From contig OZ038383.1 in the NCBI GenBank assembly GCA_964036045.1, positions 66,717,725 to 66,781,724 of the forward strand: a stretch of DNA of 64,000 bases. The letters are read 5' to 3'. Both the position numbers and the translations under genes were made by a program. The notes beneath the pieces were generated by a model, which worked only from the letters and a program-made list of their open reading frames with translations, had not been told where the DNA came from and did no database searches. Origin of the DNA: Eutreptiella sp. 'Long Island Sound 2002'. Its lineage: Eukaryota > Euglenozoa > Euglenophyceae > Eutreptiales > Eutreptiaceae. Positions 1 to 64,000 of the stretch are shown piece after piece; the first letter of the stretch is position 1; every line of letters starts with the position of its first letter.

Positions 1-2005
1 ACCCCTCATTCCCTGGACTCAAGACCTTCCCTTGACTCACCAACATATTGCCCCGAACCAGGTCAAATGAGATGACTGAATGCCATGTGTCACAAGTCAT
101 TACATAAACCCCAAAAATGTGTTCACTCCCAAGCCTCTAAATCCTAGCCCAATAGGGGAGGTGGCGTGTCATGGCCTAGAGTGGCACTCAGGACTATGCC
201 CCACCCTGACATAACCTTGGTTGGACTTGGAGTCGAATGGGCTTGGAGAACTGCCCCATGAGGATGACCTCACAACATGGCAAAATCAGGCAAAACACAC
301 AATAGTGCCCAATATTCAATTATATACTCAAAAATGCATACGGCAAATATCCAAATGCTCCATGCATATGTCAAACCGGAAAGTAATATACAAGGGTGAT
401 ATAGACCAAAAGTCCATGCCCAAGAATATCCCATCATTGGCCCCGAAACCCCTCCGGTTGTGTACATGACATGCTTCACAAGTCAACTCATGAATTTGAG
501 ACCTAATTTTGTGATGCCTCATGTGCCACGCCAAAGTGACCATGTGATCCGGCATATGGTGACGTACAACACAGAAGCATATGCCAACATATAAGCAACA
601 TACCATAGTTCACAGATCTCTAGGCACTTTACTGTTAGCCGACCAGTTGAGCACATAAAACACAAAAATGAGCATAAAATGAGGTCAAAAACATGAAAAT
701 ATGTCCACATACAAAGTTGTCATGATAGTACATCTCTATGCTCACCCATGATATCCGCTCATGGTTCAATACACAAATGATTGGAACCATTTGCGAAGAA
801 TTCCCCCACTTGGATCCCCAATCGGGCGCATGGAGATACCTTTGCCCCTCATATCTACATGCCCCATGAAAATGGGAGTGCACTCATGGATCTCTTTGCC
901 AAACATACCATGAGCAATACATACGCGGTAGACTTAGTCTAGCGCTTTGAATTCCATAATTGGGACATGGGCAAAGCCCTTGTCACGTCCGGCTCCCCAT
1001 CTCTTCGGCCACACGACGATGGAAAAATGGGCGTGAGCATATCGAAGCACATACCATGCATATAACACATACCCTCCAAAAGTGGCTCCCACCATGATAT
1101 GCCATGTCCCTCCATGGACATATCTTCACGTTAAAAATACGTAGGAACCCAAGCAAAGTTGCTATGCAACCCCAAAACTCATGCGGCACACTCGAAAGTC
1201 GCATTAAAATATTCGGTTGCACGGTCCAAGAGTTATATATCACTTTCTACCCTTTTGACCTTTATCCCTTGCTACACCGGGCATGTGTACACACCAAAGG
1301 CGTTTGATGCTTCCTAAATTAAGTTGAGACCAAGGCAGTTCCAACCCGATTCTTGAAATTGTTATACCTCGCCGTGAGCTGGAGATATGACCTTTCAAAG
1401 TGGTCTCACGAATCACTTTTGTTTCGACTATATCTCCAAGACAAATGAAGGGCATAACAAAAGGAAGGCTGATTCGTGATCGGGGAAAAATGTCGGACCA
1501 CTCGAGATTCGTCATATCAAGTGCGGCGATGTCGAAGTCGAAAATCCGATTCTGAAAGTCTGAAAAAATCGGATTAATTTTGCGAGTGTATAATATGAAA
1601 ATTGCGGAAGCAACGAACCCTTTACTGATGAAATCTGACCCTTCATCGGGGTTTCCGCCAAAATATCTGTAAATGACAGTTAACCATTCGGTTACCGCAA
1701 AATCGCGAGCCAACTGACAGTCGCCGATACATTGACCATCAGAACGGAAGGCTGAAAAATTACGGAAACATTATGATAAAAAAACCCTGTTGATTCCTGA
1801 TATTCTGATATATAAATCTCCGCTGGCGGCGCCTCGGTACTGAATGTTGCCGCTCATAGCCGGAATGGCCAAACCTATCACACTATCACATCGGGTTAGG
1901 TCAGGTGGATGGGAGAGTATGATATCAGCCAATGGCGGCTTGCCGGCACATAGATACACACCCCAAGTGACCCCAAGATGGCCACGGGGGTCCGAACCGG
2001 CTTCA
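1..2005 (-). repeat. 3' LTR of element A, truncated by the window edge
   Basis: Bases 1-2005 repeat 27797-29803 in the same orientation, with scattered substitutions and a net 2-bp length difference. The similarity stops exactly at 2005, after which the polypurine tract begins, so 2005 is the 5' (U3) end of this minus-strand LTR (TGAAGCC...). About 350 bp of its 3' end lies outside the window. I see no credible host gene in it. The 157-codon frame at 1240-1713 lacks an ATG at its start. Confidence 0.92.
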
Positions 2006-2016
2006 CCCCCCTTCTC
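2006..2016 (-). other. Polypurine tract of element A
   Basis: On the minus strand this reads GAGAAGGGGGG directly before the 3' LTR start TGAAGCC. It is the expected plus-strand primer position in a Ty3-type element and fixes the LTR boundary. Confidence 0.85.
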
Positions 2017-3158
2017 AGAGCGTTGTATCCGCTCGGAAGTCATTGAAGAGAGGACGGGAGGACCCCAATGGGCTCCAACCCCCCCCCCCCATGTCCCAAG
2101 GACACATGGAGGCCCCACACACGTCGTAGGCGTCCCCCACGCCCCAAGGGAGGGGTGAGGACACAGATAATTGGTGCCCTACGCCATATCCCGTCTCCTC
2201 TTGATCTACAACATGGACCAAGGGGATCAAAGATAGAGAAACGTCGTCGGTCGACCTAAATAAGTATACCACAATGAAATATATATGTGGAGATCGAGTG
2301 AAGGGGGTAGATGGCCAATCAAAGCCCAAAAATCCCCGGATGAACGCCCTCACCCGTCTCACAAGCACAAAAACAAACAAAATGCCAAGGGGAATCCATT
2401 GCGGTGCTACTGCAGCCACCAAATGGACCAACATGTCCTTGACATCCAAAGAAATATTCTTTTTCTTCAGGTAGTCCATCCAGACCGTGGTGTACCTCGG
2501 CACAAAACTGCTCGGAGGTTCCCACGAATCCCTGGACGCGGCGAATCCCTTCCAACGGACTTTATAAAGCCTTCCCCCAGGTGTCCCCGGGTCCGGCTTG
2601 TCCGCCAGGATCTTCTCAGCGGTGAAGTCGTCGTCCTCACCCTCGTCGTCCGAGTCCACATCGCCGGCCGTGAACTCAAAGGTGACGGGACGTCCGCTGG
2701 GGTCTGGTGCTCGGGGACGAAGCTGGGTACGGTCGCGGTCCAGGATCTTGTTATCCGCCACACGAACCGCATACACATCCTGTCCGACCATCCGCACGAT
2801 TACCCCCGGCACATACCAAGATGCCTGCCGATGCCTGGACAGGACATCCTTGTGGTGCCGCTCCACCCACACGGTGTCTTCGAGAGCATACTTCTGGACC
2901 TTTCCCTGCTTGAAGTACTTGGCCCTCTTCTCATGCTCGTCCTGAAGTGGCTTGCACACCTTGGCCGCCGTGTCGTCCGCCTCAGCCATCATAGCGTTCG
3001 CATCCCGGGCCACTTTGCCATGGTTCAACCACGGGAGAGTGCGTTACACTCGATCCCGTAGGAACAGGATACGATGGGGCGACAGTCCAGTGGGTCCCGG
3101 AAGGTCGTGATACGCTTGGAGTACTCTCCACAGCGAATTATACCAATTCCGGCCCGGT
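2015..3158 (-). pseudogene. Element A pol, C-terminal part: integrase tail and chromodomain
   Basis: Continuation of the integrase after the GC-rich insertion. A short conserved stretch (LSPHRILF) is followed by an in-frame TAA (3044-3046), then the basic integrase C-terminus and a chromodomain at about 2471-2620, with key residues YKVRWKGF and SWEPPSSFV. Chromodomains in this position tether integrase to histone-marked chromatin in chromoviruses. After the chromodomain the frame stays open for about 150 codons, through a hydrophobic segment (about 2360-2431), and stops at 2015-2017, touching the polypurine tract. That tail may be real or simply unstopped 3' sequence. Confidence 0.85.
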
Positions 3159-3172
3159 TCGTCGATGTGCAG

Positions 3173-6100
3173 GTAGGTAGGTAGGTGCACTCGGTCGTGG
3201 AGAGGCGCCCATGGTTCCCCCTGGCGTCGCCCCTGTGACGAGCAGGAAGAGGCTCCGCGCGTGAAGAGGGGAGGCGGCTTACATCCCGCTAGACCTGACT
3301 GTTGGCCCCCAACAAAGCGGCCCCGGGCTACACCGGGAGGGCTGATCGCCGCCAGCGTGACGTGCTTGTCTCGCCGGGAGGGTGGGCCCCCGTGCTTGCG
3401 CACGTCCCCTCCTTTGGGCGGAACCCTAGGGGTTCACCGGACTTCCTGGCGTATCCCGTTCCCAAGGCATGCATGCATGTTCCTGGTACTAGGGTTCCGA
3501 GGCGCTTGGGTGTCGCACGCTCCGCCTCGAGTCCCAAAGCAGCGCAGGCCTTAGGATGCAGCCTTACCCCCGGGCTCCGGATCTCGTTTGGCCGGGTCAC
3601 CTGCATGGCACGGGCTGCCTCAGTGCCCGGGCTGTGGGCACTGGGTTTCCTACTGTTGGCTTGCGTTTGTGGTTGGGTCCGGGTTGCTGTTGGTCGTGGG
3701 TTTTGTTTACCCCTGCCCGTTGTGGCTGGGGTCTTGGGTGGGTGTGTTTGGGCTCGGTTTGTGGTGTTGTCCCTCTTTTGCCGGCTGTTTGTGGTGTTCG
3801 TGGTTGGGCTTTGGTGTCGGCCTGCTTTCGGGACCTGTGTGGTTTTCTGCGCGTTTCCCTTGCCCCCCGCCGTTTCCGGTTCCGGTGTGTGGTGTGGGCG
3901 TGCGTGCTCGGCCCGGGTCTCGGCTGTGCCCCGCCCTTCTTGGCTGGGTTGTCGGGTTCTGTTTTTTGCGCTTTTTTTTTTTTTTTTCGGTTGCTGGGTG
4001 TCCCTGTCCCGGGCCTTCTGGTCTCTCCCCCCGTCTCCTTTCTTTCGGGCTGGGCCGCTGGCATTTTTTTTTTTTGTCTGCTTGGTTCTGTTCCTGGCTT
4101 GGTGTTGCCGGTTTTTCGCTGGGTGGTCCCCCTGTGCCTGTTTGGGGGTCCTGTCTTCGGTGCCCTCTGGGTGGGGGGTTTGGCCCCCTTCTGTGTTGTT
4201 GGCGGGCGGTTTGCTGGCTGTGGGCTGTTTTCGCGCGGCCCCCCCCCCTTTTTTTTTTTTTTCTTCGGGGGGGGGGCCTGCCTGGCTGTTCCTCCCCTTG
4301 CCTTCCCTCGGCTGGCGCTTGCTCTGTGGCTGGTGTGTGGTTTGGTTGGTCCCTCGCCACTCCTGGCGGAGGTTCCTGTGTGCTACTCCCCGCCACTCCT
4401 GGCTGGGTTTCGCTGCCGGTGGTGGTGGGCGGTCCCCGCCACTCCTGGCTGGGGTCTGCCGGCGGCGGTGGTGTCTGGTGTGTGGCGGTGGTGTGTTGGT
4501 GGGGTTGTGGCTGGTGTGTGGTGTGGTTGGTCCCTCGCCACTCCTGGCGGAGGTTCCTTTGTGCTACTCCCCGCCACTCCTGGCTGGGTTTCGCTGCCGG
4601 TGGTGGTGGGCGGTCCCCGCCACTCCTGGCTGGGGTCCGTTGGCGGCGTTGCTGTGTGGTGTGTGGTGTGTGGCGGTGGTATGTTGGTGGGGTTGTGGCT
4701 GGTGTGTGGTGTGGTTGGTCCCTTGCCACTCCTGGCGGAGGTTCCTGTGTGCTACTCCCCGCCACTCCTGGCTGGGTTTCGCTGCCGGTGGCGGTGGGCG
4801 GTCCCCGCCACTCCTGGCTGGGGTCCGCTTGCGGCGGTGGTGTGTGGTGTGTGGTGTGTGGTGTGTGGCGGTGGTGTGTTGGTGGGGTTGTGGCTGCTGT
4901 GTGTTCTGGTTGGTCCCTCGCCACTCCTGGCAGAGGTTCCTGTTTGCTACTCCCCGCCACCCCTGGCTGGGTTTCGGTGCCGGTGGTGGTGGGCGGTCCC
5001 CGCCACTCCTGGCTGGGGTCCGTTGGCGGCGTTGCTGTGTGGTGTGTGGTGTGTGGCGGTGGTGTGTTGGTGGGGTTGTGGCTGGTGTGTGGTGTGGTTG
5101 GTCCCTCGCCACTCCTGGCGGAGGTTCCTGTGTGCTACTCCCCGCCACTCCTGGCTGGGTTTCGCTGCCGGTGGTGGTGGGCGGTCCCCGCCACTCCTGG
5201 CTGGGGTCCGCTTGCGGCGGTGGTGTGTGGTGTGTGGTGTGTGGCGGTGGTGTATTGGTGGGGTTGTGGCTGCTGTGTGTTGTGGTTGGTCCCTCGCCAC
5301 TCCTGGCGGAGGTTCCTGTGTGCTACTCCCCGCCACTCCTGGCTGGGTTTCGCTGCCGGTGGTGGTGGGCGGTCCCCGCCACTCCCCGCTGGGGCCTGTT
5401 GGCGGCGTTGCTGTGTGGTGTGTGGTGTGTGGCGGTGGTGTGTTGGTGGGGTTGTGGCTGGTGTGTGGTGTGGTTGGTCCCTCGCCACTCCTGGCGGAGG
5501 TTCCTGTGTGCTACTCCCCGCCACTCCTGGCTGGGTTTCGCTGCCGGTGGTGGTGGGCGGTCCCCGCCACTCCTGGCTGGGTTTCGTTGCCGCTGGTGGT
5601 GGGCGGTCCCCGCCACTCCTGGCTGGGGTCCGCTGGCGGCGTCGGTGTGTGGTGTGTGGCGGTGGTGTGTTGTTGGGGTTGTGGTTGGTCCCTCGCCACT
5701 CCTGGCGGAGGTCCCTGTGTGCTACTCCCCGCCACTCCTGGCTGGGTTTCGCTGCCGGTGGTGGTGGGCGGTCCCCGCCACTCCTGGCTGGGGTCCGTTG
5801 GCGGCGGTGGTGTGTGGTGTGTGGTGTGTGGTGTGTTGTTGGGGTCCCTCGCCACTCCTGGCGGAGGTTCCTGTGTGCTACTCCCCGCCACTCCTGGCTG
5901 GGTTTCGCTGCCCCTGGTGGTGGGCGGTCCCCGCCACTCCTGGCTGGGTTTCGTTGCCGCTGGTGGTGGGCGGTCCCCGCCACTCCTTGCTGGGGTCCGC
6001 TGGCGGCGTCGGTGTGTGGTGTGTGGCGGTGGTGTGTTGTTGGGGTTGTGGTTGGTCCCTCGCCACTCCTGGCGGAGGTCCCTGTGTGCTACTCCCCGCC

Positions 6101-6662
6101 ACTCCTGGCTGGGTTTCGCTGCCGGTGGTGGTGGGCGGTCCCCGCCACTCCTGGCTGGGGTCCGTTGGCGGCGGTGGTGTGTGGTGTGTGGTGTGTGGTG
6201 TGTTGTTGGGGTCCCTCGCCACTCCTGGCGGAGGTTCCTGTGTGCTACTCCCCGCCACTCCTGGCTGGGCTTCGCTGCCGCTGGTGGTGGGCGGTCCCCA
6301 CCACTCCTGGCTGGGGTCCGCTGGCGGCGGTGGTGTGCGTGCTTTGCTTGGCCGGGTCGGGCGGGCCGGCCTCCCGGGCGCATTCTGGTGCGCCTCACCT
6401 TTTCCTTTGGCCGCTTTGTCTTTCTGCTTTGCTTGGCCCCCTCCGGGCTGGGGTTGCCCCTCTCTCTTTTGCTGCTGTTGCCGTTCCGCGTTGGCTGGGG
6501 TTTGTGGTGTGTGGGTTGGCTGTTGCCTGGCACCTGTTCGTGTGCCGTGGTTCGTTGCGTGTTGTGCGCGCTCTCCGGGTTTGTGGCACCCGGCGGCCGT
6601 CGCTGCTTGGCACCTGTCCGTGTGCCCTGGTTGTGGCCGGCGGCGTGCCTCTCTGGCGTGCC
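3173..6662 (-). mobile_element. 3.5-kb GC-rich insertion in element A integrase, probably non-LTR type
   Basis: The insertion splits the element A integrase and is flanked by a perfect 14-bp direct repeat, TCGTCGATGTGCAG (3159-3172 and 6663-6676). Insertion plus one repeat is 3504 bp, so the frame is kept on excision. Read on the minus strand it ends in (CTAC)n next to the target duplication. A simple-repeat 3' tail with a target duplication of variable length is typical of SINE/LINE-like elements, hence the strand and class assigned. No reverse transcriptase or other protein is recognisable. The inside is dominated by a tandem array (4351-6340). It could instead be a rearranged fragment of unknown class. 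Confidence 0.7.
4351..6340. repeat. Tandem array of about 156-211 bp units
   Basis: The landmark CCCTCGCCACTCCTGGC, or close variants, recurs at 4351, 4532, 4720, 4915, 5103, 5291, 5479, 5690, 5846, 6057 and 6213. Spacings are 181, 188, 195, 188, 188, 188, 211, 156, 211 and 156. The last four spacings form two copies of a 367-bp dimer (211+156), a higher-order repeat. Within a unit, CCGCCACTCCTGGCTGGG and GTGTGTGG-type sub-repeats recur. The sequence lacks stop codons in all three plus frames, which explains the ORFs of more than 1,000 codons seen there. Confidence 0.9.
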
Positions 6663-8149
6663 TCGTCGATGTGCAGCTGGCGGAACTTCTCGAACATCTG
6701 CCGCCCGGCCACCTCAGCCCGGCCATTCGACCGGCTGTGGTACGCCACGGTCTTGGCGTGCCGAATACCCATGTGCTTGCACATCGTCTTGAACCACGTT
6801 CCCACAAACTGACTGCCCCGATCGCTGCAGATGACAGCCGGGACTTCAAAAATCGTCAGCCAATGCCTGATCATGGCATTAGCGACAGTCTTGGCCTGCA
6901 GCCCCCCTCCATGCTTGTCCTTCTTGTCCTTCTTCTTGGACTTCTTGCCAGGGACCGCCACGATATACCCACTGTGCCTATCCACCGCCAGGATGACACA
7001 GTCGTAGGTCTCTCCTTCCACGGTGACCTCAGGCATGGCGAATACATCCATGGCCACGGACCGCATAGGGGCCTCCGGTATAGCCGTATACACCGGGTTG
7101 CCCGCTGTGGAGTGGTTGGGGCTCTTCGTGGCCCGACACACGGCACAATCGCTGCAGTACATATCCAAGATGGCGTAGTACCCCAGAGGGAACTTGAAAC
7201 GCCACTCCAGGTCCTGCTGCATCTTGTCTCGGCCAGGGTGCATGAGCTGGGCGTTGTGCCAATGGTCAATGAGCTCCTCCACTCGGTTCTCGGGCACCAG
7301 CAGCTTGTCCTTGAGGAACAACTTGTCCCCATCCTCGGTCAAGCCCTCGGGCCATTCATCGTCCGACGGGGCGCTCACGGCATACCAGTATTTGCTCCAG
7401 TGTTCGGATGCCGCATAGTCATCCGACCAGTCCTCTGTGAGCACCGACCTGACTAGCTCAACAGGGGCCACCATCCATTGCTCGAGGGTTTCCTCTCGAA
7501 TAGCTTGGACGCGGGCGCCCCGGAACTTGGCCAGGTCCGTACGGTTTGCCATCACCACAAAGCACTTGACCCCCTCTTGTTCCATGGCCTTCTCCATCTC
7601 GATGATGCGCTTGGCCTCCTCGGTCTCCTCGGCGTCTCCATGGCTGGATATGTCCATCCAAGCCTTGCCCGCCGGGTAGGCCCATCGACTGAGGCAATCT
7701 GCCACAGTGTTGTCCTTCCCCGGGGAGTATACGACGCTGAGGTCGAACTTGGCGAACGTCTCGTGCCACCGGGCCCTCCTTGCCGCCGGTCCCGAGGGGG
7801 TGTCCACGTGCTCCTTGTGCCAGCTCTGCAAGGACTGATGGTCCGTGCAAACCACCACCGGTTGCAATCCGATGTGGCCAGACCACTTCCTGAGCGCACA
7901 AACAATGGCGTACGTCTCCTTCTCCCTCGCGGTCCAGGTGCGGCGTTGGCCCTCGGCCAGAATCCGGCTCCAGAACGCCACGGGTACATGTGACCCGTTG
8001 TCTCGGATCTGCTCGAGGACTGCCCCCACAGCATAGTCCGAGGCGTCTGTCCGTAGCACGAATCCCTTGTCCGGGTCCACCAGGAATAGCCCCAGCTGCC
8101 CCAGGAGTCGCTCCTTCAGGCGGCTGAACGCATCCTCGGCCTCAGGGGT
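6663..8149 (-). pseudogene. Element A pol, middle part: RNase H and integrase core
   Basis: Following the TGA at 8150-8152 the frame encodes Ty3-type RNase H (TDASDYAVGAVLEQ; TDHQSLQSW; SPGKDNTVADCLSR). Integrase follows, with an N-terminal zinc motif (HNAQLMHPGR ... CSDCAVC) and the catalytic triad Asp (AMDVF), Asp (CSDRGSQF) and Glu (GRAEVAG). It is interrupted at residues LHIDE by the GC-rich insertion and resumes at 3158. The catalytic residues are intact, so the element decayed by stops and insertions rather than by active-site loss. Confidence 0.9.
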
Positions 8150-9997
8150 TCAGGCAAGCTTCTTCTTGCTCCCCTTCCGGCCATCGAACTTGCCCACTTG
8201 CAGCATCTTGTGCAGCGGCCCCGACAGTTCTGCATACATTCGGACATAGCCCGAATAGTAATTGCAGAACCCCATGAAGGATCGGAGTTTGCTGATGGTC
8301 TGGGGCTTCTCCCAGTGGTGCAGGGACGCCAGCTTCCCAGGCATGGGACGGCGTTGCCCGTGACCAACCACGTGACCCCCAAACTCCACTTCCTTCACGA
8401 AGAGTGAGGCTTTGGTCGGCTTGCACACCATGTTGTGCTTGTCCAACTCGCTGAGCACTGGGCGCAGATCCTTCTCATGCGCGTCGATGAGCTCGTCCTC
8501 AGTCATGTTCTCCGTGCCGGACCCGATGATGATGTCATCCACGAAGGGATCGGCACAGTCCCGGACAGGACCGAGTAGGTCCTCCATCATGCGCTGGAAG
8601 GCGGCGTTGCCATTCTTGGCGCCCATAGGCACCACTTTCCACTGCATGGGCCCCAGCGGCGTCGACATCGCTGTGCAGGTCCTGGAGTCCGGGTGTAGCG
8701 GCATCTGGTGATAACCGTGTTTCAGGTCCAACACCGTGAAGATCCGCTTTTTCTGTTGTTTTTGGAGGATGGAGTCGATCAGGGGAAGCGAGTACGAGTC
8801 GTGCTCGGTTTGCTCGTTCAAACCCCTGTAATCCACCACCAACCTCCACTCGCCCTTCTCCTTCTTGGGCACGATGAAGGCTGGGCTGGCCCACTCACTG
8901 TCGGAGGGTTCGATCCATCCTCGCTCAATGAACTCGGCCAACAACTTCTTCATGGCCTCGGCCCGATCGCCCTGAAGTTGGTACTCCCGATGACGATAGA
9001 TCTTCGGGTTCGGCTTCAGCTTGATCTTCGCTGTACCAAACCTCCCACGATCTGGAGGGTTCTTGTTGGCGACACCACTGAATAGCCCCGGATAGGCATT
9101 GATCAGCCTCTCCTTCAGCTCGGCGACCTTCGGGTTCTCCTGGGCCTCTTCAGCCGCTTGCTTCGGTATAGATACAACCGACCGCACTGCGGTATAGGCC
9201 TCTTCTGGGTCCGATTCCCACTTCTCCTCGTCCGATATGCCGTCTTCATCGTCGTGGGGAGCTCTTCCCACCGATAATCTTCGGAAATTTGCGGCCTCGG
9301 GCTGGTGACTGTCGCCCCTTCTCAGAAAATCCCATGTTGGGGGGTCCGACCCAATCAGACCATCGTATTGGTCCGCGATGTGATCCATGACCCTCGCCAC
9401 GAACTCGTCCTTCTCGTACTTGCTGGTGACCAACATCTTGTCATCCCACCAATGCGGAGATGTGACCTTGGCCCGCCTCTTCTTGGCTGCCACACGGCCG
9501 TGCATCCCCATCCGCATGTAGTTGACGATGTCGTCGATCTCGGCGTGGGACAGGACGTCAATGCCATCAATTGGCTGATCCGTCCCCTCCTTGGGCTCAA
9601 AAATGACCTTCATGGGCACCGCCTCCACCCTACGGATGAGTGCTTCATCACCTGTGGGTTGGGCATGCGCTCCATCCACCAGGAAAGCCTTGGTACCCCA
9701 CGCTTGACCCGGGGAGGGCATTGATACACCCTTGGCGTCGATGAACAAATCCTCCTCTGGCCCAAATGACATCTCGTTCAGGGTGATGGACTCCAGCGTC
9801 GACTTGAGACCCTCCAGCGGACATGGGGTAGATCCTATGCCGGTTATGACCAGGATCCCCTTCGCCCTATCCGCGACGATCTTCTCCACCGTACGTCTGG
9901 TGTTGTCCAGGGAGCCATGCCAATACATGGGCCCCCACTCCTTCAAACCCCAATGCCTATGCCAGGCTGAGTCTCCTCGATGCCAATGCCTCCTACA
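8150..9997 (-). pseudogene. Element A pol: end of methyltransferase-like module and reverse transcriptase
   Basis: From 9997 the frame continues the module that begins in the protease segment. The module ends at about 9671 with AWGTKAFLVDG. Reverse transcriptase follows: WRLVVDYRGLN, first catalytic Asp in LDLKHGYHQ, and the YxDD-equivalent FVDDIIIGS near 8525-8545. The connection domain then runs to KKKLA, followed by a TGA (8150-8152) where relatives have Trp (elements B and D have W at the equivalent place). An in-frame TAG at 9998-10000 separates this part from the protease. Both stops are explained by C:G to T:A transitions. Confidence 0.9.
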
Positions 9998-10000
9998 CTA

Positions 10001-10966
10001 CCGCAACAGTGGGGCATCCCGGGAAGCGAAGACGTCCGTCTCGGGCGCTTCGGCTCCCAGCGTCTGGATCATCCTGGCATACACCTGCGGGGCCATTCCA
10101 TACTCCGTGAGCTGAACTCCACGGTCTCCTCTGGACTTGGCACCCACAGCTTGCACCGCTTGGACGATCCGATCCTGTTCCTCAGTATTCCATTGGGATG
10201 ATCCGCATGCATAGTCCGTGGACAGCCATGTGAGGCATTCATCATCCTCCCGGACCAGCGTTGCACGATGGGGAAGGGCTCCAATGGCATTTGCAGCCAT
10301 GAAGTCATACCCCATGATCATATCCCAATCTGTAATGTCGGCCACAGAGAAGTTCCCGGATAGAGTGCTTCTGTTCGCCAAATCAGGGCGGTTCAAGCGC
10401 TCATGCTCCCAGAATTCCATACTGATAGTGGCCTCATGGGTACCACCACCCATGATCTCTCCATTGGCCACCTTCAGGCGCACCGGTCTACGGCTGGGCT
10501 GCAGGGATTCCTCCTTGAACAACCCTCTCCGGACCAGGCTCACCTGGGCACCCGTATCCACCAGAACGTCCACCACCAATTCCTCTTGTCCGCACCGTAC
10601 ACGCACCTTCAAGTGCAACTGCCGCTCGTCGCCATGCGGTGTATGGACGACTCTCACGGCATGCAACTGTAGCACGTCCAGGTGCATCAGGACTTCGAGG
10701 GTATGGATACGGATGGTGTAGATCTTGGGTTGATCTTGCCCGTCCACGGGGCTCTCCGTGGTCGCTCCTCCTTCTTGCCATGTCCCGCACCCACATGTAC
10801 TTCCCTTGGCAGGGCACTCCAGGGGTTGGGAGTGGCGAAACTCAGTGGTTTTGGCTCTTCCGGAGCCTTCTTCGGCACCCCATGTGCCTTCGCTTTCTCT
10901 GGGATTCCACTGATTTTCGGAGGAGAGACCTCCGAGGTCCCACTCCCGTGGGGGCTCCTCTAGACT
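10001..10966 (-). pseudogene. Element A pol N-terminus: aspartic protease and start of methyltransferase-like module
   Basis: Retroviral-type aspartic protease: catalytic triplet DTG in VLVDTGAQVSLV (about 10550-10558) and a flap-side IMGYDF motif. The segment ends with ETDVFASRDAP, the beginning of the module described in the findings, before the TAG at 9998. The pol frame is -1 relative to gag. It is open upstream of the gag stop (10960-10962), so gag and pol overlap. This suggests either -1 frameshifting or an old indel near 10690-10966. No ATG marks its start, as expected for a Gag-Pol fusion. Confidence 0.85.
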
Positions 10967-11886
10967 TGGCTTCCCGCAGCCCCTTCCGGCTGCGATCCGC
11001 CAGGACTTTGTCCACCACGTTGCTGGGCTTTGAGTTCCTCCAACGTCCTCAACATGTCCTCATCCACCTCCTCGATCGACCTCACTCGTCGGTCTTGGCC
11101 AGGTCCACCACCATAGCCTCTTCCTCCGCCTTTTCCTTGGCCTTTGCCTTGGCCTTTTCCCCCGTCTCCGCCCTTCGCCTTCCAATCGGAAGTCCGCTGC
11201 TCCTTGGGCTTCTTCTCGGGGTGAGCGGCGGAGTAGGCCTTCTTGTCCGCCTCATTCACCTTGCACTGACGCTGGTCGTGTGCATGGTTGTTTCCCTTGC
11301 CATAACAGACCCAGCACCCGTCGTGCTGAGACCTGTACTCTCGGAACGAGAGCGGTGGGTTCCCGATCCTCCTTGGCTCTCTGTTCTTCTTGGGCCCCGC
11401 CCGGTTCCATCTGGACCGATCCTGCCCGTGTTCTCTCACGTTGTGCGCCACAAACGCGAAGAAATGGGCCTCCTCGTGATCCTCCCGGGACCAGTGGTCT
11501 TGGCCACTTCCACTACCATCCTCCGCGGAGTTGGCCGTGTCATCCTGGATCTCCCGATGATGGCGGTCTTCTCGGTGGCCTCGTTGTCCATGACCATGTC
11601 GATCCTGCACGTGGGCCTCGTTCTTCGCATTGAGCTTCAACTCCACCGTGATGTACTTCACGATCTCGTCCAGGCTCATGCGGGCGAAGATGACCTGCAT
11701 CCTCAGCGGCTCCCCGCGCCTCCACTCCACGTTGTTGAGGCGCAGCAACCTTTGCCCCATGGAGTCTCCAAATACCTCCACGTACACGGCGTTCTTCACT
11801 CCCAACATCCGGTTGGGCTCGCCCAAGTTCCTCCTGAAGAACTCCATGATACCCGCATGGGTATCCTCTGCCGCCATGATCCTCAG
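10960..11886 (-). pseudogene. Element A gag, C-terminal part with zinc knuckle
   Basis: Continuation of Gag after the 38-bp LINE stump. It includes the end of the capsid-like region (MEFFRRNLGEP; MSLDEIVKYITVELK), a charged His/Asp-rich linker, and an expanded zinc knuckle CWVC...HDQRQC (CX2CX8HX4C by my spacing). A Gly/Lys-rich nucleic-acid-binding tail follows, then a short Gln-rich end. It stops with TAG at 10960-10962. Gag packages the element RNA in cytoplasmic particles. The upstream parts of the same gene lie at 11955-12054, 22847-23851 and 26473-27531. Confidence 0.88.
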
Positions 11887-11901
11887 CGCCACCCGCTTCT
11901 T

Positions 11902-11939
11902 TTTGCACTGAACGGCGCCTTTTGTGGCTGGCCAGGCCT
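11902..11939 (-). mobile_element. 38-bp 5'-truncated copy of the AlkB-LINE 3' end
   Basis: On the minus strand these 38 bp match the extreme 3' end of the LINE at about 46565-46602, apart from the 5' junction base. They are flanked by a perfect 15-bp direct repeat, CGCCACCCGCTTCTT (11887-11901 and 11940-11954). Removing the 38 bp plus one repeat restores the gag frame. This is a very short copy from target-primed reverse transcription, and it independently confirms the LINE 3' terminus. Confidence 0.9.
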
Positions 11940-11954
11940 CGCCACCCGCTTCTT

Positions 11955-12054
11955 GGCTCGCTTCTTCTCCTCGTCCTGAACTCTCCTCTTCCAGTTGCCG
12001 GGGAGGACGCCCTTCAGCAGGTGGCGGATCTCGCTGGCCTCATTCCAGTCCTTC
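11955..12054 (-). pseudogene. Element A gag, 100-bp internal fragment
   Basis: Between element B and the LINE stump lies a 100-bp piece of Gag (WNEASEIRHLLKGVLPG, then a Lys/Arg/Glu-rich stretch). It is in frame with 22847-22866 across element B and with 11886 across the LINE stump once the target duplications are counted once. Confidence 0.85.
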
Positions 12055-12586
12055 TGTAAGTGCGGCTAGCCCCATCTGCTCAGATTTTCAGACATTCTGC
12101 CCAGATTGGCTACATTTTGGTCATTTTCTTTGCTTCGGCGGAATCGCCGCCTCGCAGCTCAGTCTCAGGATATTTCCTATATATTTCTGATATGCCGGAT
12201 TTGATTCCGCGGTCCATTCCCCGTAAATCCGCCGCGTTCCGCTATTTTAGCTGGAATCGCCATTTGCCGCTGACGCGCGCTCGCGGGCCAGATCGGCCAA
12301 ACATTTTTACATAATTGGATTATTTAAATCTTTTCAGACAGTTTTGGACACTCAGATGTATTTAGAATAATCCGCGTCAATTTTCTTCAGAGACTGGGAT
12401 TTTCTGCCGGATAACAATCAGCATGGACCTTGCTTCTGTTGTCGCTGCTCTCGCCTCCGTTGGTGTTCGAGTATCCGGTTCTACCCCCAATAACAACGTC
12501 CAGGGAGACTCCTCGCGAGCCTGCCCCACTGGTCTTGCCGGCCCCGAGCCCTCCGGCACCCTCAACGACCCAGGGCAGCACTTTCA
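12055..12586 (+). repeat. 5' LTR of element B
   Basis: Starts TGTAAGTGCGGC and ends CTTTCA. It matches 22310-22841 over the full 532 bp with about two differences (G/T near 12390 and A/T near 12514). It contains the ATG of gag at 12423. Confidence 0.95.
12321..12329 (+). promoter_or_regulatory. TATA-like box in element B LTR
   Basis: TATTTAAAT lies about 95 bp upstream of the gag ATG and within the LTR, where a U3 promoter is expected. The same sequence is in the right LTR. This is assignment by position and sequence only. Confidence 0.35.
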
Positions 12587-15457
12587 TGGTAGCAGAGGCT
12601 ACCTGAATGTTGTTCCTTTGGTGTCCCAACCACAGCTAGCTCCCCAGTACGGCCCCGTAGACCCCGCCGCTCCTGGAGACGTAACAATTACGCTGCCGTG
12701 GTGTTGTGCGAACGAGGCCTTGAGAGGAATGCCTTGCGCAAGCCCAAGCTGCCCAAGAAGGGCACAAATCAGCAGCTGTGGAGGCCCAGATTACCATCAA
12801 GATCCCAGTCGAAATTGGCCATCAAGCAGCTGGAATCTCCCAGCCTACACCGATGGCAACGCTCCGGTGGAGCTTACGGACCTGGCAGGTACTAATACTC
12901 CTTACCAATGTCCACATTTTGAGACCATCGACGCCGACATTGACGACATTGAGATGGGTGGTCCAGGTGAGGTACCTACCTATAATCGACCAGCCTCTTG
13001 GGCACAATGGGACAACCATTTGTCTTCAGAAGTGACCCGTAACCTTGAGGCGCTTGAGGCCCTTTGTCTATTAGCCACGTCTAAGCTGATAGGACAAGAA
13101 AGAATCGCCTCTGATTTTTTAATGGAATATTTTTTCCTTCTTCAAGAAGAAATTAATACCAGGATGTGGTGGCGTTCTCAAGAAGATGACTCTTTTGCCA
13201 TTTTTTTGCAGATCTGGGAGGCAAGTCCCTTCCCGAAGGAGAAGACCAAGGCACCTGTTGCCGGGCCCTCCGCCCCTCATCCCTCTGTTTCCATCCGTGA
13301 CGATCTAGCCGCCGCGGTTGAGGAAGGAATTTCAGAGGCAGCCAGGCAGGCAAGCCTGGAAATTAGGGCTGAAGGAGCTCCCCAAGTGGACTCCTGGCTG
13401 CGGACCACTGAGATTAGCGGTCCGACAGCCTGCTCAGGCCCTTCAGGACATGGTTTGTACTGTCCTGCCGACTGCTCTTGCAGATTACAGCGAGATACTG
13501 AGCTCCAATTGCTCAAAGATCAAATGCAACTCATCATTCAGACGCTGGGAATTAAAGATCTTTTCAAGACACACATGCGGTCTGAGGGCGCATCATCGGT
13601 GGAACAAACAACAGAACCGTCGGAGGAGGCGACAGAAATTTTTTCGATTGCTCCTTCGGTGGACTCTAAGACCACCGATGCAAGGATCAGCAGGACTAAG
13701 CTAAAGGAAAGGGTTACAATCTCTCGATCTCAGAGTAGGACGGCGAAGGCTAGGACTGAGGCTCAGAATGCCAAGCGAACTGCCTCCCGTACTGCCCTTC
13801 CTGCTGCTGATTCCAATGCATTAGCCCAGATGTTGCTCGCCCAGACCCTTGCCGGAGCTGGTGTGGCTAATGATGCCGCCAAGGTGTCTGCCATTACGGC
13901 CGGTGTTGGGCTGGATTCACTTCTAAATCCTACTTCATTGCGACTTCGTCAGGTTGCCAAGCAACCGAAGTATAATGGGAACCCCAGACATTGGCCTCAG
14001 TTCCAACGGGAATTTAAACTGTGGGTTAAGACTCAAAAACTCCAGGATGATCAGTTCCTGATGGCCCTCTTGGACTGCCTTGAGGGAGCGCTGGCCAACA
14101 CTTGGCTCAGGACCTGGAGTGATCGTGAGGATTCAAGTTCCCCCCTTACCTTTGATGAGGTGTGGGAACAGTTGGAGGTACGTGGATCCCGGCTGCCAGA
14201 GGATCATTACCACCAAATGTTGAAGAATTTTCCTTCATTCTCTCGATTAATCTTGCACGAAGTGCAAGACAAGAGACAGCGCTTCTGGAATCTAGTGGAA
14301 GAATCTGAACATTCAGGCGAAACATTTTCTAGTGCCGAGCTGAAAAATCTGATTTTTGATAAGATCCCCTCCGAAACTGCCGCCACCCTTCGGAATAAAC
14401 AGTCCGAAGAAAAGGTCAAGACCTGGTGGGCGGAGGTCGAAGGCTTTGATGCCTCGGCCAACAGGTTTACGGTCAGGGAGGCACTTCAAAAGTGCTCCCC
14501 CACGTCGTTTTCCAAGGTGAAATTCACTGAAAACACGTGGAAAATCAAATTTAATGAACACGAGGATCGGGACTTGTTTGTCCAAGTCCTCAACAAGGGA
14601 GTAAGCTTCCATGGCCATCGCCTGAAGGCCAGGAACTGGGTGTTTTCGTTCACCCCGCAGGAACTGTGGGAAGAGGTTGAGCGGCTCGCTGACGCCGCCA
14701 ATCAAAATTTCCATGAGGGTCTTGGGGGAAACAGGAATACCCAGCAAAACACCCAAAATGGAGCCCAAAAGGGCAACAAAAAGGTGAATGACACCCGGAA
14801 TGTTCAGGATCATTGTAGCATCTGTCTTCTTTTAGGTTCTACGAACCGAGCTAAGTCGCATTCTACTGGTAATCACCGATGGTCTCCTTACGATCACAAG
14901 GTGATTGGTGAAAATATCAGTAATCCTCAGAATTCAGACAGGAATGACAGACAGGTGCATGGTGGAAAGGGGGGAAAAGGTAATCCGACCCCCTCCGGTG
15001 GAAACAAAAATACTGGAGGCCCTGGCGGGTCCCAAGGCAAAGGAAATCGGACTCCATCCGGCTCCGGTGGGCAGCCAAATGGCCAGACAAGTCCCATGGC
15101 AACGCCGGAGGCGGAAATCGAAATCCAGGCCAAACCCCTCAATCCGGTACAAACAAGGGAAATGCTCCAGGATCACAGGGTAAAGGTAAGGGAAATCCTT
15201 CTGGGACCCCTTTCTCTGGTAAGGGCAGAGGGCGTGGCGACGGTGGAGGTCCATCATCCGGCGGCCGTGGCCGTGGACGTGGAAAGGGCAACCATCGTGT
15301 GGATCAGGTCTCAGGTGCAGATCAGGTGTCCGATGCGGATCGAGATTATGTCGAAAATGCCCTGAATCCAGCAGATGATCCGTTCCAAGATGAGTGGATC
15401 GACGAATCAGGCTGTGTTCACAATGTTAACGCAGCCACTGGAGGTCAGAACGCCTAG
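12423..15457 (+). pseudogene. Element B gag
   Basis: The ATG at 12423 lies inside the 5' LTR and the frame runs through the PBS (HFHGSRGYL). A coiled, Ser/Glu-rich N-terminal half is followed by a retrotransposon Gag/capsid core (YNGNPRHWPQFQREF; DALLDCLEG-like region; LPEDHYHQML). Next come a zinc-binding segment (CSICLLLGS...H) and a Gly/Lys/Arg-rich tail. Near 15095 the Gly-rich coding potential moves from the 12423 frame to the -1 frame, indicating a 1-nt indel or a -1 slip. In the new frame the RG-rich tail runs to TAG at 15455-15457, and pol continues in that same frame. In the original frame the stop is at 15363-15365. Confidence 0.85.
12587..12598 (+). other. Primer-binding site of element B (initiator tRNA-Met)
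   Basis: TGGTAGCAGAGG follows the LTR with no gap. It is the complement of CCUCUGCUACCA, the 3' end of animal-type initiator tRNA-Met. The land-plant form ends differently (CUCUGAUACCA). Confidence 0.88.
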
Positions 15458-17090
15458 GGGAGCCACAAAAATCGCCCCTCCCCAGGCGATTTCAGGCATG
15501 ATCCCCAGATTCCATCTCGACCATTACTTGATGTAGGGTCGCTTGTCTCCTCTCCCCTGGATCCGGCAGCGGATCCTTCTGTTGTAGTGGACGAGGTTGG
15601 TGTACAGTCCAAGCACAGGGCCCGTCAGTTTGTCACAAAGCTGTGGGTCTCTGATTGCAAGGGAAATTTCCACCTCGCCACTTGTTTGTGTGACAATGGA
15701 TCAGAGGTAAATCTCCAATCCAATTCATTCTTACCCGACGACTGCGTGTTTGAATCGCCTCATCCTGTTACCCTCGAGGGAGTTTCTGGACATTCTCTCG
15801 CAGGTGGGCAACGCGGTTGTTATATATCAACTCATTTGGTCGCTCAAGACCTTTGGGAAGAGCAAAATGTGGAAGAAGTTGTCCTTAAGGATGACTACTT
15901 CTATCGTGCCGACATAAAGTATGACCTTTACTTGGGCCATCCTTGGCTTCGCAAGAACAGGGTGGCGCCTGTAGGTCATCGGCGTTGTTTTTTGCTGGAG
16001 TCAGGTCCCTTGGAGCGTCCTGAATTTCGTTTTTTGCACGCAGGGTTTAAAAGTGCAGAAGAATTTTTGAAGCAAAAGGTTACACCAAAATTTGGCGAAG
16101 ATGTCACCATTGCAGAGGTGAATGGAAGTGCCGATTACTCCCAAGAGTTAGAATGTCTTCGTAGGGACTCCCAGCCACGACGCCCTTCGCGCTGGCACTC
16201 TTCATCCTACAGAGTTGTCGACAAATGGCGCGATGCAATTTGTGAATATTTTCATGAACACCATTCCTTTTGGCCACAGTATGATGCCTTTGCTAACCGT
16301 ATGAACAAGCGCTTTGACAAGCACTTTAGCGACGCTTGGACCCATAAATGGGACAAGAAGTGGTGGATTAATCCTCCGTTTCACTTAATCCAGCAGGTCA
16401 TCCACAAAATCAAGCAAGATAAAACCCAGGCAATTTTAGTTGTGCCCTTGTGGGACGACAAGCCTTGGTTTCAGGAATTACAAGACATTTGTGTAGATTA
16501 CATCGAACTTCCCAGGAAGATTAAGCTGTATGCCAGGGACGACACAGGTCCCCTGCCACAGCGGTCCTGGAATTCGCTTGCATTCCTGGTGGATGGAAAG
16601 CTTTTTGACTCTAATTCTGCTGATTCTGGTACTGATTCCTGTGTTGGGTCTGAATCTGAGGTTGAGCGTGGTACTGATGATGAATCTATTTTTTCTGATT
16701 TTTGTCCGTCAGATACCCAAGGTGATCCAACGTCAAATGGATCCGCCTCGTCTCCCTCTTCCCCAATACGGTCGACATCGAAAAGAATCTTCAGTACACG
16801 GGCGAAGAAAAATTTGAAATCGCGCCGCAAATTCAGAGTTTTTTATGAAAAACCCCCTGTGGAAGCTTTCATGGATCCTTTTGAGGAGCTGGATCACGAA
16901 GAGAATCTCTGGGATTTCGACACACGACCCACCTATCTTCAAGAGGCAGTTGATACGGACCTGTTTAGGGACATCCGTAAGAAGATTCTTCCTGCCAAGG
17001 CCGAAGAAGTCGCCAAAGTTTTTTCGACAGTAATTGCTGGCGATCAGGTGGACACTGAGTTGTGTTCCAAGTCAAGAGAAAAGATTTTTG
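15458..17090 (+). pseudogene. Element B pol: aspartic protease and methyltransferase-like module
   Basis: In frame with the RG-rich gag tail after TAG 15455-15457. The protease has CDNGSEVNL (about 15690) in place of the usual DTG/DSG triplet, then LGHPWLRKNR resembling the IXGXPWL region of Ty3 proteases. The DNG triplet is unusual and may impair activity. From about 16205 to 16600 lies the module shared with A and D: YDAFANRMN, WWINPPF (Asn-Pro-Pro-Phe at 16370-16381), ILVVPLW, PWFQEL and a closing AFLVDG. NPPF is motif IV of N6-adenine methyltransferases, so B retains the most complete form. An acidic Ser-rich linker leads to the reverse transcriptase. Confidence 0.82.
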
Positions 17091-18060
17091 AGGAACGGAA
17101 GGACACAACCCTTTCAGGGAAGTTGATCAAAGACCCCCCTGTCCGTGGGCAGTTCGGTGAAGCCTTCATCGAGCTTCGTGAAGGGTACAAGGCGAAGAAA
17201 CAGCGCCCTTATGAGAATCATGGACATAAACATGAGATCCTCAGAAAAATCATCGAGAGAAATCTCAGGGAATTTGGTTGGCTTGAGGGTTGTATGACCA
17301 GCGAATGGTGCTGTGCACCCTTCACAGTCCCGAAGCCACCGCCTGCAGACCAGAACACTATTGATGGTTGGCGAATGGTTGTTGATTTTCGCAATCTCAA
17401 CGCCGAAACCAAGGCGGATTCGCACCCCCTGCCCCTCATTGAGGAGGAAATCGCCAAGAGGGCAAGAGGTCGTTTGTTTTCTGTGCTGGATCTCCGTCAC
17501 GGCTTTCACCAAATGCCGTTGAGGAAGGACAGCTGACCTCTTACCTGTATGTGCACGCCATGTGGCCCAGTCCAGTGGACAGTCATGCCCATGGGCCTGA
17601 AGAATGCCCCTTCGTTTTTTCAAAGAATGATGGCAGATGTGCTTTTTTCAGCTCATCCTGAGCTTCGTGCCTTCGTGAGCGTGTACATAGATGACATAAT
17701 CATCGCGACAGAAGGGGAGGGACTGACCGAAGCCGAGCTGGTGGCCCTACATGAAAAGCAGCTGAACCAGGTTTTGGACATTCTGGATGCTAATCAGCTG
17801 ATTTGTGGGCCAAAGAAGGGAAATTTTTTTTAAAATCAGTCGAAATTTGTGGTTCTCTCCTTGAGAATGGTACCCGACGACCCAGTCCAGGGAAGCTCGT
17901 CGCTATTCAGAAGTGGAAGCGCCCTGAGACGATCACGGAGTTGAGAGGATTCCTGGGTTGTTGCAATTTTTGCCACACATTTGTGCCGAATTATGCCAAA
18001 TTTGCTGCCCCCCTCACTGAATTACTGAAGGTAGGGAGAGATGCGGGCAAGGCAGGTTCA
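17091..18060 (+). pseudogene. Element B pol: reverse transcriptase
   Basis: Motifs in order: WRMVVDFRNLN, VLDLRHGFHQ, MGLKNAPSFFQRMM and the catalytic YIDDIIIA, then the connection region GFLGCCNF. An in-frame TGA (17534-17536) replaces an Arg codon present in element A at the same place (DSR). A frameshift occurs in the T8 run 17824-17831. Coding resumes in the next frame (FFLKSVEICG). Confidence 0.9.
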
Positions 18061-20640
18061 AAGGTTCGTGTCAAGTGGACTGACGAGTGCGAGGAGGCCT
18101 TCCATCACTTGAAGGCGGCCCTCTGTGAAGTCGCCACGTTGCATGTGCCCCAATTTGACCGACCCTTCTACATTAGAACCGACGCTTCTAGGTACGCGAT
18201 CGGAGCTGTCCTTGAACAGGTTGATGAAGCCACAGGTGATCATTACCCTCTTGCATTTTGGTCTCGGAAGCTAGCCCCACGCCAAATGCAATGGTCGCCG
18301 CGTGAGCAAGAAACGTACGCCATAATTTGTGCTCTGAAAAAGTACCAATCGTGGGTTGGCACCAATCGAGTCGAGGTACTGACGGATCATCGATCTCTGG
18401 AGTATTGGGCCACCGAACACATTGATACTGTCGCGAGCCCAGCTGGTCGACGGGCCAGATGGCACGAATTTCTCTCTCTGTTTGACCTCCATGTGTCGTA
18501 TTTGCCTGGAAAACACAACACGGTAGCGGATGCTCTGAGCCGATGGGCTTACCCCGCCTCAGAGGGGCTGCAAAGTACCAACATCCATGGTACGGAGCAG
18601 GACCGCCATGTCATCATCGAATGGGATCAGGAAGAAAAGAAACTCATTCGACGTGCATGCATGCAATGCGCTGTTAAACAGCACGCATTACCGTGCCATG
18701 ACATCACGGCCATCTCAGATCCGGCGCATGCTCATGAGATCTGCACCAAAACACTGAAAGTCGTGGAAAAAGTCACCGATCCCTCCTCAGGGAGTGTGAA
18801 ACGGTTTGACTATACCCGACGAGTAAGTCGATTTCGGTTGATCCAGGGCATTAAGCGTCGAGATCCGGCCAAAACTCCACCCCTGCCTAAGGATTCCCTG
18901 ATCATCCGTGACTGGACGTCCGATTATCTGCAGGATCCCATGTTTAAAGACGTCTTTGGAAATCTCAAATCCAAAGATGCTCACAAGGATGGGATTTTTC
19001 CTGAGTACTCGTTGGATGGGGGGAAACTGTGGATGGAGGGTAAATTGTGCGTACCAGACGCCCTGGCCCCTCGAGTGTTAAACTGGTGGCATAAATGGGA
19101 GTCCCCCCACGCACATGGCCGTCGACTGTGGTCGATGATTAAACATAGGTTGTTTGGCTCACGGCTATATACTCACTGCATGAAAGTAGCCGCCGGATGT
19201 GCCTAATGTGCTGTCTCGACGCCCCCCAGCGCGGAGAAGCACGGCCATCTGAGGCCTCATCCTATTCCGGAGCGCCTCTTTAACAGAGTCACCAGTGATT
19301 TCTTCTATCTCGGTGGACTCGATGACGAAGAGTGCCATTGGACTAACAAAAAAGTCAATGGTGTGCTCCTCATTCAGTGCCGTCATTCCGGCTACATTCA
19401 AGTGTTGCCTTGCAACATTGAGTCGATGACTGGCAAGGCTGCCGCCAAATGGTGCGCGCAGACCTGGATGGGAGGCTGGGACGTCCCATCCGAGGTGGTG
19501 ACGGATTCAGGCAAAGAGTACACCTCCGAATGGTGGAGAGAATTATGTGCTCGCCTTGGAATCCACCACCTCCGATGTGAAATCCACTCGCATCGAGCGC
19601 TGCCTGGCGAAAGAGCCGGCCGCTCAATTATTAATAAGCTTCGTAAGGAGCTCGCGAGTGAAAAGGATTTCCATTGGCTTGAGATTCTGTTCGCCATGCT
19701 TCGCCGTTACCACAACACGCCTTTGTATCATGGCCTTTCTCCAAATGAAATTGTCTTTGGACGAAAGAAGTGTTGGTGGAACATGCCGTTGAATAATCCT
19801 CGCCCCTGTAAAGATGCTTCGTTGTTTTTGGACGACGTCCAACGAGCAGATAAAACTGTCTCGAAATTAATCGAGAAGCATCAAGCTGACTGGCTTTGGG
19901 TCCAGAATCAAGGCCGAAAAAACCCCCACAATTTTGAAGTCGATGATCGAGTTTGGCTTCGAAAATCTGAAATCACCCTGGACGGAGATGATAAGCTTCT
20001 TCCCTTGTGGGAGGGGCCATTCGCTGTTACAGCGCGTCTTGGTGAGAACAGGTGGAGGATTCGTGTGGATGTCAGCAGGGAAATTGACGTTTCGGGCGAT
20101 CGCCTCAAGAGAGAGATCCCCTCCCCCAAGGATCGGGTTAAACCCCTTTTTTGGACTGCGAAACATTTGTCTGATCGGGTCATCGAAGGGGGGAAGTACG
20201 AACTCAAGAAGATTGTTGAAGCAAGACGTGACGCCAAGGGCGAATGGGAATTTCTGTGTGAGTGGAGGGGCTTTGATTCCAGTCACAACAACTGGGAACC
20301 AGCCCAATCTTTTGTCCATGGATACACCAAGGGGTTCATCGACTTCCTGAAGAAGCACCCCGAAATTGGCGTACTCCTGACAGACTGTTTGTCGAAACCA
20401 GACAGACAAGTGGAGAGCGACGGAAAACGACCTGTGGTGAATCGAGATCCAGCCTTTTACGGCCCTCAGCAGCCACATTCCAGGGCTGATCCGTCGATCC
20501 CCCCTCCTGCGGTCAGGCCAGCCCAGGAGCCAAATGAGGACCAAGCTTCGAGTTCGGCCGCTGATTTGCAGCGCCCAAGCCGTACGAGGGCCAGGCCAGA
20601 CAGGTTGGTGGTCACATGTATTCGTGCTTGGCCGAATTGA
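18061..20640 (+). pseudogene. Element B pol: RNase H, integrase and chromodomain
   Basis: RNase H: RTDASRYAIGAVLEQ, TDHRSLEYW, LPGKHNTVADALSRW. Integrase: the N-terminal zinc region is broken by TAA (19204-19206). The core Asp residues (TSDFFYLGG; VTDSGKEY) and Glu (GERAGRSII) are present, followed by the SH3-like C-terminal domain and a chromodomain (YELKKIVEARRD ... FLCEWRGFDSSHNNWEP, about 20197-20320). A Pro/Ser-rich tail ends at 20640. Apart from the TAA the 17834-20640 frame is open. Confidence 0.9.
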
Positions 20641-22299
20641 GGAAGCCATCCTACCACATTCTGCTCAATCCACTGTTCATTCTTTCTGTTTATGTCATGA
20701 TGTGGAGAACTGCGAATGTTTGATAATTTGACGTCAATCAATCAATTTTTGTTTGGTCTCCGTTCGGAAACGTATCGAAAGTCGAAAGCCGAAAGCCACG
20801 GAGTGTGCTGCCGTGTTCAGAAAAAACCAAACTCAGGCTTAATTCAGGCAGATTCGGGGTAATATTTTCTCTGTTGGTCTGTGCATCTTTGGAATTTGGC
20901 TACTCGTGCAGATGGAAGCAAATGTACATAATCAAAACGCTGGCCAGCGACATTCACCCCTACAGGCACCCCCTGTAGTACTGGCTGCACCAGATGCGAC
21001 GCCAGGAACTCAGATCTTACCTTCATTTGCTGTGATGCTGACGCCAAAGTCCAGATTCAGATCCAGGATCCTCAAATTTGCCTTGAATTTCTCAGGTTTG
21101 TCCATCATTCTGCCAGTGTTGCACCAAACCCAGACGTCAATTGTTCAGACAACCTTCACATAGGAGCTCTAGGGACTTCTAACAGCAACCTCTGAAGTCC
21201 GTAAGCTTCGTTGTATTTTTGGCACACGCCAATGTGAGCTCAATCCGACCTGAAACTGTCGAAAATGGTGAATCCAAGTGTCTTGTGGGACTCATTCGAA
21301 AGATTGGCCTTGTCCAAGTCGATTGACACCGCCGCCACTGTAGATAAAGGACTCTTCGGTGTCTCTCAGTTATATACTGTCAGTAAAGCGCCTTCAGCGA
21401 ACCTTCGGCGCGTTACATGCCAAGGATCCAGGGCCAGCGTGTCCCATCATGATGCATCATCACATGATCCAGATTTTCATGGAATCTGTTGGATGCTCGC
21501 GAACCAACGTGCCGGAAAGCACAATTGAGCTGAATAAACGACAATATATATTAACTTTAGTCTAAACGAAAGTGTTAGTAGTTTCAGTTCCAGACATTCC
21601 GCTACATTTCACCTTCATCTTAGGGAATTTGCTGATTTTAGGACAATTCAGATTGATTTCCTTGTCATCTCTTCTCATTCCTCGAAGATCTGTCGACGGC
21701 TTTGCCTAACTTCGTTGACGCTTATGATCTTCTGTGCACTTAGGGTCTGTAGACTACATTTGTATTTGTTTTCCCTCTCTGTGATTGCTTAATCTCCTCC
21801 ATCTCTGCTCAAATTAGTTCTCAATCTTGTCGAACCTTGTGATCATCCACCAGATGCGCCAAATCTGAAGCACATGCTGCACTTTTCAGAACGAGAAAAG
21901 CGGGGATAACACGATGTAGAGTTCGGCGAGGACACCGTAGCGTGCCCGCGATAGCCAAACTGTGCCAGAGCGCTGAGATGTCACTCCATTTCTTGATTCC
22001 CCCACTCAATCCACCAATAATCTACCTCATTCTCAACCAATGCATGGTTTGGTATCGATTCTCGATACGTTTACATGCTTTTTAGCCCTTAACCTAATGT
22101 TTTACTGCACGGAGGACTGTTCGTCACTTCTCATTCTGTCTCATTTCAGGTTCATCCATCCTGATTCAGTGCCAATTCAGCCCAAATCAGGTCAGATCAA
22201 GCAGATTTCGCCCCATCGAGGCTACATTTCTATTTTTTTTCTGGGACTTACCCGCACTACGTTCTTCGTTGACGTAGCGACACACCCCAGTGTGTTTTT
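20641..22299 (+). other. Element B 3' untranslated region, no gene seen
   Basis: About 1.66 kb between the pol stop and the polypurine tract. It is AT-richer than the coding part. I found no ORF with recognisable protein character on either strand, no second gene such as env, and no long repeat. Confidence 0.7.
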
Positions 22300-22309
22300 G
22301 GAGGGGGAG
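22300..22309 (+). other. Polypurine tract of element B
   Basis: GGAGGGGGAG sits directly before the right LTR start TGTAAG. Confidence 0.88.
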
Positions 22310-22841
22310 TGTAAGTGCGGCTAGCCCCATCTGCTCAGATTTTCAGACATTCTGCCCAGATTGGCTACATTTTGGTCATTTTCTTTGCTTCGGCGGAATC
22401 GCCGCCTCGCAGCTCAGTCTCAGGATATTTCCTATATATTTCTGATATGCCGGATTTGATTCCGCGGTCCATTCCCCGTAAATCCGCCGCGTTCCGCTAT
22501 TTTAGCTGGAATCGCCATTTGCCGCTGACGCGCGCTCGCGGGCCAGATCGGCCAAACATTTTTACATAATTGGATTATTTAAATCTTTTCAGACAGTTTT
22601 GGACACTCAGATGTATTTAGAATAATCCGCGTCAATTTTCTTCATAGACTGGGATTTTCTGCCGGATAACAATCAGCATGGACCTTGCTTCTGTTGTCGC
22701 TGCTCTCGCCTCCGTTGGTGTTCGAGTATCCGGTTCTACCCCCAATAACAACGTCCAGGGAGACTCCTCGCGTGCCTGCCCCACTGGTCTTGCCGGCCCC
22801 GAGCCCTCCGGCACCCTCAACGACCCAGGGCAGCACTTTCA
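22310..22841 (+). repeat. 3' LTR of element B
   Basis: Full-length partner of 12055-12586, ending CTTTCA. The gag-start frame inside it runs by chance into element A sequence on the opposite strand (22678-23301). That is not a gene. Confidence 0.95.
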
Positions 22842-22846
22842 CCTCC

Positions 22847-23851
22847 ACCAGCTTGAGGCATCTTCGCTACTTTCGCAGGTACCGGTTCCACTCCCAGACC
22901 CGCAACTCACCGCGGTCCAGCGGCAGCGGGATGGACCACAAGTCCTGCAGCTTCTGGTTCGGAGCGTCCAACCGCTCCTCATCCTCCAACCACTGGAGGC
23001 AGGCCTGCTCCGTACGGATCAGTCCTTCCCGGATCTGATCCCGCAGCTCCTCCTTCAGGTCCTGCGCCAGCCGGTGTGGGAATGTCCGGCATACCCAGTT
23101 GTCCCGCGGCGCTCCCCGCATCTCGCCGACGACCTCCTCGGCGAAGTCCTCCCAATCCAGGATGAAGTCGTCCAGGTTGGAGGGGTTGCCATCATAGTAG
23201 GGGATTTTGATTCCCCTGAGGTCGTCAATCCTGATGGCGTCTCCGACGTCACCGGCCACCACTCCACCGAGACGGATACCACCTGTGGCCGGGGGGTGTG
23301 AGTACACTCCCCGTACATCCCTCTCCTCCATGGAGTGCGGTCCAGTTGGCCCTGAGCCCATGGGGTTTGGAATGCGGGAAGGACTTGCTCCATCGGCCGT
23401 CCATATCCCCTTATTAAGGTCCTTTGCCCACAGGTTTCCGCCTGGATTACCTCGACCATGTCCTTCGGCGCTTCCCATGATTCGGCCCTGCATGGTCTGG
23501 CTCTGGATCTCCTCTTCCGCATAAACTGCATAGGCAGTCGTAGTGGGCGGTGGATCGTGGGTGGCATGGGACATCTGTACCGTCAGGCTCCTCGGGTCCG
23601 TGGTTGCGTGCCATTCCCGCATGGACCCATCCGGCGCCGTTTGTTCCCCGAGCATTGTGGATTCGCTGAACATGGGAACAAAAGGCAGCGCACCCGGGTC
23701 AACACGCGGAGGCGCGTAGGATGCCTCTGCCGGGCCGCCCATGGGTTTATCCATGGCGCTCCGGAGGGTCTTAACCCGCTCCACCAGCTCTGCCGCAGCC
23801 GGCTTTGCCGGGAGCTCCGGACCCGAGGCGAGGGGCTGTAGCTCCTCTAGC
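22847..23851 (-). pseudogene. Element A gag, N-terminal to middle part
   Basis: Lies between elements B and C. Read on the minus strand it continues the coiled-coil end of 26473 (RLK then RLEELQPL) and leads through a Pro/Gly-rich linker into a capsid-type Gag region (IPYYDGNPSNLDDFILDWEDF; DNWVCRTFPHRLAQDLKEEL). An in-frame TAG at 22867-22869 follows YLRK. The same frame then continues (RRCLKLVE) to the element B junction. Gag capsid cores of this kind form the shell of Ty3 particles. Confidence 0.88.
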
Positions 23852-23856
23852 CTTTT

Positions 23857-24230
23857 TGTAATGAGACTGTGGTCTATTTCTTTTCCGAATCACCAACTCT
23901 CGTCAAATCCTTCAAATATTGGTGTTGTCCGACCTGCAACGCATCCTCAAGCCAACATACACGAAGCACATGCACTGGACTTCATTATCTTGACACTTGA
24001 TTGGTTGTTGAATTCAGTCTCATCATGATTACGCTTGTTGTATCTGGAGAGATACAGCACGCGTAAATACACAACATTTCTATGTTAAGCACTGTAATTC
24101 ACAACACAAATCTGTACTACTTTTTAATCTTTTAACTCTATATTCTGTCTGCATTCGCGAATCGCGGCTGCCATCTGGCATTCTGCGGTTGCGATTACTG
24201 TACTACGCTGCCAGTGGCAATCCCATTACA
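23857..24230 (-). repeat. 3' LTR of element C
   Basis: 374 bp with 6-bp inverted ends TGTAAT/ATTACA. Same sequence as 26094-26467. Confidence 0.94.
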
Positions 24231-24240
24231 CTCCCCTGCT
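24231..24240 (-). other. Polypurine tract of element C
   Basis: Minus-strand AGCAGGGGAG directly before the 3' LTR. A second copy of the motif followed by TGT lies at about 24448-24464. Confidence 0.75.
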
Positions 24241-25222
24241 AAGTTCAGCCATACCTCTGAAAATCAAAGGTATGGTTGGACTGATAACCCATTAGTGGGG
24301 TTGTCACTGGCTTATTTTTCCAAATGCCTACAAAATAGACATTCAGAAATTGTACCTAGCCTGTTGGGAGTTGGGGAAAAGCTTGCTCTACCTCTGGCTA
24401 TAAAAACCCCATTCCCATTCAGGGGACGTGATTCAGGGGGTGTGGTAACACTCCCCTGCTAAAGCATTTCATATTATATAAAAACAACCATTCTACTTTT
24501 CAGTTGTCTGCTTATATAACAAAACCTGTCCCCATATCCTGCTTTTCTTTCTGCTTGTCACCACAAAAAGTTTGAAAAAACACTGCAAAATTCTCCCAGC
24601 CTAGGGGAAAACCTGCACTGCTTTTCAAAACCCTGCAGTTTTCAAACAAAAAGGCATGGCAGGAATGGAACATGGCAGAGGCACAACAACACTTGCCAAC
24701 TGTCGCTGTTTCTCCCATAGGGTTCGCAGTCCGTTGCAGTTGCAAGTTGCCATGCACATTGAAATACAACACTGTAGCACTTGTGTAACCAGTGAAACAA
24801 AGAGAAAAAAATCTTGTTCTTCATCGCGCGTGCACCTGTCCAAAAAGCGCAAACATATACCAAAGGGTTCTGTTGCACCACACCGTGTACAAGCCCCTCC
24901 AAAAGAAACTAAAACAAAGGTAAACCTCAGTGCATCCACCAGAGGCATTGTGTTGCACTGTCAGCGCCATAGAAGGCGCCTGCACAAACTCGAAAAATTT
25001 AGATTCATCATCTGATTCACGAGATTCATATAAATACCACAGACTGCGAAACTCCTCACCTGCACCCAAACTGCTGGCCAGTGCCAAAGCGCGAAGGCGT
25101 CACCGCCAACACAGCAGGGCAGGAAGGCCAGCGCCAACGGCTGCCGCCATCAACCAAAACAACATAGAGCACACAGTTCTCAAAATAAAAATTTCAAAGC
25201 TGCAAACAATAAGTGTAAAGGG
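24241..25222 (-). other. Element C internal non-coding region
   Basis: About 1 kb between the coiled-coil ORF stop and the polypurine tract. It is AT-rich with no ORF of protein character, and it contains the duplicated polypurine-tract motif near 24450. It is probably the 3' untranslated and packaging region. Confidence 0.6.
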
Positions 25223-26047
25223 CTAAGCCCTGAATTTACCTCTGTTGTGGCGCCTGCCACCTTTTGTACCCCGTTTCCTCCTTGTTCTGCGCACGTGCTC
25301 TTGGGCTGCGATGCATGCTGCTGCCGTACTCCCCGCGCCCAAGGCAGCAACGGCACAAATCCTTCGCGCGGCGTACATGGTCGCAGCGCTCTGTTGCTCC
25401 CTTGCAGTGCTGTCCTCCGCAAGCTGCAGCGCAAACTCCTTCGCCGTGCGCTCCTGCGCCAAGCGTCTCCGTAAGTCCTGCACAGCGAACTCTCTTGCAT
25501 CACGCTCCTGCGCCAGTCGCTCTTGCAAGCTGTGCACAAGCATCGCACTGTTCGCTCTCTCTTGGTGACACATCCGTTTCAGACCTTGCGCAACCTCCTT
25601 CACTTCTTCATACTCGTGCGCTGTTTGATCTTGGGCCTTTTCCAGCAGCGCTACTCTGTTCTTCAGCGCATCCACCATTCGCTGCGCCACTCTCGCACCC
25701 AACGCAGTTTCTCCCGGCTCCGCGGACACGGCACTCACACGGGCATAAAACCTTTCATTCTCTTCTTCCCACTGGTTGACAAAGCGTCTCCACTGTGTTG
25801 CATCGTGCTTCAGCGTTTGATTGTTCCTCCGTAGCTGTCTTTGACTCACTTCCGCGGCCTTCACTTGGTTCTTCAGCCGCCGCTGATCAACTTCTGCATC
25901 CTTCACTTGTCTCTCCAAGTGATGGATCCGTCGTTGACTTTCAGTCCTCAACTGACTCACCGAGTGCTCCAGTTTGTCCAGTTCGGCTTCGGCATCGTTT
26001 CTCTGTACTCTGTATCGCTCACAACGCTCTGAGAGACTCTCCGGCAT
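25223..26047 (-). CDS. Element C coiled-coil protein with basic tail, 274 aa
   Basis: ATG at 26047. The frame is open further upstream only to a TTG near the LTR, so ATG is preferred. From about residue 10 to 75 it is a heptad-rich coiled coil (LDKLEHSVSQL; RQVKDAEVDQRRLKNQ). A second helical Glu/Gln/Arg-rich region follows (LQERLAQERDAREF repeats with LRRRLAQERTAKEF). Then come a short Ala-rich hydrophobic stretch (AVAALGAGSTAAACIAA) and a strongly basic end (RRTRRKRGTKGGRR). No zinc knuckle, protease or polymerase motif is present. As the only ORF of a mobile LTR element, a Gag-like particle or RNA-binding role is plausible. This is inference, as I recognise no family. Confidence 0.7.
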   Translation of the reverse strand: MPESLSERCERYRVQRNDAEAELDKLEHSVSQLRTESQRRIHHLERQVKDAEVDQRRLKNQVKAAEVSQRQLRRNNQTLKHDATQWRRFVNQWEEENERFYARVSAVSAEPGETALGARVAQRMVDALKNRVALLEKAQDQTAHEYEEVKEVAQGLKRMCHQERANSAMLVHSLQERLAQERDAREFAVQDLRRRLAQERTAKEFALQLAEDSTAREQQSAATMYAARRICAVAALGAGSTAAACIAAQEHVRRTRRKRGTKGGRRHNRGKFRA

Positions 26048-26093
26048 GGAAATGAGCAAGAATTGTTCGACTCGGCCACGATACAAGCAAGCG

Positions 26094-26467
26094 TGTAATG
26101 AGACTGTGGTCTATTTCTTTTCCGAATCACCAACTCTCGTCAAATCCTTCAAATATTGGTGTTGTCCGACCTGCAACGCATCCTCAAGCCAACATACACG
26201 AAGCACATGCACTGGACTTCATTATCTTGACACTTGATTGGTTGTTGAATTCAGTCTCATCATGATTACGCTTGTTGTATCTGGAGAGATACAGCACGCG
26301 TAAATACACAACATTTCTATGTTAAGCACTGTAATTCACAACACAAATCTGTACTACTTTTTAATCTTTTAACTCTATATTCTGTCTGCATTCGCGAATC
26401 GCGGCTGCCATCTGGCATTCTGCGGTTGCGATTACTGTACTACGCTGCCAGTGGCAATCCCATTACA
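26094..26467 (-). repeat. 5' LTR of element C
   Basis: Copy of 23857-24230. The coiled-coil ORF begins about 47 bp downstream on the minus strand. Confidence 0.94.
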
Positions 26468-26472
26468 CTTTT

Positions 26473-27531
26473 CAGGCGTCCCGACATGTCCTCCACCAGG
26501 TGGAGGAGGCTGTCCACCACTTGCTGCTGCTTCTCCAGGGCCAGCTCCGGATTCTCCCGGTACCGGTCCCGTTCCGCTCGCAGCTCCTCCATGTCTTTCT
26601 CCGCGGCCGACTGGTCATATAGGATCCCCGCGACGTCTTCCTCTAGACCGTCCTTCGCGTTGTCCAGGCGGTCTAGGCGATGCACGATGGCGTCCATCCC
26701 CATCTTTGGGTACTTGCCCATGAGGAAGGACACGTGGTTGCAGTGGCACTCAGCCTGCTTTCCGCCTGATCCGGCGCATCCCGCGGTTCCCGGCACCTCA
26801 GACTCGTTGCCCATGGGTGTATCGCCTATGGCGTCCGTCCCTGGTCCCGTGTGCCGGGGCACAGGTGCCGTCCGGGCCCTGGCTGGCCTCTCCAAGCCCT
26901 CGGCGTCGTGCTCCAGGCTGGGTTCTGGGGCCGTGTTCGCCCTTGCCGGCAGTCTGGCTGTCTCTTCCGACTCCGAAGGTTGCTCATAGGCTGTCCGATA
27001 GCCCTCGGAGTGCCCCTCGGATTCCCACAGCCTGACCGGGCTAGGGTCCGTATCCATAGCCCCGGCGTCCCTTGCCGCGGACTTGGGTGACCCGCGCTTC
27101 CGGTAGCGCCGGGCCCGTCCTCCACTGCTGCCTGAATGGCAGGCCTCCTCAGAGTCCTCCGCGGCGGAGCGGAGGTTGCATGCCTTTCGGCAGCGATGCT
27201 CACACATGGAGACCTGATCCTCCATGTCAAGTCCTCCTCTTCCCGAATGTCGTACTTCTCTTTGGGCTTCAACTTCCGGAGTTCGCCATGCTCTTGAACG
27301 TCTCGGTTCTTCTATGGCTCCAATCTCAGGCGTGGTCTCCACGGAGTCCACAATACGCACCCGGGGCGTACTTCGGCCGGGCTCATAGGGGCCCAACTCC
27401 CCGGGTCGGCGGTACGTAGGGGCAGCAGGTACGCCTCTGCTACCATAAAGAAGGTCCCTACCAGGACAGGCCCCCGCTATGCCCCTTCCGCCTGTTACCC
27501 CTGCTGATTTACTCCGGATCAACGATTGCAT
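26473..27531 (-). pseudogene. Element A gag, N-terminal part (starts inside the 5' LTR)
   Basis: ATG at 27531. The first 28 or so codons lie in the LTR, then the frame crosses the PBS (LLYGSRGV). The region is disordered, Arg/Glu/Ser-rich, with a Cys/His cluster (CEHRCRKACNL). It ends in an apparent coiled coil (LDRLDNAKDGLEEDV; MEELRAERDRYRENPELALEKQ) that runs into element C at residue DMSGRLK and continues at 23851. Confidence 0.82.
27434..27445 (-). other. Primer-binding site of element A (initiator tRNA-Met)
   Basis: On the minus strand this reads TGGTAGCAGAGG, identical to the element B PBS. It lies within the gag frame. It defines the 3' end of the 5' LTR at 27446. Confidence 0.82.
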
Positions 27532-29803
27532 TCCTCAAATTCCAGGGTTCAAAATCCAAAAATATAGAAAATGTAATCCTCCTTCAACCCTGAACAGCAA
27601 CCAGATCCCACAAATACAGCAATAACCCGATCCACAATCCAATCCGCACTGCGGGCTTCCGTTCAGCACACCGGTCGTCTCACGGCCGCGGGCATGTACA
27701 AGATTTGCACCAAAGAGGAAAGCCCTGAAATTGGCATTTGAACACAAAAAAAGCAAAGTTGGGGAAAGAGGTAAACCTACACATTCACAGCCATAAACCC
27801 CTCATTCCCTGGACTCAAGACCTTCCCTTGACCCACCAACATATTGCCCTGAACCAGGTCAAATGGGATGACTGAATGCCATTTGTCACAAGTCATTACA
27901 TAAACCCCAAAAATGTGTTCACTCCAAAGCCTCTAAATCCTATCCCAATAGGGGAAGTGGCGTGTCATGGCCTAGAGTGGCACTCAGGACCATGCCCTAC
28001 CCTGACATAACCTTGGTTGGACTTGGAGTCGAATGGGCTTGGAGAACTGCCCCATGAAGATGACCTAACAACATGGCAAAATCAGGCAAAACACACCATA
28101 GTGCCCAATATTCAATTATATACTCAAAAATGCATACCGCAAATATCCCAATGCTCCATGCATATGTCAAACCGGAAAGTAATATACAAGGGTGATATAG
28201 ACCAAAGGTCCATGCCCAAGAATATCCCATCATTGGCTCCGAAACCCCTTCCGGTTATGTACATGACATGCTTCACAAGTCAACTCATGAATTTGAGACC
28301 TAATTTTGTGAGGCCTCATGTGCCACGCCAAAGTGACCATGTGATCCGGCATATGGTGAGGTACAACACCCACGCATATGCCAACATATAAGCAACATAC
28401 CATAGTTCACGGATCTCTAGGCACTTTATTGTTAGCCGACCAGTTGAGCACATAAAACACAAAAATGAGCATAAAATGAGGTCAAAAACATGAAAATATG
28501 TCCACATACAAAGTTGTCATGATAGTACATCTCTATGCTCACCCATGATATCCGCTCATGGTTCAATACACAAATGATTGGAACCATTTGCGAAGAATTC
28601 CCCCACTTGGATCCCCAATCAGGCGCATGGAGATACCTTCGCCACTCATATCTACATGCCCCATGACAATGGGAGTGCACTCATGGATCTCTTTGCCAAA
28701 CATACCATGAGCAATACATACGCGGTAGACTTAGTCTAGCGCTTTGAATTCCATAATTGGGACATGGGCAAAGCCTTTGTCACGTCCGGCTCCCCATCTC
28801 TTCGGCCACACGACGATATATAACATGGGCGTGAGCATATCGAAGCACATACCATGCATATAACACATACCCTCCAAAAGTGGCTCCCACCATGATATGC
28901 CATGCCCCTCCATGGACATATCTTCACGTTAAAAATACGTAGGAACCCAAGGAAAGTTGCTATGCAACCCCAAAACTCATGCGGCACACTCGAAAGTCGC
29001 ATTAAAATATTCGGTTGCACGGTCCGAGAGTTATATATCACTTTCTACCCTTTTGACCTTTATCCCTTGCTACACCGGGCATGTGTACACACCAAAGGCG
29101 TTTAATGCTTCCTAAATTAAGTTGAGACCAAGGCGGTTCCAACCCGATTCTCGAAATTGTTATACCTCGCCGTGAGCTGGAGATATGACCTTTCAAAGTG
29201 GTCTCACGAATCACTTTTGTTTCGACTATATCTCCAAGACAAATGAAGGGCATAACAAAAGGAAGGCTGATTCGTGATCGGGGAAGAATGTCGGACCACT
29301 CGAGATTCGTCATATCAAGTGCGGCGATGTCGAAGTCGAAAATCCGATTCTGAAAGTCTGAAAAAATCGGATTAATTTTGCGAGTGTATAATATGAAAAT
29401 TGCGGAAGCAACGAACCATTTACTGATGAAATCTGACCCTTCATCGGGGTTTCCGCCAAAATATCTGTAAATAACAGTTAACCATTCGGTTACCGCAAAA
29501 TCGCGAGCCAACTGACAGTCGCCGATACATTGACCATCAGAACGGAAGGCTGAAAAATTACGGAAACATTATGATAAAAAAACCCTGTTGATTCCTGATA
29601 TTCTGATATATAAATCTCCGCTGGCGGCGCCTCGGTACTGAATGTTGCCGCTCATAGCCGGAATGGCCCAACCCATCACACTATCACATCGGGTTAGGTC
29701 AGGTGGATGGGAGAGTATGATATCAGCCAATGGCGGCTTGCCGGCACATAGATACACACCCCAAGTGACCCCAAGATGGCCACTGGGGTCCGAACCGGCT
29801 TCA
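27446..29803 (-). repeat. 5' LTR of element A (about 2.36 kb)
   Basis: The outer end (TGAAGCC at 29803 on the minus strand) matches the 3' LTR start at 2005. The inner end is set by the PBS. Homology to 1-2005 begins at 27797 only because the other copy is cut by the window. A minus-strand TATA-like stretch (TTTATATATC, about 29605-29614) lies about 190 bp inside the U3 end. The LTR end next to the PBS reads CTTTA, not the usual CA. Confidence 0.88.
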
Positions 29804-30303
29804 GTTTTTAGTGAATTTTATGTTGCTGGGCTCTGCAGAGCCCAGCTTTTCGAAATTGCTACATTGCACCCTCCTTTCATGCAGGTGCTGTTCTTTGTTG
29901 TGATAGGGGACACCTTCTTCACAGGCGGTGCATATAAGGTCATCATTGCCGTGACAATACCACGGGTGCTAGAAGAACCCCAGCACGTGCTGTTGCCAAA
30001 TACGTGCTCCATTTGTGATATCAGACGGTGAAACATAGTTTTATGCTGCGACTGGTCCATTTTCGGTATTTCAGACCTCCAAAATTGGAAAAAACAGTGG
30101 CTGCGCTTGCATGCTGTGGGGGCCCAAAATGGTGCCTTTTTGCTGCTTCGCACCCCTAAATTGCGGGTCGTTCCTCCTCCCCATACACCCAGGCTAGGAA
30201 CCATCCCTCCGTTGCGCTTGGCTATGCAGCAGAAAGGCTAGGCTCTGTGCACGACATAAATTTTTTTTCGAAAAAACGATAGGGTGCACTATGGGCCTCC
30301 TGA
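29804..30303. other. Unassigned 0.5-kb stretch between element A and the satellite, with a 22-bp palindrome
   Basis: Flank of element A. A perfect 22-bp palindrome centred on CTGCAG lies at 29825-29846 and is followed by TTTT. A 14-bp palindrome of T6-CG-A6 lies at about 30263-30276. The 128-codon minus frame at 29818-30204 shows no recognisable domain. No gene is called. Confidence 0.6.
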
Positions 30304-31436
30304 GAATGCACGCTTCTTTGCGTGGCCCCTCGAGTTGGGGCTGGGGCCTCATCATCCACGCTTTGTTGTGTGGCCCCTCGAGTTGGGGTTCGGGACTCAC
30401 AATCCACGCTTTTTTGCGTGGCTTCTCGAGTTGGGCTTAGGGACTCACAATCCACGCTTTTTTGCGTGGCCCCTCGAGTTGGGGTTAGGGACTCACAATC
30501 CAAGCTTTGTTGCGCGAGCCCTCGAGATCTGGTTAGGGACTCACAATCCATGCTTTGTTGCGTGGCTCCTCGAGTTGGGGGTAGGGATTCACAATCCACG
30601 CTTTGTTGTGTGGCCCCTCGAGTTGCGGTTAGGGACTCACAATCCACGCTTTGTTGCGTGGCCCCTCGAGTTGGGGTTAGGCACTCGCAATGCACGCATT
30701 TTTGCGTGGCCCCTTGAGTTGGGGTTAGGGACTCACAATCCACGCTTTTTTGCGTGGCCCCTCGAGTTGGGGTTAGTGACTCACAATCTACGATTCTTTG
30801 CGTGGCCCCTCGAGTTGGGGTTAGGGACTCACAATCCACGCTTAGTTGCGTCGCCCGTCGAGATTGGGTTAGGGACTCACAATGCACGCATTTTTGTGTG
30901 GCCCCTACATTTGCTGTTAGGGGCTCACAATCTACACTTTTTTGCGTGGCCCCTCGAGTTGGGGTTAGGGACTCACAATCCACGGTTCGTTGCGTGGCCC
31001 CTCCAGTTGGGGTTACGGACTCACAATCCACGCTTTGTTGCGTGGCCCCTCCAGTTGGGGTTAGGGACTCACAATCCACGCTTTGTTGCGTGGCCCCTCG
31101 AGTCGGGGTTAGGGACTCACAATGCACGCATTTTTGCGTGGCCCCTGGAATCGGGGTTAGGGACTCACAATCCACGCTTGTTTGCGTGGCCCCTCGAGTT
31201 GGGGTTAGGGACGCACAATCCACACTTTCTTGTGTGGCCCCTCGAGTTGGGGTCCGGGACTCACAATCCACGCTTTTTTGCGTGGCCCCTCGAGTTGGGG
31301 TTAGGGACTCACAATCCACGCTTTGTTGCGTGGCCGCTCGAGTTGGGGTTAGGGACTCACAATCCACGCTTTGTTGCGTGGCCCCTCGAGTTGGGGTTAG
31401 GGACTCACAATCCACGCTTCTTTGCGTGGCCCCTCG
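30304..31436. repeat. 48-bp satellite array, left block (about 24 units)
   Basis: Consensus landmarks per unit: TTAGGGACTCACAATCCACG, then CTTTGTTGCGTGGCCCC, then TCGAGTTGGGG (48 bp in total). The period is seen directly, for example 31321 to 31369. Units vary at TTTGTT/TTTTTT, CTCGAG/CTGGAG and TTAGGG. The block ends at the element D insertion and the phase resumes at 51370. Confidence 0.96.
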
Positions 31437-32253
31437 AGAAAAGTTTATAGTGTTTTCAGCACTGTGTTTTTGCTTCTCCTGCTGCTTGTTGTTGCTGTAG
31501 GGTGTCCTGCTGCTGGTTTTGGATGATGAAAAGCTTTTGTTTGTTGAAATACAGTAAAGCCAACTCAATCCAGGATAGCCCAAGCCAATAGTATGCAAGG
31601 AGAAGGTAATTCAGGATCAAAGCATGAAAGGCTGCAGTGTAAACAGTGAAAGATGATTAGGTATTCACAGAAACTGCAACTCAGGATACAAATGAATGCA
31701 TATTCACAGAGATAGCTGAAATGTTTTGGGAAAAGAGTTAGAAAACTGCCTCAGGATCACTCTCTCTCCATAGTGCCATCTTAGGAGATGTGCACTCTTT
31801 GTTTTGGGTCCCATATGTGCTGAGGTGGCATTGTATGTGGCGATGAGGTCACTGCCATGTCACATGGGATCTTCCTACTTAGTTGGGATCTTCCTACTTA
31901 GTTAGGCTGACCAGGAATTGAACCCAGGACCTCTCAAAAAGAGGTGCCTAACCCCCTATGGTGCATACCACTAGGGCAGATAAGTATTCATGGAAAAACA
32001 TAGATAAATTCATAGGCTCTACCTTAGGTATGTCAGTGCTCAGTCAACTCAGGAAAAGATGTTTTACTTCTGATTGAAAGGGGATTAAGGGGTCCACTCC
32101 ATATCCTGATTGGGTGTTTGGTTCCATAGGTCAAAATGTGTTCTCACCACTTTTGGCTGGACCAATACTAAGATAAAAATGCATGGATGCTCAGTGCATC
32201 TCTAATACAACTAGAGTATGTCCCAAAGCAATGGAAAAGCACTTTTTCTTACT
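31437..32253 (-). repeat. 3' LTR of element D
   Basis: Copy of 50553-51369. On the minus strand it begins AGTAAGAAAAAG next to the PPT and ends CTTTTCT. It includes a tRNA-like segment and a 20-bp tandem duplication (GGGATCTTCCTACTTAGTT-type, about 31868-31907). Confidence 0.9.
31907..31984 (-). other. tRNA-like, Pol III promoter-like segment in element D LTR
   Basis: On the minus strand there is an A-box-like TGCCCTAGTGG. It is followed by an arm ACCTC-TTTTTGA-GAGGT (a 5-bp stem with a 7-nt loop whose anticodon position is TTT) and a perfect B-box GGTTCAATTCC. The acceptor stem does not pair, so this is not a functional tRNA gene. It looks like a tRNA-Lys-derived SINE head captured by the LTR. 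Confidence 0.55.
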
Positions 32254-32261
32254 CCCCCCTT
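32254..32261 (-). other. Polypurine tract of element D
   Basis: Minus-strand AAGGGGGG directly before the 3' LTR start AGTAAG. It fixes this unusual LTR boundary. Confidence 0.8.
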
Positions 32262-34526
32262 GTGCTGTGGTGGCCACCACTGTCGCATTTTAGGAAAAAG
32301 GGAATTTTTCTTGGCCTTTCCTTGGTTTCCACATCTACTTTAAAATACCTACAGTCTCCCTCACACTGAAAAATGGGCGCTCACCATGGCTGGCGTCCTT
32401 TTGCTGCTCTGATGGTACAGTTCTCTACAGAAGACTCAGCGCTCTTGGCGCTGCCGGGGCTCCTGTGGCTTGGTTGGGTTAGATTGGGAGCATGCCAAAC
32501 ATGTGCATATGCATCCCTTCCTCCAAGACGCAGCGTCGACACAACCCAAACGCAAGACACATTATACACACTCGCATGGGTTCTCGTAAACCTGCTGGCG
32601 ACCTGTGACCTGTCTTAGGGCGTAGGGAGTCGAAAAGAAATTAATTTGCCCCTTGGTGGGGTCTTGGTTCTGCTCAGTCTCTCCAGGCACCTGCGTTTCA
32701 GGCCCGAACACGGCCTACTCAGCGAGGCTGCGCGTGGGTATCTGCAGAGGCAGGAATGGGAGAATTATGGACGAATCCACGCAAAAACGAAGCGACGACA
32801 CCAAAATCCGTCAAATGACGGCGCAGAATTTTTCTGAAACGACACACCTGAGCAGAATCCAATTGTGCATCTTCAGCACATTTTTATAGAAATTATAGTC
32901 ATCTCTGGATTTTTTAAATCCAGAAATTCATACGTACAAAATGGCGGCGCGCAGGAGCGGCTCCTAGCGAAGCGCCGGAAAATGGAAAAATAATGGAATT
33001 ATAAACGTATGTATCACGTAGTCTTGAAAATGACGAGACACACATTAATAAACAAACATACAGATTCCACCCACACTAATAGAAGCTTCAAAAATTCAAG
33101 AATTCGAAAATCAATTGAAAAGACTTCAATGAATCAGGTATAAACTACAGGTATGCTCGTCTTGCATGCCGCATACACATTGCTCGTCTCGTGTCTCCGT
33201 GAACGAGTCGTGTAGCAGCGTCAACCACGATAACCACGATAGGACGCGGTAGAGGGATTGATTAGAAAGATTGCAGATGATTAGCGGTCAGATCAGGGTG
33301 ATTAGTCATACACACAAGTGCATAGCAACGTTCTTCGCGTGCGCCCCTTTTGTTTTCTCTCCTTGCTTCACTTCCCAGCGGTAGGTAAGGTAGGTACGCC
33401 CAGGCGGGGCCACCCCCTGGTGGAGTCAAGATTGTTGTGGAGATGGGCAGGTTTGCCCAACGTGATTGTGCATAGTCGTGCATGCACACACGCATTAAAG
33501 GGTAGGCCACGCGAAGTGCGCACGGTAAACCTTGTTTAGGCTACCCAGGGGCTCCTCGGTACGTTCTTTAAGAGAACCTGAGGAGTCCCTTAACGCTTGC
33601 TTGCTTGATAAGGGTAGCTGCTCCATGCAGCGTGTTTGCGGACAGCGTATTATAGGGCACACTGAGAAGGGTATAATACCTGGAGTGTGCCTTGGTTCCT
33701 CCGCCGCAAACGCCCTTTCATTTGCCTTTGTTTTACAGGTGGGCAGGTAGGGTGAGTGGTGCAGCAGCATTTTTTTATGCCCTGCTAAACAGGGGCGCAG
33801 ATCACACAAACAAGTAACTCCGCTCCGCCTGTGGTAGAGCAGGGAGTCCGACCTCATCCACATTTGCGCCTTGCACACGCGAGCACTCCTTCCCTCCAAG
33901 CCCTTGCAGGGGAAACGCGTTGTGGCGTCCCCTGTGAGGCCACAGTTGCTTAGCAGCGCTGTGTTCTCTTGTCACTTCACAGGTGGGTCGCTAGGACCCT
34001 CGAGAACTTCCTCTTCGCAACGCCAAGTAGAGTGTGCGTGTAGGAGTGGTAGTCCTGCGTGGGGGCTAGAGCCAGTTGCCCAGCGCTCGCCCACCAGGAT
34101 GGTGCCACTGTAGGGTGTGTAGGACCTGTAGGGGGCGTGTCACTGTCCCACCCTTTTCCTGCAATTTTAGCTGGGTTGGTGGGCTGTGACAGTGGGTTAG
34201 GTTAGTGTTTTTGGCCACATAGCAAACAGGCGTTTTGCATGCCTTCATAGCTTTTGGCCACCCCTCCCTTTAGTAGACAGGTAGGTAGGGAAAACAATAC
34301 CTGGATTAACACTCTGGGTATTCCCCCAAGGTTTTGCGCCAGCACAGAAATTGGGCGCATAGGGGAGGGGAGACCCGGGGCGTACCCCGTGGCATCAATA
34401 AGCCAACCCTCCAGGTTCAGCAAGGGCGCAGACTTGGGTATAATTAGGACACCACTTCTGCGGCTTGTTCTTAGGACCTTAGGCCTAGCACACTCACACA
34501 TACGCTTTGGCAGGTAAGGGTAGGGT
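32262..34526 (-). other. Element D 3' untranslated region, structured, no gene seen
   Basis: 2.3 kb between the pol stop and the PPT. No coding region is recognised. From about 33370 to 34520 it is rich in inverted repeats, including an interleaved pair at 33647-33691 and a CAGGGGA...TCCCCTG hairpin near 33907. On the plus strand it has four CAG|GTRRG junction motifs (33736, 33980, 34278, 34511). Confidence 0.65.
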
Positions 34527-37500
34527 TCAGTCCCTAGCTTTATTCTTGGAGGCAAGCGTCTCGGCGAGCCTCAACAACTCACCAAGGTTGTTCTGGGACA
34601 AGTAGTCAACCAGAACTGAGTTTAGGCGTCCCTCAGGTAGAACAAATGCAGAGAAGGGCTCCCAGGTGGCCTCTTCGACTCCAAACCCTTCCCAGAGGGT
34701 GAGGAAGCGCCAACCCTGGCGATAGCGGTGGCGTAGGACAGACTTCACCAGGTAGAAGCCCTCCTTAGCCATCTCCTCGGCGTTCATGTCGGGGAGTTCA
34801 CCTTCAACCTCCATAGGGCTGGCAGCCCCTTGTAGGTCCAGAGCGGCGATTTCCTCGTCGTTCAGCTCCCACTCCTCCCCACAGAGGTCTTCAGGATCAT
34901 GATAGCGCTCCAGGTGTTGAGCGGCGCACACCAGGGTCCCCCCTAGCCGGGGAGAACACCGCACGGTGATACGGTGCCCATCCACAGATAGGATCTTGTA
35001 CGGCCCGAAGTATGGGTCATCGCTGGTAGAGCGTGGCCAGGCGGGTAGTCGACTGTGGTGCACCAGCACCCAGTCCCCTTCTTGGTAGGTGGCCGGTACA
35101 CGGTGCTTGTTCTTCTTGTTCCACTGACGCTCTCTCACTCTCTGGAGCATAGCCTTGGCCTTGTCCACCTTCGCTTGTTGCTCTTGGACCCATTCACCCA
35201 CAGAAGAATGGGTGTCCTCTGGATAGGGGGCATGTAGGAACCATGCCGGGCGCCCCATGAATAGCTCATGTGGCGAGTAGCCAGTAGCTGAACTCTCTTG
35301 GGAGTTCATCATCAAGGATATGACGGGGAGTAGTCTCACCCAGTCTCTGGTGCGTTCAGTTTTGCACCATATCCTGACGTTCTCCTTCAGGACACGAATC
35401 TGTCGCTCACATAGGGGGTTGCTCGTGTGAGAGTAGGGAATCCCCGTAGACACCTGGACATTGAGGGACCTCAGGACCCTCTTGTACCAGCCAGTATCTG
35501 AGCGTACTCGTACGTCCTCATCGGAGTTGATCTCCTTGGGCGCCCCATAGACACAAAACCACTCCTCCAGGAGTATTTTGATAGTCTCCTCTCCGGTAAT
35601 GTGCTTGGTACATGGGAACACCCTGGTAAACCTGGTCAACCCACAGGTTACCACGAGGGCGAAGTCATAGCCCCCGAACTTCGGCATCTCCGTGTAGTCC
35701 ACGTATAGAACACTGTTAGCACAGTGAGGGATGGGCAGGGTCGAGTAGAGACCTCTGTCCCTGATATCCCCTGGTTTACAGGACCTGCACGGGCACTTGT
35801 CCACGATAGGCAGGAGCGTCTTCCGCAGCTGGTCGTCAGTCCACGTAGTGTGGAACCACTGCTTGAACAGCCTCAGGGTACGGTCAGCACCCACATGACC
35901 ACTGGACTCATGGGTCCACTTCAGCAGCGCTGGGACTCGGTCACTAGGCACCACGATGCGGTCCTCGTGCCAGAGGTAGCTCTTGTCCCGCTTCCACTGG
36001 TCTTGGTTGACCAGGAGGGGTTCAAGGCGTTTCTCCAGGCGCCGGTAGATATCCCCAAACTCCTGTAGGTACTCCGATTGTTGGAGTCCATCCAGGGGGC
36101 GTATCATGGTCATGTTCAGGTCCAGGTGTACGTCCATACGGCTGAACGCTTCCTTAGCCAGCGCTTCAGACCGGGCACCAATCAGGGCGTCGAAGTTGTT
36201 GCGGCTGATGTAGTCGGCACACTCGTTCTTCACTCCCTGGATATGGTGTACCGTCAGCCGTAGTTGACTGAGGTAGGTCCACCAGCGACGTAGCTTGGCC
36301 TTCTCAGGTGGGGGGCCCTTCTGGAAACTGCGGACCGGTTCTTGGTCGCATAGCCAGACCACAGGGTTACTCCCCAACAGTCGTGCTTGTGAGGATAGCA
36401 CCAGCATACCCGCGAGCAGTTCCTGCTCATAGGTGGAATAGTTCCCTCTGGCCTGGTTCCACTTCCAGTTCCAGTGGCCCAGAGGTACTAGGACCCACTT
36501 GTCGTCAGGGTAGCTGTGCTTGAGGGTTCCATCTCGGTTGAGACCTTCCGTCCCCCATTGGGAAATGGCCGAGTCGAACTCCTCCTTCTCTAGTGCTTGC
36601 CATTGGAACAACGTTCCACCACCGCCCACATTGCTGGCGTCGGTCACCAGGATAATCTCCCCTTGTGCCCTAGGCACGCCCAAGCACTTAGCGTTGGCTA
36701 CCTTGTCTTTGAGCTCGTCAAACGCTTGTTGCTCTTGCGGGCCCCAGCGCCAAGTAGTACTCTTCTTGATCAAGTCAGTCAGTACCGCGCTGGTGTAGGT
36801 GAAGTTTTTGATGTGGCGGCGATAGAAGTTGCACGCCCCAATGAAACTGCGTACATCATGAAGTCCTTTCTTGGGGTCTTCGTGTCGTACCTTGGCATCC
36901 ATCAGGGGTTTGGCCTTAGAGGCCGCTGGGGTCCACCACCCATAGCCAACGTCAAACCCCAGGTACTGCATGGTCTCCTGCATGAACTCACACTTCTCCA
37001 GCTTGAGTCGTGTGTGGTTCTCCTGGCAGACCGCAAAGAACTCACCCAAGAGGATTAGGTGATCCTCCTGGGTATTGGTCCCGAGGCATACATCGTCGAT
37101 GTGAGCCTCCATCTGGGCCCCACGGGATATGAGCTCCTGCACCTTAGGTCTCCTTCGTAGGATGGACAAGATCTTGTTCATCAGCTCTTGGAACAGAGCG
37201 GGGGCGTTAGCCACGCCGAATGGCATGACCTTCCACTTGAATACCCTCCCCTGAGGGGTGATGAAGGCCAGTAGTTCCTGCGCGTTGGGCGTCAGGTCCA
37301 CTTGCCAGAATCCACTTCGCTTGTCCATCTTGGTCTTGTAGCGACAGGAGGCTATCTTCTCCAGGGTAGACTCCATATTGGGAATGGACCCTGAGTGGTT
37401 CAACGTCTTCTTGTTCAGCTCTCCATAGTCCACTACCAGCCGTTTGGCTGTAGACCCAGGTTTAGCCACCAGGAAACAGGGGCTGCAGTGTAGGGGGTAG

Positions 37501-38123
37501 TCCCCGTCCTTGTACTCCAGGACTAGGCCAGCGTCGATACATTCTTGTATCTGTCGCTCAATCTCGTCGGCCTGCTCTTTAGGAGCTGGATAGGGTCTCC
37601 TCCGGATCTTGTGACCCACGAACTCGGGTTTCAGCTTGAGGTCCATCTGTACCAGCTTGTCGCATGAGGCTGGAGGGGGTAGTTCTCCGAACACCTCCAG
37701 ATAGGTCCTTATCAGCTTTTGTACCCGCGGGTCCAGTACCTTGATCTTGTCCTCCATGTCCTCGTCGGAGTGTAAGTTGCTTGCCCCTTGAATAGACGTC
37801 GGGAGGTGGTCCTCCACCAACTCTTCGCCCGCGGTAGCATCCTTCAGCCCTTGGTAGGCATACAGAAGGTCTTGCTCAACCATCTCCGGTGGACGATGGC
37901 AACATAGGCACGCTTTAGGGGGTTCACATACACATTCCTCCGAGAGGTCGTCCTCATCTGGGGTCCTCACATGGGCACCCCATACGCTCTTCATGAGCTT
38001 GAGATCTACCTCCCTTTGCCAGGTGGTGATCTTCTGTTCGAGGTCCTCCTTCAGTTGGGATAGGTCTCCCATACGTCCTTGCTTCAGTGGCCACGAGCTG
38101 CGGGTAGGCTTCGCGTAGCATAG
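34527..38123 (-). pseudogene. Element D pol, C-terminal part: RT, RNase H, integrase, chromodomain
   Basis: Open for about 1,200 codons; it is called a pseudogene only because the LINE separates it from the protease. RT: KRLVVDYGELNKK, KMDKRSGFWQVDL, MPFGVANAPALFQ and the catalytic HIDDV (near 37090-37105) with His in place of the usual Tyr/Phe. RNase H: LVTDASNVGGGGTLFQW and HHIQGVKNECADYISR. Integrase: zinc motif HESSGH...CPCRSC; Asp in LYVDYTEMP; Asp in NSDEDVRV; Glu in NPLCERQIRVLKENV. Chromodomain near 34640-34770 (FYLVKSVLRHRYRQGWRFLT, then EEATWEPFSAFV). The frame matches 46603-47952 once the LINE and one 18-bp duplication are removed. Confidence 0.93.
38106..38123. repeat. 18-bp target-site duplication, left copy
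   Basis: AGGCTTCGCGTAGCATAG, repeated exactly at 46603-46620 on the other side of the LINE. Confidence 0.93.
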
Positions 38124-38370
38124 TAACGGCAGCACACTCCGTCAGCGACACTTTCTGAGTGTCTATTTTTTTTCGATTGACCCTCAGCATTTTGTTGATG
38201 GATCCACCAGTAGTCCAGGCTATTCGGTGATTGGAGAAAATCCTGGGCTGTTCAAGTTCTGGAGCCTTTCCCGCAGTTTTCAAATCATCATCTCAATTCC
38301 CGAGTTCAAATCCACGCTCGCAATCTTTCAATTGACGCCAAGCCACCTTTTCGTTCATCCCGAAAACACC
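38124..38370 (+). other. AlkB-LINE 5' untranslated region
   Basis: 247 bp from the target duplication to the first in-frame ATG of ORF1. The ORF1 frame is open upstream to a GTG at 38227, so a non-AUG start cannot be excluded. An internal promoter would be expected here, but none is recognisable. Confidence 0.6.
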
Positions 38371-41082
38371 ATGAATTTCACCCTATTTGGAAGCTCCAAA
38401 GCCGCCGATGATGGCCTTTCAACGCTATTCAACTATTCTCCGTCACACCTCTTTCAAAAACACCAAGCCTCAAATTCGCCGTTGCAAACACGCTTTCCGT
38501 CACGCCAACTTGAAGCCATTGAGGGCAAAATATTTGACACACGCCAACGCATTTTCGTTCCCGAAGTCTACCGCCGACTACAAGACTACTCCGAGTTTTA
38601 CCTGGATGTGGAAGGCACCGATATTCAATCCGCCTTCGTTGGGAGCAACTCCACGGAAATTCTAGATCGAGGTAGGGTCTCTTCCGTTGCGCACAATAAC
38701 TACAACGAGCTCGAAAAGCTTTTGTTCAAGCACAAGCGTTTCTACCTAAAGCCGTATGAGTTGGACTATTCCCAAGCCGAAGCCAAGGAGTCTCCACCCA
38801 CCGCCACCCCGTGGGCTAAACAATTAAGAACCGTGCTAGATAAAGCCAAAGAAGAGAACAAAGACCTCAAAGGATGGTTCGTTATTCCGGCGTGGGACGC
38901 TCAAGTGGTTGCCGCCACCTTTCGCATGCTAGGCTCAACTTCCGCCCTTTTTCCTCTTCTTCCGTACATTTCTAGCGTGATATGTATGCACGGGGCGCAA
39001 CTCCGGGACGCCTACAAGGTCAAAAGGGACGGCAAAGACTCCTACGAGTTCCGCACGAGCGGCCATCAAACGATGCCGTATGTTGCCTTGCTCCTAAACA
39101 CCTCTTCCTTTGACGGGAGCCGATATGAAGACATCAATTTTAAGTTTGAACCTTTCCGCTTCGCCGCCAAGCACGCCCATCCAACGGTGCGAGACCTCCG
39201 GTTGCACAAAACACTACGTTTTGAGGTGAGCATAGAATTCCTTGATCACATTGAGCCTTCACCGCCGGAAGAGAGAGATAAAACTAAACCAAGGCAACGC
39301 AAAATTGGAGACGCCCGTGCTTTCATGAAGTTAATGAACGAAATGTTTGTCCCCGCGCTAGCAAACGTATCGGTGAACACCAAAAATGCCTACTACCCGT
39401 TTGGCCACATAGTCCCTTCCGAGAGCCCGCATTGGGCCTACTACCGGTTTGATTGGGAACTCCCATCTCGCTTTGCCGACGAGCTCATGTTTAAGGTCCG
39501 AGAGTGCGCCCAATTCCTCACCGGAGAACTCCTTGCAATGGACATGCACGCTTTGCCGACTACCGAAGTGTATCGAGCCGTGATCGCTAGGGACCGAAAG
39601 GAAAGAAACAAAGACCTACAAGCTCCGGAAATGCTCACCATGATGATCGCCAACCTGCCCGGTGGACGGGGCGCCTCACCGCCCCTAGGAGCGATGTTCC
39701 GGTCTAAAGATTCCTTGGTAGTGGCGATTGACACCACTCACGCGCCGTGCGACGTCATGAAGACCGGTGTCCAAACGTTAGCTATCCGCTTCTTCCACTC
39801 ATGCGGCATTGTCCTCTTTCATGGCATAGATGGGCAATTAGTGCGGTTCTCGTCACGATCCGACGGCAACGCGAGGTCCGCGCCTTCGGGCGCCCCCGAG
39901 CGAGCCCACGCGACGCCGGCCCCGCCCTCATACGACTCATCTAAGGCCCCGAAGACCGCCGTGCTCCTAGTGGCCCCAAGATCGGCGCACGCTCTCGACT
40001 TGCGCGTCCAAGCGGGGTTTCTTGGCCCGTACGTGTCGTTCGAGCCCACGCGGCCTCCCTACGAACACCAACAAGCCTACCTCGTGGTCTACGAAAAAGG
40101 AGAATCCGCGCTGCTAGCGCATGATTTCAAATATGGAGACGCTGCCTTTGCCCCACTACACCGCAACCTCATCGCCCTCGAGGAGATCCTCCCCGCTCAA
40201 GACCCGGATGTGGCCGAGCACGAGCAACCCATAGTGCAGCGCCTCCAAGCGGGAGCCGCCTTGGGGTCCACGGCCTTCGTGTCCCAACTTGTCACCGCCC
40301 TTCGTGAAAGGCCCGCTACGGGGCTGACTGAGCGCATCAGCGAGTGGAACGCGGCACCGGAGGACGCCGGCGCCGCTACGCCAACGCCGGGACCAAGCCG
40401 CATCGAAGAGATGTCCGAGACCAGCGTCCCGCTGCTTGCTCCACTAGGAGGCGAGGCGACCACCCTCCTACCCCCCGACCACGGTGCCCCCACCCCCGCC
40501 TCGGATATTCAAATCGACCCCCGCCTCCCCGCTGGTTTTTATTACGTCCGCGACGTATTCTCCGAAAGCCAAGAGGAAACGGTAAAAAAGATTCTCCACG
40601 ACAACACGTGGGAGAAGTACCACGGGCGCTCAGTCCAACACTTCGGCCACGCATACCTCGGCCCGAGCAAAGTCGCCGCCACGTCCCCCATCCCGGAAGA
40701 GTTTTCCTCCATCCTCCAAACCTACAATGCCGCGCTGGAGCGGCTAGGCCTCTCACACCCTCCTCCCAACCAAATCACGGGCACAATGTATCTCCCGGGA
40801 GAGGGCATCGGCTACCACGGGGACGACCCCTTGCTAGGCGACCCAGTGTCCATTTTTGGTTCCCAATCGGACACCACCATGTTCTTTAAGAACCCCTCCA
40901 ACGGGGACTCCTTTCGCATCCGCCTGTTTGCCCGCTCTCTCCTGGTCCTCACGGGGGCCGCACGCCATGAGTGGCACCACGGTATACCTCGACGGAGAGA
41001 AGACGAAGTGTTTGGGCTAACCGTCCCTCGTACCGTCCCTCGCCTCGCTCTAATCCTCCGACACATACCACAGGCAAGCTAA
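38371..41082 (+). CDS. AlkB-LINE ORF1: novel N-terminal region with C-terminal AlkB-like 2OG-Fe(II) dioxygenase domain (903 aa)
   Basis: First in-frame ATG at 38371. Residues 1 to about 550 are globular with no family I recognise (motifs YLKPYELDYS; GWFVIPAWDAQVV; YYPFGHIVPSESPHWAYYR). They contain none of the usual LINE ORF1 zinc knuckles or an obvious RRM. About 550-715 is Ala/Pro-rich linker. From about 719 (LPAGFYYVRDVFSE) to the end it matches the AlkB fold: iron-binding HGD (His816, Asp818, in GYHGDDP), distal His870 in RHEWHHGIP, and 2-oxoglutarate-binding Arg891 and Arg897 (PRLALILRHI, the R-x5-R of ALKBH-type enzymes). AlkB enzymes oxidatively remove methyl groups from N1-methyladenine, N3-methylcytosine or related bases in RNA or DNA. 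A role in repairing or de-marking the element RNA is inference. Confidence 0.9.
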   Translation: MNFTLFGSSKAADDGLSTLFNYSPSHLFQKHQASNSPLQTRFPSRQLEAIEGKIFDTRQRIFVPEVYRRLQDYSEFYLDVEGTDIQSAFVGSNSTEILDRGRVSSVAHNNYNELEKLLFKHKRFYLKPYELDYSQAEAKESPPTATPWAKQLRTVLDKAKEENKDLKGWFVIPAWDAQVVAATFRMLGSTSALFPLLPYISSVICMHGAQLRDAYKVKRDGKDSYEFRTSGHQTMPYVALLLNTSSFDGSRYEDINFKFEPFRFAAKHAHPTVRDLRLHKTLRFEVSIEFLDHIEPSPPEERDKTKPRQRKIGDARAFMKLMNEMFVPALANVSVNTKNAYYPFGHIVPSESPHWAYYRFDWELPSRFADELMFKVRECAQFLTGELLAMDMHALPTTEVYRAVIARDRKERNKDLQAPEMLTMMIANLPGGRGASPPLGAMFRSKDSLVVAIDTTHAPCDVMKTGVQTLAIRFFHSCGIVLFHGIDGQLVRFSSRSDGNARSAPSGAPERAHATPAPPSYDSSKAPKTAVLLVAPRSAHALDLRVQAGFLGPYVSFEPTRPPYEHQQAYLVVYEKGESALLAHDFKYGDAAFAPLHRNLIALEEILPAQDPDVAEHEQPIVQRLQAGAALGSTAFVSQLVTALRERPATGLTERISEWNAAPEDAGAATPTPGPSRIEEMSETSVPLLAPLGGEATTLLPPDHGAPTPASDIQIDPRLPAGFYYVRDVFSESQEETVKKILHDNTWEKYHGRSVQHFGHAYLGPSKVAATSPIPEEFSSILQTYNAALERLGLSHPPPNQITGTMYLPGEGIGYHGDDPLLGDPVSIFGSQSDTTMFFKNPSNGDSFRIRLFARSLLVLTGAARHEWHHGIPRRREDEVFGLTVPRTVPRLALILRHIPQAS

Positions 41083-41213
41083 CCCACGAAAGCCAGAGGG
41101 CCGGGTACCCGCCTCCTGCACTGTCCAGCCCCCTCTACCTGAACACAAAAGGGCCAAGATTCAGTGAACCACCGGCCCAGTCACGGCTTCCACCATCACA
41201 GGCAAGGGGCTAG

Positions 41214-44200
41214 ACGACGAGCTCACCTCGGCCGGGATACCGGCCGACCAAATTCAGCACTTTCTTTGCCTTAGCCAGCCCAGCCAACCCGGCTCCCCAG
41301 TGCCCCCCCAGCCCCCCCCTATCCCGCCCCCCCCCGAGATCCAAAACGCGCCTACGGAAGGGTTACCAACGGCCTCACCGCCCCCCCATACCCCTCCCTT
41401 CAGAACTGCGTTTTCTATCCCACAACTTGCAGAAGAAACCCATAGTGAGCAGCCAAATTCTCCGACACCTCAAGAACGACTTCGACATCCTCTTCCTCCA
41501 AGAAATCAATCACGCCCCCATCCTCCCCCACGTATACGCCTACGGTTCGGGCACTAAAGCCACCATCGTTTCGAATATCAGCCAAGACAAACACTCCAGA
41601 GGCGAGCATGGTTCCGTCTTGGTCTGTTCCCCCCGGCTCTCCCGCTTCGTTACCCCCCTTCCCCGACTAGATACAGAAGGGATGCTGGCGGCAGCCGTTC
41701 TCACTCTCCCGGGGGCCCCGCCCACCTTGCTGGTCTCGGTATACGCCCCAAGCACGGACGTCCACCGCTCAAAAATTGAAAACATCCTACGGCCACTCAT
41801 GCATCAGTATCCTAACCACGTCCTCGGTGGGGACACCAATTGCATAATGTGCCCTGAACTAGACGGATCGAACCTCCAAACGGACAACGAATGGCCGTGG
41901 CTTCGCAGACAGATCACGAGCGACCCGCCGCGCCTCATCGATACCTTTCGGCACTTTCACCCGACCGAGCGGTCCTTCTCCCGATACCCCACCCCGTACA
42001 GGGCAAGCAGTAGCCGCCTTGACCATATTTTGCTCTCCCCGGCGGCCTCGGAATTTTTTGCCCCCACCTCTGCAACCATCCAAACCGACGACAAAACGTC
42101 AGACCACCACCCAGTCACGTACACCTCTCAAGTCCCCCCTCACCCTTTTACCGAAGCTCCCACAACTAAGAGGAAAGTTTTCCGAAAACTGACGGAGCGG
42201 GAACGCTCCAAGCACCACGACTCCCTTGCCCCCCTGGCGCGGTGGTGCGAGTCTACCCTCCCCCGCTTTGAGTCCTTGTCCTCGGCGGACATCGAGCTTT
42301 TCACAGACGTCGTGCTGGAGGAAGTGGCGACCAGCTACCACAGTATCACCACGCCGTCACGCCCTACCTCCTCGGCTCTGGTAAAGAAAATCAAAGAGTC
42401 CCTGCAAACCCTGCCCCCCCCCAGCCATCCCAACTACCCCGCTTCCATGGACGCGCTCAACAAACTCGTCAAGGAGTGGGAAACCAAAGTGAACAAGGCC
42501 GCAACCACCAAAATCCATCGGTGCCTAGTGAGGAAAACTAGGATCAAACGCACCATCAACGAGGCGCTCAACCCCGTGGAACGAGGTGAAATAACACTGA
42601 AGCGCCCGGGCACCACACAGCTCGTCTCCACCCCCAAAGGTGTGGGCTCTATTTTCTCTTCTACACTCCTCACCCTGGGGGGCAGCCTCGAATACGCACC
42701 GCCGAACACTCTAGTGGATCGCCTACTCGCACACTCCCCCGCCTGCCCCGAACCCACAAAACACGGCCTCCTCCCTGACATTACCTGGGAATCGTTACGC
42801 AACACGCTTAAGAGGTCCAAGCCCAACAAGGCGGGGGGGCGGGACTTCACAAACAACTACACTTTGCACGTCTCCCCCCCCCCTATCCAACAATTCATTT
42901 GGAAGGTATGCAACTACTACCTCCACCGGCCGTTGCCCGAGAAATGGCTCGAAGCCAACATTATCTTGCTTTTTAAGAAAGGGGACGTGATGAACCCGGT
43001 AAATTACAGGCCTATAGCCTTGCTGAACAGCGTTTACAAAATAATTGCAACACACGCCAACCGAGAGCTACTGGCAGCGGCCATTGAACATTCCATCATA
43101 CACCCCACCCAGTTCGGCGGGCTTCCGAACCGCAGATGCCAGGACCACATTTTCAACCTCTTATCCACGTTTCGGGAATCGGTCGGTAGCTACAGCCTCT
43201 ACATTGATTTCAATAAGGCTTTTAACTCCGTCCCCCACACCACCCTCTTCACAGTTCTATCCCGCCTGAACTTTCCTACGCCCCTTGTAAACCTCATTCA
43301 ATCCTTGTACCGTGCCCCTCGCGACTTCCCAGTGGTGTCAGGTCAAACCCACTCCTCACACCTGCAAACCAGAGGCGTTCGGCAAGGATGCCCCATGTCA
43401 CCAATCCTTTTCTGCCTCTACCTGAATGTGCTCCTCTTCGCCTTGCCGTCCCACGTCACTGCACCCCCCTCCCCACACGAATCGGGCCACGCCTTTGTTG
43501 ACGACCTCCTCTATCGATCAGAGAATGGGGACCGCATACAGCAAGTTTTAAACTTCTTCGACACGGTCGCCAGGGAGTGGGGTCTAGACCTTAACCTCAG
43601 CAAAACCGAGATCCACGCTATGGGAACAGCTCCCCCCAGAACCTTCACCTCCCCCTCGGGCACCCCCCTGTCGACAACAAACCAAAAGACGGGGCAACCA
43701 CACAATTGCTACAAATACCTAGGGGTATACATCTTCACCGCCAACCATGAGGCACAAACACTGGCATTGGCCAAGTCGGAAATACGCTCATTTTTCACAA
43801 CCCTCCAACCCCTCCAGCTCACCCTTTCGGAATACATTCTCTTGGTGAACGTCCAACTCATCCCTATTCTTTCCTACCGCCTCATGGCACACCCTCTGGC
43901 CCTGAACGAGTTGGGGGCCCTTCAGGCCATGATCTGGCAAAATGTTGCGCATGACCCCTCCCCGGACAGAGCCAACAGGATCTCCCGCCTCGTCTCCCCT
44001 AAGGCCCGCTACACCCCTCGCCACCAGGGAGGCTTAGGACTCCGCCACTTCACTTTTTCAATTTGCATGGCCCTGGTAAACACCGCAATAAGGTACCTCA
44101 ACGGAGACGGCCCGGCCTCGACAAACGAATCTTTTTCCGAAGCAATGCTCTCCACCACACGCAACCCAATCCAAGACACCATCATGGACGCATGCCACGC

Positions 44201-46214
44201 CATAGGCTTCCGATACCACAGCACCGGCCTCTGGGCCTCCTGCCCCCCCTCCCTTTTCCTCCCAAAAGAAAAAGTCCAGGTCCGGTTCCTAGCCACCAAG
44301 CCGGCACCACAATACAGCAAGTTCGGCAACAGATTAAAACGGACGCCCCAGGACCTGGGGTTCCACCTAGGTACAGTCACGGAAGTGCACTCAGAATCGG
44401 CCACACTCCAGTTTTCGGACGGCACCACCCACACCATCAAAAACCCCGGTCTCCGCCGCAACGAGAAAGAATACACCTTTCAAAACCCAGCCATTTCTGT
44501 CCTCCCTCAACTGGCGGGGCGCCACGAACTGCTCACCCCCCCCCTTCTTCACCCTCAAGAATACATCCTCAACCCCCCCCCCGGGCCATACAGCGGGGTC
44601 CTACTCGACTCGTCACTGCATGGCGAGCTGTACCGGCTCCCAGATGAACCTCACTCCCTTGACCCCGACGACCTCGAAGAATGGGGTTGTGAAGCAGCCC
44701 TTGCCCTCCTCCTCGCATCGTCCCCCGGCACGACATGGGTGTACTTGGATGGCTCAGCGGGCGCCTTGGGCTACGGATCGGCGGCCACCCTGTTTTTTCC
44801 AAATGGCTCCAGATGGGTACTGTGCCAAACGTCCCCGTACCAGTCATCAGAGGGATCGGAGTTCTGGGCCGCTATTATGTTCCTACGGTGGGCCCTTGCA
44901 TCTCACCCGCACCTCACCTTCGCCGTGCTAGGGGACAACCTCCACGTTATCACTGTTCTCTCTCCGAACACCCCCCCAGGCCTCCCATCACGCTCGCCAG
45001 CCGGCACGTGGGAATCCTCTCTCCAGTCCATTCAGGCCTCCCTACGCCCAGGGATGATCCAGGGTTGGGGGTGGATCAAGGGGCACGCCGGGTTCGTGGG
45101 GAATGAAATCTCAGATGCTTACTCAAAGTGGGCCGCCCACGTGATGGTCTGGGACCCCTCCCTCCTTCCCCCCCCCCCGATAGGGTGCATATCCAGGGGC
45201 CCCCTCCCAGTCATACACAAATTGACTACAACCTCAATCAAGCATCTCCTCCCTCGCCACAAACACGAAAACATCCACGCACCGTCCAGCTTCCATTTTT
45301 ACAATCACACTTCGTGGTTCAAAGGCCTCCCTTTCAAATGGTCCTCCGGAAATTTCAACATGGCGCCATTTGCTTTCCACGACGACTTGCGCCCTCGCCA
45401 TTGCCACGCTTGCCCCGACCCGCACCCGATGGATGTTATCTCTTTCGTCTCACACTGCCCAACGTGCGAACACCTGGTCCAATCCTACATTCAATGCTGG
45501 CGCCCCCCCTTCACCACGGTGGTGTCCCAATGGTGGTCCGCGACCACACACGTGGGGGAGAGACGCAATTTCGTCCGAGGGCTTGTTCCCATGACGCTGT
45601 ACACCAAACTCACAACCCCCCCCTCCGGCCGAAGAAAACCAGCACACTGTCACGACTTAAAACTCGCCCTGAAGGATCGTGTTCCCCTGCTCCTCAGCGC
45701 CCTATACCGCACGCTGGAATGGCTAAAAGACCACCCCCCCCCAGCCCCGCTCACCCCCCCTACGGGCCCCAACTCATGGGGACGCCCCTGGTCGCCCTAC
45801 AGCACGTCGCACACCGCCCAACAACGCCCCCCCCCCGCCTACCACCCTCCCCCCCCCCTCCCGGACAAAGTTGCACACAAGCCCCCAAAACGCCCCCGCC
45901 CCCCATCTCCTGCGGCACACACCAAAACTCGAAAACACGGCCGCCAGCCCCCAAGGCCCGTCCGGCCTCTATCACTGAAACGCGGTACCGCAAGTCAACC
46001 CCAGCCAGAGCCTCCGCCCCCCAAACGGCCGCTCACAATCAGGGACATGTTCAACCTCCCCCCCCCCCCTAGACCAGCACCCCCCCTCGCCGCCTCCGCC
46101 CCCATTTCCGCCCCTTCTCCTCGCATAACAAGGTACTTCGCACCAGCCCCCCCCTCCCCCGCGAGTACAAACTCACAATCGTCCTCACACTCGTCCAACG
46201 TGTCATCTCTTTGA
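41214..46214 (+). CDS. AlkB-LINE ORF2: APE endonuclease, reverse transcriptase, RNase H
   Basis: Frame open from after TAG 41211-41213, with no ATG before the enzyme. The APE domain starts with LRFLSHN (about 41406). It then has LFLQEIN, SVYAPS, GGDTNC, SRLDHIL and SDHHPV, so the catalytic Asn, Glu, Asp and His are present. RT (about 42930-43900): NYRPIALLNSVYK, RQGCPMSPILF and catalytic FVDD (near 43497). RNase H (about 44735-45165): YLDGSAG, SSEGSEFWAA, LGDNLHV and KGHAGFVGNEISD, all acidic residues and His retained. A Cys/His cluster (HCHACPDPH...HCPTC) follows. The tail from about 45735 is proline-rich. Upstream, a plausible N-terminus in the neighbouring frame (about 41168-41380) would join through the C7 run at 41381-41387, suggesting a 1-nt indel or re-initiation. 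Confidence 0.92.
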   Translation, partial: TTSSPRPGYRPTKFSTFFALASPANPAPQCPPSPPLSRPPPRSKTRLRKGYQRPHRPPIPLPSELRFLSHNLQKKPIVSSQILRHLKNDFDILFLQEINHAPILPHVYAYGSGTKATIVSNISQDKHSRGEHGSVLVCSPRLSRFVTPLPRLDTEGMLAAAVLTLPGAPPTLLVSVYAPSTDVHRSKIENILRPLMHQYPNHVLGGDTNCIMCPELDGSNLQTDNEWPWLRRQITSDPPRLIDTFRHFHPTERSFSRYPTPYRASSSRLDHILLSPAASEFFAPTSATIQTDDKTSDHHPVTYTSQVPPHPFTEAPTTKRKVFRKLTERERSKHHDSLAPLARWCESTLPRFESLSSADIELFTDVVLEEVATSYHSITTPSRPTSSALVKKIKESLQTLPPPSHPNYPASMDALNKLVKEWETKVNKAATTKIHRCLVRKTRIKRTINEALNPVERGEITLKRPGTTQLVSTPKGVGSIFSSTLLTLGGSLEYAPPNTLVDRLLAHSPACPEPTKHGLLPDITWESLRNTLKRSKPNKAGGRDFTNNYTLHVSPPPIQQFIWKVCNYYLHRPLPEKWLEANIILLFKKGDVMNPVNYRPIALLNSVYKIIATHANRELLAAAIEHSIIHPTQFGGLPNRRCQDHIFNLLSTFRESVGSYSLYIDFNKAFNSVPHTTLFTVLSRLNFPTPLVNLIQSLYRAPRDFPVVSGQTHSSHLQTRGVRQGCPMSPILFCLYLNVLLFALPSHVTAPPSPHESGHAFVDDLLYRSENGDRIQQVLNFFDTVAREWGLDLNLSKTEIHAMGTAPPRTFTSPSGTPLSTTNQKTGQPHNCYKYLGVYIFTANHEAQTLALAKSEIRSFFTTLQPLQLTLSEYILLVNVQLIPILSYRLMAHPLALNELGALQAMIWQNVAHDPSPDRANRISRLVSPKARYTPRHQGGLGLRHFTFSICMALVNTAIRYLNGDGPASTNESFSEAMLSTTRNPIQDTIMDACHAIGFRYHSTGLWASCPPSLFLPKEKVQVRFLATKPAPQYSKFGNRLKRTPQDLGFHLGTVTEVHSESATLQFSDGTTHTIKNPGLRRNEKEYTFQNPAISVLPQLAGRHELLTPPLLHPQEYILNPPPGPYSGVLLDSSLHGELYRLPDEPHSLDPDDLEEWGCEAALALLLASSPGTTWVYLDGSAGALGYGSAATLFFPNGSRWVLCQTSPYQSSEGSEFWAAIMFLRWALASHPHLTFAVLGDNLHVITVLSPNTPPGLPSRSPAGTWESSLQSIQASLRPGMIQGWGWIKGHAGFVGNEISDAYSKWAAHVMVWDPSLLPPPPIGCISRGPLPVIHKLTTTSIKHLLPRHKHENIHAPSSFHFYNHTSWFKGLPFKWSSGNFNMAPFAFHDDLRPRHCHACPDPHPMDVISFVSHCPTCEHLVQSYIQCWRPPFTTVVSQWWSATTHVGERRNFVRGLVPMTLYTKLTTPPSGRRKPAHCHDLKLALKDRVPLLLSALYRTLEWLKDHPPPAPLTPPTGPNSWGRPWSPYSTSHTAQQRPPPAYHPPPPLPDKVAHKPPKRPRPPSPAAHTKTRKHGRQPPRPVRPLSLKRGTASQPQPEPPPPKRPLTIRDMFNLPPPPRPAPPLAASAPISAPSPRITRYFAPAPPSPASTNSQSSSHSSNVSSL

Positions 46215-46602
46215 AAAAGCCACACTTACACATTTTCTCACGCCGACCCTCGACAGCCCTAGCGGCGCGATCAATCAGTACTACCACACTGGCACTCACC
46301 AGTCACTTCTGCAAATGAATCCCTCCCCCAAGCCACCCCCCGTGCTCAAGCCGTCATGCTCTAACCCCCAATCCGCAACCACACCGCCTTCGGGTATCAA
46401 GCGGAGACCCCGGCCTGCGGTTGTCTATAACGGGGCTGCCAAGTCTCTTTGAGATGAAGCAGACGAGGACAGCAACGTGCAGCGGTACTCAGCCCGCGAT
46501 TGAACTTGATTTCGGGCTCCCGCCCCTCCCCAAAAAAGCTTGGCGCGCAAGAGCCTTTCTCCCCGGCCTGGCCAGCCACAAAAGGCGCCGTTCAGTGCAA
46601 AA
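46215..46602 (+). other. AlkB-LINE 3' untranslated region
   Basis: 388 bp, no ORF. The last 38 bp (ending GCCGTTCAGTGCAAAA) are the part copied into element A, so this end contains the reverse-transcription start. Confidence 0.85.
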
Positions 46603-46620
46603 AGGCTTCGCGTAGCATAG
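46603..46620. repeat. 18-bp target-site duplication, right copy
   Basis: Exact repeat of 38106-38123. On the minus strand both copies encode LCYAKP in element D pol. Confidence 0.93.
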
Positions 46621-47952
46621 CTTTTTCGCCACCAACTTCCTCTTGGAATCCACATACTCCCTGAGCCTGGATCGAGGGTCCAGCTCTTCATCCACGGGGT
46701 CTTCCACCCTCATGGAGAGTAGGGGTTTTAGTGGGGCGACGTACTCGGCGTTCTCCACTTCTTCCACCGCAGTCTGCACGAAGAAGGCGTCGTGCTCAGT
46801 TTCGTCGTCGGAGTGGATAGAGCTAGGTAGCTCAGATAGTCCACACTCAGAGACTCCATCAGGAACAGGTACATGACAGGGAGAGTTGGGGGCGTTGGTG
46901 TCAGTCACGACGTACTCATCTCCTCCGGGTGTAGTTTCAACAGCATCTTGAGGTCGTAGACGATCCTTCAAGTCACCCAAGGCGAGTCCATCGCTTTCTC
47001 GTTGTATAGCCTGGACCAGAGTAGGGTCCAGGTCTTCCCAGGGGATGGTGGTAAGACTTCCGTCCACCACGCTGAGCATACTCCCCCATCCGGGCTTCCC
47101 AATGGGCGTCTTGCGTCCCAGAGGCACGTAGATGGCCTCATCAGGTAACCGCACAGAGCTGATAGTCAGCTTGTCAAGGAGGGTTCGCCAGTACTCGTTG
47201 CCCCCATGGGCTCCCCAATCGGGGGAACACAGGACCATACGGGAACGTTCCAAGGCCACCTTGGTCAGCACCTTCCCCAGTTCACTGAATCTGGGGTTCC
47301 CGTAGGCCATCCCGAAAGAGGGCCAGTAAAATTTGTAGCTGCAGTTCTTCCCCTTGCTGCAGTATAGGTCCAGTACATGCTGCTTGTCGCTGGCGAACAG
47401 TTCCACACTTAGGTCTTCTCGAGAGTAACCCAACTCCTTCAGACCTTGGTCTAGGACTTCCCCCAATAGTTGATAGTCCTCAGTTTTGGAGGCCGCCATC
47501 ATGTTCGAGGGCTCCTCCTTCGATAGTCTCAGGTAACTCGAGGTATGTTCCGACTGCTCCAGTGGCACAGACTCTCTGCCACTGCCGTGGTCCACGTACA
47601 GGAGGTAGGGCGCTTGCAGCGTCAGGGATTGTATCTGGGAGTGCTGCACGAAGAAGTCAGTACCCAGTACAAAGTCGAAGGCATCAGTGTCCATCACATA
47701 GAACCGATGGGCGATAGTCCTGGAGCCCATAGGTACCTCCACTTCGCAGTCCCCGCAGCTGTGCACCACATGTCCATCCCCCATCCGTATAGCGGCGGTG
47801 GTCATGGTGTTCTTCAGGCTCCCACAAGGTAAAATTTTCTTGGCCACTATCGATATTGTGGCTCCAGTATCCAGTACCCCCAGGTATTCACGTCCCCCTA
47901 GTCGGATACGTACCCAAAACACCAGGTCTTGGGTGCCACCAGAGCGTCCCCG
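46603..47952 (-). pseudogene. Element D pol, N-terminal part: aspartic protease and methyltransferase-like module
   Basis: Same frame as gag, directly after its UGA. The protease has YLGVLDTGATISIV (DTG) and the flap-side VLGTDFF. At about 47053-47457 lies the module also found in A and B: VELFASDKQHVL, FYWPSFGMAYGNPRF, MVLCSPDWG and the closing GWGSMLSVVDG. Here the methyltransferase motif IV reads NPRF rather than NPPF. An acidic linker follows to the LINE insertion after VAKKLCYAK. No internal stops. Confidence 0.9.
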
Positions 47953-50454
47953 TCAGAACTCCGCGGGACAGGTCACCTCGAACCCCTTGTTCCGCAATTT
48001 GCGGGCCATCCTCATGAAACGGCTTCTCTTCTTGGCGTTGCCGTCGTCACCACCTTCATGCTCACGCTTGGCTCCTTGTTCTTGCTGGGCCTGCGTCTGT
48101 GAGCGTGTGGTAGGTCCAGACTGCCCTCCAGAGGGCTCGGAGTTCCCCCCTGGATTAGGGTTGGGGTTACCTCCGTTCTTGTCCTTGTTCTTGTTGTCGT
48201 TCTGGCGATTAGCGCCTCCTCCTCGTCCGCCTTGACCCTTGTCTTGACCACCTTCACCACGTCCTTTCGACTTGCCCTTGCCGGAGTCGTTGCCTTTGGC
48301 CTTGCCTCCACCTTTGCCTGAGCTTTTGCCAGGATCTTCCCCCTTAAGCTTCGCCGATAGGCGTTGCTTATGGTAGCACTCGTCCTCATAGTGCTTCCGC
48401 TTACCGCAGAATGCACACGTGATGGTGCAGCGGTAATGATCCGGCATCTTCACCTTGGCGCCGGTGATCTTTTCCTGCTGCTTCCCCTGGACAACAAAGC
48501 AGTCTCGCTGCTCGCAGTCGGAGGCATGCTGCAGGTGGCCCTGTTCATCTCTGGCATCACACCAGAATAGCTCCTTCACGTTCTCCATTAGGCGGGCGTG
48601 GGCGTGTTTGGGGGTAGTCCCCTGCCCAGGTCGGGACCCTTGGTACCCTTTGCCTCCAGAACCTCCACCACCAGGACGGTAGTGGTTTAGGTGTTGGTCG
48701 CTCTCCTTCTCCAGCGCCATCTCCAGGAGCAGCACGCATAGATCCTCGTAGCGGAGGGATCTAGCCTTGCGCTCAGCCGTCAGACGGCACTCGTCCCATA
48801 GCTCACGGGGGAGCTTGGAGCACAACCAAAACAGCAGGTCGTCGCTGCTGTAGGAACCGGGCGTCAGTCGTCCAGCCCAGTGGTCCAGGTCCGCCAACAG
48901 CTCGGAGACCCTGCCGGGTTTGGGGTTGTTGGGCAGGACGGGCAGGTTCTGGATCTCGGCCCTGATGGAGAGGTCGGTCTCGTAGGTTGGGTACTGCCTC
49001 TCCAGGGCAACCAACACGTCGGCAAAGGTGGCGGAGTTGGTGACGATCTGCCTGACCTGCTTCTCCAGGTACTTCGTCTTGCAGCACTGCAGGAGCAGGT
49101 CGCACTTCACTCGCCCACTCGCGTGGGTTTGGCCGGTCAGTCGTAGGAACCGGCCAAAGTTCTCAGCGAACTCGCTGAGGTCCTTGCCTGTGAATTCAGG
49201 CAGGTTCACCACTATCTTGGAGGTGGCAATAGCCTTCGCCTCCTGAGCTCGGCGTCCTTCAGGGCGTCGGGTCTTCTTCTTCTTCTTCTTCTTCTTCTTA
49301 CCCTTGGAGTCCTCGGGGTCCTCAGGGTCTTCGTCATCCGATGGCGAAGAAGAAGTCATCGAAGGCGGCCCATCATCGGAGAGGTCTCCGCCTAGATCAC
49401 TGGAGCCATAAGGCTCCACGTCCACCATAGCCCTTAGGGCTGTCAGCCCCAGCTGGTCCAGCTCGGCCCTCGTCGAGTTCGTCACGTGACTGTAGGGCGG
49501 CTGGGCTGTCCTCGGGACGAATGGGCTTCTTGGTACTGCTGCAGGAGTCGGCATCGGTCGGCTCCTCAGGCTCCCCAGGGTATTCGTCAACCCTGCCGCC
49601 AGGTGGTTAGCCTGTACTCGGTGGGGTGACATCCCCACTGTCGTAGGTGACGCATGGGACGGGATCATCAGGGGCTGCAGCTTCTCCCTGATCTCTTGCG
49701 TGAGGTCGCTCACGATTTTCGAAGTGGCTCCTTGGAGCACCTCGTTGATCTCCGACCGCGTCAGGGACCTGTTGGAGGATCTTCCCGATCCTCTACTCCT
49801 GCCTCCCAGAGACTCTGGTCCTCTCCTCAACCCACTCAGGGGTGCATACCCAGGTGTACACCCAGGAGCATACCCAGGAACTTCCATGTAGGTTCCCGTG
49901 GCGTGGAGTGGATGGGGATGGTCAGCCGCATACCAACGCGGCGCAGAGCTGGAAGCCACCGGCTCACTGGCAGTAGTTGCCTCAAGGAGCGCAGTGGTAG
50001 GTGGGCCCATGCCATAGGCGGGGTAGTGAGGCATGCCAGTAAAGCCTGTGCCCTCTGCCATAGGCTGGTTGGTTGTGGAAGTGGATGTAGCGGCGGCTGG
50101 GAGTGTGGTGGTTATGGGAGAGGGTGATGCATGGAGGCCAGAAGCGCTTGGTGCGCCTTCGAAGGTTGGGACATCCGTCGGGTCTTGCCCTTGCTCCTCT
50201 CCTTCGTCTGCTCCTTCTCCAGCATCCTTCTCGCTCTCGTTTCCTCTCTTCCTCTTCACAGGCTGAGGCTGAGAGACCATTTCCTTCACCGACAGGGCCC
50301 CAAAGGCCGCCTGGAGGCCATCCAAGGAGTCCTCCGCCGTATCCATTGGCCCATGTAAGGGCTCCACCGAAGGTACAGCGTCAGGCGCCGGCCTTGCCGG
50401 TGTCTCTGGCGCTGGCGCTGTTTTCACCTCGGCGTCCACTCTTCCTGGATCCAT
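47953..50454 (-). CDS. Element D gag, 833 aa
   Basis: ATG at 50454, about 85 nt past the PBS. A disordered Pro/Ser/Thr-rich N-terminal 300 residues is followed by an acidic patch and a K9-type lysine run (near 49270-49310). The capsid-type Gag core is at about residues 410-600 (VVNLPEFTGKDLSEFAENF; LLQCCKTKYLEKQV; LLFWLCSKLPRELWDECRL). A zinc knuckle CAFCGKRKHYEDEC (CX2CX4HX4C) comes next, then a Gly/Lys/Asn-rich nucleic-acid-binding tail. It ends with UGA followed by CGG (47953-47955), and the pol frame continues directly. The frame is intact. Confidence 0.92.
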   Translation of the reverse strand: MDPGRVDAEVKTAPAPETPARPAPDAVPSVEPLHGPMDTAEDSLDGLQAAFGALSVKEMVSQPQPVKRKRGNESEKDAGEGADEGEEQGQDPTDVPTFEGAPSASGLHASPSPITTTLPAAATSTSTTNQPMAEGTGFTGMPHYPAYGMGPPTTALLEATTASEPVASSSAPRWYAADHPHPLHATGTYMEVPGYAPGCTPGYAPLSGLRRGPESLGGRSRGSGRSSNRSLTRSEINEVLQGATSKIVSDLTQEIREKLQPLMIPSHASPTTVGMSPHRVQANHLAAGLTNTLGSLRSRPMPTPAAVPRSPFVPRTAQPPYSHVTNSTRAELDQLGLTALRAMVDVEPYGSSDLGGDLSDDGPPSMTSSSPSDDEDPEDPEDSKGKKKKKKKKKTRRPEGRRAQEAKAIATSKIVVNLPEFTGKDLSEFAENFGRFLRLTGQTHASGRVKCDLLLQCCKTKYLEKQVRQIVTNSATFADVLVALERQYPTYETDLSIRAEIQNLPVLPNNPKPGRVSELLADLDHWAGRLTPGSYSSDDLLFWLCSKLPRELWDECRLTAERKARSLRYEDLCVLLLEMALEKESDQHLNHYRPGGGGSGGKGYQGSRPGQGTTPKHAHARLMENVKELFWCDARDEQGHLQHASDCEQRDCFVVQGKQQEKITGAKVKMPDHYRCTITCAFCGKRKHYEDECYHKQRLSAKLKGEDPGKSSGKGGGKAKGNDSGKGKSKGRGEGGQDKGQGGRGGGANRQNDNKNKDKNGGNPNPNPGGNSEPSGGQSGPTTRSQTQAQQEQGAKREHEGGDDGNAKKRSRFMRMARKLRNKGFEVTCPAEF

Positions 50455-50540
50455 CTTAATCCACCCTTCTGCTTATGTTTGCCTGCTCGGAGCACTGGTT
50501 GTACGGCGCGGGGTCGCTGCCGGTGCACAGAGACAGGCTG

Positions 50541-50553
50541 CCTCTTGCTACCA
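50541..50553 (-). other. Primer-binding site of element D
   Basis: Minus-strand TGGTAGCAAGAGG, like the A/B site with one extra A. It adjoins the inner end of the 5' LTR, with 1-2 nt uncertain because the LTR termini are non-canonical. Confidence 0.72.
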
Positions 50554-51369
50554 GAAAAGTTTATAGTGTTTTCAGCACTGTGTTTTTGCTTCTCCTGCTG
50601 CTTGTTGTTGCTGTAGGGTGTCCTGCTGCTGGTTTTGGATGATGAAAAGCTTTTGTTTGTTGAAATACAGTAAAGCCAACTCAATCCAGGATAGCCCAAG
50701 CCAATAGTATGCAAGGAGAAGGTAATTCAGGATCAAAGCATGAAAGGCTGCAGTGTAAACAGTGAAAGATGATTAGGTATTCACAGAAACTGCAACTCAG
50801 GATACAAATGAATGCATATTCACAGAGATAGCTGAAATGTTTTGGGAAAAGAGTTAGAAAACTGCCTCAGGATCACTCTCTCTCCATAGTGCCATCTTAG
50901 GAGATGTGCACTCTTTGTTTTGGGTCCCATATGTGCTGAGGTGGCATGGTATGTGGCGATGAGGTCACTGCCATGTCACATGGGATCTTCCTACTTAGTT
51001 GGGATCTTCCTACTTAGTTAGGCTGACCAGGAATTGAACCCAGGACCTCTCAAAAAGAGGTGCCTAACCCCCTATGGTGCATACCACTAGGGCAGATAAG
51101 TATTCATGGAAAAACATAGATAAATTCATAGGCTCTACCTTAGGTATGTCAGTGCTCAGTCAACTCAGGAAAAGATGTTTTACTTCTGATTGAAAGGGGA
51201 TTAAGGGGTCCACTCCATATCCTGATTGGGTGTTTGGTTCCATAGGTCAAAATGTGTTCTCACCACTTTTGGCTGGACCAATACTAAGATAAAAATGCAT
51301 GGATGCTCAGTGCATCTCTAATACAACTAGAGTATGTCCCAAAGCAATGGAAAAGCACTTTTTCTTACT
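50553..51369 (-). repeat. 5' LTR of element D
   Basis: Partner of 31437-32253. It carries the second copy of the tRNA-like segment (51021-51100). A frame without ATG runs from this LTR across the PBS and ends just inside gag in another frame. Confidence 0.9.
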
Positions 51370-54300
51370 TGGGGATAGGGACTCACAATCCACGCTTTGT
51401 TGCGTGGCCCGTCGAGTTGCGGCTGGGGATTCACAATTCACGCCTTTTTGTGTGGCCCCTCGAGTTGGGGTTAGGGACTCAAAATGCACGCTTTGTTGCG
51501 TGGCCCCTCGAGTTGGGGTTAGGGACTCACAATCCACGCTTCTCTGCGTGGCCTCTCGAGTTGGGGCTGGGGACTCACAATTCACGCTTTTTTGCGTGGC
51601 CCCTCGAGTTGGGGTTAGAGACTCAGAATCCACCCTTTTTTGCGTGGCCCCTCGAGTTGGGGTTAGGGACTCACAAACCACGCTTTGTTGCGTGGCCCCT
51701 GGAATTGGGGTGAGGGACTCACAATCCACGCTTTGTTGCGTGGCCCCTCGAGTTGGGGTTAGGGACTCACAATCCAAGCTTTTTTGCGTGGCCCCTGGAT
51801 TTCGGGTTAGGGAATCACAATCCACGCATTTTTGCGTGGCCCCTGGAATTGGGGTTAGAGACTCACAATCCACCCTTTTTTGCGTGGCCCCTCGAGTTGG
51901 GGTTAGGGACTCACAATCCACCCTTTTTTGCGTGGCCCCTCCAGTTGGGGTTAGGGACTCACAATCCACGCTTTTTTGCGTGGCCCCTCGAGTTGGGGTT
52001 AGGGACTCACAATCCACGCTTTGTTGCGCGACCCCTCGAGATTTGGTTAGGGACTCACAATCCATGCTTTGTTGCGTGGCCCCTCGACACGGGATTAGGG
52101 ACCCACAATGCACGCTTTGTTGTGTGGCCCCTCTAGTTGGGGTTAGGGACTCACAATCCACCCTTCTTTGCGAGGCCCCTCGAGTTGGGGTTAGGGACTC
52201 ACAGTCCACCCTTTTTTGCGTGGCCCCTCGAGTTGGGGTTAGGGACACACAATCCACGCGTTGTTGCGTGGCCCCTGGAGTTGGGGTTAGGGACTCTCAA
52301 TCCACGCTTTTTTGCGTGGCCCCTGGATTTGGGGTTAGGGACTCACCATTCACACTTTTTTGCGTGGCCCCTCGAGTTGGGGTTAGGACTCACAATCCAC
52401 GCTTTGTTGCGTGGCCCCTCGAGTTGGGGTTGGGGAATCACAATCCACGCTTCTTTGCGTGGCCCCTCGAGTTGGGGCTGGGGCCTCACAAACCACGCTT
52501 TGTTGCGTGGCCCCTCGAGTTGGGGTTAGGGACTCACAATCCACGCTTTTTTGCGTGGCCCCTTGAGTTGGGGTTAGGGACTCACAATCCACGCTTTTTT
52601 GCGTGGACCCTCGAGTTGGAGCTGGGGCCTCACAACCCACGCTTTGTTGCGTGGCCCCTCGAGTTTGGGTTAGGAACTCAGAATCCACGCTTTTTTGCGT
52701 GGCCCCTCGAGTTGGGGTTAGGGACTCACAATCCACGCTTTTTTGCGTCGACCCTCCAGTTGGGGTTAGGGACTCACAATCCACGCTTTTTTGCGTGACC
52801 CCTCGAGATTTTGTTAGGGACTCACAATCCATGCTTTGTTGCGTGGCCCCTCGAGTTGGGGTTAGGGACTCACAATTTGCATTTGGGGTTAGAAACTCAC
52901 AATCCACGCTTTGTTGCGTGGCCCCTCGAGTTGGGGTTAGGGACTCACAATCCACGCTTTGTTGAGTGGCCCCTCGAGTTGGGGTTAGGGACTCACAATC
53001 CACGCTTTGTTGCGTGGCCCCTCAAGTTGGGGTTAGGGACTCACAATCGGAGCTTTTTTGCGTGGCCCCTGGATTTGGGGTTAGGTACTCACAATCAACG
53101 CTTTGTTGCGTGACCCCTCGAGATTTGGTTAGGGACTCACATTCCACGCTTTTTTGCGTGGCCCCTCGAGTTGGGGTTAGGGACTCACAATCCACCCTTC
53201 TTTAGGTGGCCCCTCCAGTTGGGGTTAGGGACTCACAATCCACCCTTTTTTGCGTGGCCCCTCGAGTTGGGGTTAGTGACTCACAATCCACACTTCTTTG
53301 CGTGGCCCCTCGAGTTGGGGTTAGTGACTCACAATCAACGCCTTGTTGCGTGACCCCTCGAGATTTGGTTAGGGACTCACATTCCACGCTTTTTTGCGTG
53401 GCCCCTCGAGTTGGGGTTAGGGACTCACAATCCACCCTTCTTTATGTGGCCCCTCGAGTTGGGGTTAGGGACTCACAATCCACCCTTTTTTGCGTGGCCC
53501 CTCGAGTTGGGGTTAGTGACTCACAATCCACCCTTTGTTGCGTGACCCCTCGTGATTTGGTTATTAACTCACAATGCACACTTCTTTGCGTGGCCCCTCG
53601 AGTTGGGGCTAGGGACTCACAATTCACGCTTTTTTGCGTGGCCCCTGGAGTTGGGGTTAGGGACTCACAATCCATGCTTTTTTGCGTGGCCCCTGGAATC
53701 GGGGTTAGGGACTCACAATCCACGCTATGTTGCGTGGTCCCTCAAGTTGGGGTTAAGGACTCACAATCCACGCTTTGTTGCGTGGCCCCTCAAGTTGGGG
53801 TTAGGGACTCACAATCCACGCTATGTTGCGTGGTCCCTCAAGTTGGGGTTAAGGACTCACAATCCACGCTTTGTTGCGTGGCCCCTCAAGTTGGGGTTAG
53901 GGACTCACAATGCACGCATTTTTGAGTGGCCCCTGGATTTGGGGTTAGGGACTCACAATCCACGCGTTTTTGCGTGGCCCCTCGAGTTGGGGTTAGGGAC
54001 TCACAATCCACGCTTTGTTGCGTGGCCCCTCGAGTTGGGGTACGGGACTCACAATCCATGCTTCCTTGCGTGGCCCCTCGATTTGGGGCTGGGACCTCAC
54101 AAACCACGCTTTGTTGCGTGGCCCCTCGAGTTGGGGTTAGGGACTCACAATCCACGCTTCTTTGCGTGGCCCGTCCAGTTGGGGTTAGGGACTCACAATC
54201 CACGCTTTTTTGCGTGGACCCTTGATTTGGGGCTGGGGCCTCACAACCCACGCTTTGTTGCGTGGCCCCTCGAGTTGGGGTTAGGGACTCACAATCCAGG

Positions 54301-55497
54301 CTTTTTTGCGTGGCCCCTCGAGTTGGGGTTAGGGACTCACAATCGACGCTTTTTTCGTGGACCCTCGAGTTGGGGTTAGGGACTCAAAATCCACGCTTTC
54401 TTGCGTGACCCCTCGAGATTTGGTTAGGGACTCACAATCCATGCTTTGTTGCGTGGGCCCTTGAGTTGGGGTTACGGTCTCACAATTTGCATTTGGGGTT
54501 AGGAACTCACAATCCCTGCTTTGTTGCGTGGCCCCTCGAGTTGGGGTTAGGGACTCACACTCCACGCTTTGTTGAGTGGCCCCTCGAGTTGGCGTTAGGG
54601 ACTCACAATCCACGCTTTTTTGCGTGGCCCCTCAAGTTGGGGTTAGGGACTCACAATCCACGTTTTTTTGCGTGGCCCCTGAAATTGGGGTTAGGGATGC
54701 ACAATCCACACTTTCTTGCGTGGCCCCTCGATTTGGGGTTAGAGACTCACAATCCACGCTTTTTTGCGTGGCCCCTCCAGTTGGGGTTAGGTACTCACAA
54801 TCCACGCTTTGTTGCGTGGCCCCTCGAGTTGGGGTTAGGGACTCACAATCCACGCTTTGTTGCGTGGTCCCTGGAGTTGGGGTTAGGGACTCACAATCCA
54901 CGCTTCTTTGCGTGGCCCCTCGAGTTGGGGTTAGGGACTCACAATTCACGCTTTGTTGCGTGGCCCCTTGAGATTTGGTTAGGGACTCACAATCCATGCT
55001 TTATTGCGTCACCCCTCGGAATTTGGTAAGGGACTCACAATCCATGCTTTGTTGCGTGGCCCCTCAACTTGGGGTTAGGAATTCCCAATCCACGCTTTGT
55101 TGCGTGGCCCCTCGAGTTGGGGTTAGGGACTCACAATCAACGCTTTGTTGCGTGGCCCCTCGAGATTTGGTTAGGGACTCACAATCCATGCTTTGTTGCG
55201 TGACCCCTCGAGTTGGGGTTAGGGACTCACAATCCACGCTTTGTTGCGTGGCCCCTCGAGTTGGGGTTAGGGACTCACAATCCACACTTTTTTGCGCGGC
55301 CCCTCGAGTTCGGGTTAGGGACTCACAATCCACGCTTTGTTGCGTGGCCCCTGGAATTGGGGTTAGGGACTCACAATCCACGCTTTGTTGCGTGGCCCCT
55401 CAAGTTGGGGTCAGGGACTCACAATCCACGCTTTTTTGTGTGGCCCCTCGAGTTGGGGCCGGGGCCTCACAATCCACGCTTTGTTGCGTGGCCCCTC
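51370..55497. repeat. 48-bp satellite array, middle block (about 86 units)
   Basis: Same unit as 30304-31436, resuming in phase after element D and ending at the element E insertion. It includes a shortened variant (CACAATTTGCATTTGGGG) at 52871 and again at 54481, 1,610 bp apart, within similar neighbouring units: a higher-order duplication. Confidence 0.96.
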
Positions 55498-56255
55498 TGT
55501 AAGGTTTTTTTGCAACCTATATTCTCGCTTTTTTCAGTGCAAATTCCTGATATATGTACCCCCACAGAAAACCACGATCCTAGCACTGTTTTGGACAGTG
55601 TTGGTATCAGTGGATCAGGAATTTCTGTAGTTTTACACTGATGGTGTTTCCACGATTTTCTGTACTATAAAACTGAGTTTGGGTCGGCGACGGCCAGTCC
55701 TGAGATCGCGCGCGCCGATCCAGAAATTGTCGATTTCTGACGATTTTTAAGATATTTCAATCAGTTTTATTGTTTAGATTAATTGTATATCAGTTTTAGA
55801 CATAAGCGAAAGTTACGGCACTATGGCGGTGCCCATCCGTGCTAGTTTTCTTGGCCCAAGTAGGCCATCTTCGTGATTTTTTATAAAAACACAGGTTGCT
55901 CAGATCCTGAATGTAAGCATACCAAATGAAAGCCCATCAGTTGGGCTTTGCATGCATATGCTGATTGGGTTTCCAAACGCGTCGGTGCACCGGCACCACG
56001 CGTTGGGGGGAGACCCGTGTTCATGTTGCATTTATGCATTGTTTTGGTCATATTTCAATGCTATATGTCCCCTTTTGTTCATATCTTCTTAGGACATGAA
56101 AGGGACCGTTTCGAAATCACTCCCGTGATTTCGTCCAACACGCAGTATGTTTCCGTCGCCTTTTGTGGTTGCATTTGGGGTGTATTTTTGGGTGGTTTGA
56201 AGGAAAACTTGGATAAGTTTCAAGGAAAACAAGTTCAAGGTCATTCATTTCCAAA
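55498..56255 (+). repeat. Left LTR of element E (3' end altered)
   Basis: Matches 57403-58160 to TTTCCAAA, then diverges. No tRNA-complementary PBS follows. Confidence 0.82.
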
Positions 56256-57402
56256 AATGAAAAGAATTTCGAAACACCCTCAACGACGACGACAACGACG
56301 ACGACGACGTTGAAGACGACGACCACGACGACGCAAACATCGTTGACGAGATCTATGGAGCAATTGGTAAACCCCAAACTCATGTTCAAGAAGATCCTTC
56401 TTGCCTACACCATTTGAGGACCATTTGACTACTTTGAGCCCTATTACAAGGACATTGACGACCAAGGAGACCTTCACCATCGCGCTGGGACTGCGTAGCG
56501 CTGAAGAACAAGTTGCAGCGCGATTTTCCCAATGGTGTCTGTCCGTGATAGTTTTCATTTGATTACTCCAGTTGGGTGCCATGGACAAAGTGCCATGGAC
56601 CTTTGGATGGTTCTCAAGATTATATCATGATCATTGGTGAGTTCTCAACCTCCAGCAAGGACGACAGCGCTGCCCACATCCTGCAGATTACGAAGTGGTC
56701 AAGTTGGAAGTCAAAAATATGAAGATTTCAGAAAACATAATTAATGGTATGGGCCAAGAAGATTGGTGACCACAATTGTAATCATAATAACTATGGGCCA
56801 TGAGAAATGGTCTTATTGGTTATTTCTGTATTATATTATATGATCAGTGGATGATTTTACAAACTTTGAATTTTTCTGATTTGCTTTGTGTTGTCTTTGG
56901 TTTTAGGGTCAGGACATCTCAGAAGTGCATTTCTTTCCATTGTTGACTATTTTTTATTTTAAATTCTGTGCAGAGGTCATTTTTTGATGATTAATTTCTG
57001 TCCAGGATTGCAGAAACTTTACTGTGATTGAGCCTGGGGGTCAGAGGACCCTATGTGTGAGGCACTTGTGAGTGCCATGAGTGGTGTGTGTGTAGACATG
57101 TACATTACATGCGGGTACCGGAACCCAGCGGTGCCTCCTAAAATCCCAGGTCCGGATTCAAAGTAAAAATCTGTTTTTTTTTATTGCTCCCCCGCTTATC
57201 TTCATAGATTCAGCCACAGAAGCACCGATTCTCTGTGGGTGTTTCTGAGCTTGGGAGGGGAGTGTTAACCCGTGGAGCAATTCAGTTGCGTGGTTAACAC
57301 CCGACCCAAATGCTTTGCATTTTTCCCACCAAATTTTGTTGTGGCACTGCACCTTCTTTGTGCTTTTCAGCCTGAGATGTGTCTCAGGACTTGGGAGTGG
57401 AG
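56256..57402 (+). other. Element E interior, no gene seen
   Basis: Contains a GAC/GACGAC microsatellite-like stretch (about 56281-56350) and AT-rich sequence. A PPT-like GGGAGGGGAG is followed by a 37-bp hairpin (57263-57299) with 8-bp inverted ends TGTTAACC/GGTTAACA. The short ORFs on either strand have no recognisable domain. Confidence 0.65.
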
Positions 57403-58179
57403 TGTAAGGTTTTCGTGCAACCTATATTCTCGCTTTTTTCAGTGCAAAATCCTGATGTATGTACACCCACAGAAAACCACGATCCCAGCACTGTTTTGGA
57501 CAGTGTTGGTATCAGTGGATCAGGAATTTCTGTAGTTTTACACTGATGGTGTTCTCACCATTTTCTGTACTATAAAACTGAGTTTGGGTCGGCGACAGCC
57601 AGTCCTGAGATCGCGCGCGCTGATCCAGAAATTGTCGATTTCTGACGATTTTTAAGATATTTCAATCAGTTTTATTGTTTAGATTAATTCTGTATCAGTT
57701 TTAGACATAAGCGAAAGTTACGGCACTATCGCGGTGCCGATCCGTGCTAGTTTTCTTGGCCCAAGCAGGTCATCTTCGTGATTTTTTATAAAAACACAGG
57801 TTGCTCAGATCCTGAATGTAAGCATACCAAATGAAAGCCCATTAGTTGGGCTTTGCATGCATATCCTGATTGGGTTTCCAAACGCGTCGGTGCACCGGCA
57901 CCACGCGTTGGGGGGAGACCCGTGTTCATGTTGCATTTATGCATTGTTTTGGTCATATTTCCATGCTATATGTCCCCTTTTGTTCATATCTTCTTAGGAC
58001 ATGAAAGGGACCGTTTCGAAATCACTCCCGTGATTTCATCGAACACGTAGTATGTTTATGTCGCCTTTTGTGGTTGCATTTGGGGTTTATTTTTGGGTTA
58101 TTTGAAGGAAAGCTTGGATAAGTTTCAAGGAAAACAAGTTCAAGGTCATTCATTTCCAAATTCAGTTGCGTGGTTAACA
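57403..58179 (+). repeat. Right LTR of element E
   Basis: 777 bp, TGTAAGG...GTTAACA, followed by the CCCTC target duplication. Its last 22 bp repeat the right half of the internal hairpin at 57279-57299. Confidence 0.85.
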
Positions 58180-61100
58180 CCCTCGAGTTGGGGTTAGGGA
58201 CTCACAATCCACGCTTTTTTGCGTGGCCCCTCGAGTTGGGGTTAGGGAGTCGGAATCCACGCTTTGTTGCGTGGCCCCTGGATTTGGAGTTAGGGACTCA
58301 CAATGCACGCCTTTTTGCGTGGCCCCACGAGTTGGGGTTAGGGACTCACAATCCACGCTTTTTTGCGTGGCCCCTCAAGTTGGTGTTAGGGACGCACCAT
58401 CACACTTTTTTGCGTGGCCCCTCGTGTTGCGGTTAGGGAGTCACAATCCACGCTTTGTTGCGTGGCCCCTCGAGTTGGGGTTAGGGACTCACAATGCACG
58501 CTTTGTTGCGTGGCCCCTCGGGTTGGGGCTGGGGACTCACAATTCAAGCTTTTTTGCGTGTCCCCTTGAGTTCAGGTTGGGGACTCACAATCCACGCTTT
58601 TTTGCGTGGCCCCTGGAATCGGGGTTAGGGACTCACAATCCACGCTTTGTTGCGTGGCCCCTCAAGTTGGTGTTAGGGACGCACCATCACACTTCTTTGT
58701 GTGGCCCCTCGTGTTGCGGTTAGGGAGTCACAATCCACGCTTTGTTGCGTGGCCCCTGGAGTTGGGGTTAGGGACTCGGAATGCACGCTTTGTTGCGTGG
58801 CCCCTCGGGTTGGGGCTGGGGACTCACAATTCGTGCTTTTTTGCGTGTCCCCTTGAGTTGGGGTTAGGGACTCACAATCCACGCTTTGTTGCGTGGCCCC
58901 TCGAATCGGGGTTAGGGACTCACAATCCACGCTTTGTTGCGTGGCCCTTCGAGTTGGGGTTAGGGACTCACAATCCAAGCTTTTTTGCGTGGCCCCTGGA
59001 TTTGGGGTTAGGGACTCACAATCCACGCTTTTTTGCGTGGCCCCTTGAGTTGGGGTTAGGGACTCACAATCCATGCTTTTTTGCGTGGCCCCTCGAGTTG
59101 GGGCTGGGGCCTCACAATCCACTCCTTGTTGCGTGGCCCCTCGAGTTGCGGTTAGGGACTCACAATCCACGCTTTGTTGCGTGGCCCCTGGAGTTGGGGT
59201 TAGGGAGTCACAATCCACGCTTTATTGCGTGGCCCCTCGAGTTGGGGTTAGGGACTCACAATCCACGCTTTTTTGCGTGACCCCTCGAGGTTTGGTTAGG
59301 GACTCCCAATCCATGCTTTGTTGCGTGGCCCCTCAAGTTGGTGTTAGGGACGCACAATCCACACTTTCTTGCGTGGCCCCTCGAGTTGCGGTTATGGACT
59401 CACAATCCACGCTTTGTTGCGTGGCCCCTGGAGTTGGGGTTGGGGACTCACAATCCACGCTTTTTTGCGTGTCCCCACGAGTTGGGGTTCGGGACTCACA
59501 ATCCACGCTTTGGTGCGTGGCCCCTGGAATCGGGGTTAGGGACTCACAATCCACGCTTTGTTGCGTGGCCCTTCGAATTTGGGGTTAGGGACTCACAATG
59601 CAAGCTCTTTTGCGTGGCCCCTGGATTTGGGGTTAGGGATCACAATCTGTGCTTTTTTGCGTGGCCCCTCGAGTTGGGGTTAGGGACTCACAATCCATGC
59701 TTTTTTGCGTGGCCCCTCGAGTTGGGGTTGGGGACTCACAATCCACGCTTTTTTGCGTGGCCCCTGGATTTGGTGTTAGGGACTCACAATCCAGGCTTTG
59801 TTGCGTTTCCCCTGGAATTGGGGTTAGGGACTCACAATCCACGCTTTTTTGCGTGGCCCCTTGAGTTGGGGTTAGGGACTTACAATCCAAGCTTTTTTGC
59901 GTGGCCCCTCGAGTTGGGGTTGCAGACTCACGATCCAAGCTTTTTTGCGTGGCCCCTGGATTTGGGGTTGGGGACTCACAATCCACGCTTTTTTGCGTGG
60001 CCCCTCGAGTTGGAGTTAGGGCCTCACAATCCACGCTTTGTTGCGTGGCCCCTCGAGTTGGGGTTAGGGACTCACAATCCACGCTTTGTTGCGTGGCCCC
60101 TCGAGTTGGGGTTAGGGACTCACAATCCACGCGTTGTTGCGTGGCCCCTGGAATGGGGGTTAGGGACTCACAATCCACGCTTTGCTGCGTGGCCCCTCGA
60201 GTTCGGGTTAGGGACTCACAATCCACGCTTTTTTGCGTGTCCCCTCGAGTTGGGGTTCGGGACTCACAATCCACGCTTTGTTGCGTGGCCCCTGGAATCG
60301 GGGTTAGGGACTCACAATCCACGCTTTTTGCGTGGCCCCTGGAGTTGGCGTTTGGGGTTAGGGACTCACAATCCACGCTTTTTTGCGTGGCCCCTTGAGT
60401 TGGGGTTAGGGATTCACAATCCATGCTTTTTTGCGTGGCCCCTGGATTTGGGGTTAGGGACTCACAATCCAAGCTTTTTTGCGTGGCCCCTGGATTTGGG
60501 GTTAGGGACTCACAATCCACGCTTTTTTGCGTGGCCCTTCGAGTTGGGGTTAGGGACTCACAATCCATGCTTTTTTGCGTGGCCCCTCGAGTTGGAGCTG
60601 GGGCCTCACAATCCACGCTTTGTTGCGTGGCCCCTCGAGTTGGGGTTAGGGACTCACAATCCACACTTTTTGGCGTGACCCCTCGAGATTTGGTTAGGGA
60701 CTCACAATCCATGCTTTGTTGCGTGGCCCCTGGAATTGGAGTTAGGAACTCACAATGCACGCATTTTTGCGTGGCCCCTCGAGTTGGGGTTAGGGACGCA
60801 CAATCCACACTTTCTTGCGTGACCCCTCGAGATTTGGTTAGGGACTCACAATCCATGCTTTGTTGCGTGGCCCATGGATTTGGAGTTAGGGACTCACAAT
60901 GCACGCATTTTTGCGTGGCCCCTCGAGTTGGGGTTAGGGACTCACAATCCACGCTTTTTTGCGTGGCCCCTAAAGTTGGGGTTAGGGACGCACGATCCAC
61001 ACTTTCTTGTGTGGCCCCTCGTGTTGGGGTTAGGGACTCACAATCCACGCTTTTTTGTGTGGCCCCTCGAGTTGCAGGTAGGGACTCACAATCCACGCTT

Positions 61101-64000
61101 TGTTGCGTGGCCCCTCGAGCTGGGGTTAGGCACACACACTCCACGCTTTGTTGCGTGGCCCCTCAAGTTGGGGCCGGGGACTCACAATTCACGCTTTTTT
61201 GCGTGGCCCCTCGAGTTGGGGTTCGGGACTCACAATCCACGCTTTGTTGCGTGGCCCCTGGAGTTGGGGTTAGGGACTCACAATCCACCCTTTGTTGCGT
61301 GGCCCCTCAAGCTGGGGTTACGGACTCACAATCCACGCTTTGTTGCGTGGCCCCTGGAATTGGGGTTAGGGACTCACAATCCACGCCTTTTTGTGTGGCC
61401 CCCTCGAGTTGGGGTTGGGGACTCACAATCCACGCTTTGTTGCGTGGCCCCTCGAGTTGGGGTTAGGGACTCACAATCCACGCTTTTTTGCGTGGCCCTT
61501 TGATTTCGGGTTAGGGACTCACAATCCACGCTTTTCTGCGTGGCCCCTCGAGTTGGGGTTGGGGACTCACAATCCAAGCTTTTTTGCGTGGCCCCTGGAT
61601 TTGGGGCTAGGGACTCACAATCCACGCTTTTTTGCGTGGCCCCTCGAGTTGGGGTTCGGGACTCACAATCCACGCTTTGTTGCGTGGCCCCTGGAGTTGG
61701 GGTTAGGGACTCACAATCCACCCTTTGTTGCGTGGCCCCTCAAGCTGGGGTTAGGGACTCACAATCCACGCTTTGTTGCGTGGCCCCTCGAGTTGGGGTT
61801 AGGGACTCACAATCCACGCTTTTTTGCGTGGCCCCCTCGAGTTGGGGTTAGGGACTCACAATCCACGCTTTGTTGCGTGGCCCCTCGAGTTGGGGTTAGG
61901 GACTCACAATCCACGCTTTCTTGCGTGGCCCTTTGATTTGGGGTTAGGGACTCACAATCCACGCTTTTCTGCGTGGCCCCTCGAGTTGGGGTTGGGGACT
62001 CACAATCCAAGCCTTTTTGCGTGGCCCCTGGATTTGGGGTTAGGGACTCACAATCCACGCTTTTTTGCGTGGCCCCTCGAGTTGGAGCTGGGGCCTCACA
62101 ATCCACGCTTTGTTGCGTGGCCCCTCGAGCTGGGGTTAGGGACTCACAATCCACGCTTTTTTGCGTGGACCCTGGAATTGGGGTTAGGGACTCACAATTC
62201 CACGCTTTGTTGCGTGGCCCCTCGAGTTGGGGTTAGGGACTCACAATCCACACTTTTTGGCGTGACCCCTCGAGATTTGGTTAGGGACTCACAATCCATG
62301 CTTTGTTGCGTGGCCCCTGGATTTGGAGTTAGGGACTCACAATGCACGCATTTTTGCGTGGCCCCTCGAGTTGGGGTTAGGGACGCACAATCCACACTTT
62401 CTTGCGTGACCCCTCGAGATTTGGTTAGGGACTCACAATCCATGCTTTGTTGCGTGGCCAATGGATTTGGAGTTAGGGACTCACAATGCACGCATTTTTG
62501 CGTGGCCCCTCGAGTTGGGGTTAGGGACTCAAAATCCACGCTTTTTTGCGTGGCCCCTCAAGTTGGGGTTAGGGACTCACAATCCACGCTTTGTTGCGTG
62601 GCCCCTCGAGTTGGGGCTGGGGACACACAATTCACGCTTTTTTCCGTGTCCCCTCGAGTTGGGGTTCGGGACTCACAATCCACCCTTTGTTGCGTGGCCC
62701 CTCGAGCTGGGGTTAGGGACTCACAATCCACGCTTTGTTGCGTGGCCCCTGGAATTGGGGTTAGGGACTCACAATCCACGCTTTGTTGCGTGGCCCCTCG
62801 AGTTGGGGTTAGGGACTCACAATCCACGCTTTTTTGCGTGGCCCCCTCGAGTCGGGGTTGGGGACTCACAATCCACGCTTCTTTGCGTGGCCCCTCGAGC
62901 TGGGGTTAGGGACTCACAATCCACGCTTTGTTGCGTGGCCCCTCGAGTTGGGGTTAGGGACTCACAATCCACGCTTTTTTGCGTGGCCCCTCGAGTTGGG
63001 GTTAGGGACGCACAATCCACGCTTTGTTGCGTGACCCCTTGAGATTTGGTTAGGGACTCACAATCCATGCTTTGTTGCGTGGCCCCTGGATTTGGAGTTA
63101 GGGACTCACAATGCACGCATTTTTGCGTGGCCCCTCGAGTTGGGGTTAGGGACTCACAATCCACGCTTCTTTGCGTGGCCCCTCGAGTTGGGGTTAGGGA
63201 CTCACAATCCACGCTTTGTTGCGTGGCCCCTCGAGTTGGGGTTAGGGACTCACAATCCACGCTTTTTTGCGTGGCCCCTCGAGTTGGGGTTAGGAACGCA
63301 CAATCCACGCTTTGTTGCGTGACCCCTCGAGATTTGGTTAGGGACTCACAATCCATGCTTTGTTGCGTGGCCCCTGGATTTGCAGTTAGGGACTCACAAT
63401 GCACGCATTTTTGCGTGGCCCCTCGAGTTGGGGTTAGGGATTCACAATCCACGCTTCTTTGCGTGGCCCCTCGGGTTTGGGTTAGGGACTCACAATCCAC
63501 GCTTTGTTGCGTGGCCCCTCGAGTTGGGGTTAGGGACTCACAATCCACGCATTTGTGCGTGGCCCCTCAAGTTGGGGTTAGGGACGCACAATCCACACTT
63601 TCTTGTGTGGCCCCTCGAGTTGGGTTTAGGGACTCGGAATCCACGCTTTTTTGTGTGGCCCCCCGAGTTGCTGTTAGGGAATCACAATCCACGCTTTGTT
63701 GGGTGGCCCCTGGAGTTGGGGTTAGGGACTCACAATCCAACCTTTGTTGCGTGGCCCCTCGAGTTCGGGCTGGGGACTCACAATTCACGCTTTTTTGCAT
63801 GTCCCCTCGAGTTGGGGTTCGGGACTCACAATCCACGCTTTGTTGCATGGCCCCTGGAGTTGGGCTTAGGGACTCACAACTCACCCTTTGTTGCGTGGCC
63901 CCTCGAGTTGGGGTTAGGGACTCACAATCCACGCTTTGTTGCGTGGCCCCTGGAATTGGGGTTAGGGACTCACAATCCACGCTTTGTTGCGTGGCCCCTC
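58180..64000. repeat. 48-bp satellite array, right block (about 121 units, runs off the window)
   Basis: Continues the unit seen at 30304 and 51370. Higher-order repeats: a six-unit (288-bp) block starting near 62879, 63167 and 63455; a nine-unit (433-bp) block marked by an extra C (GTGGCCCCCTCGAG) at about 61399 and 61832; and a duplication of about 1.59 kb linking 60658 and 62249. All long ORFs here are products of the stop-free 48-bp period. Confidence 0.96.

What the first reader, a model, noticed from the sequence alone, without database searches (positions are those of the whole stretch)
38124..46602. LINE retrotransposon carrying an AlkB-like RNA/DNA demethylase domain
ORF1 ends in a dioxygenase domain with HxD, distal His and R-x5-R all present, fused to an otherwise unknown protein. 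ORF2 supplies APE, RT and RNase H. AlkB domains are known in some plant RNA viruses, where repair or demethylation of viral RNA is proposed. In a LINE the domain could remove damage or host methyl marks that block reverse transcription, or erase RNA-methyl tagging of the transcript. I know of no described LINE family with this layout. Frame restoration and 18-bp duplications show that the domain is inside the mobile unit.
Basis: partly seen in the sequence, partly recalled or inferred. Interest (0 to 1): 0.88.

Follow-up and report, generated by a model that had tools for sequence, protein, structure and literature searches.

The report
Jumping gene carrying an AlkB-type enzyme
A very young, abundant LINE-type jumping gene in an unnamed 2.3-billion-base genome carries a conserved AlkB-family oxygenase domain at the end of its first protein; its catalytic residues are kept, so the element probably uses the enzyme to copy itself, but what the enzyme acts on is unknown.

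Summary
Window 38149-46602 (+) is a full-length LINE inside a Ty3-like LTR element, with an 18-bp target duplication. ORF1 (903 aa) ends in an AlkB-family 2OG-Fe(II) dioxygenase domain: PF13532 just above cutoff, PDB matches to S. pombe Ofd2 and ALKBH8 at about 5e-13, and the Fe/2OG residues present (Y807, H816xD818, H870, R891-x5-R897). ORF2 has APE, RT and a sub-threshold RNase H match. All 50 scored genomic copies (ranked by protein score) keep the ORF1 frame; 8 of 10 copies tested show 16-19-bp duplications. An older, now broken copy (88.6% DNA identity) has the same layout, with AlkB dN/dS 0.15. The domain is a selected part, not a passenger. "Demethylase" is unproven: the closest solved relatives are Ofd2 and ALKBH8, not m6A erasers. 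Captured AlkB domains are known in plant RNA viruses and an orchid Ty3/Gypsy element; seven literature searches listed none in a LINE. The RT falls in a 24-sequence clade without named members. Host, donor, substrate and presence in sister LINEs stay open, because the genome search answered only 2 of 43 requests.

The parts
38106..38123 (.). 5' copy of the 18-bp target-site duplication AGGCTTCGCGTAGCATAG
38124..38148 (+). 25 extra nt at the 5' junction, not seen before the shared start in the 29 other loci
38149..38370 (+). 5' UTR; shared element start CACTTTCTGAGTG (exact in 27 of 30 loci)
38371..41082 (+). ORF1, 903 aa; N-terminal ~700 aa match no Pfam family above its cutoff; proline-rich stretch before the AlkB domain
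40513..41079 (+). AlkB-family 2OG-Fe(II) dioxygenase domain (ORF1 residues 715-903); Y807, H816, D818, H870, R891, R897
41214..46214 (+). ORF2 (stop to stop, 1666 aa); no ATG codon before codon 157
41418..42107 (+). APE-type endonuclease domain (Exo_endo_phos, 35.6 bits)
42978..43730 (+). reverse transcriptase domain (RVT_1, 111 bits); IDFNKAFNSV and FVDD motifs
44733..45131 (+). RNase H-like domain (22.8 bits, below the 25.8 cutoff)
45402..45467 (+). Cys/His-rich motif CHACPDPHPMDVISFVSHCPTC
   Evidence: seen in the translation
46215..46602 (+). 3' UTR ending ...TTCAGTGCAAAA
46603..46620 (.). 3' copy of the 18-bp target-site duplication

Best explanation
This is an autonomous, recently active LINE that moves by target-primed reverse transcription. 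Its ORF1 protein has an N-terminal part of unknown kind and, at its C-terminus, an AlkB-family dioxygenase with a complete set of catalytic residues. Shown: the layout, the TSDs and A-tail, the near-identical copies, the catalytic residues and the purifying selection. Inferred: ORF1p binds the element's own RNA in the RNP, and the AlkB domain uses Fe(II) and 2-oxoglutarate to oxidise a mark on that RNA. The mark could be a methyl group that blocks reverse transcription or tags the RNA for host control; removing it would raise the yield of full-length insertions.
For: Domain: PF13532; Ofd2 at E 4.3e-13 with 35 of 81 identical, ALKBH8 at 5.4e-13 with 50 of 162 identical including the N-terminal RxVxHFG stretch. 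Catalytic set: Y-to-H, HxD, H-to-H and R-x5-R spacings equal those given for Ofd2 in PMC3175000 section 5; H to first R is 21 against 24. Retention: 50 of 50 scored copies cover residues 1-903 without a stop and 77 of 77 cover the whole of P0014, which includes the domain (overlapping set); 8 of 20 database hits read through to the C-terminus and all 8 keep the six residues. Selection: C9 copy, AlkB dN/dS 0.15 at dS 0.45, and 0.16 for residues 336-714; divergence at codon positions 1/2/3 is 9.0/4.2/26.5% for AlkB and 9.0/5.4/24.2% for ORF2 residues 69-436 with the endonuclease. Mobility: TSDs of 16-19 bp in 8 of 10 copies tested. Precedent: an orchid Ty3/Gypsy AlkB demethylates m6A RNA in vitro (PMC9289625, abstract and passages).
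Against: No activity, substrate or RNA binding was tested. The closest solved relatives are not m6A erasers, and Ofd2 is reported to interact with histones. The Asn before the core Tyr of AlkB (NxY, recalled) is Thr here (T805). Both structure predictions failed (mean pLDDT 31.9 and 25.8), so the fold is not confirmed. Searches ranked hits by protein score, so their intact frames and the pN/pS of 0.05 are biased. In the C9 comparison AlkB is the most diverged part of ORF1 at codon positions 1 and 3 (ORF1 1-335: 5.4/2.1/17.7%). Of 20 database hits, 12 lack a complete in-frame AlkB region, and one of these (P0012) has N at 818; three of the 8 complete ones (P0003, P0004, P0006) are nearly identical to the window copy.
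Confidence: 0.5

Rival explanations
1. The domain is an active dioxygenase but acts on something other than the element's RNA: host tRNA or mRNA (as ALKBH8 does on tRNA; recalled) or chromatin proteins at the target site (suggested by Ofd2), favouring translation, integration or escape from silencing.
For: The best solved relatives are Ofd2 and ALKBH8; Ofd2 interacts with histones and its 2OG turnover is stimulated by them (PMC3175000 abstract).
Against: Similarity to a subfamily does not fix the substrate; LINE ORF1 proteins usually act in cis on their own RNA (recalled); 43% identity over 81 aa is far from orthology.
Confidence: 0.25
2. The AlkB fold serves only as an RNA-binding or structural module of ORF1p; catalysis is not used.
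For: RNA binding alone would be useful to an ORF1 protein, and no activity has been shown.
Against: All six Fe/2OG residues are kept in 8 of 8 database proteins that read to the C-terminus, with dN/dS 0.15 across the domain.
Confidence: 0.12
3. A hitch-hiking host AlkB fragment trapped recently in one copy or subfamily, without function.
For: 12 of 20 database hits are frameshifted or cut short in or before the domain.
Against: The domain is in all 50 scored copies and, collinear and without an indel in the domain, in a copy 88.6% identical in DNA, with constraint like that of the endonuclease.
Confidence: 0.03

Closest known systems
Orchid (Phalaenopsis) Ty3/Gypsy elements with an AlkB (2-ODD) ORF, PMC9289625 (abstract and 12 passages seen)
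   Same: A retrotransposon that captured an AlkB-family domain, at the C-terminus of an additional ORF, and kept it through amplification; that enzyme demethylates m6A RNA in vitro.
   Different: LTR element against a LINE; that domain is reported to be close to m6A RNA demethylases, this one matches Ofd2 and ALKBH8 best among solved structures; here it is part of ORF1 itself. The two were not compared by sequence.
AlkB domains of plant RNA viruses (Alphaflexi-, Betaflexi-, Closteroviridae; as cited in PMC9289625)
   Same: A replicating RNA with a built-in AlkB domain; RNA demethylation in vitro is reported for the virus proteins.
   Different: No reverse transcription; not compared by sequence here.
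S. pombe Ofd2 and ALKBH8
   Same: HxD...H, Tyr and R-x5-R set; closest solved sequences.
   Different: Cellular proteins of another domain order; 43% and 31% identity over the aligned parts only.
Esterase of non-LTR retrotransposons (PMC3905857, seen in a search listing only)
   Same: An enzyme domain carried by non-LTR retrotransposons, in ORF1 by the listing's abstract start.
   Different: An esterase, not a 2OG dioxygenase.

Membership tests
AlkB family of 2OG-Fe(II) dioxygenases | profile match above the curated cutoff | tested here: met
   PF13532 32.2 bits (whole ORF1) and 34.5 bits (domain) against 31.2; a narrow margin, backed by the PDB matches
AlkB family of 2OG-Fe(II) dioxygenases | HxD...H iron ligands, core Tyr, C-terminal R-x5-R | tested here: met
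   H816, D818, H870, Y807, R891, R897; kept in 8 of 8 relatives that read to the C-terminus
AlkB family of 2OG-Fe(II) dioxygenases | double-stranded beta-helix fold with nucleotide lid | tested here: inconclusive
   AlphaFold2 mean pLDDT 31.9 and 25.8 from shallow alignments; N-terminal RxVxHFG stretch aligns with ALKBH8
AlkB family of 2OG-Fe(II) dioxygenases | Fe/2OG-dependent oxidation of methylated bases | not testable with these tools
   needs an enzyme assay
m6A erasers (ALKBH5/FTO/plant ALKBH9-10 type) | closest sequence relatives within that group | tested here: inconclusive
   15 PDB matches to E = 1, none named ALKBH5 or FTO; best are Ofd2, ALKBH8, ALKBH6; no tree of the AlkB family could be built
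non-LTR retrotransposon (LINE) | APE endonuclease plus RT in ORF2, no LTRs | tested here: met
   domains; repeat search of 37601-47400 shows no long direct repeat at the element's ends, only the 18-bp TSD; RNase H below cutoff in this copy, above in P0025
non-LTR retrotransposon (LINE) | variable-length TSDs, A-tail, common 3' end at many sites | tested here: met
   8 of 10 fetched 3' ends give 16-19-bp TSDs; in 2 of 10 the tail was not in the fetched stretch
a named LINE clade (I, Tad1, R1, Tx1 and others) | RT groups with that clade | tested here: inconclusive
   24 of 97 RT rows form a clade (100/100, stem 1.02) apart from Xenopus Tx1 and the six other named rows; no reference set of all clades was at hand

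The most novel reading that the evidence does not exclude
A LINE lineage has built a working AlkB dioxygenase into its ORF1 protein, a capture independent of those in plant RNA viruses and orchid Ty3 elements and from another AlkB subfamily. The LINE uses it during its own replication, erasing base modifications from its RNA or modifying host RNA or chromatin. The RT clade it sits in is itself undescribed.
Probability: 0.45. Interest if true: 0.8.

Novelty: new variant of a known kind. Interest (0 to 1): 0.62.

Why it matters
If active, this would be another type of selfish RNA replicon that carries its own AlkB, besides plant RNA viruses and an LTR retrotransposon. It would strengthen the idea that modification of RNA bases is a barrier which mobile elements evolve to overcome. 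Because the element is present in many near-identical copies, point mutants of the active site in a retrotransposition assay would test directly whether RNA modification limits LINE mobility.

Tried and rejected
Structure prediction of the AlkB domain (A2, 5 rows) and of whole ORF1 (A3, 14 rows) gave mean pLDDT 31.9 and 25.8; no fold search was run on them.

A scan of viral contigs with the AlkB domain confirmed no relative. A protein search with the AlkB region found 10 proteins among 1106 candidates, all of this ORF1 family and all already; its length limits exclude short cellular AlkB proteins.

The 30-copy polymorphism ratio (74 synonymous, 12 nonsynonymous variants; pN/pS 0.05; 9 and 1 in the AlkB part) is not used as proof, because the copies were ranked by protein score; the C9 copy comparison is.

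Passenger-gene and chance-motif readings were rejected.

Not achieved: whether sister LINEs (P0025, RT 63% identical) carry AlkB, the host's own AlkB genes, the host's identity. The genome search answered 2 of 43 requests.

Full report
What is there. The window lies in a 2.28-Gb, 2205-contig genome without a name. At 38149-46602 on the + strand is a LINE. It sits between perfect 18-bp duplications (38106-38123, 46603-46620) inside a Ty3-like LTR element on the - strand, whose 817-bp LTRs (31437-32253, 50553-51369) differ at one position and whose pol ORF has RT and RNase H matches and integrase matches below their cutoffs. The LINE is therefore younger than a very young LTR element. 120-nt flanks joined without the insert have one stop-free frame.

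Mobile unit. Of the 30 loci cut out (the window copy among them), 27 have the start CACTTTCTGAGTG exactly, after unlike flanks; L002 has one substitution in it, and L011 and L029 differ in their first bases. For 10 copies, all + strand hits, I fetched 601 bp around the expected 3' end: 8 end in TTCAGTGCAAAA(n) followed by a 16-19-bp exact repeat of the sequence before the 5' end (lengths may include tail A's); in 2 (L004, L014) the tail was not in the fetched stretch. The window copy has 25 extra nt before the common start. This is the anatomy of target-primed reverse transcription (established knowledge of LINEs).

Proteins. ORF1 is read from the ATG at 38371 and is 903 aa. Its residues 1-716, scanned in three overlapping pieces with E up to 10, gave only a DUF4768 match at E 0.16-0.28, far below cutoff. 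Residues 771-878 match PF13532 at 32.2 bits (cutoff 31.2), the isolated domain at 34.5 bits. Against the PDB the domain matches S. pombe Ofd2 (E 4.3e-13, 35 of 81 identical), ALKBH8 (5.4e-13, 50 of 162 identical) and ALKBH6 (4.8e-10); a DNA 6mA demethylase, ALKBH7 and ALKBH3 come only at E 0.055-0.65. Y807, H816, D818, H870, R891 and R897 correspond to the residues that PMC3175000 section 5 assigns to iron and 2-oxoglutarate in Ofd2 (Y123, H132, D134, H186, R210, R216); spacings are equal except from the distal H to the first R (21 against 24). ORF2 has Exo_endo_phos (35.6 bits), RVT_1 (111 bits) and an RNase_H match just below cutoff.

Is the domain a working part? One search scored 50 of 3400 first-look candidates; all 50 cover residues 1-903 without a stop, at 99-100% identity. 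One search, with the diverged P0014 as query, scored 77 of 3043; all 77 cover the query without a stop, and the two sets overlap. Both are biased, since hits are ranked by protein score. In the 5.8-billion-protein set, 20 relatives were found, two of them standing for clusters of 163 and 121 sequences. Of the 20, 8 read through to the C-terminus (one, P0010, with a shifted inner stretch; three nearly identical to the window copy), and all 8 keep the six residues; 12 are cut short or frameshifted in or before the domain, and one of these, P0012, reads N at position 818. The better test is a copy on contig C9, 88.6% identical in DNA over 4374 aligned positions with the same 5' end and the same order. 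It is itself broken (a stop and a 4-nt deletion in ORF1, two single-base deletions before the endonuclease in ORF2). Even so, AlkB dN/dS is 0.15 (dN 0.067, dS 0.453), against 0.16 for residues 336-714. Divergence at codon positions 1, 2, 3 is 9.0, 4.2, 26.5% in AlkB and 9.0, 5.4, 24.2% in ORF2 residues 69-436, which hold the endonuclease; ORF1 1-335 is lower throughout (5.4, 2.1, 17.7%); the 5' UTR differs at 24 of 222 sites. So the domain was present before these lineages parted and has been held about as firmly as the endonuclease.

Relatives. A search with the AlkB region returned only this family (10 proteins). A search with the RT returned 101 proteins: P0023 and P0024 are this element, P0025 is 63% identical, and P0026-P0045 and P0047 are 36-51% identical, none with a name. 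I tried to place 102 RTs in a tree; 5 were dropped because no usable RT stretch was cut out. Of the 97 left, 24 including this one (three of the 24 being this element) form a clade (100/100, stem 1.02) away from Xenopus Tx1 and the six other named rows. Of the 24, 15 have FNKAFNSV exactly and 20 have FIDD or FVDD. I had no reference panel of LINE clades, so I do not name it. Whether the sisters carry AlkB is unknown. That one search did not find one hints that they do not, but it is weak evidence, as that search needs shared five-residue words and similar length.

Mechanism. Shown: a mobile LINE with a conserved AlkB-family domain in ORF1 that has a complete set of catalytic residues. Inferred: the domain is active, rides in the RNP, and oxidises a modification on the LINE RNA. 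PMC9289625 (abstract and 12 passages seen) reports in vitro m6A demethylation by an orchid Ty3/Gypsy AlkB and cites RNA-virus AlkB proteins with in vitro RNA demethylation. Against a simple m6A story: none of the 15 PDB matches is named ALKBH5 or FTO, and Ofd2 is reported to interact with histones (PMC3175000 abstract). Action on host RNA or chromatin is therefore a serious rival.

Novelty. Seven searches of open-access full text (listings seen, capped; one search found no paper) list no LINE with an AlkB domain; subscription papers, Repbase and Dfam were not searched. AlkB capture by mobile RNA elements is a known kind; a LINE ORF1 with one appears to be a new variant.

Noticed in passing
41214-41682: ORF2 has no ATG before codon 157 (41682), which lies inside the APE domain (residues 69-298); in this window copy a start would have to be non-AUG, by re-initiation or by recoding. 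A database copy (P0024, cluster of 372) is called from an internal codon that reads GTG here.
   Followed up: partly
42978-43730 and P0023-P0047: The RT belongs to a tight clade of 24 RTs without names, 15 with FNKAFNSV in box A and 20 with FIDD/FVDD in box C; possibly an undescribed LINE clade.
   Followed up: partly
31437-32253 and 50553-51369: LTRs of the interrupted Ty3-like element differ at 1 of 817 positions, so it inserted very recently; 48-bp satellite arrays flank it on both sides.
   Followed up: partly
30305-31438, 51369-55497, 58180-64000: Large arrays of a 48-bp satellite whose unit holds a short hairpin-like stretch (CCACGCTTTTTTGCGTGG).
   Followed up: no
38124-38148: 25 nt at the 5' junction of unknown origin; their first 14 nt occur once in the window.
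   Followed up: partly
40819-40821: The residue between the iron ligands is Gly in this copy but Arg (P0005, P0008, P0010, P0012) or Lys (P0014, P0016) in diverged relatives.
   Followed up: no
4325-6339: A G/T-rich tandem repeat of about 188/376 bp with strong AT skew.
   Followed up: no
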